Positions 1-44,880 of a stretch of DNA of 44,880 nucleotides are shown piece after piece (within the stretch, counting starts at the first letter, position 1; every line of letters starts with the position of its first letter). The notes below the pieces were generated by a model. That model saw only the letters and a list, made by a program, of their open reading frames with translations, was not told where the DNA came from and did not search any database. Source of the DNA: Bacteroidales bacterium (GTDB lineage: Bacteria > Bacteroidota > Bacteroidia > Bacteroidales > UBA932). The stretch is taken from positions 1-44,880 of the forward strand of contig JAFUMO010000057.1 in assembly GCA_017482565.1 (NCBI GenBank), given 5' to 3'. Made by a program: the position numbers and the translations under genes.

Positions 1-69
1 ATAATCCAACATCTCACGTGGAAACATTAACTTGACTAATGCTAAAAGTATCTTCTGTTCGTCTGTCAT
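1..69 (-). CDS. N-terminal end of a transposase-like protein (partial, runs off the window)
   Basis: An ATG on the minus strand at 69 opens 23 codons to the window edge, starting MTDEQKILLALVKLMFPREM. The opening resembles the short N-terminal region protein of ISAon1-type insertion sequences of Bacteroidota, which also begins with a stretch of the type 'LLLPxExLxYF'. A Bacteroidota -7 promoter element lies just upstream on the same strand (101-94), which supports a genuine start. Only 69 bases are visible, so the family assignment is tentative. Confidence 0.45.
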   Translation of the reverse strand, partial: MTDEQKILLALVKLMFPREMLDY

Positions 70-93
70 AACCTTTGTATTTATATTTCACTA

Positions 94-101
94 CAAAGGT
101 A
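94..101 (-). promoter_or_regulatory. -7 promoter element for the leftward transposase-like gene
   Basis: The minus strand reads TACCTTTG, matching the Bacteroidota -7 consensus TAnnTTTG. It lies 24 bases upstream of the ATG at 69. No clear -33 TTTG was found at the usual distance. Confidence 0.45.
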
Positions 102-137
102 TCACTTATTTATAGAAACACATACTTTTGCTACTGA

Positions 138-296
138 GCCACTAAACCCAACAATAAGAATCAGCAACCGTTTGAACGAATGATGATTATGGAATATGAT
201 ATGGTAGGTATAGGTACGATAAAAATGACGGTGGGTGTACGTCGCAGGTCACAGGAGAAGGTACAATATTGCATTACGGCAATCAGCAACAAATGA
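138..296 (+). pseudogene. Short coding remnant, unrecognised (C-terminal fragment)
   Basis: The frame is open from 138 to a TGA at 294-296, with a possible ATG at 180 giving 38 residues. The encoded peptide (for example VGVRRRSQEKVQYCITAI) has the composition of a folded protein rather than random translation. A strong hairpin begins one base after the stop codon, as expected for the 3' end of a real gene. There is no convincing start or promoter, so I read it as the tail of a broken gene in a mobile-element-rich stretch. I do not recognise the family. Confidence 0.35.
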
Positions 297-297
297 G

Positions 298-328
298 AAG
301 AACGGATGTGCGGTGCACATCCGTTCTT
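298..328. terminator. 14-bp perfect hairpin, terminator-like
   Basis: Arms 298-311 and 315-328 are perfectly complementary (14 bp, AAGAACGGATGTGC in the left arm) around a 3-nt loop. The right arm ends in TTCTTTG. It could end the remnant at 138-296 on the plus strand or close the leftward candidate RNA that starts near 435. Confidence 0.6.
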
Positions 329-435
329 TGTATCCGCCCCAAATGCGTGAAAGAGGGTTACACTTGCGTGTGATGCTATGCTGGCGGGGACTTGGCACTA
401 CCCATACGCATCGTCTGTTCACGACTTACATTTCT
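298..435 (-). ncRNA. Candidate structured small RNA, leftward
   Basis: A well-formed leftward promoter (440-470) faces a stretch with no credible ORF that ends in the 14-bp hairpin at 298-328. The predicted RNA would be about 135-140 nt. Inside it, ATGCGT (411-406) can pair with ACGCAT (348-343) and GGGT (403-400) with ACCC (358-355), giving a closed outer stem around an irregular interior. That shape loosely recalls 6S-type RNAs, but I cannot assign a family. It could instead be a 5' leader of a gene lost from this mosaic region. Confidence 0.3.
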
Positions 436-439
436 GATG

Positions 440-470
440 CAAAGGTATAGCATTTTTTATTAACCACCAA
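440..470 (-). promoter_or_regulatory. Leftward Bacteroidota promoter (-33 and -7)
   Basis: On the minus strand TTGG (470-467) is followed after 19 bases by TACCTTTG (447-440), a match to the TTTG-N19-TAnnTTTG architecture. No protein start with plausible coding follows within 300 bases, which is why an RNA product is suspected. Confidence 0.6.
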
Positions 471-691
471 GAATTGCACCGTTTTTAGTTGAATTTAATT
501 CAGTCGAAAAGTTTTATGATTCCTGTACAGGAATATATACTGCTAAAGTAAAAATTGGAATCCAGGGAGACCGGTTCAAAATAATGATGAATGAATACAA
601 GGAAAAGAAACCTGAAGAATTGAATCCTGTTGAAATCAATCAGTTTGTACAGATAAACCAGACGGTAGTAAGTGTAATGTTGAACGATTAA
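464..691 (+). pseudogene. Coding remnant without a start, unrecognised
   Basis: The frame is open from just after a TAA (461-463) to TAA at 689-691, about 75 codons, with no ATG until about two-fifths of the way in. The peptide looks protein-like, with segments such as VKIGIQGDRFKIMMNEY and LNPVEINQFVQI. No promoter or initiator fits, so this is probably the 3' part of a gene truncated by rearrangement. I see no domain I can name. Confidence 0.35.
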
Positions 692-744
692 TATACTTTA
701 TGTTAATCTGATAACCAGGTAATAGAATAATGTATGAGAGATAA

Positions 745-796
745 GTTCCACGTAAGTGGCTGGAACCCAGCTTAAGGTCGCAGAATGCGACCTTAA
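745..796. terminator. Two consecutive hairpins between convergent units
   Basis: GTTCCA (745-750) can pair with TGGAAC (761-766). Directly after it, TTAAGGTCGCA (772-782) pairs perfectly with TGCGACCTTAA (786-796) around a 3-nt loop. They lie between the rightward remnant ending at 691 and the leftward mtgA ending at 816, where a bidirectional terminator is expected. Neither strand has a long T tract. Confidence 0.5.
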
Positions 797-815
797 AATA
801 TGGGTGGAGTAATCA

Positions 816-1517
816 TTATTCTTCAAGCCACTCCGGCCTTGCAATAAGTTTCATCATCCGCTGGATGTCGCCGGCCCGTTTGTTGAGGTAGGGGGTGGGC
901 TTGGCGGCATTGCGCTTCAGGGGATTGGGGAGGCAGGCGGCAATGAGGGCAGACTGTCGGGAAGAGAGACGGGAGGCCCGGGTGTTGAAGAGCCTTTCTG
1001 CAGCGGCTTCAGCTCCAAAGATGCCACGCCCCATTTCGGCTACATTCAGGTATACTTCCAGAATCCTTTCCTTGCCCCAGATGAGTTCAATGAGGAAGGT
1101 GAAATATGCCTCAAACCCTTTCCTCACCCAGCTGCGGCCGGGGAAGAGGAATACATTCTTGGCGGTCTGCTGGCTTATGGTACTGGCCCCGCGGAGCTTC
1201 TTCCCCTTGCGGTGGTCATCCAGGGCATTCTCCAGCTCCACCCAGTCAAACCCCTTGTGGGTGAGGAACCTGGTGTCCTCGCTGGCCATCACTGCCATTG
1301 CCAGGTTTGGGGAAATCTTCTCCAGCGGCCTCCAGCTCTTGTATGTATGGTATGTGGAGTCATTCCAGTTCTCATAAGTGCGCACAGCCATAAGCGGGGT
1401 AACATACACCGGCACATAGCGGTGCAGTACCACCCATGAAACTGTAATCCCCACAAACCAGAGGGGAATGTACAGCAGCAGCCACCTGAGAATATTGGAA
1501 CGTCTTTTCTTTTTCAT
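816..1517 (-). CDS. mtgA: Monofunctional biosynthetic peptidoglycan transglycosylase
   Basis: This 233-residue GT51 enzyme polymerises lipid II into glycan strands at the periplasmic face of the inner membrane. An N-terminal membrane anchor spans about residues 11-31. The GT51 signatures follow in order: SEDTRF with the catalytic Glu at 80 and HKGFDW after it, GASTISQQTAKN at 110-121, and the ILEVYLNVAEMG block near 152-163. No transpeptidase domain follows, and the length is usual for MtgA. It is divergently transcribed from the M28-family gene at 1547. The minus-strand -7 element TAACTTTG (1532-1525) ends only seven bases from the ATG, so its mRNA leader would be almost absent. Confidence 0.95.
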   Translation of the reverse strand: MKKKRRSNILRWLLLYIPLWFVGITVSWVVLHRYVPVYVTPLMAVRTYENWNDSTYHTYKSWRPLEKISPNLAMAVMASEDTRFLTHKGFDWVELENALDDHRKGKKLRGASTISQQTAKNVFLFPGRSWVRKGFEAYFTFLIELIWGKERILEVYLNVAEMGRGIFGAEAAAERLFNTRASRLSSRQSALIAACLPNPLKRNAAKPTPYLNKRAGDIQRMMKLIARPEWLEE

Positions 1518-1532
1518 ATTTTTGCAAAGTTA
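1517..1532. promoter_or_regulatory. Back-to-back divergent -7 elements
   Basis: The plus strand reads TATTTTTG at 1517-1524 (for the M28-family gene) and the minus strand TAACTTTG at 1532-1525 (for mtgA). The two elements abut, forming a 16-bp quasi-palindrome. The plus-strand element overlaps the last base of the mtgA start codon, so polymerase binding in the two directions should be mutually exclusive. Confidence 0.55.
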
Positions 1533-1546
1533 AAATTTTCTTCCCG

Positions 1547-2596
1547 ATGAATGTACGCAAGTTTTTTGCTATAATGGCCCTTATCCTCTCTGCTGTGGCA
1601 CCAAGGCTGCAGGGGCAGGTGCATTCATCATCCTCATACGCATATCTGCTGGATGAGGAGGGGACCAGCAGCCATATAGATTTCCTTACATCACCCCGGA
1701 TTGCAGGGCGTGCCGCAGGTACCCCTCAGGCAAGGGAGGTGGCGGAGTATATTGCAGCTCAGATGGAATCGTACGGGCTGCAGCCTTTCAGGAGCGTGAG
1801 CTTCTTCCAGCCTTTCAACTTGCCGGCAGCGGGAAGGGGGCAGGGGACTGCATCAGGAAGCGGATATTCCTATACAGATGCCTACAGGAGGGCTACAGGT
1901 AGTGCGGTGCAGGAGGATGGGGTGAAGAAGGGATACAATGTGGTTGGGTATCTCCCTGCTGCACGCAAGGATGCCGGCTATATTGTAATAGGAGCCCATT
2001 TCGATCATATAGGTTCCTTGGGGGAGAGGTTCTATCCGGGGGCGGATGACAATGCCTCGGGGGTGGCAGCCATGCTGGAACTTGCACAGGCCTTTGCACA
2101 GAGGTACAAGGAGAAGGGGGACCTGGGGCACAACATTGTGTTTGTGGCCTTTGACGGGAACAACTACAGCCTCCTGGGGAGCAGGCATTTTGTCTCCCGT
2201 TGCGGCATTTCCCATGGGAAAATTACCTGCATGATAAATCTGGACCAGATAGGGAGCACGCTTGCAGCTCCGGGTGAGAATCCTGAGTATCTTCTGGTTC
2301 TGGGGGCAGACAAGCTGCAGCCATGGCAGAAGGAGCAGATGGATTTTGCAAACAGTTTCTTCAGGCTGGGGCTCCACTTGGATTACACCTATTACGGCAG
2401 CCCTGAGTTCTACAATATTTTCTACAAGCTCTCAGACCAGCAGAGCTTCACTGCAGCGGGCATTCCGGCCCTGTTGTTCACATCCGGAATCACAGGCCAC
2501 ACCAATAAGGAGAGTGATGTGGCGGCAAACCTGGGCATGCCTGTGCTCCAGAAGCGTATTGAGCTAATCTACCGCTTCTTATGGCTTATCCTCTAG
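1547..2596 (+). CDS. Secreted M28-family (Zn peptidase fold) protein with substituted catalytic residues
   Basis: A 349-residue protein with a signal peptide (residues about 1-24, ending LQGQ). The M28 metallopeptidase fold is clear: GAHFDHIG at 149-156 supplies the first His/Asp metal ligands (His151), PGADDNASG near 164-172 supplies the bridging Asp167, Asp233 follows in NLDQIG, and His318 lies in GITGHT. However, the usual D-G-E-E catalytic motif reads DGNN, with Asn205 and Asn206 replacing both the general-base Glu and the metal-ligand Glu. The usual SDH/SDY motif also reads SDQQ. By family knowledge such a protein should not be an active aminopeptidase; a binding or pseudoenzyme role is my inference. 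A second, intact paralogue lies at 26130. Confidence 0.85.
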   Translation: MNVRKFFAIMALILSAVAPRLQGQVHSSSSYAYLLDEEGTSSHIDFLTSPRIAGRAAGTPQAREVAEYIAAQMESYGLQPFRSVSFFQPFNLPAAGRGQGTASGSGYSYTDAYRRATGSAVQEDGVKKGYNVVGYLPAARKDAGYIVIGAHFDHIGSLGERFYPGADDNASGVAAMLELAQAFAQRYKEKGDLGHNIVFVAFDGNNYSLLGSRHFVSRCGISHGKITCMINLDQIGSTLAAPGENPEYLLVLGADKLQPWQKEQMDFANSFFRLGLHLDYTYYGSPEFYNIFYKLSDQQSFTAAGIPALLFTSGITGHTNKESDVAANLGMPVLQKRIELIYRFLWLIL

Positions 2597-2642
2597 CCCT
2601 GTGCCTTTGAACAATCCGCATTTCTGAGTGTTCTATCCATAA

Positions 2643-3965
<1,323 letters not shown>

Positions 3966-3999
3966 CCGGGGGTGGACCTTATGATTCTTTGGTCCGTTC

Positions 4000-4030
4000 T
4001 TTGAAGAGTCTCTTGTTTTGCCTATTTTTG
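4000..4030 (+). promoter_or_regulatory. Bacteroidota promoter for the TPR gene
   Basis: TTTG at 4000-4003 is followed after exactly 19 bases by TATTTTTG at 4023-4030. The first in-frame ATG after it is at 4040. This decides the start of the next gene: an upstream in-frame initiator at 3989 would lie before the promoter. Confidence 0.7.
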
Positions 4031-4039
4031 CAAGATTAT

Positions 4040-6073
4040 ATGGAGACTCTAAGAAAATATGTTTTTGCCCTGCTGTTGATGGTCCTGCCGGTGGCAGCCG
4101 AGGCACAATATGATATAGACCGGTTCTTTGCCAGGGGAAGGCAGATGCTCATAGACGGCAAGTATTCCCTTGCCATTGAGAATTTCAACATTCTGGCCAG
4201 GCTGGACAGCACCTTGTATGATGCCTATTTCTTCAGGGGGATAGCAAAATATAATCTGGGGGATTTTATAGGGGCCGAGAAGGATTTCAATACAACCCTC
4301 AGGCTCAATCCCATCTATACTCCGGCATACCATTACAGGGCAATTACCCTGAGCCGTACCGGCAAGTATGACAAGGCTCTTGAGGACCTGGCTGAGGCAG
4401 TGGATTTGAGGCCGAGCTATACCGGTCTCTATTTCAGCCGCGGAGTAACCTATTTCCTTTCCCAGCAGTTCGACAAGGCGGTTAAGGATTTCAACCGTTT
4501 CATAAAGGCGGAGCCCCGTGAAGCGGATGCCTATCTGAACCGCGGTGCCTGCTATCTCTATCTGGGGGATACCACAAAGGCCCTCAATGACTACAACAAG
4601 GCCATAAGGATAAACACTTTTGATCCTGAGGGATATGTAAGGCGCTCAAGAATCTATGCAATGCAGGAGAACTTTGATGATGCCCTTGCTGATCTGGACA
4701 AAGCCATAGGGCTGGATACCACAAATACCTTTGCATTCTTCAACAGGGCACTCATCAGATATGACAAGCAGCAGATAAACGGTGCGCTTGAGGATTTGAA
4801 CACCGTGCTTGAGCAGGAGCCGGGAAACGCACTTACATTGTACAACAGGGCAATCATAAGGGCGCAGATTGGTGATTACAACAATGCTCTGGATGATTAT
4901 GACCGCGTTATTGCCGTGAACCCTAACAATGTGCTTGCCTATTTCAACAGGGCAGGTGTCTTCATGGAGATGGGGCGCTACAGGGATGCGATGGATGACT
5001 ATTCAAAAGCCATCAACCTTTATCCCGATTTTGCAAAGGCATATATGAACCGCTCCTATGCAAAGAACCAGCTGGGGCAGTTCAATTCGGCAAGGAAGGA
5101 TGCTGAGATTGCCCAGGCAAAGATACGTGAGTACCAGCAGCGCACGGGAGACAGCCTGGGGAGGGCCGCGTTTGCAGATACCACAAAGAAGTATGACAGA
5201 CTTCTGGCTCTGGATGCGGATTTTGCCCAGAAGGATTTTGATGATGAGCTCCTCCAGCACAGGGATGTGGATATCCGCCTGAAGCCGCTCTTCAAGTTCA
5301 ATGTGGCCGAGCCTGACAAAGTGAGGATGGCCCTTGAGCGCAAGTATGAGAATGACAAGGTGGAGAAGTTCATGGCTGCAGTTGCCCTTCCGGTTGAGCT
5401 GAATTCCAATAAGGATGGTGTGAAGCTGAATACCGCAATGTATGAGGATAAGATAGGTAAGGCGATTGCGGCGCTGAGGGAGAAGGAGCTGCAGGGAGAA
5501 GCCATAGACCAGGCGGAACTTGCAAGGCTCTATTTTGCGGAGGCTGTGATTGACGGTGAAGACAACCGCTACAATGCCGCCCTGGCCCATTATGATGCAG
5601 CAATCAAGAATGAACAGGACCAGACCTTCTACTATATAAACAGGGGCGCCCTGCAGGCCGAGATGATTGACTTCATTTCTTCAATGGAGAACAATGTGCA
5701 GATACTCACCCTCGACAATACCGGTGCCGCAAGGGCAAGGGTGAAGGAGAGGAATGCCATGAGCTATGACTATACCCCTGCAATCCATGACATGACAAAG
5801 GCTGCCAAGCTGATGCCTGAGCTGCCTTTCACATATTACAATCTGGGCAACCTGTATTGCCTCTCAAGCGATCTTCCGGAAGCCATAAACCAGTACACTA
5901 AGGCACTGGAGATATATCCTGCCCTCAAGGAGGCTTATTTTAACAGGGGGCTTGTACTCATCTTCCTCAAAGATAAGGAGAAGGGTTGCATAGACCTGAG
6001 CAAGGCCGGTGAGCTGGGTGTGCAGGATGCATACAGTGTGATAAAGAAATATTGTGTGGAAGAGGAACAGTAG
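4040..6073 (+). CDS. Secreted tetratricopeptide-repeat protein
   Basis: With the start at 4040 the protein has 677 residues and begins with a signal peptide (METLRKYVFALLLMVL through AEAQ). Most of the length consists of 34-residue TPR units with the canonical spacing of A/G-Y-A-P residues (for example ALEDLNTVLEQEPGNALTLY and AIRINTFDPEGY), at least nine in the N-terminal half. A less regular linker follows (about residues 340-520), then more TPRs at the C-terminus. TPR arrays mediate protein-protein contacts; the export signal puts it in the periplasm or at the outer membrane. The partner is unknown. It precedes DUF4293 by 21 bases, so the two are probably co-transcribed. Confidence 0.85.
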   Translation: METLRKYVFALLLMVLPVAAEAQYDIDRFFARGRQMLIDGKYSLAIENFNILARLDSTLYDAYFFRGIAKYNLGDFIGAEKDFNTTLRLNPIYTPAYHYRAITLSRTGKYDKALEDLAEAVDLRPSYTGLYFSRGVTYFLSQQFDKAVKDFNRFIKAEPREADAYLNRGACYLYLGDTTKALNDYNKAIRINTFDPEGYVRRSRIYAMQENFDDALADLDKAIGLDTTNTFAFFNRALIRYDKQQINGALEDLNTVLEQEPGNALTLYNRAIIRAQIGDYNNALDDYDRVIAVNPNNVLAYFNRAGVFMEMGRYRDAMDDYSKAINLYPDFAKAYMNRSYAKNQLGQFNSARKDAEIAQAKIREYQQRTGDSLGRAAFADTTKKYDRLLALDADFAQKDFDDELLQHRDVDIRLKPLFKFNVAEPDKVRMALERKYENDKVEKFMAAVALPVELNSNKDGVKLNTAMYEDKIGKAIAALREKELQGEAIDQAELARLYFAEAVIDGEDNRYNAALAHYDAAIKNEQDQTFYYINRGALQAEMIDFISSMENNVQILTLDNTGAARARVKERNAMSYDYTPAIHDMTKAAKLMPELPFTYYNLGNLYCLSSDLPEAINQYTKALEIYPALKEAYFNRGLVLIFLKDKEKGCIDLSKAGELGVQDAYSVIKKYCVEEEQ

Positions 6074-6094
6074 GATTTTAAAATTTAAAAAGAT

Positions 6095-6529
6095 ATGATT
6101 CAAAGGATCCAGAGCTTGTATCTGCTCGCTTCGTCGGGATTATTGTTCTCGATGTTCTTCAGGCCCATGATGAGGGACCTGGACGGGAATGTGCTGATGA
6201 AATTTTCACAGTATTGGCCATTCCTCATTTTTACTATTGTAACATTTGTACTTTCATTCTTCTGTATCTTCCTGTACAGGAGGAGGATTTCCCAGATGCG
6301 CCTGTGCATCTACAACATGCTGGTGCTCTTTGCATACCAGGCATGGATTGCTTACATATTCTTCACAAGGGTTGACGGCAGCATCTTTACAATATCTGCA
6401 GTTTTTCCTATAGTTGCCGGAATCTTCGTTTTCATGGCATTCAGGAAAATCTCACAGGATGAGATGCTTGTACAGTCCATGAACTCATTGAGGGATATGA
6501 CAAAAAACAGGAAAAAATGGAAAAAATAG
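6095..6529 (+). CDS. DUF4293 family integral membrane protein
   Basis: A 144-residue protein with the start typical of DUF4293 (MIQRIQSLYLL) and four hydrophobic segments at about residues 8-22, 42-62, 73-90 and 97-114, ending in a basic tail rich in Lys. The family is common in Bacteroidota and its function is not established. Its 3' end overlaps the start of the nucleoside phosphorylase by 13 bases, indicating translational coupling. Confidence 0.85.
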   Translation: MIQRIQSLYLLASSGLLFSMFFRPMMRDLDGNVLMKFSQYWPFLIFTIVTFVLSFFCIFLYRRRISQMRLCIYNMLVLFAYQAWIAYIFFTRVDGSIFTISAVFPIVAGIFVFMAFRKISQDEMLVQSMNSLRDMTKNRKKWKK

Positions 6530-7395
6530 GTGCTTCTGAGCTTATCATCAACAGTGACGGTTCTGTGTTCCACCTGCATCTGAGGCCGGAGGAACTTGCA
6601 GATACCGTAATCCTTGTGGGTGACCCGGGGAGGGTGGAGATGGTCTCCTCCTTCTTTGATACGGTTGAGCTCCGCAGGGCTTCAAGGGAGTTTGTATCTG
6701 CAACCGGAACATACAAGGGATGCAGGATGACAGTCCTTTCCACAGGGATAGGATGTGACAACCTGGACATTGTAATGACAGAGCTGGATGCACTTGTAAA
6801 CATAGATTTTTCTTCCATGCGGGTAAAGAAGGAGCTGCGCAGCCTGAGGATCCTCCGTATTGGGACTTCTGGGGCAATACAGCCTGATATTCCCGTGGGA
6901 AGCTATGTATTCTCCCATATCTCCGTGGGGGCAGACGGCCTGCTGAACTGGTATGCCGGCAGGGATGAGGTCTCGTACAGGGAGATGGAGGATGCCTTTG
7001 TGGCACACACAGGATGGGACAGCAACCTCCCTGCACCATATTTTGCAAGGGCTTCCCGGGAGCTGGTGGAGCTGTTTTCTGATTGCACCGTAAAGGGGGT
7101 CACCATTTCGGCTCCGGGCTTTTACGGTCCTCAGGGCAGGGTGCTCAGGCTCCCTCTGGCAATGCCTGACATGATGGAGAAATTTGAGAGTTTCCGCTTC
7201 GGTGACTACAGGATAACCAACTTTGAGATGGAGGGGTCCGCTCTGGCAGGCCTGGCCGCCAAGCTGGGGCACAGGGGAGGAACGGTATGCTGCATTATTG
7301 CAAACAGGTACCACAAGGGGGCCGAGCCTGACTATAAGCAGCTTGTGGAGAAGCTGGTGGTTATGGCATTGGACAAGTTGTCGGGAAGAGGATAA
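6517..7395 (+). CDS. Nucleoside phosphorylase (uridine phosphorylase-like, PNP/UDP family)
   Basis: A 292-residue cytoplasmic enzyme of the PNP/UDP phosphorylase superfamily, which cleaves nucleosides with phosphate to base and ribose 1-phosphate. The phosphate-binding motif VGDPGRVE lies near residue 31, the STGIGCDN loop near 74, RIGTSGAIQ near 116, and the ribose/base-binding FEMEGSALAGL segment near 239. FEMEG supports a uridine phosphorylase-like enzyme, but pyrimidine versus purine specificity cannot be fixed from sequence. The gene starts inside the 3' end of the DUF4293 gene. A copy of TTGTCGGGAAG covers the end of the reading frame. Confidence 0.88.
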   Translation: MEKIGASELIINSDGSVFHLHLRPEELADTVILVGDPGRVEMVSSFFDTVELRRASREFVSATGTYKGCRMTVLSTGIGCDNLDIVMTELDALVNIDFSSMRVKKELRSLRILRIGTSGAIQPDIPVGSYVFSHISVGADGLLNWYAGRDEVSYREMEDAFVAHTGWDSNLPAPYFARASRELVELFSDCTVKGVTISAPGFYGPQGRVLRLPLAMPDMMEKFESFRFGDYRITNFEMEGSALAGLAAKLGHRGGTVCCIIANRYHKGAEPDYKQLVEKLVVMALDKLSGRG

Positions 7396-7418
7396 AAAAT
7401 TTACATATACACCATACT

Positions 7419-8297
7419 ATGAAAAGACTGTTGCTTTCAATTTTTGCAATTGCACTGGCATTTGGTGCAGCTGCCCAGAACGATTCACTCACTTTTGTGA
7501 ATGCCAAATGGGATGTGAAGGAGATAGGAAAAGGGATTACCCTCAAGGAGTTCCACTTTACAGGTGATTCAAGGATTTTTGATTCAAACCAGTATATTTC
7601 AATTATAGAGATAGATTCAAAAAAGGCCAAGGGACATTTTGCACTTGCAAGCAACCTTGGATACATAACCCCAACCAGCAAGTTTGCCAAGGACAGCGGT
7701 GCCGTAGTGGCCATGAACGGCTCATTCTACAACATGAAAAAGCCATACAACAGCGTATGCTACTTCAAGAAACACGGCGTTGAGGAGTTTGTATTCAATG
7801 AGAAGATGGCGCAGAGGGATAACGGTGCTGTGGCAATCTCTGCAAAGGGAAAGCTTGCCATCTATCCGGCCGATGCATCTGAGCCGGGCAACATTGCCCC
7901 TGCACAGACCTGGCCTTCAACCCTTGATGCAGTTTCAGTTGTTTCCAGCGGCCCTATCCTCTTGGTTGACGGCAAGGATGCCCGCCTTGATGAGAACTCA
8001 TTCAACCGTAACCGCCATCCGCGCAGTGCTGTAGGTACAGCCGGCAAGAAGGTATATCTGGTGACTGTAGACGGCAGGAACGCAGAGAACGCACAGGGTG
8101 TAAGCCTTTGGGAGTTCACCAAAATCATGCGCTGGATTGGTGCTGAGAATGCCCTCAATATGGACGGCGGCGGCTCAACTACCCTTTACGCAGAGGGTGA
8201 GAACGGCAACGGCATTGTAAACCACCCTTCAGACAACAAGAAATTTGACCGTGAAGGCGAGAGGCACATTGTGAATGCCCTGCTTTTTATTGAATAG
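7419..8297 (+). CDS. Phosphodiester glycosidase family (NAGPA-like, DUF2233) secreted protein
   Basis: A 292-residue protein with a signal peptide ending near residue 20 (FGAAAQ). It carries the NAGPA/phosphodiester glycosidase core: MNGSFYN at about residue 97, the RHPRSAVG block near 202, LVTVDGRN near 216 and NMDGGGSTTLY near 246, where the Asp-Gly-Gly-Gly turn is the family hallmark. Members remove GlcNAc from phosphodiester-linked glycans; in bacteria, substrates such as exopolysaccharide or teichoic-like polymers have been proposed. The substrate here is unknown. A 128-bp inverted-repeat element starts four bases after the stop. Confidence 0.88.
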   Translation: MKRLLLSIFAIALAFGAAAQNDSLTFVNAKWDVKEIGKGITLKEFHFTGDSRIFDSNQYISIIEIDSKKAKGHFALASNLGYITPTSKFAKDSGAVVAMNGSFYNMKKPYNSVCYFKKHGVEEFVFNEKMAQRDNGAVAISAKGKLAIYPADASEPGNIAPAQTWPSTLDAVSVVSSGPILLVDGKDARLDENSFNRNRHPRSAVGTAGKKVYLVTVDGRNAENAQGVSLWEFTKIMRWIGAENALNMDGGGSTTLYAEGENGNGIVNHPSDNKKFDREGERHIVNALLFIE

Positions 8298-8301
8298 GAA
8301 T

Positions 8302-8429
8302 TTTACGTTGTCCTTTTTTGTAATTTGCTAAAAATTAGCAATATATAAAATAGAGATGCCAGACTTTGTTTGGCATCTCTATTTATATACACTTGTAAAA
8401 CAAGTGATTACAAAAAAGGACAACGTAAA
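8302..8429. repeat. 128-bp element with 23-bp perfect terminal inverted repeats (copy 1)
   Basis: Positions 8302-8324 and 8407-8429 are perfect reverse complements (outer sequence TTTACGTTGTCC). The interior nests another long hairpin, 8352-8361 with 8371-8380, extended by A/T pairs, so nearly the whole element folds back on itself. A second element at 30175-30302 has the same outer repeat and the same length of 128 bp, but a different interior. No ORF lies inside. It looks like a MITE-type insertion or a paired operator. It also supplies a terminator-like hairpin after the gene at 7419-8297. Confidence 0.7.
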
Positions 8430-8457
8430 GGAAATTATTGTTAACTTTACCATCACT

Positions 8458-9006
8458 ATGAACAATCTGGAATACTATAACAGTTTTGAGGAGCGCCTGC
8501 AGGTGGAGCTCCTCAAACTTTGCAATACCGCCGGCTTGCTGGATACAGTGCTTGCGGAGAGTGAGGACATAACAGAGAGGTGGAACGATTATGCCACCCC
8601 ATATATGGCTGATGCCATTGAGCAGGTGAATGATTATCCCAATGCCTCAATAGCGTGGCCTGCCTTTATGGGTATGGCTGTTGCAAAATGGTGGGATACA
8701 GACTGGGAGGCCAACCGGTTCAATCCGTATGAGGATTTTTACGGTGCTGAGAAATGGGATGACATGGACGATCACATAATGGTGGATATCCTCGGCTATC
8801 CTCTTGGCTCACCGGAGGAAAGGGAGATACGCTACATCACCATAACCTGTGCTGAAAAGGCCATTTCAATGATCATGAAGGAGGACTTTGAACCGGGTTC
8901 CGAGAAAGCCTTCTACATGCTTGCCCGCACCATGAAGGTGATGTACAAGATAGGGGCTGCCCTCCAGCTCAAGCGGATGGGCTACAAGTTCCGGAAGTAT
9001 AATTGA
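8458..9006 (+). CDS. Conserved-looking hypothetical protein
   Basis: I start this at the ATG at 8458 (182 residues, MNNLEYYNSFEERLQ), because the longer in-frame version from 8356 would be coded by the inverted-repeat element. It has no signal peptide or membrane segment. It is acidic and rich in aromatic residues, with segments such as WPAFMGMAVAKWWDTDWE and WDDMDDHIMVDILG, and a mostly helical pattern. I recognise no named domain. It stands alone between the element at 8302-8429 and the leftward efflux operon, whose last gene ends seven bases away. Confidence 0.75.
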   Translation: MNNLEYYNSFEERLQVELLKLCNTAGLLDTVLAESEDITERWNDYATPYMADAIEQVNDYPNASIAWPAFMGMAVAKWWDTDWEANRFNPYEDFYGAEKWDDMDDHIMVDILGYPLGSPEEREIRYITITCAEKAISMIMKEDFEPGSEKAFYMLARTMKVMYKIGAALQLKRMGYKFRKYN

Positions 9007-9013
9007 CCGTCTC

Positions 9014-10333
9014 CTACTGCAGATACTCATTCACCCTGCCTCCAATCTGCAGAAGTGAAATCTCACACAATTTAGTGTTGTACCGTGCAGTGAGGAGCCT
9101 CTCTTCGGCATCCAGAAGGCTTTTCTGCGCCTCCCTCATCTCTATTCCCGACAAATCTCCCAGCATGTACCTCTCCATTGCAATTTCGTGGTTCAGCTTG
9201 GCAGTTACCAGATTCTCTTTCTCAAGGTCCAGTATCTGGAGGTTGTTTTCGTAGGCATGCCAGATATTGTACAGGTCTGCCTTGAGGGCCTGTTCGGTAT
9301 TGGTCTGCTCAAGCCTTACGTTCTCAATGTTCAGCTTTGCATTGCGGCGCTCCCTGCGGGCATTGTTCCCGTCAAAGATGTTGATTCCCAATGTGAGTCC
9401 GAAATCTGCACCAAGGCTCCCCCTGTGGTAGTTGGTCCCCTTGTTGTACTTGTTGAGGGTATATCCGTATCCTGCATTGAGCCTCAGGTAAGGATAGCTC
9501 TGTGATGCCGTAATCCTGTAGTCAATCTCTGCCATCTGGCTGGAGCTCTGCGCATGGAGCAATGTGGCATTTCCAGCCATCATGGATTCCATGATGGAAT
9601 CAAAATCCAGGTTACGGTTTACCTCAATGGAGGTGTCCGCCACCGCTATAGGGGTGTTGAGCTCCTCTTTGGCAAGGAGTTCGTTAAGTACAATTGCGGA
9701 AGATTTCAGGGTCTCCTGCTGCTTCATGAATGCGGAGCTGTCAGAATTGAAATCAACCTTTGCCTGCTGGTAATCCAGGCCGGAGAAGTTACCTATCCTG
9801 TAGCGCTGCTCAACAATGCGGAGCCTCTCCTTTGAAAGGGCCACTGCATAACGGAAATTCTCCAGACGTATCTTCTGCTGGATATAGTTGTAATACTCGG
9901 CAGTAATGTCTGCAATGAGGTTTTCAATTGCTATCCTGGTATCCAGTTCCCCCTGTTCCTTCAGCTCCTTCAGCCTCTTGTATGTGGAGGTCACATTGAA
10001 TCCCTCAAAGATTGTCCAGTTGAGGTTGGCACCTGCATCAACGGTCTGGTTGAAGATGCCGTTCTCCTCCACAATCTCCTTGGTGTCGCGCAGCTTGGTT
10101 TCGGTATCCTGAGAGCTGCCCGAATACATCCCTGAAGCGCTCAGGGTGGGGAGGAACCCCGCATTTCCAATGGTGGCATTGTTGTCAGATACAGTCTGCC
10201 TGTTCCTCTGTATCTTCAGGGAATAGTTGTTCTCCAGCCCCTCCTGCAGGCAATCCTGCAGGGTATATATCCTTTCCTGCCCCATGCAGAGAACGGACAC
10301 GGACATAAAAAGTATTATAGTGAGTCTCTTCAT
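9014..10333 (-). CDS. TolC-family outer membrane efflux protein
   Basis: Using the ATG at 10333 (MKRLTIILFM) it has 439 residues with a signal peptide ending about residue 19 (LCMGQ). Two OEP repeats of long coiled-coil helices follow, typical of TolC: the first has YTLQDCLQEGLENNYSL near its start, the second resumes in the segment with LHAQSSSQMAEIDYRITASQ. An upstream TTG at 10342 would overlap the pump gene; ATG is preferred. It is the last gene of the adaptor-pump-TolC set, five bases after the pump stop, and forms the outer membrane duct of that system. Confidence 0.93.
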   Translation of the reverse strand: MKRLTIILFMSVSVLCMGQERIYTLQDCLQEGLENNYSLKIQRNRQTVSDNNATIGNAGFLPTLSASGMYSGSSQDTETKLRDTKEIVEENGIFNQTVDAGANLNWTIFEGFNVTSTYKRLKELKEQGELDTRIAIENLIADITAEYYNYIQQKIRLENFRYAVALSKERLRIVEQRYRIGNFSGLDYQQAKVDFNSDSSAFMKQQETLKSSAIVLNELLAKEELNTPIAVADTSIEVNRNLDFDSIMESMMAGNATLLHAQSSSQMAEIDYRITASQSYPYLRLNAGYGYTLNKYNKGTNYHRGSLGADFGLTLGINIFDGNNARRERRNAKLNIENVRLEQTNTEQALKADLYNIWHAYENNLQILDLEKENLVTAKLNHEIAMERYMLGDLSGIEMREAQKSLLDAEERLLTARYNTKLCEISLLQIGGRVNEYLQ

Positions 10334-10338
10334 TTCAA

Positions 10339-13300
10339 TCAATTGTTATTTGCAGCCGGAACTGCATTCTTCTTGGATCTGTCTGTTGAAATATAGCTGT
10401 AGATTGCAGGGACAATGTACATTGTAAGCACTGTTGATACAAGCATTCCTCCCACAACGGTCACACCCATTGCAATGCGCTGGTTTGCACCCTCACCGCC
10501 TGCAAAGGCAAGTGGAAGAAGTCCCAGTACGGTTGATACACTGGTCATGAGGATAGGGCGCAGACGCTGCATTGAGGCCTCCCTTATGGCCCTCATCTTG
10601 TCAAGCCCGGCCTCCTGCTTCTGGTTTGCGAACTCCACAATCAGGATACCGTTCTTGGCTACAAGCCCAATGAGCATGATTATTCCAATCTGGCTGAATA
10701 TGTTCATTGTAATCCCGTTGAAATGCATGAACACCAGGGCACCTGCAATTGCCAGAGGTACCGTGAACATTATTATGAGAGGGTCTTTGAAACTCTCAAA
10801 CTGGGCTGCCAGGATAAGGTAGATGAGCACAATTGCCAGAATGAAGGCAAACATGAGGCTTGAAGAGCTCTCCCTGTACTCTTTTGATTCTCCCGACAGT
10901 GCAGTCCTGAAGCTGTCATCCAGAACCTCCTTGGCTATCTTGTCCATCTCATCAAGTCCTTGCCCGATAGTCTTCCCCTTTGCAAGGCCGGCAGAGATTG
11001 TGGCAGATACAAAACGGTTGTACCTGTAGAGCTTTGGAGGAGCAATGCCCCCTACAAGATCCACAAGGTTGTCCAGCTGTACCATCTCACCGTTGTCTGT
11101 CCTTATGTATATGGATTTGAGGTTTGCCGGGGTATTCCTCTGCTGGCGGTTGATCTCGCCCAGAATCTCATACTGCTTTCCGTTCATGTAGAAATATCCC
11201 ATGCGCTGTCCGCTGAGGCCGTACTGGAGCACTTGTGCAATGTTACGGGTACTTACCCCCATGATGTTGGCCTTCTCACGGTTTATCTCAATCCTTACTT
11301 CCGGCTTGCTGAACTTGAGATTCACATCGGCCATCTGGAACATAGGATTGTCATACACTTTGGCCAGGAATACAGGAAGTATCTCCTGCAGCTTCTCAAG
11401 GCTTGTTGTCTGGAGCACATACTGGATTGGCATGCCGCCCCTTCGCCCTCCGAATGAGGAGGTCTGCTGTACAAAGGACCTTGCCATAGTCTTGGTCCTC
11501 ACAGCCTGGGTAAGGGCCTCGGCAACATCCATCTGGCTGTAGTCCCTCTCCCTTATGTCCTTGAGCATTATCTGTATGTTCCCGCTTCCGCTGGAAACCC
11601 TTGCGGTAACAGCTTCCGCATCAGGTACGAGTGAATCCACCAGACGGTTGATATCTTCCGTATAGTCCCTTATGTACTCGTAGGTTATACCCTCTGCACC
11701 GCTTGTGTTTATGTTTATCTGCGAGCGGTCCTCCAATGGGGCTGTCTCTGCAGGTATGACATTCCATAGCAGCATAATGAGGCCGAACATCACAATTGTA
11801 ACCGGGATTGCAATCCATCTTGCCTTGAGCATCTTGTCAAGGCTGCGGCTGTACCAGCTGTTGAGCCCATCAAAGAACGGCTCTGTAATCTCATAGAACC
11901 TGTTCTTCTTCTCCTTCTTCACCAGCAGCTTGGTTGCAAGCATAGGGGTGAAGGTAAGGGCTGCAAAGGCTGAAATCAGAATGGATCCGGAAATTACAAT
12001 GCTGAACTCCTTGAACAGCTTACCGGTCTGTCCTTCCATAAAGACTATCGGGAAGAAAACTGCAACAAGGGTTATGGTGGTGGAAATTACTGCAAAGAAA
12101 ATCTCCTTTGCCCCTTCAATTCCGGCATCTACAGGCTTCATCCCCTTCTCAATCCTTACATATATGTTTTCTGTCATTACAATGGCATCATCCACCACAA
12201 GCCCCACTGCCAACACAACCGCCAGCATGGAGAGGACATTTATGGAGAATCCGGCCAGATACATTATGAAGAAGGCTCCAATGAGGGATACCGGGATTAC
12301 TATACATGGAACCAGCGTTACCCTCCAGTCCCTCAGGAACAGGAAGATTACAATGATTACCAGGATGAATGCAACATATACGGTCTCCTTAACCTCGTTT
12401 ATTGAGGCACGGATGAACTTGGTGTTATCAAATCCGTATGAATACTTCACATCTTCAGGGAGGTCCTTCTGCATCCTCTCCATCCTCTCATATACCGCAT
12501 CCGCAATGTCTATATGGTTTGCACCCGGCTGTGGGGTTACAACCACACCAACCATAGGAACTCCGTTCATCTTCATGTAGCTCTTTATGTCTGCAGGGCC
12601 AAGTTCAGCACGCCCTACATCGCTGAACCTCACAATCTTCCCGTCAACCTCCTTTATGATGATGTCATTGAACTGCTGAGGGGTATGCATGAGCCCCAGT
12701 GTACGTATGGTAAGCTCCGTGGTGTTTCCCTCTATGCTTCCCGACGGCAGCTCCACATTCTCTGCATCCACGGCACTCTTTATGTCCATAGGGGTGATTC
12801 CGTAGCCCGACATCTTTATAGGGTCCAGCCAAAGCCTCATTGAATACTTCTTCTCACCCCAGATGCTCACGCTGCTCACATCAGGAATTGTCTGCAGCTG
12901 CTCCTTTACGGTAAGGTCTGCAATCTCACTCAGCTCCAGCAGGGAGCGCTTGTCACTCTGCAGCGCCACCATGAGGATAGGGCGTGAGTCCGCATCTGCC
13001 TTTGAGACTGTAGGGGGGTCACAGTCACGCGGAAGGAAGCGCTGTGCACGGGATACCTTGTCCCTTACGTCATTGGCGGCGGTCTCAAGGTCTACGGAGA
13101 GTTCAAACTCAACGGTGATGCGGCTTGATCCCTGCTGGCTTACGCTGGAGAGGGAACGGATTCCAGGTATTCCGTTGATGTCCTGCTCAAGGGGTTCTGT
13201 AATCTGGTTCTCAATTACATCTGCATTGGCACCTGCATATGAACAGGATACCGTAATGATGGGATTGTCCACTGACGGATATTCCCTTACGCCCAGGTAG

Positions 13301-13389
13301 GTATAACCGATAAGTCCAAAAAGGAGGATTATGACGGTAAGTACCGTAGCCAGTACCGGGCGGCGAATACTCAATTCCGAAATGTTCAT
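10339..13389 (-). CDS. RND-type efflux pump, inner membrane permease (HAE1 family)
   Basis: A 1016-residue AcrB/MexB-type transporter that exports substrates by proton exchange through a tripartite complex. It starts MNISELSIRRPVLATVL with the first membrane helix. Twelve helices are arranged in the usual 1+5 / 1+5 pattern with two large periplasmic loops. The proton-relay region is visible as VGLVVDDAIVMTENIY near residue 397, and GLVAKNGILIVEFANQ near 920 is typical of HAE1 pumps for hydrophobic or amphiphilic drugs rather than of metal (HME) pumps. It is separated by eight bases from the upstream adaptor gene. Confidence 0.95.
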   Translation of the reverse strand: MNISELSIRRPVLATVLTVIILLFGLIGYTYLGVREYPSVDNPIITVSCSYAGANADVIENQITEPLEQDINGIPGIRSLSSVSQQGSSRITVEFELSVDLETAANDVRDKVSRAQRFLPRDCDPPTVSKADADSRPILMVALQSDKRSLLELSEIADLTVKEQLQTIPDVSSVSIWGEKKYSMRLWLDPIKMSGYGITPMDIKSAVDAENVELPSGSIEGNTTELTIRTLGLMHTPQQFNDIIIKEVDGKIVRFSDVGRAELGPADIKSYMKMNGVPMVGVVVTPQPGANHIDIADAVYERMERMQKDLPEDVKYSYGFDNTKFIRASINEVKETVYVAFILVIIVIFLFLRDWRVTLVPCIVIPVSLIGAFFIMYLAGFSINVLSMLAVVLAVGLVVDDAIVMTENIYVRIEKGMKPVDAGIEGAKEIFFAVISTTITLVAVFFPIVFMEGQTGKLFKEFSIVISGSILISAFAALTFTPMLATKLLVKKEKKNRFYEITEPFFDGLNSWYSRSLDKMLKARWIAIPVTIVMFGLIMLLWNVIPAETAPLEDRSQININTSGAEGITYEYIRDYTEDINRLVDSLVPDAEAVTARVSSGSGNIQIMLKDIRERDYSQMDVAEALTQAVRTKTMARSFVQQTSSFGGRRGGMPIQYVLQTTSLEKLQEILPVFLAKVYDNPMFQMADVNLKFSKPEVRIEINREKANIMGVSTRNIAQVLQYGLSGQRMGYFYMNGKQYEILGEINRQQRNTPANLKSIYIRTDNGEMVQLDNLVDLVGGIAPPKLYRYNRFVSATISAGLAKGKTIGQGLDEMDKIAKEVLDDSFRTALSGESKEYRESSSSLMFAFILAIVLIYLILAAQFESFKDPLIIMFTVPLAIAGALVFMHFNGITMNIFSQIGIIMLIGLVAKNGILIVEFANQKQEAGLDKMRAIREASMQRLRPILMTSVSTVLGLLPLAFAGGEGANQRIAMGVTVVGGMLVSTVLTMYIVPAIYSYISTDRSKKNAVPAANNN

Positions 13390-13397
13390 AGGGCACT

Positions 13398-14477
13398 TTA
13401 GTCTACGTTATCCAACACTACAGGAAGTCCGGCGCGCAGCTGGAGGGTTCCGGATACAATAACTGTGTCCCCCTGTGCAAGCCCGCTTACAATCTGTACG
13501 GACCTGTCTGTCCTGATGCCCACGGTAACGGCAACAGGCTCTGCTTTTCCGCTCTTGTACAGGAAAAGCTTGTCCACGCCCATTTCAGGTACTATTGCTT
13601 CAGACGGAACCACCAGGGCATTCTCAATCCTCTGTTTTTCCACATTTACTGAAGCATATCTTCCTGCAAGGGTTGCCCCTTCTGCGTTATTGTACAATGC
13701 CCTTACGGCAAGTGTATGGGTAGTAGGGTCTATCTTGGATTCTTTGGCATATACTTTTGCCTTGAACGGATTCAGGTTGCCCGGAAGGGTGAACTCAACA
13801 TTGTAGCCAATCTGTATGTCATCTGCATAGTGCTCAGGCACTGCAAACTCCACTTTGATTGGGGAGATTTTCGTAAGTTTTGCAACAACTACGGAAGGGG
13901 ATGCGTATTTTCCCACACTTACCCCCCTGAGTCCAATCACGCCGTCAAACGGGGCCCTTAGTTCTGTAAGGGCAATGTTGGCCTCCACCATCTCAATCTC
14001 AGCCTTGAGGGTTGCAAGGTCTGTCTTTACCTGCTCGTACGCCTCCTGGCTTACGGCATCCCTCTTCAGAAGGGTGCTCTGGCGGTATACCCTGTCTTCT
14101 GCCAGCTTTACCTGCGAGGTAAGCCTCTGCAGCTGGGCCTGCAGGGTCCTGTCATTCACTTTTGCAAGGAGGTCCCCTTTCTTCACAAATGTACCCTCCT
14201 TGAAGTTGATTTCTGTAATTTTACCGGATGTTTCAAAAGAAAGGTCAACTTCCTCGTCGGGAAGAAGGCTTCCATTAATGTAAATTTCATCCGAAAGAGT
14301 CTGAGGTTTAACAACAGTTGCATTCACGTTAAGGATGTTCCTGTTAGTCTTTCCCTTTGAAATCTGGTCTGCGGCGGCAAGTTCTTTATTTTCTTTAGGG
14401 AGCTGAGAATAAACGCCCCACGCCACTAATGAAAAGAGGATCAGTGCTACCAATCCCCACTTTACTTTTTTATTCAT
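13398..14477 (-). CDS. RND efflux periplasmic adaptor (membrane fusion protein)
   Basis: A 359-residue adaptor of the HlyD/AcrA class. It has an N-terminal membrane anchor (about residues 7-25) with no lipobox Cys, a barrel-sandwich hybrid domain split by a coiled-coil hairpin (DRTLQAQLQRLTSQVK to EMVEANIALTELRAP, about 107-173), then beta-barrel and membrane-proximal domains ending LQLRAGLPVVLDNVD. It links the pump to the TolC-type duct. The tight spacing to the pump indicates one operon transcribed leftward. Confidence 0.94.
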   Translation of the reverse strand: MNKKVKWGLVALILFSLVAWGVYSQLPKENKELAAADQISKGKTNRNILNVNATVVKPQTLSDEIYINGSLLPDEEVDLSFETSGKITEINFKEGTFVKKGDLLAKVNDRTLQAQLQRLTSQVKLAEDRVYRQSTLLKRDAVSQEAYEQVKTDLATLKAEIEMVEANIALTELRAPFDGVIGLRGVSVGKYASPSVVVAKLTKISPIKVEFAVPEHYADDIQIGYNVEFTLPGNLNPFKAKVYAKESKIDPTTHTLAVRALYNNAEGATLAGRYASVNVEKQRIENALVVPSEAIVPEMGVDKLFLYKSGKAEPVAVTVGIRTDRSVQIVSGLAQGDTVIVSGTLQLRAGLPVVLDNVD

Positions 14478-14526
14478 CTTTTATTTTAGGTTAAATGGAA
14501 CAGTTTTCTGCTACAAAAATTGTACC

Positions 14527-14844
14527 CTAACCCTGCCTTTTCTGTTTCTTTGGAAACCACCCCTTGCGTACCCTTTCACGCTGCTGGAACACCTCCAGGA
14601 TAGACCAGAATGAGGAGAAGGCTGTAACTCCAAGAAGAATTGAAAGTGTGCTGTTCCCCACCATGATGGAGAGTGCGGTGCAGCATAGTCCCAGCAGGAG
14701 GAATGCCCGCCAGCACTTTACCCCAAAGTGGTATTCCCCCTTGATTACAAGGGGGTGGAAAAGTCCAATTATCAGGAAGGTACACAGCCCTATGAGGAGC
14801 CCTTCCAGGTTATATGTCTCTATAAATCCTGCAATCATCATCAT
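14527..14844 (-). CDS. DUF4491 family small membrane protein
   Basis: A 105-residue protein from the ATG at 14844 (a GTG at 14850 is possible). It has three hydrophobic segments (about 15-34, 45-62 and 66-84) and the conserved DUF4491 features: GLLIGLCTFLIIGLFHP, a GEYHFGVKCW loop, and the C-terminal KGWFPKK. The family is restricted largely to Bacteroidota and has no known function. It lies 19 bases after the TonB-dependent receptor and 49 bases before the efflux adaptor, so it is probably part of the same leftward transcript. Confidence 0.85.
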   Translation of the reverse strand: MMMIAGFIETYNLEGLLIGLCTFLIIGLFHPLVIKGEYHFGVKCWRAFLLLGLCCTALSIMVGNSTLSILLGVTAFSSFWSILEVFQQRERVRKGWFPKKQKRQG

Positions 14845-14863
14845 CTTCACCGTAAATTATAGT

Positions 14864-17176
14864 TTAGAACTGGAATGTGACTGTAGCGCCCAATTCAGCG
14901 GGCCTTCCCTGTGATAGGAAGGTGTTCCCCATTGAAACAAAATGGAATGCATTATAGTTCGTGTCAGTAAGGTTCTTTCCCCAAAGTTCGAGTGAGAATT
15001 TCCCCTTTTCTGCGTATACAGATGCATTCAGCAGGGAGTAGAAATCCTCTACAGAAGCATTCTCCTCATCCCAGTATATCTTGCCTATGCCGTTGTAGCC
15101 GGCTCTCAACTGAAGCTTGTCCAGAAATTTCCCCAAGCACCAGAATGTGTATGATGCGTTTGCTGAGAAAGTGTTCTGCGGTACATAAGGTACCTTGTTC
15201 CCCTTATAGTTGTTGATGCCGTCATCATATTTTACAAATTCTGCAGATGTGTGCCCGTATGCTATTCCCAGGTTGAGGGCTGTGGTGAGCTGTGCATTTG
15301 CAGAGAGTTCTGCACCCATGCTCCTGGTCTTTCCGGCATTTGTCATCATGCGGCCTGTTGTCTGTCCCTCGGGGAAGACTGTCAGCTGCTGGTCTGTACA
15401 TGAGATATAGAACAGGGCTGCATCTGCAACCAGCTTGCCTCCAAGGAAATTGAGATGGGCACCCATTTCCCAGTTCCAGCTGTATTCCGGCTTGTATGCA
15501 ATTACCTCTTCAGGGGTGTAGGTTGCCTCAGGGGTAAGGCCTATCATATCCATAACCCTGTCGGGAATACCCATTCCAAGAATCATGTCACTCTTGAGCT
15601 GGTTCTGGAGGATATCTGAGAACATCTGGGTGTTGAATCCTCCGGCCTTGAATCCGCGTGCCACTGAGGCGTATATGTTGCCGTTGTTGCCAAGGCTGTA
15701 CTGGATGCCTAATTTTGGAAGGACCTCCAGCCAGTCATCCTCAAGCTCCCCGTCCATCCTGCTCTCCACAAGCTTGTATTCCCTTACAAACGGAGGGAGG
15801 ATATAGTTGATTGCAGTTGCGGAACTGTAGTCAATTGAAGCCTTCTCATAATCCAGCCTCAATCCTGCTGTGAATGTGAACTTGCCTGCTGTAATCTGGC
15901 TCTGGTGGTATGCTGCCGCACCGTATGCCGGGAGGTCAAAGGTGCTGTTGAGATCAAACTCACTCTCCTTGAAAGAGAGGGTGGCCTGAGGCATGTATTT
16001 GTGTATGTTGTCGTTAATGTTGCGCAGGATGAGGTTCTCAATGCCATCTTCCTTGAACCTTACCGGTGCATCCATATCCATGTCCTTGTGGAACAGGGTG
16101 ATTCCGGTGAGCCACTGCCATGTGCGCTCCTGTGATGCCCTCTTCAATACAAAATCCTGGGTGAAGGTGTTCTCCTTCTGTCCCTGCTGCAGGGTGAATA
16201 TGCTTGCAGGGGAAAAGTCCTGGTCCATGGTCATGTTGTCATTAAGGTACTGCCATGTGGTGGTGCTGGAGAAGATCAGCTTGTCTCCCCTGTAGCTCAC
16301 TGTTAGGCCATCCAATACGGTAGTCCTTTCATAACCGCACTCGTCATTGTAGCTTACAGGTGCAAGGGCTCCGGTTTCCCTGTTGAGGAGCCTGTATGCG
16401 TAGCCTCCCTGGTCCACCTTCCCGAAGATGAATGAGTTGTCTATTGTGAGCCTTTCAGTAGGGGTATAGATGAACCTGAACCTGCCGCTGCCGCTCTCTT
16501 CCCAGTCTGCCTTCTCTCCGGTATATTCATTCTCAAAGAACCCGCCCCTGTTGAGGTAGTTGCCTCCAATGGAGAATGCCACCTTTTCGCTTGGCTTGAG
16601 GTAAATTGAGCCCTTGATGTTGTAGGTCTCACCGCTGCTGTATCCTGCCGAGAACCTTCCTCCCTGATACACCTGAGGGGAGAGGGTATATACATTTATG
16701 ATACCTCCTGTGGTATTCCTTCCATAAAGGGTACTCTGCGGGCCGCGCAGCACCTCCATCCTCATGATGTCCCACAGGGCGGCATCAAAGCCGTTCTTGT
16801 TCAGCTGGGGTATGTTGTCTATATACATCCCTACGGCAGGGTGGTCTATCCTGCTTCCGAGCCCCCTCATGTAGATTGAAGAGGTCATGCGGGAACCATA
16901 TTCTGGAATATGGAGGTTGGGTGTCTGGAGCGATGCATCATGCAGGGAGATTATCTGTTTCCTCTCAATCTCCCCCAGCTTTATTGTAGTGGATGAGAGG
17001 GCTTCATCCCTAAGGTTATTCTTCTGTTTCATCTTGGCCACAACTGCAACCTCCGAGAGGGCAGTTACAGTGTCCCTGTTGTTTTCATGGATATTCTTCT
17101 CTGCAGTTTCTGCAATTGACATTTGTGGCATGGCGCACAATACGGCCAGTGCGCAAATGGTGCTTTTCAAGTACAT
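14864..17176 (-). CDS. TonB-dependent outer membrane receptor
   Basis: From the ATG at 17176 (MYLKSTICALAVLCAMPQ) it has 770 residues. A signal peptide ends near residue 23 (SIAE). A plug domain follows (about 55-165), with YMRGLGSR and VEVLRGPQSTLYGRNTTGG-like residues (here MEVLRGPQSTLYGRN). A 22-strand barrel ends in the aromatic residue Phe (ATVTFQF), as needed for BAM insertion. It lacks the SusC-type N-terminal extension, so it is more like a siderophore, metal or small-molecule receptor. The ligand is not evident. A -7 element TACTTTTG (17209-17202) precedes it. The AraC-type regulator is encoded just upstream on the same strand. Confidence 0.93.
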   Translation of the reverse strand: MYLKSTICALAVLCAMPQMSIAETAEKNIHENNRDTVTALSEVAVVAKMKQKNNLRDEALSSTTIKLGEIERKQIISLHDASLQTPNLHIPEYGSRMTSSIYMRGLGSRIDHPAVGMYIDNIPQLNKNGFDAALWDIMRMEVLRGPQSTLYGRNTTGGIINVYTLSPQVYQGGRFSAGYSSGETYNIKGSIYLKPSEKVAFSIGGNYLNRGGFFENEYTGEKADWEESGSGRFRFIYTPTERLTIDNSFIFGKVDQGGYAYRLLNRETGALAPVSYNDECGYERTTVLDGLTVSYRGDKLIFSSTTTWQYLNDNMTMDQDFSPASIFTLQQGQKENTFTQDFVLKRASQERTWQWLTGITLFHKDMDMDAPVRFKEDGIENLILRNINDNIHKYMPQATLSFKESEFDLNSTFDLPAYGAAAYHQSQITAGKFTFTAGLRLDYEKASIDYSSATAINYILPPFVREYKLVESRMDGELEDDWLEVLPKLGIQYSLGNNGNIYASVARGFKAGGFNTQMFSDILQNQLKSDMILGMGIPDRVMDMIGLTPEATYTPEEVIAYKPEYSWNWEMGAHLNFLGGKLVADAALFYISCTDQQLTVFPEGQTTGRMMTNAGKTRSMGAELSANAQLTTALNLGIAYGHTSAEFVKYDDGINNYKGNKVPYVPQNTFSANASYTFWCLGKFLDKLQLRAGYNGIGKIYWDEENASVEDFYSLLNASVYAEKGKFSLELWGKNLTDTNYNAFHFVSMGNTFLSQGRPAELGATVTFQF

Positions 17177-17201
17177 GGTATTCAATTTTCGTATGATGGC
17201 G

Positions 17202-17209
17202 CAAAAGTA
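17202..17209 (-). promoter_or_regulatory. -7 element for the receptor gene
   Basis: The minus strand reads TACTTTTG, 25 bases before the ATG at 17176. It matches TAnnTTTG and lies between the AraC regulator stop and the receptor. The receptor-efflux block may therefore have its own promoter separate from that of the regulator. Confidence 0.5.
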
Positions 17210-17264
17210 CTTGTATAAAGCCTTGCGGATTATAACTGAGTAGGGTGATGTTAGGATAAATCAA

Positions 17265-18170
17265 TCATTTCTTCCCGTTTCTATACTCGGAAGGGGTAAC
17301 TCCTTCATGCTGCCTGAACTTTCTGGCAAAATATGACTGGTCCAATATGCCTGCCTTGGCGGCAATTTCGCTCATGGGCAGGGTAGTGCATCTGAGAAGC
17401 AGTTTGGCCTTCAGTATGAGATATTCCTCAATCCACTTGGAAGGTGACTTGCCGGTTGTCCCCTTTACAACCTTGTTCAGATGGTTTGGAGTCACATTGA
17501 GCAAATATGCAAACTCACTCACATAAGTTATGGGGTGATCCTGTTCTCCCTTGAAAAGCATCTCCAGAAATCTGTTGCTTATGTTGTTGTTGTGCAGGCG
17601 TATCTTATCCACAGTTTTCCGGTATATGGCATCTGCCTCGGTAAGGACTGTACACAGATATGTCTTGATAATCTCCATGTCAGGCGCTTCAGATGCGGCT
17701 TCCTCATAAATACGGTCAAACAACGGGAGCTGTCGGGAATAGTCCTTCCCGGAAAGCTCAATTTTGGGAGACCCCCATACCCTCAGGAAATCATATCTGG
17801 AAATGGCATTTTCCGTAGAATGCTGCCCGGAAATGAACTGTGTGGTGAATCCGCCCATATAGCCCCGGGCATTCTCAAAGAACCTTATGGAGAAAAGCTG
17901 TCCAGAGGGGATAATCACAAGATCCCTCTCCCTTATCATATATGTCTTCTCCCCAATCTCCACCAGTACCGTACCGCTCTCCAGAATAAAGAAGCAGTGC
18001 ATTGGGGAACGCAGAGGATGGCCGTGCCCCATCATCCCAGGATGTCCGTGCGGAGAATCCACTGGATGATGGTCTCCTCTACCCTGTGGCATGCCATTAT
18101 GATGAGCTGCACAATGGCCTGCAGCGTGGTGGTGGAATTCTCCCAGTTTCCTGATTACAAATTGATCCAT
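17265..18170 (-). CDS. AraC-family transcriptional regulator with a His-rich N-terminus
   Basis: A 301-residue protein. The C-terminal ~100 residues form the AraC double helix-turn-helix (ITYVSEFAYLLNVTPNHLNK, then MSEIAAKAGILDQSYFARKF and GVTPSEYR). The middle is a cupin-like sensor (FFILESGTVLVEIGE, VIIPSGQLFSIRFF). Unusually, residues 13-58 contain 13 histidines and two cysteines flanking the stretch, a composition typical of transition-metal binding. It probably controls the receptor, DUF4491 and RND genes immediately downstream on the same strand. Whether the His cluster senses metal is inference. The start follows the -7 element TAATTTTG at 18194-18187. Confidence 0.9.
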   Translation of the reverse strand: MDQFVIRKLGEFHHHAAGHCAAHHNGMPQGRGDHHPVDSPHGHPGMMGHGHPLRSPMHCFFILESGTVLVEIGEKTYMIRERDLVIIPSGQLFSIRFFENARGYMGGFTTQFISGQHSTENAISRYDFLRVWGSPKIELSGKDYSRQLPLFDRIYEEAASEAPDMEIIKTYLCTVLTEADAIYRKTVDKIRLHNNNISNRFLEMLFKGEQDHPITYVSEFAYLLNVTPNHLNKVVKGTTGKSPSKWIEEYLILKAKLLLRCTTLPMSEIAAKAGILDQSYFARKFRQHEGVTPSEYRNGKK

Positions 18171-18186
18171 AGAGTCCTCTTTTCTG

Positions 18187-18194
18187 CAAAATTA
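18187..18194 (-). promoter_or_regulatory. -7 element for the AraC-type regulator
   Basis: The minus strand reads TAATTTTG, 16 bases upstream of the regulator ATG at 18170. It matches TAnnTTTG. Confidence 0.5.
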
Positions 18195-18265
18195 GGAAAA
18201 ATCACTCATAGTGTAAAGAAAATCTTTGCAAGAGGCAAAAGTTTTTTTACATTTGCATTGCTTTT

Positions 18266-18338
18266 GCGGAAATAGCTCAGTTGGTAGAGCATCAGCTTCC
18301 CAAGCTGAGGGCCGCGGGTTCGAATCCCGTTTTCCGCT
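18266..18338 (+). tRNA. tRNA-Gly (anticodon CCC)
   Basis: A 73-nt cloverleaf: acceptor GCGGAAA pairs with TTTCCGC, D-arm GCTC/GAGC with AGTTGGTA loop, anticodon stem TCAGC/GCTGA around TTCCCAA (CCC at positions 34-36, reading GGG), and T-arm GCGGG-TTCGAAT-CCCGT with one G-U pair. The discriminator base is T and CCA is not encoded. A Rho-independent terminator follows at 18360-18386. There is no sign of an integrated element at its 3' end. Confidence 0.96.
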
Positions 18339-18359
18339 CAAAAGAATAAAAGAAATGAG

Positions 18360-18386
18360 GGCATCGCAGAAGCGATGCCTTTTTTT
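18360..18386 (+). terminator. Rho-independent terminator of the tRNA gene
   Basis: GGCATCGC (18360-18367) pairs with GCGATGCC (18372-18379) around AGAA, followed by seven T. This is a textbook terminator 21 bases after the tRNA. Confidence 0.85.
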
Positions 18387-18432
18387 ATGCGTTAAAACTC
18401 CGGGAAGCTTGCTTCCATGGAGTATAACGCAT
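18387..18432. repeat. Three-tier hairpin after the tRNA terminator
   Basis: Nested complementary blocks occur in order: ATGCGTTA (18387-18394) with TAACGCAT (18425-18432), ACTCC with GGAGT, and GGAAGC with GCTTCC, leaving a 2-nt loop. A further hairpin, GGGCAG (18443-18448) with CTGCCC (18455-18460), follows. No ORF with coding character covers this stretch. Its role is unknown; a structured transcript or attenuator is possible. Confidence 0.55.
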
Positions 18433-18510
18433 AAAAAAGCAGGGGCAGCTTGGACTGCCCTGTCCTCATTCAGAAAATACTTTTGAAAGCGCCCCTCCGG
18501 CGAGGAGGAA

Positions 18511-18596
18511 GGGAATGGCGGAGCCTCAATCCCGTAATTGGAGAACATACCCCCGCGGGAGCGCACGGGAATGCCGGAGGCCAAATCCCGTTTTTT
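18511..18596 (+). repeat. Two related 25-bp hairpin repeats, second with T-tract
   Basis: The segments 18511-18535 and 18567-18591 are imperfect direct copies (GGGAATGSCGGAG... ending ATCCCGT), each able to fold by pairing GGGA with TCCC. The second forms ACGGGA/TCCCGT followed by six T and so is a plausible terminator just before the promoter of the permease gene. Confidence 0.5.
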
Positions 18597-18599
18597 ATG

Positions 18600-18607
18600 T
18601 ATCTTTG
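18600..18607 (+). promoter_or_regulatory. -7 element abutting the permease start
   Basis: TATCTTTG is followed by only four bases before the ATG at 18612. If transcription starts about five bases after the element, as is usual, the mRNA begins at the start codon (leaderless). This element also argues against the longer in-frame start at 18450. Confidence 0.55.
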
Positions 18608-18611
18608 CTTC

Positions 18612-19844
18612 ATGAACCTCAACATATTTCTGGCAGACAAGATTGGGAGCAAGGCCGATTCAACAGGCAGGCTCAGCCGTACGGGAACGGTGATATCCGT
18701 TGTTTCCGTGTCCCTGAGCATTGCGGTAATAATTGTGGCCACGGCTGTATCAAATGGCTTCAGGAGTGAGATTGGGGGGAAGGCGAGGGGATTTTCAGGT
18801 GATATTGTCCTGGCCTCACCGGGGGAAGATATAGTAGGGGAGAGCGGTCCGGTAAGGATATCCTACAAGGAGAGGATAAGGGAACTCCCTTTTGTGGAGA
18901 GGGTGGAAGGGGTGTCATACAGGCACGGCATACTCAAGACACCGGATGAGATTGGGGGAGTCCTTTTCAAGGGGGTGGATTCAACCTGCAGCCTGGATTT
19001 CTATGCCAGATATTTGGATGAAGGGAGGCTTCCGGAATTCACAGGGAATAAGATATCAAATGAGATCATGATTTCCAGAAGGCTTGCAGATATGCTCAAT
19101 TATAAGGTGGGGGACAAGGTGGATGCCTATTTTGTAGGGGAACAGGTAAGGGTGAGGCGCTTTAATCTGGTTGGAATCTTTGGTGCACAGCTGGAGCAGC
19201 TTGACAAATATCTGGCGGTGGCCGACATCAGGCACATTGCCAGACTGAACGGATGGGATGATGGAGTTTCCGGGTACGAGCTGTATCTCGCTTCCGGAGC
19301 CTCACGGCAGGATATGGAGGCAATAGATGATGTGATATACAGCAACTCAACCGAGGGGGATTCTCCGGTTGCAGCAACCTCCATGCAGGAGAAATATTAT
19401 GTGCTGTTCGACTGGCTCCGCCTCCTGGATGTGAATGTATTCATCCTCCTGGCTCTCATGATATCGGTAGCGGGGTTCAACATGGTATCGGGCCTCCTCA
19501 TCATGCTTTTTGAGAGGATTTCCCAGATAGGCCTCCTTAAGGCAATGGGGATGACAAACATGGCAGTTTCAAGGATTTTCCTTACAAAGTCAGCCATGGT
19601 GGTCCTAAGGGGGATGTTGTGGGGGAATGCGGCGGCGCTGCTGCTCTGCCTCCTCCAGAAATATTTTGGGATAATTACCCTTAATCCCGACAATTACTTT
19701 GTCTCTGCTGTCCCCGTGGATTTCAGCCTAATCAGCATATTGGGGATGAACCTTGTGGCCTTTGTGGCAATAATGCTCATCATGCTCCTCCCTTGCATGT
19801 TCATCTCCAGGATAAGCCCTGCAGCCACAATGAGGGTGAAATAG
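18612..19844 (+). CDS. LolC/LolE-type ABC transporter permease (FtsX/MacB fold)
   Basis: A 410-residue inner membrane protein with one N-terminal helix (about residues 26-48), a large periplasmic domain (about 49-275), and three C-terminal helices (about 280-305, 328-352 and 375-400) in the FtsX pattern; FERISQIGLLKAMGM is the coupling-helix region that contacts an ABC ATPase. Homologues in Bacteroidota are annotated as lipoprotein-releasing permeases that help move lipoproteins to the outer membrane. No ATPase gene is next to it, so the partner must be encoded elsewhere. The gene is rightward and ends one base before the convergent transglycosylase gene. Confidence 0.85.
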   Translation: MNLNIFLADKIGSKADSTGRLSRTGTVISVVSVSLSIAVIIVATAVSNGFRSEIGGKARGFSGDIVLASPGEDIVGESGPVRISYKERIRELPFVERVEGVSYRHGILKTPDEIGGVLFKGVDSTCSLDFYARYLDEGRLPEFTGNKISNEIMISRRLADMLNYKVGDKVDAYFVGEQVRVRRFNLVGIFGAQLEQLDKYLAVADIRHIARLNGWDDGVSGYELYLASGASRQDMEAIDDVIYSNSTEGDSPVAATSMQEKYYVLFDWLRLLDVNVFILLALMISVAGFNMVSGLLIMLFERISQIGLLKAMGMTNMAVSRIFLTKSAMVVLRGMLWGNAAALLLCLLQKYFGIITLNPDNYFVSAVPVDFSLISILGMNLVAFVAIMLIMLLPCMFISRISPAATMRVK

Positions 19845-19845
19845 C

Positions 19846-20928
19846 CTATTTTACAACAGAGTTGCAATACTGGCCGTACCTCTCCAGAATCAGGTCTACA
19901 AACTTTAGCGTCTCGCCTCCGTTGAAACGCCCGAGCTTCACCACATCGCTCTTGTAGTGATCCTCCTCCTTCATCAGTGGAATTACCTCAGCAAGGTTTT
20001 CCCATACCAGAGGGTCAAGCCCCTTCTCCCTTGCAAGTGCCATACAGTCCTGGAGGCGCCCCTCTCCGCAGTTATAGGCGGCCAGCGTAAGCTTTATCAG
20101 GTTGGTGGAATCAGCTCCGGCTTTGCGGTAGATGTTCTGCAGGCGGGCAAGATGGGAGATACCCGCCTTTATGTTGTACTCGGGGTCATAGATGTCTGAA
20201 ATGCCGTAGGTCCTGGCCACAGACTCCTTTATCTGCATGAGACCTATGGCTCCGCGGCTGGAGCTTACACCCATCTTGAACTTGGATTCCTGGTAGATGA
20301 GAGAGCATATGAGCCTCCAGTCCCATCCCAGGATAGGGGCATATCTCTTCACGTAAATGTCGTACGGAGAAATGGTGGTACGGGAAATGGGGGCCCCGTT
20401 GCGGTCCTGTATCCTGTAGCTCTTGTGGTAGCGCTGGGTATGGGCGTAGTCCTGTGTCTGCTTGAAGTAGGGGAACCAATAGTTGAGGGTCTGCACAATG
20501 TTGTATTTGTCCTTCCTCACTACGCACACATTCTCCCTCCTGTCCAGGATTGAACTGGAAACCACCTCGTCTGCAAAAATGTTTGGAACGGTATCCTTCT
20601 CTGAGTTAAGTACCAGCATATCTGTCTTGCCGGTCATCAGCTTCACCCATTGTGCCATAGGGTCCTGTTCAACTATGCTCAGGTTTATCCTGCACCTCTG
20701 GTGCTGCTCAAACTTCTGGAAGAGCTCATACAGGTAACCTATGCTGTACCCCTTGGCACCGAGGGTCTTGTCAAGCATAATGGAGCATTCAAGTGTATCT
20801 CCGGCAAATGTCAGGGGTGAGGGCACATCACTCTTCTCCGCTTCCCAGTCGGGGAGGGAGAAGAAGCAGAATGCAAGTACAAAAGCCACTGTGAACTGGA
20901 AGTACCTGTTTCTCCAGATTTTGCCCAT
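19846..20928 (-). CDS. MltF-like lytic transglycosylase
   Basis: A 360-residue protein with an N-terminal membrane or signal segment (about 10-24). Residues about 45-150 form a shortened periplasmic solute-binding-type domain as in MltF. A C-terminal SLT domain follows, with the catalytic Glu in SLIYQESKF, then GAIGLMQI and LTLAAYNCGEGR. It cleaves glycan strands to 1,6-anhydromuropeptides in the periplasm. It is the last gene of the leftward recycling operon, five bases after the porin, which fits production of the substrates that the AmgK- and MurU-like proteins upstream would recycle. Confidence 0.9.
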   Translation of the reverse strand: MGKIWRNRYFQFTVAFVLAFCFFSLPDWEAEKSDVPSPLTFAGDTLECSIMLDKTLGAKGYSIGYLYELFQKFEQHQRCRINLSIVEQDPMAQWVKLMTGKTDMLVLNSEKDTVPNIFADEVVSSSILDRRENVCVVRKDKYNIVQTLNYWFPYFKQTQDYAHTQRYHKSYRIQDRNGAPISRTTISPYDIYVKRYAPILGWDWRLICSLIYQESKFKMGVSSSRGAIGLMQIKESVARTYGISDIYDPEYNIKAGISHLARLQNIYRKAGADSTNLIKLTLAAYNCGEGRLQDCMALAREKGLDPLVWENLAEVIPLMKEEDHYKSDVVKLGRFNGGETLKFVDLILERYGQYCNSVVK

Positions 20929-20933
20929 AAGCT

Positions 20934-23111
20934 CTATTTTACATAAAACGGCCAGTGGATTCCAAACTTGAGGGCCTTCTGGGACCTGATATATCTGAAT
21001 GCAGAGAAATAATCCCCTTCAGGCCATCCCTGTGCGGCATTCACATATTTCACAAATATGCTTGCCCTCTTCCACTGCAGGTTTACAAACAAATCTATGT
21101 AAGGGTTGTTTCCTATCTTTTCTCTCTTCTGGTTATAGAATACGCCCAAGGCAGGGGAGTATCCAGGTGCATAGTATTCTGTGGTGAATGTGGCATTGGC
21201 GCCAAGCTGTGCTGTAAGGACATTCTTAACTAGTTCAAACTGGAAGTAGTACCTCAGGTCAAGTGCAAGGTCGGGAAGCGGAACAACATCCTCATCTGAT
21301 GACATCTGGAAAAGGACCTTGTTGTCCATGTGGAATTTCCACAGGCGGAGGTTCTTCTTCAGGTAGGCGGTAAGGATGTTCATTGTCTCCGGGTTCTGCC
21401 TTACAACCGAGAGCGAATCAAAGTAGGTGTTGTTCTCCAGGATTGAGTATCCGAAGAAGGCCTCCATCTGCCAGTCTGGGATCTCCAGCCTTGCCTCAAC
21501 CTTGGTCTGGGTTGTCTTTGCAAAGTCATTTTCCCATACATAATGGTTGGTGTATGCATTGTTGAAGAAGTAGTTTGGCCTCCTCTGTGATACATGGAGC
21601 GCTCCGGTAAGGTGTATTCCCTGCTTCATTCCTTTAGGATAAGAAGAGAACTTCACCTTTCCGTCTATTGAGAAGTCATTCTGGTAATAGCCGGCAAAGT
21701 TATATACTCCAATACCATCCCAGCTGAAATATCTCTTGAGCTTGCCGCCGGCACCAAAATACATGTACATGTTGTTCTGTGAGCTGCTTGAATTCCCTTC
21801 CAGAAAGAAGTCCTGCCTGAATCCGTAAAGGCTCAGGTACTGGTGCCCTATTCCGGCGCTCAGGTTGGATACGATTGCCTCTTTGGCCCAAGGCTGCAGG
21901 TTTATGAAGAGCCTGTTTTCCAGTTTGAACACCCTCATGGAATCTGCACTTTCAGTAGGGTTTATGTAGAACCTGTTGTGGTACAGTTCCCTTCCGAGTG
22001 TATCATCAAGGGCAATCTTGTCTGTGTATTTCTTTGAGTAGAACGAGGCGTCAGCACTGTGTCCTATATAAGCCATTGTCCCCTCTCCAAGGCCGAGTGA
22101 ATCCCTCCTTCCCAACGAATCCCTCTTCTGCAGGAACTTGAACGGAATGCCATATGAATGGGTAAGGAAGATTGTGTTCCTCTTGAGGGTATTTGCAGCC
22201 TCCTTAAGTGCAACCGGGATCACTTTGGCATCCAGCAGGGTGTCAAGCACCATTGAAGGATCCGTGATGCCGCCGTTCTCATCTCTCTTTATTCTGTTGA
22301 AAATATATCCTCCCTGCGCTACATATCTCTTTCCCAGATAATTTCCTGTAAAGGCAAGTGTCCTGTTGTCTGTCTTTTCGTTCAGGAGCATACCTGCGGA
22401 TCCGAACCTCTGGTAGAGGAAGTTGATGTTGAATGACGGGGTGAAGTTCTGTGTATGCAGGATACGGATGTTGGCCTCCTCCATCTTCTTGTTGGCAAAC
22501 AGGGTACCCCAGTATGCCAGCTCAGTGTAAGGGGTCTTGGTGTTGTAGAACGGAAGGGTTTCAGGGGTATATGAGTAAGGGAGGTAGTAGTCAAAGAAAG
22601 GGAAAGCCTCCAGCCCCTTCCTCATGAACCAGTTGTTGTACATCATTGCAGAACCTGATACACCCAATGAAACTGCTCCGGCATCATATTTCTGCCCCGG
22701 CTGTTCATTTATCCAGTCGTTGTAGGTGGTGTCCGGGTTTATGCTTACAGGCTTGTTGAACCATGTGTCTGCATTCCACAGGAACATCCTCTTGAACTTG
22801 GTGGTGTCATCAAATACGTATGTATGGAGCAACCTTGGGGTGTTGCGCAGCACGCTGTCCTTGTATGCCCAGATACTGTCCCTGTGCATCCTCCTGAGCT
22901 CCTTTTTCGTATAGGCCACTATTGCGGAACTGTCTGCTGCAACTCCAAGCGAATCTGCCGTCATGCGCATTGCAAGTGAGTCCATGGCAGCTTTCATGGT
23001 GTCAGCGGCCATCTTCCCTGCAAGGGAATCCGGAACCTGTGCGTATGCTCCCGCAGCACAAAGTACAAGCGCCAGAAGCAGTGATATTCTTTTTCTAAAC
23101 ATTTTCATCAT
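20934..23111 (-). CDS. Bacteroidota putative porin (outer membrane beta-barrel)
   Basis: A 725-residue protein with a signal peptide (LLLALVLCAAGAYAQ). Beta-strand-rich sequence with alternating aromatics runs through to a C-terminus ending HWPFYVK. Segments such as PFFDYYLPYSYTPETLPFYN and YQRFGSAGMLLNEKTDNR are characteristic of the Bacteroidetes 'putative porin' family. Residues about 25-75 form an Ala/Ser/Asp-rich linker before the barrel. The start (ATG at 23111 or 23102) overlaps the 3' end of the nucleotidyltransferase gene by 8-17 bases, so they are translationally coupled. Substrate unknown; context suggests cell-wall fragments or sugars. Confidence 0.85.
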   Translation of the reverse strand: MMKMFRKRISLLLALVLCAAGAYAQVPDSLAGKMAADTMKAAMDSLAMRMTADSLGVAADSSAIVAYTKKELRRMHRDSIWAYKDSVLRNTPRLLHTYVFDDTTKFKRMFLWNADTWFNKPVSINPDTTYNDWINEQPGQKYDAGAVSLGVSGSAMMYNNWFMRKGLEAFPFFDYYLPYSYTPETLPFYNTKTPYTELAYWGTLFANKKMEEANIRILHTQNFTPSFNINFLYQRFGSAGMLLNEKTDNRTLAFTGNYLGKRYVAQGGYIFNRIKRDENGGITDPSMVLDTLLDAKVIPVALKEAANTLKRNTIFLTHSYGIPFKFLQKRDSLGRRDSLGLGEGTMAYIGHSADASFYSKKYTDKIALDDTLGRELYHNRFYINPTESADSMRVFKLENRLFINLQPWAKEAIVSNLSAGIGHQYLSLYGFRQDFFLEGNSSSSQNNMYMYFGAGGKLKRYFSWDGIGVYNFAGYYQNDFSIDGKVKFSSYPKGMKQGIHLTGALHVSQRRPNYFFNNAYTNHYVWENDFAKTTQTKVEARLEIPDWQMEAFFGYSILENNTYFDSLSVVRQNPETMNILTAYLKKNLRLWKFHMDNKVLFQMSSDEDVVPLPDLALDLRYYFQFELVKNVLTAQLGANATFTTEYYAPGYSPALGVFYNQKREKIGNNPYIDLFVNLQWKRASIFVKYVNAAQGWPEGDYFSAFRYIRSQKALKFGIHWPFYVK

Positions 23112-23892
23112 TCAAAAATTCCTCAGCCTCTTTCAGTGAATCCAGTTTTCCTACATCCACCATTCTTAAATCATCCTTGACATAGCCCTTGATGATGTAT
23201 TTGTCTGCCATCTGGAGATAAAAATCCACGATGGAGAACCTCTCGGGCCACTCCTGCATAAGCTTGAACACCTCCGGTGAAACTACGTGTGTCCCGGCAA
23301 AAGCATATTTCCTTAGGGAATGTTCCTGCAAGAACTGTTCCCATTTGAAATCACAGGAAGGCTCCCTCCTCAGCTCCGGGAAAGGGGATTTCACTTCTCC
23401 AGACAATCTGTTCATCCACCCTACAAGGTTGTTTCCCGTATCAAAGAGGAAATACCTTGAAGTCTCCCTGTCACTTACCAGCAGGGTGGCAAGCGGGGTG
23501 TCAAGGGAGATTGACTCAGCCATGTGGGCCTCGTAGAATGTCTCCAGATCCAGATTGGAAAGGATATCCACATTGTGTACCAGGAAAGGTTCCCCGTCGT
23601 TCAGGATGGCCGCGGCATGGCGGATTCCCCCTCCTGTCTCCCTGAGGAGATCAGTTTCGTCGGAGAAGAGGACCTTAATGCCAAAGTTGCCATTCTGTGC
23701 CATATAGTCCCTTATCATCTGGGCAAAGTGGTGTACATTTATCACAACTTCATCATATCCTGCCTTCTTCAGTTTCCCTATGAGGTGCCCAAGCAGCGGC
23801 TGTGCGCCAACCGGCACAAGTGCCTTGGGCATTGTGTCCGTGATGGGCTTGAGCCTTGTACCCAAGCCTGCTGCAAAAATCATGGCCCTCAT
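23095..23892 (-). CDS. MurU-like sugar-1-phosphate nucleotidyltransferase
   Basis: A 265-residue NTP-transferase (Rossmann-like) protein. It begins MRAMIFAAGLGTRLKP with the G-x-G-T-R nucleotide-binding loop, followed by MPKALVPV with the active-site Lys, ETGGGI near 86, and HNVDIL at about 107, where the metal-binding Asp lies. It resembles MurU, which converts MurNAc 1-phosphate to UDP-MurNAc in the recycling route that bypasses de novo synthesis. Fusion or adjacency with an AmgK kinase is the family's usual context, and here the kinase gene ends one base upstream. Other hexose-1-phosphate substrates cannot be excluded. Confidence 0.85.
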   Translation of the reverse strand: MRAMIFAAGLGTRLKPITDTMPKALVPVGAQPLLGHLIGKLKKAGYDEVVINVHHFAQMIRDYMAQNGNFGIKVLFSDETDLLRETGGGIRHAAAILNDGEPFLVHNVDILSNLDLETFYEAHMAESISLDTPLATLLVSDRETSRYFLFDTGNNLVGWMNRLSGEVKSPFPELRREPSCDFKWEQFLQEHSLRKYAFAGTHVVSPEVFKLMQEWPERFSIVDFYLQMADKYIIKGYVKDDLRMVDVGKLDSLKEAEEFLNDENV

Positions 23893-23893
23893 A

Positions 23894-25315
23894 TCAGAAT
23901 TCCTGTCTTATATCCTGTTCCCTATGGTAAACAATTACCGTTATGTTGTATTTCTTTGCAAGGTACTCGGCAAGGTGCTGTGCACAATATACCGAGCGGT
24001 GCTGCCCGCCTGTACACCCGAAGCTGAACATCAGGTTGGTGAACTTGCGTTCCATATATCTGGTGACGTGTGCATCTGCAAGGTCATAGACATGGGCGAG
24101 GAATTTTGTAACCTCACCGTCATTCTCAAGGAACTCAATCACCTCCTTGTCAAGCCCTGTAAAGTGCTTGAAGTGGTCATATTTTCCAGGGTTGTTTATT
24201 GCCCGGCAGTCAAATACATAGCCTCCGCCGTTTCCGCTGGTGTCAACAGGGATACCCTTCTTGTATGAGAAGCTGAAAATCCTTACCTCAAGCTTGCGCT
24301 CCACCCTCAGGTCTGAGAATTGGCGCATGTTAGTGAGCTCTTCCAGCAGCTTCTGGATGTAGGGGTACTCCTCAAACGGCTGCTCCTGTATAAGCTTGCG
24401 CAGGTTATCAATTGCAAACGGAACACTCTGGAGGAAGTGCGGCTTCTTCTCAAAATATCCCCTGAAACCGTATGCGCCCAGTACTTGCATTGTGCGGAAC
24501 AGAACAAACAGGCGGAGTTTCCGGTAGAATGTCTCTTCAGGGATATCCACATATTTTTTCAGTGCTTCCCTGTATGTCTCTATGAGTTCCTCCTTGAGCG
24601 AGGTTGGGTAGTTGGCCTTGGCCTGCCATACGAAAGATGCAAGGTCATAATACAGAGGACCTTTCCTTCCACCCTGGAAATCTATGAAATACGGATTGCC
24701 ATCCACCAGCATCACATTCCTTGCCTGGAAATCACGGTACATGAAGGTCTCCTCATTGCCGTCCTCCAGCAGGTCTGCAGCCATTTTGGTAAGGTCATCG
24801 TGGAGCTTTATCTCACTGAACTCTATTCCTGTAGTCTTAAGGAAACAATATTTGAAGTAGTTGCAGTCGAACCACACATTGCGCTCGTCAAACTCAGGCT
24901 GCGGGAAACAGATGTTGTAGTCAAGCCCCTTGCCCCCCTCAAACTGAATCTTTGGGAGTGTGGCTATGGTCTTCTTAAGGAGCGCCACTTCGTCGGGAGA
25001 GAAGTTGCTTGTCTCCCTTCCCTGCCGGATTGTGTTGAACAGGGTTATGTCCCCCAGGTCCTCCTGCAGGTAGTACATGTTGTCCCTGCTGGCGCACAAT
25101 ACCTGTGGAACGGGGAGCCCCTTCAGCTTGAAGTGCTTGGAAATCTCCATGAAAGCCAGATTTTCCGCCACATCAAGTCCTTTTGCCCCAATCAGGGACA
25201 TTCCGCTTCCCGTTATCCTGAAGTATCTCCTGTTGCTGCCGCTTGAAGGGAGCTCATAGATGCTGTCAGGCTTCTGTCTTGTATATTCTTCAAATAATTT
25301 TTCCAGTTCTTTCAT
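23894..25315 (-). CDS. AmgK-like sugar kinase fused to a RapZ C-terminal domain
   Basis: A 473-residue two-domain cytoplasmic protein. Residues 1-330 form an aminoglycoside-phosphotransferase-fold kinase: YLQEDLGD at 82-89, the catalytic YRDFQARN at 193-200 (Asp195), and the metal-binding FIDFQGG at 210-216 (Asp212). This is the fold of AmgK, which phosphorylates anomeric MurNAc/GlcNAc. Residues about 335-473 match the C-terminal half of RapZ/YvcJ: VFDCRAINNPG at 367-377 and FGCTGGQHRSV at 432-442. In RapZ that half binds glucosamine-6-phosphate. The N-terminal P-loop ATPase half of RapZ is absent. The fusion suggests that an amino-sugar signal controls recycling (inference). Confidence 0.88.
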   Translation of the reverse strand: MKELEKLFEEYTRQKPDSIYELPSSGSNRRYFRITGSGMSLIGAKGLDVAENLAFMEISKHFKLKGLPVPQVLCASRDNMYYLQEDLGDITLFNTIRQGRETSNFSPDEVALLKKTIATLPKIQFEGGKGLDYNICFPQPEFDERNVWFDCNYFKYCFLKTTGIEFSEIKLHDDLTKMAADLLEDGNEETFMYRDFQARNVMLVDGNPYFIDFQGGRKGPLYYDLASFVWQAKANYPTSLKEELIETYREALKKYVDIPEETFYRKLRLFVLFRTMQVLGAYGFRGYFEKKPHFLQSVPFAIDNLRKLIQEQPFEEYPYIQKLLEELTNMRQFSDLRVERKLEVRIFSFSYKKGIPVDTSGNGGGYVFDCRAINNPGKYDHFKHFTGLDKEVIEFLENDGEVTKFLAHVYDLADAHVTRYMERKFTNLMFSFGCTGGQHRSVYCAQHLAEYLAKKYNITVIVYHREQDIRQEF

Positions 25316-25329
25316 CCTTTTCTTTCGTT

Positions 25330-26013
25330 TTATTTGCTCACTGCCTTGAACAGTTCCCTTGCGTGGTCAACACGGTTCAGGCGGAGATCGTGCTCATCCA
25401 TATATTGCTCAATGAATTCCTTCTTGCTTGGGAAATATCTCTGGAAGGCCTTTTTGGTAGCCGGTACAAAAGCCCCTTTACGGTGGAGGTAAGGGATTTT
25501 TTTGTATGAATACGGGCTGTTTTTCTGTTTCTCAAAGTCTACCCTGTATCCGGCAGAGGTTTCAATATGGGTAAGAGTCTGTATTGATGTGGTCTGTGAT
25601 TTTGAACCAAACGCACCTTCCTTGGCCTCAGAAATGAAGTTCACGCTCCTTAGCTCACCCATAAATACGTCATCAGTGGTCTCGTACACCTCAATGTATC
25701 CGTAGCGGCTGTTCAGGAAGAGGCGGTTCTTTATGAATACCTTGCTTACCTGATTGTTGTTCACAAGTGCCAGATCTTTCCCATCCGGGTCAATAAAGTG
25801 GACGCACTGTGTCATTGTATTGATATTAAGAGCACCATTGGATTGGGTACCGTCATTGAAAATCACTATTCCTGATGCAAATTCCGGAAGGACAAACTTT
25901 ACGCTGTCCAGAATCCTCTGGCTCTCTTCATTAGGGGAATCAAAAGTGAGAGTCTGTGCAGAGCATGTGATGCCGGCAACGCAGAACAATAGGGAAACAA
26001 ATAATCTTTTCAT
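25330..26013 (-). CDS. Secreted hypothetical protein, first gene of the recycling operon
   Basis: A 227-residue protein with a signal peptide ending at residue 19 (ITCSAQ). The mature part is beta-rich with paired short strands (VIFNDGTQSNGALNIN, FIDPDGKDLALVNN) and a basic C-terminal third (KKAFQRYFPSKKEFIEQY). I recognise no named domain. It lies 14 bases upstream of the kinase-RapZ fusion and follows a good -7 element, so it probably leads the operon. A periplasmic or outer-membrane-associated role is all that can be said. Confidence 0.8.
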   Translation of the reverse strand: MKRLFVSLLFCVAGITCSAQTLTFDSPNEESQRILDSVKFVLPEFASGIVIFNDGTQSNGALNINTMTQCVHFIDPDGKDLALVNNNQVSKVFIKNRLFLNSRYGYIEVYETTDDVFMGELRSVNFISEAKEGAFGSKSQTTSIQTLTHIETSAGYRVDFEKQKNSPYSYKKIPYLHRKGAFVPATKKAFQRYFPSKKEFIEQYMDEHDLRLNRVDHARELFKAVSK

Positions 26014-26035
26014 CCTTTTATCATTTAATAACCAA

Positions 26036-26043
26036 CAAAATTA
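26036..26043 (-). promoter_or_regulatory. -7 element of the leftward recycling operon
   Basis: The minus strand reads TAATTTTG, 22 bases before the ATG at 26013. The next four genes downstream are tightly packed and lack obvious promoters of their own. Confidence 0.5.
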
Positions 26044-26103
26044 GCAAATTCCCAAATATCATACAACTAAAAAGCTGTTTTGCCTTTGTGGGGATTTTTT
26101 AAT

Positions 26104-26111
26104 TAAATTTG
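26104..26111 (+). promoter_or_regulatory. -7 element of the M28 peptidase gene
   Basis: TAAATTTG lies 18 bases before the ATG at 26130. The alternative in-frame TTG at 26109 lies inside this element and is therefore unlikely to be the start. Confidence 0.55.
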
Positions 26112-26129
26112 TGGCACTTAAAAAACGGC

Positions 26130-27092
26130 ATGATGAGAACAATTTTTACAGCAATCCTGCTTTTTGCAGCCCTCTCCCTCCATGCACAGGGGAACGGGAG
26201 GAAGAATTTTACAGATGAATTTGGAATATACAGCAACAAATATGCGCAGGAGGTGATAAGTTTTCTTGCAGACAAGAAGCTCAAGGGACGTGAGGCCGGC
26301 ACAAAGGAGTGCCGCAAGGCAATGGAGTACATTGCAGCCGAGTTTGAGAAGAGCGGATATGAAGTTGAAAGGCAAGATATTACTGCAGAATCCCTCTCTG
26401 CCATGATAGGCGGTCCCAAACCCGGCAAGACATATCCCGCAACCATGACAAACCTGATAGCCCGCCTTGAAGGGAAGTCTTCAGAGAAGCTGGTGGTTGT
26501 AGGTGCCCATTATGACCATCTGGGCAAGAAGAAGGGGATTGGAATACATCCCGGTGCGGATGACAATGCATCAGGTGTGGTAGCGCTCCTTTCGCTTGCA
26601 AAAATGATGAAGGCATCTGGCATCACCCCTGAATATACAATCCTTTTCTGTGCCTGGGATGGTGAGGAGAAAGGCCTTCTGGGCTCAAAATATTTTGTGA
26701 CCGACTGGTATGCAAAGAAGGATGCCGCAGATTCTATCTGCCGTTACATGAACTTTGACATGGTGGGGCGTACCGCCAATGCAGATGCTCCTGCCGTAAC
26801 CTTTGCATGGAATGACAACTACCCATACCTCAAGGACGGGTGTGTTGAGGCGCTGGAATCAATAGCACAGCCTTTTACCGTCATCTATGACCAGAGGTTC
26901 GGGGACGGCAAGGGCGGTTCTGACTATGCCCCTTTCTCAGCCCACAATATTCCGTTTGTAGCCTGGATGGAGGATGAAATGCACGAAGATTACCACAAGC
27001 CTGGTGACACTCCGGATAAAATTCATTGGATAAAGCTCCGCAAGACAGTTCTGCTGGCCTACGGAGTCCTCTACGGATGGGTTGCAAGATAA
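26130..27092 (+). CDS. Secreted M28-family metallopeptidase, intact
   Basis: A 320-residue protein with a signal peptide ending near residue 20 (LSLHAQ). The active-site set is complete: His127 in GAHYDHLG, Asp144 in PGADDNASG, the catalytic and ligand Glu179/Glu180 in WDGEEKGLLGS, Asp210 in NFDMVGR, and His289 in EDYHKPGDTPDKI. This co-catalytic zinc aminopeptidase should be periplasmic or secreted. It is a useful internal contrast to the M28-family protein at 1547, which has Asn in place of both Glu residues. The next gene is convergent and ends two bases away. Confidence 0.92.
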   Translation: MMRTIFTAILLFAALSLHAQGNGRKNFTDEFGIYSNKYAQEVISFLADKKLKGREAGTKECRKAMEYIAAEFEKSGYEVERQDITAESLSAMIGGPKPGKTYPATMTNLIARLEGKSSEKLVVVGAHYDHLGKKKGIGIHPGADDNASGVVALLSLAKMMKASGITPEYTILFCAWDGEEKGLLGSKYFVTDWYAKKDAADSICRYMNFDMVGRTANADAPAVTFAWNDNYPYLKDGCVEALESIAQPFTVIYDQRFGDGKGGSDYAPFSAHNIPFVAWMEDEMHEDYHKPGDTPDKIHWIKLRKTVLLAYGVLYGWVAR

Positions 27093-27094
27093 CC

Positions 27095-28741
27095 TTAGCC
27101 CTGTCCCTGTGACTTCACGTCAATAGGGGCTTCCCAGCTGTTCCAGCCTGTTGCATTTACCTTGCGGACATACAGCTTGCCTCCGCATCTGGCATACAGG
27201 CTGCTCCCTATGAATGCGATGGCTTCCACTTTCCTTCCCGCTCCAGGCAGGGCAAGGATTGCCCTCACGCGGCTGTTCTGGTCGCACACCTGGATTCCTA
27301 TAGGTGAGGCAATGTAAAGGTTCCCCTTTGTGTCAAATGCAATGTTCCCGTATGGGGTGTGGTTATGATTGTCTGTATTGTGCAGCCAGTAGAACTGTTG
27401 CCCTGAATGCAGAGTGCCGTCAGGGGCAATGATATAGCTGATGAGCCAGTTGGAATTCTCCTCTGATGCAACCAGCAGCTTTCCGTTAGGGTAGAGGGCA
27501 ATCTCTCTTCCCGACATATCTATACCCTCCAGTTTTACTGCCTTCTTGGCCTTGTCCCTCAGTAGGAAGATTTTCCCATTCACATTGGTAATGTATTTGT
27601 CCCCGTTGTGCAGAGGGAGTACCCTGTATGGATCCTTCACATATTTTGAAATATCAGCCCCATTGTGCCTTATCAGCTTGTTCGCACCTGGCTTTGCAGA
27701 GAGCCTGTGCAGCCCTTCGGGATCAGAAATCATTATGGCAAGGGTATCGGATAATTTGTGCCCGCCAAGTGGTGTTACCTCTTCCCAGCCTGTTACATTG
27801 GCAGAGCCCTCTTCAGGGAAGAGCTCCTGCAGCATCCCGTTCATGGATTTGCCTGCCTTTACCGGTGCAGGCCACCCCCTCCATAGCCAGCGTATTGCAT
27901 CCGGATAGGCACGGGTTCCGTAATAGATGCTGTGGGTTCCGCGGTCCCATTTATAGTCAAATTCATATCCGGAATAGTTCAGGGCGGAGGCCATCAGCTG
28001 GTTCTGTTCCCACCAGTCCCCGAATATGTAATTCCATGTGTCGTTAACACCGTCCTGCAGGAAGATGCGCAGAGCCTTGGGCTCTGTCTTCCTTACTATT
28101 GCAGGGTACTCATTGCCGCCCCTCATTGCCACAAAAGTGCCCACGGAACTGTATACCCTTGAGAAAAGGTCAGGCCTCTCCCAAGCAACTGTAAAGGCTG
28201 CTATGCCGCTGCTGCTGGCACCTGTTATGGCGCGGTCATTGGGGTTGGAGGAGATATGGATTGTACGTCCGTCGGGAGTCAGGAGCCCTACAACCATAGG
28301 AAGCACCTCACTTTCAATGAATGTTGCAAGGCGGGCATCGGTGCGGTCAAATTCGTTGCTGCGGTTGTAGCGGGCCAGGGTGCCGTCCTGGTTGTAGCTT
28401 GTGCCCGGCTGTACAAACACCCCAATTGTTACAGGCATCTCACCGCTCTTTATGAGGTTGTCCATTACGGTAATTGCCCCAAAGAGGTTGCCGTCAAGTC
28501 CAAGGAGCAGGCAGGCCGGTGTGCTGCCGTCATATTGCCTGGGTACAAATACCTGAATGTCCCTCCTGGTGCCGGGGTATATTTTGGAATCCTCCATCTT
28601 CAGGTCCATTACAAGCCCTTTCTCATGGGGAGGAAGGGGTGTTGTAGCAGGGTCCTTGGGGGTTGAGGCATTATGTTTCTGCTGTGCGTGTGCTGCGGTG
28701 CATAGAATTGCGGTGAGGCAGATGATAAGGATTCTCTTCAT
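27095..28741 (-). CDS. Secreted esterase (Fes/EstA alpha-beta hydrolase) with C-terminal beta-propeller
   Basis: A 548-residue protein with a signal peptide ending at residue 19 (AAHAQ). Residues about 40-290 form the esterase family alpha/beta-hydrolase: VFVPRQYDGSTPACLLLGLDG near the start and the nucleophile elbow GASSSG near 174, with a His in KWDRGTHSIYYG as the likely catalytic base. Residues about 320-540 have repeated strands like SMP-30/gluconolactonase propellers (NGKLLVASEE, FDTKGNLYIASPIGIQV). Such proteins deacylate polysaccharides or sugar esters. It is followed on the same side by a GntP permease gene upstream (30-base gap), suggesting a sugar-acid or hemicellulose theme. Confidence 0.85.
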   Translation of the reverse strand: MKRILIICLTAILCTAAHAQQKHNASTPKDPATTPLPPHEKGLVMDLKMEDSKIYPGTRRDIQVFVPRQYDGSTPACLLLGLDGNLFGAITVMDNLIKSGEMPVTIGVFVQPGTSYNQDGTLARYNRSNEFDRTDARLATFIESEVLPMVVGLLTPDGRTIHISSNPNDRAITGASSSGIAAFTVAWERPDLFSRVYSSVGTFVAMRGGNEYPAIVRKTEPKALRIFLQDGVNDTWNYIFGDWWEQNQLMASALNYSGYEFDYKWDRGTHSIYYGTRAYPDAIRWLWRGWPAPVKAGKSMNGMLQELFPEEGSANVTGWEEVTPLGGHKLSDTLAIMISDPEGLHRLSAKPGANKLIRHNGADISKYVKDPYRVLPLHNGDKYITNVNGKIFLLRDKAKKAVKLEGIDMSGREIALYPNGKLLVASEENSNWLISYIIAPDGTLHSGQQFYWLHNTDNHNHTPYGNIAFDTKGNLYIASPIGIQVCDQNSRVRAILALPGAGRKVEAIAFIGSSLYARCGGKLYVRKVNATGWNSWEAPIDVKSQGQG

Positions 28742-28771
28742 GTTGTTGTATCCGTGGCCCTTGGCCGTTGT

Positions 28772-30133
28772 TTATATGAACAATGAGGTTATGAACAGTG
28801 CTGTTATTGAGGTGATTCCCATTATAAGTGTAAGTAATGTCTGGGTCTTGTAGCCGTTCTGGGGGGTGAGGCCTCCAAAGTTGGTCACTACCCAGAAATA
28901 GCTGTCGTTGGCGTGCGATACTGTCATGGCACCTGCACCTATGGCCATTACAACCAGTGCGGCATCAATGGGGGTTGTCATACCTAGCGCGGCCATCAGG
29001 GAGGCATCTGAGAAGTAGAACCCCATCATTCCGGCTGTAGTGGTCATTGCAACTGTTGATGAGCCCTGGGAGGTCTTTATTATTGCGGCAACTACAAACG
29101 GGAAGAAGAGCCCTATGCTTGCAAGGGAGCTTGCGTTCTGCTGGATGTACTGTACAAAGCCTGCCTCAACTATTACCTGTCCCAAAACTGCACCTGCTGC
29201 GGTAATGAAGATGATTGGGCCTGAGGTCTTCAGGGAATCCTGGGTGATTTCATACAGCTGTTTCCCCATTTTTGTCCTCCAGAGGAGCGGAAGTGCCGAT
29301 ACGAGTCCTGCCGCCAGGGCTATTATAGGTTTGCCCAGGAATATGAGCAGCTCTGCGGCAAAACCATCCATCTTGGCAAAAGTGGCTATGGACCCCCCTG
29401 CCATAAGGACTATCGGGAGGAGGATAGGGGTTATTGATGCAGCGGTGCTTGGGAGGTCGTGCTCATTGTAGGCCTGTGAGATATTCTCCACATCAAGGTC
29501 TTCAGATGATTTTACCTTTTTTCCTATGTGTGTCGCAAAGAAATATGCAGCTGTAAGGGGGAATATTGAGAGTGCCGTGCCCACCACTATCACAAGAAGA
29601 AGGTTGCTCTCAAGCCCTATGAGTCCTGCGGTTGCAATTGGGCCAGGTGTAGGGGGGATGAACACATGCGAGACATACAGGCCTGCCGAGAGGGCAACCG
29701 TAAGTGTCACTGACGGAAAATTTGTCTTGCGGCTGAGCCATTTGCGTATAGGGTTCACAATCACAAAGCCGCTGTCACAGAATACCGGTACTGAAATGAG
29801 CCACCCTATGAGCATGATTGCCAGCTGCGGGTGCTTCTCTCCAATTATGCGGATTATTGCATCGGCCAGCCTTATTGCCGCTCCTGTCTTTTCCAGGATA
29901 AGCCCTATTATGGTTCCAAGGATTATCACAATGCCAATGCTGGTAAAAATTGATGAGAATCCCTTTCCTATGGTTGTTGGAATGGTGTCCAGCGGAATCC
30001 CTATACCTACTGCCAGCAGCAGGGATATTCCCATTATGGCCAGGAACGGATGTACGCCCCACTTGGAAATGGAAACAATGAGAAGAACTATTGCAAGAGC
30101 AAATACAACAATCAGAGTTGTTCCGGTAAGCAT
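28772..30133 (-). CDS. GntP-family gluconate/H+ symporter
   Basis: A 453-residue integral membrane protein with about 12-14 hydrophobic segments. Family features include HPFLAIMGISLLLA near the start, the GLILEKTGAA stretch, VPVFCDSGFVIVNP at about 115, FIPPTPGPIA at about 154 and SQGSSTVAMTTTAG near 360. GntP permeases import gluconate or related sugar acids (also glycerate or dihydroxy acids) with protons. It lies 30 bases upstream of the esterase gene on the same strand, so the two are probably co-transcribed and the import substrate may be a product of esterase action (inference). No -7 element was firmly identified. Confidence 0.93.
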   Translation of the reverse strand: MLTGTTLIVVFALAIVLLIVSISKWGVHPFLAIMGISLLLAVGIGIPLDTIPTTIGKGFSSIFTSIGIVIILGTIIGLILEKTGAAIRLADAIIRIIGEKHPQLAIMLIGWLISVPVFCDSGFVIVNPIRKWLSRKTNFPSVTLTVALSAGLYVSHVFIPPTPGPIATAGLIGLESNLLLVIVVGTALSIFPLTAAYFFATHIGKKVKSSEDLDVENISQAYNEHDLPSTAASITPILLPIVLMAGGSIATFAKMDGFAAELLIFLGKPIIALAAGLVSALPLLWRTKMGKQLYEITQDSLKTSGPIIFITAAGAVLGQVIVEAGFVQYIQQNASSLASIGLFFPFVVAAIIKTSQGSSTVAMTTTAGMMGFYFSDASLMAALGMTTPIDAALVVMAIGAGAMTVSHANDSYFWVVTNFGGLTPQNGYKTQTLLTLIMGITSITALFITSLFI

Positions 30134-30174
30134 TGTATGTGTTTTTTAAGTCTGTGCAAATGTATGTAATTTTT

Positions 30175-30302
30175 TTTATCGTTGTCCTTTTGTATAATAG
30201 ATTGGATATCAATAGTATAGGTTTTTAAATTATGTATGTTTTTAAATAGTCTGTTTTTAACTTATTGTAATTCATGTAATTGCAAAAAAGGACAACGATA
30301 AA
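30175..30302. repeat. 128-bp element with terminal inverted repeats (copy 2)
   Basis: Positions 30175-30191 and 30286-30302 are perfect 17-bp reverse complements (outer TTTATCGTTGTCC). The outer repeat shares CGTTGTCCTTTT with the element at 8302-8429 and the overall length is identical, 128 bp. The interior is A/T-rich and unrelated to copy 1. It fills the gap between GntP and the divergent ATP-grasp-like gene, whose -7 element starts 12 bases after its right end. Confidence 0.65.
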
Positions 30303-30314
30303 TGATTTTATGTG

Positions 30315-30322
30315 TAAATTTG
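30315..30322 (+). promoter_or_regulatory. -7 element abutting the ATP-grasp-like gene
   Basis: TAAATTTG ends seven bases before the ATG at 30330, leaving a leader of about two or three bases at most. Confidence 0.55.
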
Positions 30323-30329
30323 TAATTAT

Positions 30330-31499
30330 ATGACCAGGTGTATTTTCAATCCGGAGCACGATTTGTGCATTGCAGACGGCAGGGAGGATTACATCCCGCC
30401 TGCTTCTGCGGTAGAGTTTGGGGAGCAGGGACGGTGGATTGAAAGGTTTATGGGGCAGGGTGAGGAGATTGTTCCGTGGGGGTGGAACCGGGTACTGAGG
30501 AAGAGGCTGCAGCAGGAGGGAATTCCCACAGATCTGCTGCCAGATGATTCTGTACTGGATATGCTCCGCCGGAACTCCCGCAGGGAATTGGCGGTGGAGC
30601 TGCTTGGGAGGCTTTACGGGATGGAGGCGTGTGCATCATCCAGGTCCCGTATATGCAGGATGCTGACTCCGGATTACCGGGTTGTGGCGGGAAGCCTCGT
30701 TGAGATTAAAGAGTTTCTGGAGGAGAAGAGAAGAGTGGTGCTGAAGGCACCTTTGTCGGGAAGCGGAAAAGGGATTAGGTTTGTGACCGGGGAACTTACG
30801 GAGAGTGATTGTGGGTGGTGCCGGAGGATTCTGGAGAGGCAGGGGACAGTGGTTGTGGAGGAGAGGCTGGAGGTGGTGCAGGAACTGGCAATGCTGTTTG
30901 AGTATGAGATGCGGCCCGTTGCCGTTGTTGCGGATAGCGGTATAATGGAGCCGGTTGCCGGAGATTGTGGGGCAGGGGATGTTGAGGTCAGTTTCAAGGG
31001 GTATTCGCTGTTTTATGCCTTCAACGGCACATACAGGGGAAACTTGCTGGCTTCCAATGAATATATGGAGAATTTGTTGCGGCAGTGGATTCCGGTGGAG
31101 GTGCTGGAACGGGTGCGCTGCGGTGTGGAAAGATTTTTGAAGGAGAAACTGCAGGGAGGAGGGCTGCAGGAGGGTGACCCGCAGGAAAGTGCTCTGCAGG
31201 AGAGAGTGCAGCAGGAAATGGAACTGAAGGAGAGTGACCCGCAGGGGAAGGATGGCCTTAGGGGCTTTGTGGGGGTTGACCAGTTCATCTGCATGCGGAA
31301 AGACGGTGAGCAGCTGTTTTATAATCCGGCCGTGGAGATAAACTTGAGGATGACAATGGGGCATATTGCCCGGAATATATATGACCGGCACTCTGCAGAG
31401 TTCGGATTGGGAGAGGGAACGCATTGCTTTGAACCGTTGCGTGGAATCTTCCCTTGCGGCAGAGAAGCAGTTGCGGCAGACAAAATAGGCAGTGTATGA
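30330..31499 (+). CDS. ATP-grasp-like protein of unknown function with an internal repeat insertion
   Basis: A 389-residue cytoplasmic protein. It starts MTRCIFNPEHDLCIA, a signature I associate with an uncharacterised Bacteroidales family. ATP-grasp features are visible: VVLKAPLSGSGKGIRFV near residue 137 (nucleotide-binding Lys and Gly-rich loop), VVVEERLEVVQELAMLF near 175, and EINLRM near 340, which fits the Mg-binding E-x-N-x-R pattern. Residues about 270-310 are a Gln/Glu-rich stretch built from repeats of LQE/DPQ units that looks like an in-frame DNA expansion. Substrate unknown. It overlaps the next gene by four bases (ATGA). Confidence 0.7.
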   Translation: MTRCIFNPEHDLCIADGREDYIPPASAVEFGEQGRWIERFMGQGEEIVPWGWNRVLRKRLQQEGIPTDLLPDDSVLDMLRRNSRRELAVELLGRLYGMEACASSRSRICRMLTPDYRVVAGSLVEIKEFLEEKRRVVLKAPLSGSGKGIRFVTGELTESDCGWCRRILERQGTVVVEERLEVVQELAMLFEYEMRPVAVVADSGIMEPVAGDCGAGDVEVSFKGYSLFYAFNGTYRGNLLASNEYMENLLRQWIPVEVLERVRCGVERFLKEKLQGGGLQEGDPQESALQERVQQEMELKESDPQGKDGLRGFVGVDQFICMRKDGEQLFYNPAVEINLRMTMGHIARNIYDRHSAEFGLGEGTHCFEPLRGIFPCGREAVAADKIGSV

Positions 31500-31930
31500 A
31501 AAACGGGGGTAAAACACAGGATGAGTTCAATGCGGAACTGCCTGTAATTATTGAGAAATCACAAGTGAAATACTCGGAGAAGGGGCTTGCCGAGAAACTT
31601 GCCAAAGTGGCACGCAGGGCCGGGCTTAAGGTGGTATATGCAGTGATGCTGCTATATTATGCCCTGAACAGCCCAACAATCTCCACCAAGGACAAAAGTA
31701 TCATCTATGGAGCCTTGGGGTACTTCATACTCCCGTTCGACTTCATCCATGATTTTCTCCCTTTTGCAGGCTTCACCGACGATTTTGCAGCCCTTGCCTG
31801 GGCCATCTCAAAAGTAGTGAGGAACATAACTCCCGAGGTAAAGCGGCAGGCCAGGGAAAAGGTGACAGGGTGGTTCCCTGCCTCTGCATCAGACATCTCC
31901 ATGTTTGAGCAGGTGGAGAAGGGGAAGTAG
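31496..31930 (+). CDS. YkvA/DUF1232 family protein
   Basis: A 144-residue protein starting at the ATG that overlaps the preceding stop codon (ATGA). The DUF1232 core is present: SIIYGALGYFILPFDFIHDFLPF followed by GFTDDFAALAWAI, preceded by a hydrophobic helix (VVYAVMLLYYAL). The aspartates in these motifs are the conserved ones. The family is membrane-associated with no established function. Overlap with the ATP-grasp-like gene means translational coupling and probably a shared pathway. Confidence 0.85.
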   Translation: MKNGGKTQDEFNAELPVIIEKSQVKYSEKGLAEKLAKVARRAGLKVVYAVMLLYYALNSPTISTKDKSIIYGALGYFILPFDFIHDFLPFAGFTDDFAALAWAISKVVRNITPEVKRQAREKVTGWFPASASDISMFEQVEKGK

Positions 31931-32008
31931 CTTCTCCCTCAGCAGGCTATCTTCCCGACAGTTCATGCTGCGGGATATCACTGTCTGCCGTCCCCTTCTT
32001 ATGCCGGT

Positions 32009-32497
32009 TTACTGCTCCTGGCAGTATGGATACTCACTGCAGAAATCCCCTGAGGTGAAATTAGGCACAATAATCTCCTTGATGAATGATTTTGCCTGGG
32101 GCAGGTTGAAATACTCCCAATTGCCGCAGGTGAGCTCCGATGCTCCGGGAATGACATCTGCCCCCAAGATGTACTCCATACATCCAAGCATCATCTCTCT
32201 GAGGAATTCAGATGTATAGGACTTTGAAGTGAGCAGGTAGAACCCGGTAAGGCAGCCCATAGGGCCTATATATAATACGGTGGCCGAGAACTCGGCTGGG
32301 GTCATTGTCCTCAGGTAATGGGCCATGAAATGCTCCAGGGTATGGGCAACCTTCGGATCCATGAACAGCCCCTTGTGGGCTGCATCCTGCGGACGCACAA
32401 AACGGATATCGTATGTAAATATGCCGTTCACCGGTGACTCATATATACCCGGCACCAGCTTCTTGTGGTCTATGATGAAAGAATTTACTTTTTGCAT
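32009..32497 (-). CDS. luxS: S-ribosylhomocysteine lyase (AI-2 synthesis)
   Basis: A 162-residue enzyme from the ATG at 32497. It cleaves S-ribosylhomocysteine to homocysteine and DPD, the precursor of autoinducer 2, in the activated methyl cycle. Metal ligands His52, His56 (HTLEH) and Cys124 (ELTCGN) are present, as are Glu55 and the catalytic Cys82 in GPMGCLTGFY. Leu83 stands where many LuxS proteins have Arg. Length matches the family. A promoter with both elements lies upstream (32526-32555). The gene stands alone and is leftward. Confidence 0.96.
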   Translation of the reverse strand: MQKVNSFIIDHKKLVPGIYESPVNGIFTYDIRFVRPQDAAHKGLFMDPKVAHTLEHFMAHYLRTMTPAEFSATVLYIGPMGCLTGFYLLTSKSYTSEFLREMMLGCMEYILGADVIPGASELTCGNWEYFNLPQAKSFIKEIIVPNFTSGDFCSEYPYCQEQ

Positions 32498-32525
32498 GCT
32501 TTCTTGAAGTTTGTATTGTGCTGTA

Positions 32526-32555
32526 CAAAGGTAGTAAAAAAATATGCCCCACAAA
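32526..32555 (-). promoter_or_regulatory. luxS promoter
   Basis: On the minus strand TTTG (32555-32552) is followed after 18 bases by TACCTTTG (32533-32526). This rules out the longer in-frame start near 32554, which would lie inside the promoter. Confidence 0.65.
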
Positions 32556-32596
32556 CTTTGCCCGGATTTATGTCAAAACTTGTCAAAATGGCTCTG

Positions 32597-32604
32597 TAGC
32601 TTTG
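32597..32604 (+). promoter_or_regulatory. -7 element of the small hypothetical gene
   Basis: TAGCTTTG lies 13 bases before the ATG at 32618. Confidence 0.45.
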
Positions 32605-32617
32605 CAGAAACAATAAA

Positions 32618-32938
32618 ATGCAGGTTATGGAAAGGATAAAGAACACAGGATTCAGGATTACAATTGCCATTAATGCGGATGATATGATGCAGGGGAATGT
32701 CTCAACTTCAACCGCACATTATCTGGTGGCCAGCCTCCTGAGCAGACATGAACTCTACAACACCAGCATAAGGGAGATGCCGGGAATCATTTACGGCCAC
32801 AACTGCAGCTTCTTTACAGCATCCTTGCTGCAGGTGGATCTTCATGCCCCATGCCATACTTTTCCAAGCACCATTACTGAAGAACTCATGGAACATGTGA
32901 GCCGGGATGTATATGTGCAGAAATATGAGATAAGTTAG
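32618..32938 (+). CDS. Small hypothetical protein
   Basis: A 106-residue protein (MQVMERIKNTGFRITIAINAD) with a balanced composition, Cys and His residues in the middle (IYGHNCSFFTASLLQVDLHAPCH) and an acidic C-terminus. No signal peptide or membrane segment is seen. I do not recognise the family. It has its own -7 element (32597-32604) and is divergent from luxS. It ends 39 bases before the EamA gene. Confidence 0.6.
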   Translation: MQVMERIKNTGFRITIAINADDMMQGNVSTSTAHYLVASLLSRHELYNTSIREMPGIIYGHNCSFFTASLLQVDLHAPCHTFPSTITEELMEHVSRDVYVQKYEIS

Positions 32939-32949
32939 CGGTTTTTCCC

Positions 32950-32957
32950 TATTTTTG
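32950..32957 (+). promoter_or_regulatory. -7 element of the EamA transporter gene
   Basis: TATTTTTG followed by C lies 20 bases before the ATG at 32978. Confidence 0.5.
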
Positions 32958-32977
32958 CGGTAGCAACCGGAAACTTT

Positions 32978-33880
32978 ATGGGTGAGAAGAACAAACTGGC
33001 AGGGCACGCCGCCTGTTTTGGGGCGTATGCAATCTTCGGATTCAATATAATAGTGTGCAAGGACCTTATGGGGGGACATCTTGTTTCACCCCTTGCCATA
33101 TTTACCCTCCGCTCATTGGGGGCAGGGGCATTGTTCTGGCTGCTCTCATTGTTCCTCCCTTCTGAAAAGGTGGACAAGAAGGATTATCTGAAGATTCTGG
33201 CAGCATCATTCCTGGGCTTTTTCCTTACCCAGCTAACTTTCCTGGAGGCAATACCGGACATTACCCCCATGCACTGTTCCATAATCAGTGCACTTACTCC
33301 AATATATACGATGTTCATTGCTGCAGTGGTGCTTAAGGAACCCCTTACCATTAAAAAGGGGGCCGGTGTGCTCATGAGCTTGTGTGGTGTAGTATTCCTT
33401 ATACTCAATAATGCATCCGGGGGAGGCGTGGCAGAGAGCAAGCTGTCTGGAATAATGCTGATGTTCCTCAATGGGCTCAGCTTTGCGCTGTACCTTGGAG
33501 TCTTCAGGCCGGTGATTGTAAAATATTCGGTTGTGACATTCATGAAATGGATTTTTTTCTTTTCCATCTTCATGTCGCTTCCGTTTTCATTCAGGGAAGT
33601 GGCCTCTTTGAGTTGGCTGCATATTCCTGCAGTACAGCTCTGGGAACTTGCCTTCCTCATCATTATGGCAACATTTGTGAGCTATTTTCTCATCCCGTTG
33701 GGGCAGAAGCGCATCCGTCCAACCCTTGTGAGCATGTACAGCTATGTGCAGCCCATCATAGCCACAGTCCTGGGCATCTGCATGGGAATGGATACTTTAA
33801 CCTGGCAAAAAACACTCGCCGCCCTGATGGTATTTTCAGGGGTGTTCATTGTAAGCCGGAGCAGGACATTGTCCAATTGA
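32978..33880 (+). CDS. EamA/DMT-family transporter
   Basis: A 300-residue inner membrane protein with ten hydrophobic segments forming two EamA repeats (about residues 8-140 and 155-295). Repeat hallmarks include SIISALTPIYTMFIAAVVLKE-like sequence (in pieces) in the first half and the equivalent LVSMYSYVQPIIATVLG in the second. Members export or import small metabolites such as amino acids, purines or drugs; the substrate cannot be read from sequence. Single gene with its own promoter. Confidence 0.92.
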   Translation: MGEKNKLAGHAACFGAYAIFGFNIIVCKDLMGGHLVSPLAIFTLRSLGAGALFWLLSLFLPSEKVDKKDYLKILAASFLGFFLTQLTFLEAIPDITPMHCSIISALTPIYTMFIAAVVLKEPLTIKKGAGVLMSLCGVVFLILNNASGGGVAESKLSGIMLMFLNGLSFALYLGVFRPVIVKYSVVTFMKWIFFFSIFMSLPFSFREVASLSWLHIPAVQLWELAFLIIMATFVSYFLIPLGQKRIRPTLVSMYSYVQPIIATVLGICMGMDTLTWQKTLAALMVFSGVFIVSRSRTLSN

Positions 33881-33949
33881 GTTATACTTAAGCCCAGGCT
33901 CTGGTCTCATTGTCTTGGGGAGCTAATCATTCAGCATTTCAAAACAAAA

Positions 33950-33981
33950 ACCGGAAAACAGAATTGCTTCCGTTTTCCGGT
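33950..33981 (-). terminator. Rho-independent terminator of dnaK
   Basis: On the minus strand ACCGGAAAAC (33981-33972) pairs with GTTTTCCGGT (33959-33950), followed by a T-rich tract (TTTTGTTTTG). It lies about 50 bases after the dnaK stop codon. Confidence 0.8.
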
Positions 33982-34032
33982 CTTGGCTAAAAACTTATAA
34001 ATAAGTGGTTTTTTGTTGTTTTGGTTTTCTTG

Positions 34033-35949
34033 TTACTTCACTTCTTCAAAGTCAACGTCAGTTACCTCGCCGTCCTGGCCGTTGTTCTGAGAACCTGAGC
34101 CCGGATTAGGACCCTGCTGGGCACCGCCCTGAGGACCGGCTGCCTGTGCGGCTTTTGCCATATCTTCGCTGGCTGCATGCCAAGCTGCGTTCAATGCCTC
34201 GGTAAGCTTGTCAAGCTCAGCAATGTTGCCTGCCTTGTGAGCCTCCTTGAGCTTGTTGGTAGCGTCCTCAATTGCAGATTTTTTCTCTGCAGGGATCTTG
34301 TCACCATACTCCTTGAGGTTCTTCTCGCTCTGGAATACCATTGCGTCTGCGTTGTTGAGCTTATCAATCCTCTCGCGCTCCTCTTTATCTTTTGCCTCGT
34401 TTGCCTTTGCCTCGTCACGCATCCTCTTGATCTCATCCTCAGACAATCCCGAAGAAGCTTCAATCCTTATCTGCTGCTCCTTGCCTGTAGCCTTGTCTTT
34501 TGCAGATACATTAAGGATACCGTTTGCATCAATGTCAAATGTCACCTCAATCTGTGGAACACCTCTTGGAGCAGGGGTGATGCCATCCAGGTGGAAGCGG
34601 CCGATAGTCTTGTCATCTTTTGCCATTGGCCTCTCGCCCTGGAGCACGTGGATTTCCACTGATGGCTGGTTGTCAGCTGCGGTTGAGAATACCTGCGATT
34701 TCCTTGTAGGGATGGTGGTGTTGCTCTCAATAAGTTTTGTGAACACGCCGCCGAAGGTCTCAATACCCAATGAAAGCGGAGTTACGTCCAACAGGAGCAC
34801 ATCCTTTACATCTCCGGTAAGCACACCGCCCTGGATTGCTGCACCAATTGCCACAACTTCGTCGGGATTAACGCTCTTGTTAGGCTCTTTGCCAAAGAAC
34901 TTCTTCACAATCTCCTGGATTGCAGGGATACGGGTTGATCCGCCCACCAAAAGTACCTCATTGATGTCTGAAGCTGAAAGGCCTGCATCCTGGAGGGCCT
35001 TGCGGCAAGGCTCAATTGTCCTCTGGATCAATGAATCTGCCAGCTGCTCGAATTTTGCTCTTGTAAGGGTCTTTACCAAGTGTTTTGGAATACCGTTTAC
35101 AGGCATGATGTAAGGGAGGTTGATCTCAGTTGAAGTCTGGCTTGAAAGCTCAATCTTTGCCTTCTCTGCTGCCTCTTTCAATCTCTGCAATGCCATAGGG
35201 TCCTTTGAAAGGTCTATGCCGTCATTCTCGCTCTTGAACTCGTTTACAAGCCACTCAATGATAACGTGGTCAAAGTCATCACCTCCAAGGTGAGTGTCAC
35301 CGTTGGTTGATTTTACCTCAAACACGCCGTCACCCAACTCAAGGATTGAAATATCAAATGTACCGCCGCCAAGGTCAAATACAGCAACCTTGGACTCCTG
35401 GTCCTTCTTGTCAAGACCGTATGCAAGTGCAGCGGCTGTAGGCTCATTGATGATACGCCTTACCTTAAGGCCTGCAATTTCACCGGCCTCTTTGGTGGCC
35501 TGCCTCTGTGCATCGTTGAAGTATGCAGGAACTGTAATTACAGCCTCGTTAACCTCCTGGCCCAGGTAATCCTCTGCAGTCTTCTTCATTTTCTGGAGCA
35601 CCATTGCAGAAATCTCCTGTGGAGAATACATTCTGCCGTTGATGTCAATTCTTGGGGTGTTGTTGTCACCCTTTACTACTTTATAAGGTACTCTTGAGAT
35701 TTCGCTTGCAATGTGGTCATATGTCTCACCCATAAATCTCTTGATAGAGAAAATGGTGTTTGTTGGGTTGGTAATAGCCTGTCTTTTTGCAGGGTCACCA
35801 ACTTTTCTCTCGCCACCCTCTGTAAATGCAACTACAGAAGGGGTAGTTCTCTTGCCCTCGCTGTTTATGATAACTGCAGGCTCATTACCCTCCATAACTG
35901 CTACGCAGCTGTTGGTAGTACCAAGGTCAATTCCAATAATTTTTCCCAT
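34033..35949 (-). CDS. dnaK: Chaperone DnaK (Hsp70)
   Basis: A 638-residue cytosolic ATP-dependent chaperone. The nucleotide-binding domain carries [14 protein letters not shown] at the start, [13 protein letters not shown] near 196 and [10 protein letters not shown] near 338. The interdomain linker [12 protein letters not shown] lies near 390, then the substrate-binding domain, and a Gly/Gln-rich tail ending [12 protein letters not shown], the EEVD-like end of bacterial DnaK. dnaJ and grpE are not adjacent. A strong Shine-Dalgarno AAGGAGA lies eight bases before the ATG (35964-35958), unlike the other genes here. A terminator follows. Confidence 0.98.
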
Positions 35950-35957
35950 AATTCTGT

Positions 35958-35964
35958 TCTCCTT
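35958..35964 (-). promoter_or_regulatory. Strong Shine-Dalgarno sequence of dnaK
   Basis: The minus strand reads AAGGAGA, eight bases before the dnaK ATG at 35949. This is exceptional in the window, where most starts have no purine-rich ribosome binding site. Confidence 0.65.
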
Positions 35965-36206
35965 TATATCTTTTACGTTTTTATTTCATTTTTCTCTTCC
36001 CGACAGATTTTCACATATCTTTTCTCCGCCGCGGACATTTCCCTTCAGAGCCAACTTTGTGCCAAACGGGTTTTTCTGACAAAGTGGCAGAGGTACACCC
36101 GTGTCACGACTTACATTGTACTCGAGTCACGACTTCCACCGATTTTTGCTTTTATTGTTTTTTTTCAGTTGCTTTGCATACAGAATTAACCCTAAAAAAC
36201 ACAATT

Positions 36207-37022
36207 ATGTCAGTAGAGGGAAAACAGCGGGTTATTACAACCCATAAACTATTGGAAATGAAAGTTAAAGGTGAGAAGATAGCAATGCTCACCGCATATG
36301 ATTATACCTTTGCCGGAATAGTGGACCAGGCAGGGATTGACATTATCCTTGTAGGTGATTCGGCAGCTAATGTGATGGCAGGACACGAGACCACACTGCC
36401 AATTACCATAGACCAGATGATATATCACGCGCAGAGTGTGATGCGGGCTGTAAAGAACCCGCTGGTTGTGTGTGACATGCCGTTTGGTACTTATCAGGGT
36501 AATCCAAAGGAGGCCGTGAGAAGTGCCATAAGGATAATGAAGGAATCTGAAGTGGATGCCGTAAAGCTGGAGGGGGGGAGTGAGATTATGGAGAGCGTGG
36601 AGCGCATCCTCTCTACAGGCATTCCGGTAATGGGTCACCTTGGCCTCACACCCCAGTCTATCCACAAATTCGGCACATATGCCGTGAGGGCAAAGGAGGA
36701 GGCTGAAGCCAACAAGCTCATAGAGGATGCCATTGCACTTGAGAGGGCAGGCTGCTTTGCAATTGTACTGGAGAAGATCCCTGCAGCTTTGGCAAAGAAA
36801 GTGTCTGAGACAGTGAAGATCCCTACAATAGGTATAGGCGCCGGCCCTCATTGCGACGGCCAGGTGCTGGTGATGCACGATATGCTGGGATTGAACAATT
36901 CCTTCTCTCCGCGGTTTTTACGTAGGTATGCAAACCTTCACGAGGAGTCCCTCAATGCCATCCGCAACTATGTGGCAGATGTAAAGAGCTGCGATTTCCC
37001 TAACGAGAAGGAGGCATATTAA
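36207..37022 (+). CDS. panB: 3-methyl-2-oxobutanoate hydroxymethyltransferase
   Basis: A 271-residue enzyme from the ATG at 36207. It adds a hydroxymethyl group from methylene-tetrahydrofolate to alpha-ketoisovalerate, the first step of pantothenate (coenzyme A) synthesis. Family motifs: [11 protein letters not shown] near residue 26, [12 protein letters not shown] at about 46, DMPFGTYQ near 86, VKLEGG at about 115, [11 protein letters not shown] at 137, and [14 protein letters not shown] near 210. The longer in-frame start at 36057 adds 50 residues of implausible sequence. The 184 bases upstream of the ATG contain a short direct repeat (GTCACGACTT twice) but no clear promoter. panC and panD are not adjacent. 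Confidence 0.96.
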
Positions 37023-37170
37023 AAGTATCCTCTTCCCGACAGATACTTGCAGTCCACCCATACAGGCGATTTGGGCACGGAAATGCCCCGGAACGTGCCG
37101 GAGGCTGGGACAGTTTGGGGGGATGGAGGTACAAAAGGAAAAAATTGTCGGGAAGCAAAACTGAAAAGAT
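37023..37170. other. Intergenic stretch with an inverted pair of the window's frequent decamer
   Basis: CTTCCCGACA at 37032-37041 and its reverse complement TGTCGGGAAG at 37146-37155 flank about 105 bases without an ORF of coding character. The copy at 37146 is close to the start of the next gene. No promoter match was found. The pair could fold or be bound symmetrically; this is inference. Confidence 0.4.
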
Positions 37171-37926
37171 ATGGCAGTGCAGGAGAGAAACATGAATATT
37201 GCGGCTGAGGGGGGATCACCTGTGTACAGGAGGCTCCCGCAGCAGGAATTTGATGATATGGCAGAGAGGATCCTCTATGAGGACAACCATCTGCTCATCT
37301 TCAACAAGCGTTCCGGGGAGATTGTGCAGGCAGACAAGACAGAGGATGAATGTCTGAGCACAACCCTCAAGGCTTTTGTGGCCCAGAGGGACCACAAGCC
37401 GGGTGCAGTGTTCATGGGGGTGGTTCACCGTCTGGACCGACCTGTAAGCGGTGCCGTAATCTTTGCCAAGACATCAAAGGCGCTGGGCCGCCTGAACGAG
37501 GCGTTCAGGACCGGTGAGATGCACAAGACCTACTGGGCCGTGGTGTGCAGCCGCCCCAAGGAGGACGAAAAGCTCCTTACCCACTACCTTACCCGTAACG
37601 AAAAGCAGAACAAGACATACACAAGCCTCACCCCGAAACAAGGGGCAAAGGAGGCCCGCCTACGCTACAAATTCCTCAGGGCCACAGAGAGATACTTTCT
37701 CCTGGAAGTAGAACTGTTCACCGGCCGTCACCACCAGATAAGGGCCCAGCTTTCTGCCATAGGCTGCGTCATAAAAGGGGACCTCAAATACGGCGCACCC
37801 CGCTCCAACCCGGATGGGAGCATTTCCCTCCACTCCCGACAAATAAGGTTCATCCACCCTGTCCGCAAGGAAGAGATGACCGTTGTGGCACCGCCATTCT
37901 GCCCGGTGATGTGTTCGTGTATGTAA
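37171..37926 (+). CDS. RluA-family RNA pseudouridine synthase
   Basis: A 251-residue enzyme isomerising uridine to pseudouridine in rRNA or tRNA. The catalytic Asp89 lies in VVHRLDRPVSG (84-94); other family blocks are YWAVV near 132, FTGRHHQIRAQLSAIG near 200 and KYGAP near 218. There is no N-terminal S4 domain, so it resembles the short RluA-type enzymes. The ATG at 37171 or 37192 may be used. This is the last gene of the moderate-G+C chromosomal block; base composition shifts to AT-rich just after it. Confidence 0.93.
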   Translation: MAVQERNMNIAAEGGSPVYRRLPQQEFDDMAERILYEDNHLLIFNKRSGEIVQADKTEDECLSTTLKAFVAQRDHKPGAVFMGVVHRLDRPVSGAVIFAKTSKALGRLNEAFRTGEMHKTYWAVVCSRPKEDEKLLTHYLTRNEKQNKTYTSLTPKQGAKEARLRYKFLRATERYFLLEVELFTGRHHQIRAQLSAIGCVIKGDLKYGAPRSNPDGSISLHSRQIRFIHPVRKEEMTVVAPPFCPVMCSCM

Positions 37927-38010
37927 ATTCCTTCTGTGACATAAATTGTCACACTCCAAGAATACCTTTACACTCTGGATATTAGAGATGATACTACAGA
38001 TTTTTTTTCA

Positions 38011-38018
38011 TAAATTTG
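38011..38018 (+). promoter_or_regulatory. -7 element before the BRO-N gene
   Basis: TAAATTTG lies 40 bases before the ATG at 38059. No TTTG -33 element was seen at the usual distance. Confidence 0.45.
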
Positions 38019-38058
38019 TAGGGGAAGTCTTTTGTTTAATTCATAGAATTGAAAAGGT

Positions 38059-38910
38059 ATGACACAGCACAATGCAGTTAGAATTTTTGAAGAGAAGAAA
38101 GTTCGTACCGTGTGGGATGACGAACAAGAGAAATGGTATTTTTCAGTAGTGGATATTGTTTCAGCCTTAACACAAAGCAATAATCCGCAAATATATTGGA
38201 GGGTCTTGAAAAAGAGATTGATAGAGGAAGGAAATGAAACCGTTACAAATTGTAACGGTTTGAAAATGTTAGCTCCGGATGGAAAAATGAGAAAGACTGA
38301 TGTGGTTGATATGGAGCAGGCATTCAGACTTATACAATCAATCCCATCACCAAAGGCAGAACCGTTCAAACTATGGATGGCACATGTGGCTGCTGAACGT
38401 ATAAACCAGATTCAAGATCCGGAATTAAGTATAAATCAAGCACTGTCAGACTATAGGCGTTTGGGATATTCAGAAAATTGGATTAACCAAAGACTGAAAA
38501 GTATAGAGATTCGTAAAGATTTGACGGATGAGTGGAAAGCACATAATGTAAAAGAAGGTCTCCAATTTGCCACTTTAACAGATATTATATACCAGGCTTG
38601 GGCAGGGATGACTGCAAAAGAATATAAAAGGTTCAAGGGGTTAAAGAAAGAGAATCTCAGGGATAATATGTCCAATGAAGAACTGGTGCTGAATATGTTG
38701 GCAGAATTGTCCGCTACCAGTATATCCAAGGTAAAAGATCCGCAATCCTTTAAGGAGAATATGGAATGTGCCGCAGAAGGTGGAGATGTGGCACGTGTTG
38801 CCAAAGAGACTCTAGAATCAAAGACCGGCAAACCAGTGGTTACACAAAAATCTGCAAAAGAGATGATTATTGGCTATAAGGATAATAATGCAGCGGCAGA
38901 GGAAATATAA
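38059..38910 (+). CDS. BRO-N / DinD-like protein (phage antirepressor family)
   Basis: A 283-residue protein. The N-terminal ~110 residues match the BRO-N domain seen in phage antirepressors (RTVWDDEQEKWYFSVVDIV, then YWRVLKKRL and the D-G-K segment LAPDGKMRKTDVVD). The rest resembles the DNA-damage-inducible protein D region (YRRLGYSENWINQRLKS, IRKDLTDEWKAHNVKEG). DinD-like proteins occur in prophages and beside restriction-modification genes; E. coli DinD acts on RecA filaments. The gene is AT-rich and contains a 25-bp palindrome within its reading frame. It lies directly before the tracrRNA and cas9. A link to CRISPR function is inference. Confidence 0.85.
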   Translation: MTQHNAVRIFEEKKVRTVWDDEQEKWYFSVVDIVSALTQSNNPQIYWRVLKKRLIEEGNETVTNCNGLKMLAPDGKMRKTDVVDMEQAFRLIQSIPSPKAEPFKLWMAHVAAERINQIQDPELSINQALSDYRRLGYSENWINQRLKSIEIRKDLTDEWKAHNVKEGLQFATLTDIIYQAWAGMTAKEYKRFKGLKKENLRDNMSNEELVLNMLAELSATSISKVKDPQSFKENMECAAEGGDVARVAKETLESKTGKPVVTQKSAKEMIIGYKDNNAAAEEI

Positions 38911-38994
38911 AAAGAAAATGCCCCGTTGAAGGACGAGGCAACCTAATGTTTTCACAACGGAATAATCCTTATTGTGAATTGCTTCTATTATTGT
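38911..38994 (-). ncRNA. tracrRNA of the type II CRISPR system
   Basis: Leftward from about 38994, the minus strand carries an anti-repeat-like 5' part (AGAAGCAATTCACAAT), then the nexus AAGGATTATTCCGTTGTG and AAAACATTAGG, a layout characteristic of tracrRNAs of Bacteroidota type II-C systems. It ends in a hairpin, GCCTCGT (38939-38933) with ACGGGGC (38926-38920), followed by ATTTTCTTTTT. A promoter with correct spacing lies immediately upstream. The anti-repeat predicts a CRISPR repeat beginning roughly RTTGTGAATTGCTT. The start is estimated from the promoter, the end from the terminator. Confidence 0.85.
38920..38939 (-). terminator. tracrRNA terminator hairpin
   Basis: A 7-bp stem (one G-U pair) with a 6-nt loop, followed on the minus strand by a T-rich tract. 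It lies ten bases from the stop codon of the convergent BRO-N gene. Confidence 0.75.
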
Positions 38995-38999
38995 AAGCA

Positions 39000-39029
39000 C
39001 AAAGGTAGAAAAAAAATAGAATAGTGCAA
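39000..39029 (-). promoter_or_regulatory. tracrRNA promoter, overlapping the cas9 leader
   Basis: On the minus strand TTG (39029-39027) is followed after exactly 19 bases by TACCTTTG (39007-39000). The -33 end is only four bases from the cas9 ATG at 39033, so tracrRNA and cas9 initiation regions overlap divergently. Confidence 0.75.
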
Positions 39030-39032
39030 TAT

Positions 39033-42000
39033 ATGAAAAGAATTTTAGGACTTGATTTGGGAACCAACAGTATTGGATGGGCTGTGGTGAATGAAGCGGA
39101 GAATTCAAATGAAACTTCCTCTATTGTAAAATTGGGGGTAAGGGCGATTCATTATGATAATTTTGTGAGTTCAGATACCGGTAAGGAACTAAAGGGAGAT
39201 GCTAGTGAATTTTTCAAAAAAGGAAAAGGAGTATCTCCAAATAAAGCTCGTACTGATAGTAGAGGTATGCGACGCAATTTGCAACGCTACAAACTACGAC
39301 GTGATGAACTTAAGAAAACTTTGTGTAATGCGGGTCTCATTACTGATAGTACTATTCTCTCTGAGAATGGAAATAGAACTACATTTGATACTTACAGGCT
39401 GAGAGCAAAATCTGCAAAAGAAGAAATATCTCTTGAAGAATTTGCCAGAGTATTGTTTTTGATTAATAAAAAAAGGGGATACAAGAGCAGTAGAAGAGCA
39501 AAATCCAATGATGAAGGGGCTTTGATTGATGGAATGGAGGTAACAAAGATGTTGTATAATGAAAATTTAACACCAGGTGAATATGTATTGCGTTTATTGG
39601 AAACGGGTAAAAATTATATCCCTGACTTCTATAAATCAGATTTACAGAAAGAACTTGATCTAATCTGGGAAACTCAAAAGAAGTATCATCCCGACGTACT
39701 TACAAATGAACTCAAGACTCAAATAGCAGGAAAAGGGAAACAGAATACAGCAAAAGTATTCTTGTCAAAACACAATATTTATACAGCGGACAATAAGGGG
39801 AAGGAGAAAAAACTGCAGGCATATAGGTGGCGTGTGAATGCTTTGAGCAAGGAGGTGCCCCAAGATATTTTAGCGTATATTATAAGTGACTTGAATGGTA
39901 TTATCAATAATTCAAGCGGTTATTTAGGTGCAATAAGTGACCGTAGTAAAGAACTTTATTTCAACCGGCTTACAGTTGGTGAGTATTTGATGTCAAGAAT
40001 TGAGGATAATCCGCATTTCAGTACAAAAAATGTAGTTTTTTACAGACAAGATTATCTCGATGAATTTGAAAAGATATGGGAAAACCAAGCAAAGTTCCAT
40101 ACGGAACTGACGAATGAACTTAAACATCAAATAAGGGACATTATAATATTCTATCAAAGACCTTTGAAATCCCAGAAAGGGCTGGTTTCTATTTGTGAAT
40201 TAGAGAATAAAGAGATTGAGATAGAAATTGAAGGTGAAAAGAAAAGGAAAATTATAGGCAGTAAAGTATGTCCTAAATCATCTCCTATATTCCAGAATTT
40301 CAAAATATGGCAAATACTGAATAATCTTGAGGTTAAGGGTGGTATTAACAGACCATTACTTGAAGAGGAAAAAGAGTTGCTATATAAGGAACTTTCATAT
40401 AGAGATAAAATCACAGACTCAGAAGTTTTGAAACTATTATTCACCAATACTAAAGGTTTGTCCTTAAACTATAAGAGTATTGAAGGGAACAGGACACAAG
40501 CAGCACTTTTCAAAGCATACGGACAAATTATTGAAATGAGTGGACATGGTGAATATGATTTTGAAAAGATGCAATATGAACAAGTAATAAAATTAATTGA
40601 TGAAATTTTTGAGACACTAGGTTTTAATACAGACATACTGCATTACAATGTAAATCTTGGAGAGAAAGAGATAGAAAGGCAACCGATGTATCAATTATGG
40701 CATCTTCTTTACTCCTACGAAGGTGATAAATCGCAAACGGGAACAGACTCATTGATTGATGCTATTTATACCAAATACGGTTTTGATAAGGAATATGCTA
40801 AAATCCTTGCACATATTTCATTTCAGGATGGTTATGGCAATTTAAGTGCAAAAGCCATCAAGAAGATAATGCCTCATCTGATTGCAGGAAATGATTATAG
40901 TAAAGCGTGTTCTTTAGCAGGATACAGCCACTCAAAAAATTCTTTGACTAAAGAAGAAATTGCCAGTAAAGTTCTTGTAGATAAATTGGAAGAGCTCCCA
41001 AAAAACAGTTTGAGGAATCCTGTGGTTGAGAAGATTCTTAACCAGATGGTTAATGTAGTTAATGCTACAATTGATGCTTACGGTAAACCGGATGAAATCA
41101 GGATTGAGTTGGCAAGGGAACTTAAGAAGAGTGCTAAAGAGCGGGAAAAAGATACTGAGAATATTAGCAAGGTTACAAAGGAGTATGAAGATTATAGAAA
41201 AATCATTCAGCAGGAATATGGCTTCTCACATATAAGCAGAAATGATATTATCAGATACAGACTTTATAAAGAGTTAGAGCCAAGAGGATATAAAACATTG
41301 TATTCAAATACATATATTCCAAAGGAACAATTGTTCAGCAAGTCTTTTGATATAGAACACATTATTCCTCAATCCAGACTGTTTGATGATTCTTTTTCCA
41401 ATAAGACATTGGAAGCGAGAGATGTCAATATAGAAAAAGGAAATGCTACAGCTTATGATTACGTGTTGGGGAAGTATGGCCAAGAAAAGATTAGTGACTA
41501 CGAGACAGCTGTAAATGATTTATTTAAAGACAAAGGAGGTGTGTCAGAGTCTAAGCGCAGGAAACTTTTAATGAAAGGTGTAGATATTGGAGAAGGTTTT
41601 ATAGCCAGAGATTTGCGTGATACCCAATATATTGCAAAAAAAGCAAAGGAAATACTTGGGAGCATAGTAAGGACCGTGACATTAACTACAGGGTCTATAA
41701 CAGACCGTCTCAGAGAAGATTGGCAACTTATAGATATTATGCAGGAGCTTAATTGGGATAAGTATGACAAAATTGGATTGACTGAGGTGATGGATGGCAG
41801 GGATGGACAAAGGATAAAAAGAATCAAGGACTGGACAAAACGCAATGACCATAGACATCACGCTATGGACGCATTAACCATTGCCTTTACAAAAAATACC
41901 CATATTCAGTATTTGAATAATTTGAATGCCAGGAGTGATAAGAATTCTGTGATTTATGCTATAGAAAACAAAGAACTTGAGCGTGATAAAAACAATAAGT

Positions 42001-43202
42001 TGAGATTCAAAGCTCCTATTGAAAATTTCAGAGAGGAGGCAAAAAAACAACTTGAATCAGTTTTAGTGTCAATAAAAGCTAAAAATAAGGTTGTTACAAG
42101 AAATATTAACAAGTCAAAGAAAAATGGAGGAGTTAACAAAAAGATACAACTTACACCTAGAGGACAATTGCATTTGGAAACTATCTATGGCAAATCATTG
42201 AGATATAGTACTAAAATTGAAAAAGTCGGATCAGCTTTTACAGCAGAATATATTGCTAATGTTGCAAAAAAAAGTGAGCGTGACGCGTTGCTTGCCAGAC
42301 TTCTTGAATATGATGGAGATCCTAAAAAAGCATTTACAGGTAAAAATAGTTTAGATCAGAACCCTGTCTATATTGATGATGCAAAGACTATAACAGTTCC
42401 TGCAAAAGTAAAAGTTGTAACTTTTGAGCCAGTATATACAATAAGAAAAGATATCAGTCCTGGCCTTAAGATTAACAAGGTGATTAATAAGGGTATAAGA
42501 ACAATCCTTGAGCAGCGCCTTTCAGAGTATAATGGTGATGCAAAGAAAGCATTCTCCAACTTGGACGAGAATCCTATATATCTTAATAAAGGAAAGGGAA
42601 TTACAATCAAAAGAGTTACAATATCCGGTATCAGCAATGCGGTAGCCTTACACGATAAAAGAGATAAAGAAGGAAACTTGATGCTCGATTCCAGTGGAAA
42701 TAAAATACCTGTAGATTTTGTGAGTACCGGTAATAATCATCATGTGGCGATTTATAGAGATGCGGATGGTAATTTACAAGATGTTATGGTTTCATTTTAT
42801 GAAGCAATATGCAGAGTATGTAACGGAGATCCAATAATTGACACAAACTTCAAATCAAAAGAGGGATGGAAATTCTTGTTTACCCTAAAGCAAAATGAAT
42901 ACTTTGTATTTCCTAATGAGGATACAGGATTTAATCCTCATGAAATAGATCTACTTAATCAAGATAACAATAGTCTTATTAGCCCTAATTTGTATAGAGT
43001 ACAAAAACTCTCGAAAGTAGGATATGGAAATTCTTTTGTGAGAGATTATGTATTTAGACATCATTTAGAGACAAATGTAGATGAGAACAAAAGTTTAAAG
43101 GGTATTACATACAAACAATATAAATCTTTGGGATTTGCTGATGGTATTATTAAAGTAAGAATTAACCACATAGGACAAATAGTTGCAGTAGGAGAATATT
43201 GA
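39033..43202 (+). CDS. cas9: CRISPR-associated endonuclease Cas9 (type II, II-C-like)
   Basis: A 1389-residue RNA-guided DNA endonuclease from the ATG at 39033 (a GTG at 39024 lies within the tracrRNA promoter). RuvC-I: ILGLDLGTNSIGWAVV with Asp8. The Arg-rich bridge helix is near residues 70-95 (RTDSRGMRRNLQRYKLRR). RuvC-II: IRIELAREL with Glu692. HNH: FDIEHIIPQS with His776, then SNKTLEARDVN. RuvC-III: HRHHAMDAL with His943 and Asp946. All nuclease residues are present, so an active enzyme is expected. The C-terminal third contains a duplicated module (about 1089-1115 and 1162-1187). Size fits Bacteroidota II-C proteins. AT-rich composition suggests acquisition. Confidence 0.98.
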   Translation: MKRILGLDLGTNSIGWAVVNEAENSNETSSIVKLGVRAIHYDNFVSSDTGKELKGDASEFFKKGKGVSPNKARTDSRGMRRNLQRYKLRRDELKKTLCNAGLITDSTILSENGNRTTFDTYRLRAKSAKEEISLEEFARVLFLINKKRGYKSSRRAKSNDEGALIDGMEVTKMLYNENLTPGEYVLRLLETGKNYIPDFYKSDLQKELDLIWETQKKYHPDVLTNELKTQIAGKGKQNTAKVFLSKHNIYTADNKGKEKKLQAYRWRVNALSKEVPQDILAYIISDLNGIINNSSGYLGAISDRSKELYFNRLTVGEYLMSRIEDNPHFSTKNVVFYRQDYLDEFEKIWENQAKFHTELTNELKHQIRDIIIFYQRPLKSQKGLVSICELENKEIEIEIEGEKKRKIIGSKVCPKSSPIFQNFKIWQILNNLEVKGGINRPLLEEEKELLYKELSYRDKITDSEVLKLLFTNTKGLSLNYKSIEGNRTQAALFKAYGQIIEMSGHGEYDFEKMQYEQVIKLIDEIFETLGFNTDILHYNVNLGEKEIERQPMYQLWHLLYSYEGDKSQTGTDSLIDAIYTKYGFDKEYAKILAHISFQDGYGNLSAKAIKKIMPHLIAGNDYSKACSLAGYSHSKNSLTKEEIASKVLVDKLEELPKNSLRNPVVEKILNQMVNVVNATIDAYGKPDEIRIELARELKKSAKEREKDTENISKVTKEYEDYRKIIQQEYGFSHISRNDIIRYRLYKELEPRGYKTLYSNTYIPKEQLFSKSFDIEHIIPQSRLFDDSFSNKTLEARDVNIEKGNATAYDYVLGKYGQEKISDYETAVNDLFKDKGGVSESKRRKLLMKGVDIGEGFIARDLRDTQYIAKKAKEILGSIVRTVTLTTGSITDRLREDWQLIDIMQELNWDKYDKIGLTEVMDGRDGQRIKRIKDWTKRNDHRHHAMDALTIAFTKNTHIQYLNNLNARSDKNSVIYAIENKELERDKNNKLRFKAPIENFREEAKKQLESVLVSIKAKNKVVTRNINKSKKNGGVNKKIQLTPRGQLHLETIYGKSLRYSTKIEKVGSAFTAEYIANVAKKSERDALLARLLEYDGDPKKAFTGKNSLDQNPVYIDDAKTITVPAKVKVVTFEPVYTIRKDISPGLKINKVINKGIRTILEQRLSEYNGDAKKAFSNLDENPIYLNKGKGITIKRVTISGISNAVALHDKRDKEGNLMLDSSGNKIPVDFVSTGNNHHVAIYRDADGNLQDVMVSFYEAICRVCNGDPIIDTNFKSKEGWKFLFTLKQNEYFVFPNEDTGFNPHEIDLLNQDNNSLISPNLYRVQKLSKVGYGNSFVRDYVFRHHLETNVDENKSLKGITYKQYKSLGFADGIIKVRINHIGQIVAVGEY

Positions 43203-43203
43203 A

Positions 43204-44205
43204 ATGGAACAGAATATAATTTTGTATATCAGTAAGGATGGCAAGAGTAAGGTTGGACTTTATGCAAAAGATGGGGATGTGTGGTTGAACCAGTTGCAGT
43301 TGGCTGAACTTTTTGCCACCTCGAAGCAGAGTATTAGTTACCATATATCTAATATATTAAGAGAGAAGGAGTTGGTGAAAGAGTCAGTTGTCAAAGAATT
43401 TTTGACAACTGCATTGGATGGCAAGACATATAATGTTTCCTATTATTCATTGGAAATGATACTTGCTATAGGGTATAGAGTAAAAGGAATAAGAGGTGTG
43501 CAATTCAGGCAATGGGCAACAATACATTTATCTGAATATTTGGTAAAAGGTTTTATTATTGATGATGAAAGGTTGAAGAATCCAGATGGAAGGCCAGATT
43601 ATTTTGATGAGTTATTACAGAGAATAAGGGATATAAGGGCTTCAGAAAAACGGTTCTATCAAAAGTTAAGGGATTTGTTCAAACTTAGTGTTGATTATGA
43701 TGCATCTGATAAAGCAACACAAATGTTTTTTGCAAATGTCCAAAATAAATTACTGTATGCTATAACAGGTAATACTGCAGCGGAATTGGTTGTGAAAAGA
43801 GCCGATAAAAACAAATCTAATATGGGGCTTACATCATGGGAAGGAAGTATTGTGAGAAAACACGATGTGGTAATTGCAAAGAATTACTTGTCGGAAGATG
43901 AATTGGATTCATTGAACAGACTTGTTGTATTATTCCTGGATACAGCAGAGTTCAGAGCAAAGAATAGAACAAGCCTTACGCTCTCATTCTGGAAAGATAG
44001 TGTTGATAAATTGCTGATAATGAATGATCAGGTTATTTTACAAGGTAAAGGAACTATTAGTAATGAACAAATGGAAAGAATAGCTAATAAGGAGTATGAT
44101 GAATATAATGCCTTAAGGAAACGGTATGAAGCCGAAAAGGCAGATGAAGAGGATATGAAACTTTTATTGGATGTGCAGAGCAGATATGGAAAGAATAATC
44201 CATAA
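43204..44205 (+). CDS. RhuM-family protein inside the cas operon
   Basis: A 333-residue cytoplasmic protein of the virulence RhuM family (Virulence_RhuM, PF13310): WLNQLQLAELFATSKQSISYHI near residue 27 is its helix-turn-helix-like start, then YYSLEMILAIGYRVKGIRGVQFRQWA (in pieces) near 80-105 and the conserved C-terminal FWKDSVDKLLIMND. The ATG is one base after the cas9 stop (43202), and cas1 starts 11 bases after its own stop, so it is co-transcribed with both. The molecular function of RhuM is not established; family members are often found near type I restriction genes. An accessory role in this CRISPR system is inference. Confidence 0.88.
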   Translation: MEQNIILYISKDGKSKVGLYAKDGDVWLNQLQLAELFATSKQSISYHISNILREKELVKESVVKEFLTTALDGKTYNVSYYSLEMILAIGYRVKGIRGVQFRQWATIHLSEYLVKGFIIDDERLKNPDGRPDYFDELLQRIRDIRASEKRFYQKLRDLFKLSVDYDASDKATQMFFANVQNKLLYAITGNTAAELVVKRADKNKSNMGLTSWEGSIVRKHDVVIAKNYLSEDELDSLNRLVVLFLDTAEFRAKNRTSLTLSFWKDSVDKLLIMNDQVILQGKGTISNEQMERIANKEYDEYNALRKRYEAEKADEEDMKLLLDVQSRYGKNNP

Positions 44206-44216
44206 ATAATATATCA

Positions 44217-44777
44217 ATGATAAAACGTACGCTTTATTTCGGGAATCCGGCGTATTTATCATTAAAAGATTGTCAAATGGTAGTAAGGATGCCCGAAATT
44301 GCAAAGGCAGATTTGCCGGAGTTGTTTGAAACCAAAACCACTAAAACCATTCCAGTTGAGGATATTGGGATAGTGGTTTTGGATAACAAACAGATAACTA
44401 TAACGCATGGCTTGCTGGAAGCCTTGCTGGAGAACAATTGCGCTGTCATAACCTGTGACAGTTCCAGATTGCCAGTTGGCTTGATGCTTCCGTTGTGTGG
44501 ACATTCAACCCAAAATGAACGGTTCAGATCCCAGCTGAATGCTTCGCTTCCTCTCAGGAAGCAATTATGGCAGCAAACAATTCAGGCAAAGATTAAAAAT
44601 CAAGCAAAAGTCTTGCAAAGTCAAGGCTGTACAGCAACAAATATGCTCTCTTGGGATGAAAAGGTTAAAAGTGGGGATGCTGAGAACCTTGAGGCCCGGG
44701 CTGCAGCATATTATTGGAAGAATGTATTTCCGTTTATTGGTAAGCCTCCGGCAAAGTGCATCTTGCAAAGTTTATAA
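44217..44777 (+). pseudogene. cas1: CRISPR-associated Cas1, C-terminally truncated
   Basis: The reading frame matches type II Cas1 from MIKRTLYFGNPAYLSLKD through YYWKNVFPFIG (residues 1-175), including the first metal-ligand Glu159 in NLEARAAAYYW. From codon 176 (44742) it departs into KPPAKCILQSL and stops at 186. Normal Cas1 has about 290-320 residues; the missing part holds the remaining catalytic His and Asp/Glu. So this protein should not integrate spacers. The break coincides with the start of a hairpin and decamer-repeat region. I cannot tell whether the rest of cas1 lies beyond the window. cas2 is not seen. Confidence 0.85.
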
Positions 44778-44821
44778 AGTTAACCCGGCTTTGATCAAAG
44801 TGTCAAAGTCGGGTTAACTTT
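44776..44821. repeat. 19-bp hairpin directly after truncated cas1
   Basis: The arms 44776-44794 and 44803-44821 are reverse complements over 19 positions with a single G-U type mismatch (outer AAAGTTAACCCG) around an 8-nt loop. The left arm overlaps the cas1 stop codon. It could act as a terminator, although no T tract follows, or be the end of an inserted element. Confidence 0.65.
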
Positions 44822-44880
44822 ATTGAAGTCGATCGACTTTGTATGAAGTCGCTTAACGTCGATTGAAGTCCTTAGAGTCG
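44821..44880. repeat. Degenerate 10-bp-period repeat at the window edge
   Basis: Successive decamers from 44821 read TATTGAAGTC, GATCGACTTT, GTATGAAGTC, GCTTAACGTC, GATTGAAGTC, CTTAGAGTCG. The core TTGAAGTC recurs at 20-base spacing, with weaker or inverted half-copies between. The same phase extends weakly back through the hairpin (TGTCAAAGTC at 44801). There are no spacers, so it is not a CRISPR array. It continues past the window end. Confidence 0.6.

Follow-up and report, generated by a model that had tools for sequence, protein, structure and literature searches.

RhuM-family ORFs between cas1 and cas9 were described in 2017 in the type II-C CRISPR-Cas system of Bacteroides fragilis (PMC5704556), so that their occurrence at this position is already known in that species, and the accessible part of the same report places additional ORFs between the two genes in "most" of 40 II-C strains. 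In Riemerella, the available text of PMC5006608 gives a cas9-cas1 interval of 12 bp, an empty junction. The labels so far given to RhuM, virulence protein or toxin, come without a known function, and it has been proposed as a protein-modifying toxin domain near restriction-modification (R-M) genes (PMC3710099, available in part). The partially available literature also reports in vitro binding of LexA to a rhuM site (PMC3998124) and names DinD as one of the proteins that clear RecA filaments (PMC4849656), which together provide published support for a damage link. The portions of PMC3710099, PMC12786226 and PMC3998124 at hand mention no RhuM in a Cas9 locus.

The window analyzed here, meaning the whole stretch of DNA, is an entire contig (C49) of 44,880 bp from a draft genome that comprises 70 contigs and 2.10 Mb. 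Its features relevant to the Cas9 locus are as follows:

38033 to 38906, no strand: dinD insertion, a stretch replaced by 11 bp in the syntenic locus L036, with blastn blocks on either side
38059 to 38910, plus strand: DinD-like gene (Bro-N, PF02498; PADLOC PDC-S13), 283 aa, just upstream of cas9
38911 to 39010, minus strand: predicted tracrRNA, anti-repeat plus terminator-like hairpin, proposed from duplex, hairpin and T run
39033 to 43202, plus strand: cas9 (type II-C), 1389 aa; TIGR01865, 524 bits; RuvC_III and HNH_4
43204 to 44205, plus strand: rhuM, 333 aa; PF13310 at residues 61-307; PADLOC PDC-S05
44217 to 44740 (ORF to 44777), plus strand: cas1, 5' part only, ~172 codons Cas1-homologous; TIGR03639, E = 1.3e-48
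44741 to 44880, no strand: repeat with hairpin at the contig end, interrupting cas1 and common to the end of contig C40

Reading of the sequence placed the cas9 stop (TGA) at 43200-43202, a single base (A) at 43203 and the rhuM ATG at 43204, followed by the rhuM stop (TAA) at 44203-44205, 11 bases at 44206-44216 and the cas1 ATG at 44217. The spacing given in the earlier note (rhuM 1 nt past cas9, cas1 11 nt past rhuM, all on the plus strand) was therefore confirmed, while the similar AT-rich composition that it attributed to the three genes held for cas9 and rhuM (34.2% and 34.6% G+C) but less well for cas1 (42.4%); positions 1-38000 of the window have 49.0% G+C. Cas9 scored 524 bits against an NCBIfam cut-off of 100 for TIGR01865, and the adjacent product scored 165.7 bits against a cut-off of 120 for the type II Cas1 model TIGR03639, over positions 1-159 of 278 only because the gene is cut. 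DNA homology to the L036 locus, which encodes an intact 308-aa Cas1, ended at 44740; the terminal repeat (query bases 35-180, window 44734-44879) matched positions 52688-52832 of contig C40 (52,832 bp; G000) at 99%; and a search of the assembly for another Cas1 returned the window's fragment as its sole match. The stop at 44777 is therefore chimeric, and the interruption of cas1 may represent an inserted element or an assembly break. The repeats of the genome's CRISPR array are on contig C45 rather than on C49, and directly behind the end of that array we observed a RhuM-like remnant (L124:1241-1321; 27 aa, 56% identity, E = 2.7e-5, best of 61 queries).

Upstream of cas9, blastn matched window positions 37935-38032 and 38907-39102 to L036 positions 9766-9861 and 9873-10070, respectively, so that the empty site of the dinD insertion is visible in L036; no transposase gene was found within the insert, which adjoins the terminator of the predicted tracrRNA. 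The predicted duplex between the tracrRNA and the array repeat had an energy of -29.9 kcal/mol, and since the next best place within 30000-44800 reached -29.2 kcal/mol, the duplex alone is weak evidence for the RNA.

L036, from Bacteroidales bacterium SIG149, shares with the window the flanking genes panB (named from PF02548), rluA (PF00849) and a gene that we take, by eye, to be dnaK. Its order is cas9-rhuM-cas1-cas2-array, with a Cas2 of 110 aa and 47-nt repeats, and no ORF of at least 80 aa fitting csn2 or cas4 was found on reading the L036 locus; the window's contig stops inside cas1. Identity between the two loci was 82.6% for Cas9 and 85.8% for RhuM, and dN/dS was 0.096 for cas9, 0.042 for rhuM, 0.102 for cas1 (172 codons) and 0.013-0.029 for the three flanking genes. 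Although the rhuM dS of 2.02 is near saturation and leaves the exact ratio uncertain, the constraint is clearly strong, and rhuM is under strong purifying selection in this lineage.

To survey what lies between cas9 and cas1, Cas9 loci were assembled from a GTDB scan (best 80 of 509 confirmed), a family search (30, the window's included) and order and phylum searches (120 places picked by hand, with some near contig ends skipped). With L134 added there were 231 loci, of which 221 remained at 95% Cas9 identity; 202 had a downstream cas1 and were retained, and the 19 without one were left out. Among the 202 junctions, 141 were shorter than 150 nt, 28 carried RAYT-like genes, 12 DinD and 6 RhuM, while 9 held other content of at least 500 nt and 6 measured 150-500 nt. 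The junction rhuM is intact in the window (L006), L036, L095 and L134 and decayed in two loci, L072, where it sits behind another gene with a broken frame, and L252, where an 80-aa remnant persists. The intact genes begin 1, 1, 1 and 2 nt past the cas9 stop (L006, L036, L134 and L095, the last with the ATG two bases past the stop taken as start instead of the listed TTG) and end 11, 18, 10 and 11 nt before cas1, and junction DinD genes likewise start 1-59 nt past cas9. All RhuM, DinD and RAYT-like ORFs in the gaps (48/48, in 46 loci) lie on the cas9 strand. The gaps account for 58,925 of the 2,845,348 bases, and the remaining sequence of the loci yielded 8 occurrences of the three families, a count qualified by the origin of the RAYT model in gap copies. 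As a control, cas1 and cas2 were separated by 150 nt or more in 8 of 189 loci with both genes (maximum 664 nt), as against 50 loci with a cas9-cas1 gap of at least 500 nt. Near full-length RhuMs numbered ~86 in 199 genomes of the family (~0.43 per genome), which predicts ~0.05 at 202 junctions by random spread if ~1,900 gene junctions per genome are assumed; 6 were observed.

The cas9|cas1 junction is thus a recurrent accessory site, whereas cas1|cas2 is rarely split. Because the order cas9-rhuM-cas1 recurs at other loci, its juxtaposition in the window is not due to chance, and we regard the placement and recurrence of RhuM as near certain. The view of the earlier note that rhuM is no random insertion has stood up, since L036 has the same arrangement, the dN/dS is low and the spacing of 1-2 nt recurs in other Cas9 lineages. 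Its proposal that RhuM is an accessory of this Cas9 subtype fared less evenly: recurrence at the junction in several lineages speaks for an accessory, but occupancy of 6 of 202 Bacteroidota junctions (4 intact) rules out a fixed subtype component. RhuM is better described as an exchangeable accessory, at a recurrent site where DinD and RAYT-like genes are also found, than as a RhuM-specific component of the subtype, and the repeated filling of the slot in related bacteria by rhuM or two other kinds of gene suggests that these genes assist the system and are not there by accident.

The commonest occupants were RAYT-like Y1 proteins, which outnumbered RhuM (28 of 202 junctions: L038, L040, L041, L046, L068, L070, L081, L086, L092 and 19 more) and matched PF01797 weakly, below the cut-off in the three that were scanned. 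At least 12 RAYT-like genes lay behind a same-strand Cas9 in 198 genomes of the order, as judged by comparing two tables, most of them at loci already counted. The RAYT model, built from junction copies and thus liable to miss other RAYTs, matched just 1 background ORF. REP-like palindromes were seen directly behind the cas9 stop at several junctions with RAYT-like genes. DUF6155-type proteins also recurred at the junction (L046:14249-14767, L086:15039-15596 and the L255 gap; Pfam match scanned for L046 only), either alone or preceding a RAYT-like gene.

Our main reading, to which we assign a probability of roughly 0.45, is that RhuM is a swappable, operon-embedded and probably DNA-binding accessory of DNA-targeting defence, located here at the boundary between effector and adaptation genes and acting by a hypothetical mechanism. 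RhuM was also found in a type I-C operon (L151:5574-8144) with the order cas3-cas5-cas8-cas7-rhuM-cas4-cas1-cas2, 6 nt behind cas7 and 0 nt before cas4; Cas7 and Cas4 were identified by Pfam and cas1 by our own model, and the remaining type I-C names are presumptive, given by eye. The cas7|cas4 site is the effector|adaptation boundary, as in II-C, and the RhuM arrangement was alike in L159, from the same genus as L151.

A competing explanation, unlikely in our estimate though by no means far-fetched, is that RhuM is an autonomous anti-phage gene, an embedded back-up that benefits from being carried on the Cas9 transcript and steps in on its own should Cas9 fail, as an abortive or toxin-type protein might do. 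In its favor, RhuM matched PADLOC PDC-S05 over its full length (PDLC04852, E = 1.4e-140 over residues 2-327) and the window's DinD matched PDC-S13 (E = 1.8e-131), both phage defence candidates, and some RhuMs were found within 100 nt of genes for HsdM and HsdS (L171), HsdS (L145), Abi_C (L149, together with a type III Res protein), MmeI (L161), GmrSD (L167), ISP (L163), AbiJ (L155) and Fic (L150); a toxin domain near R-M genes has also been proposed (PMC3710099, in the part available). Further RhuM neighbors at that distance were a D12 methylase (L173) and an AAA_15 ATPase (L148). Overall, 45 of 56 background RhuMs had a same-strand neighbor within 100 nt, and at least 11 of 56 had a Pfam-scanned defence-type neighbor at that distance; the scan covered 20 of 57 neighbors picked with a bias toward defence-looking genes, of which 4 were not defence-type, and one HNH gene was not counted. 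On the other side, the placement of RhuM along the operon is non-random, falling between effector and adaptation genes in II-C and I-C alike, RhuM has no Pfam domain besides PF13310, and its predicted fold resembles DNA-binding proteins. R-M genes as the dominant RhuM neighborhood were considered and rejected, as no neighbor cluster within 5 kb was common to more than 4 of the 57 contexts. In L148 (5023-6144), RhuM precedes the AAA_15 ATPase by 14 nt and a gene that looks Toprim-like by eye follows, possibly a further defence operon. In viral contigs, a single-protein RhuM query found no relative; an alignment query yielded 80 loci with RhuM relatives from 136 pattern matches.

The PF13310 (Virulence_RhuM) match that underlies this family assignment reached 361.6 bits against a cut-off of 33.7 (residues 61-307); it was the only Pfam family in RhuM at E 0.01, with no Fic domain detected. 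For the predicted models of both RhuM and DinD, the best structural match was DdrC, which binds DNA and belongs to the damage response (PDB 8u0g, 7udi, 7qvb and 8u1j). The N-terminal domain of the RhuM model aligned with DdrC over 95 of 98 residues at 3.7 A, and the whole chain gave an rmsd of 10.6 A. With the NCBIfam DdrC equivalog, RhuM gave no match at E 0.01 and DinD scored 16.2 bits against a cut-off of 150, and a PDB sequence search returned nothing useful. A profile comparison of RhuM with DinD is to be read in light of its control, the first RAYT alignment, which gave a spurious 99% match to both and lost it for RhuM on realignment. On the predicted models, a DdrC-like fold is partly shown, with a clear resemblance for the DinD of the window and a moderate one for RhuM.

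The origins of the junction genes bear on a further alternative, which we consider improbable: that they are tolerated passengers, the cas9|cas1 junction being a recombination seam between exchangeable modules that collects mobile single genes, with only same-strand inserts surviving because they would spare cas1 expression. When 5 Cas9-linked RhuMs were placed in a tree with 56 others, the Cas9-link label required 4 changes, at least 3 of them forced by well-supported branches; without the broken, long-branched L072 it required 3, all forced, and these may be gains or losses. Grouping of the four intact Cas9-linked copies in a single clade was rejected (AU p = 1.75e-51). The co-evolution of RhuM with Cas9 raised in the earlier note did not hold, the two trees being incongruent, an outcome that the note had named in advance as refuting: L095 and L134 are neighbors in the RhuM tree with RhuMs 73% identical and Cas9s 30% identical. 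Mapped onto a Cas9 tree built with FastTree from 201 loci, RhuM required 4 changes for 6 rows, DinD 10 for 12 and RAYT 21 for 28. L134 (G140), from the window's genus, has a Cas1 82% and a Cas2 89% identical to those of L036 and a nearly identical repeat; compared with the window, Cas1 is 80%, RhuM 46% and Cas9 31% identical, with RhuM again 1 nt past cas9. The adaptation module is common to L134 and the window/L036 pair, whereas the effector and its RhuM differ. The Cas1s nearest to the window's partial one, among surveyed Cas1s of at least 150 aa, were those of L036 and L134, both with RhuM. That the histories of Cas9 and Cas1 can differ in this way favors the passenger explanation, as do the REP-like palindromes flanking several junction RAYT-like genes, the mostly dispersed occurrence of RhuM, the decay of two of six junction RhuMs and the existence of close relatives of junction DinDs without cas genes.

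Those relatives emerged from the DinD tree, in which the 11 full-length junction DinDs fell on one side of a branch separating them from 44 other DinDs, chosen by likeness to the window's DinD and mostly of one family (support 89/73; 92/83 in a first tree). The branch was present in 90% of 200 bootstrap trees, and 0 of 500 shuffles scored as low. The window's upstream DinD fell outside this group, among the others. L334 and L335, which are most closely related to the junction group, gave no match to cas9, cas1 or cas2 over 4.9 and 6.0 kb, respectively, and the wider subfamily is therefore not confined to Cas loci. L029 combines a Cas9 ~30% identical to those of the other junction-DinD loci with a DinD that is 74% identical, which indicates that the junction DinD crosses Cas9 lineages while staying in its slot. 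DinD distances tracked Cas9 (Mantel r = 0.57, p = 0.0025; r = 0.75 without L029) and not Cas1 (r = 0.16, p = 0.20). Both of these results, together with the low rhuM dN/dS across a deep divergence, count against passengers. The Cas9-Cas1 correlation was low in the DinD loci (r = 0.26, and 0.21 in a second set), but random sets of 10 empty loci spanned r = 0.03 to 0.78, so that the low value is not distinctive and gives no clean sign of recombination. The finding of this DinD group, within our sample, only at cas9|cas1 junctions makes it a promising candidate for the role of a dedicated Cas9 partner. In eight junction DinDs (L047, L051, L052, L057, L062, L063, L084 and L102), approximately residues 48-80 occur in two or three sharply different versions, and this variable Bro-N stretch within otherwise highly conserved proteins resembles swapped specificity segments.

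If RhuM is the swappable accessory of our main reading, it would be translated together with Cas9 and, like DinD elsewhere, might bind nicks or ends that Cas9 produces or that Cas1-Cas2 handles, altering their fate, with a possible effect on RecA or Cas1-Cas2. Most likely, invader DNA that has been cut would then be rescued less readily by recombination, or the chromosome would be shielded after self-cutting. A bolder form, which we think quite improbable, makes the boundary a docking site for an exchangeable superfamily of break-binding DdrC-like proteins (RhuM and DinD), with RAYT-like Y1 proteins as a third kind, that couples cutting to memory. Type II-C systems lack csn2 and cas4. Were the docking-site form true, these proteins would retain DNA ends that are nicked or have been cut by Cas9, either delivering them to Cas1-Cas2 and RecA or withholding them, a function for which II-C systems otherwise depend on the host; the type I-C case, in which cas4 is present, would then make the role more than that of a Cas4 stand-in. 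Very improbable, finally, is a local transcription regulator that tunes cas operon expression through the HTH-like N-terminal domain of RhuM, for RhuM lies within the operon rather than at its start and a regulator need not reappear where effector and adaptation genes meet in unrelated systems.

For the RhuM family, recurrence at this boundary, together with a slot and a similar predicted fold common to DinD and a presence in some R-M operons, points to DNA-break handling as a testable function. That compact II-C systems take up accessory genes at a defined site is a further outcome, and CRISPR helpers may therefore be sought in cas9|cas1 gaps.

In the literature searched, mostly non-subscription, we found no paper that treats the boundary as shared, describes a DinD group at the junction or the parallel in type I-C, or proposes a DdrC-like fold for RhuM, nothing relevant on REP-associated tyrosine transposases or DinD with CRISPR, and, in a search for DdrC, no paper on structure. 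The PDC set of PADLOC was reportedly derived from genes embedded in immune loci; its PDC-S05 and PDC-S13 rows are names of phage defence candidates only, with neither a link to Cas9 junctions nor a mechanism. DdrC of Deinococcus radiodurans has chains of 214-228 residues, and RhuM is longer at 333. Closer in kind are the RhuM/DOC genes of R-M and PrrC loci (PMC3710099), likewise RhuM-like genes inside DNA-targeting defence operons, although the available part of that account treats RhuM as a proposed toxin and CRISPR operons are absent from it. The nearest parallel is the II-C system of B. fragilis, whose published account (PMC5704556), in the part available, is descriptive, covering two ORFs without relatives, selection, other occupants or structure; it shares with the present locus the central feature of RhuM-domain genes between cas9 and cas1 in Bacteroidota.
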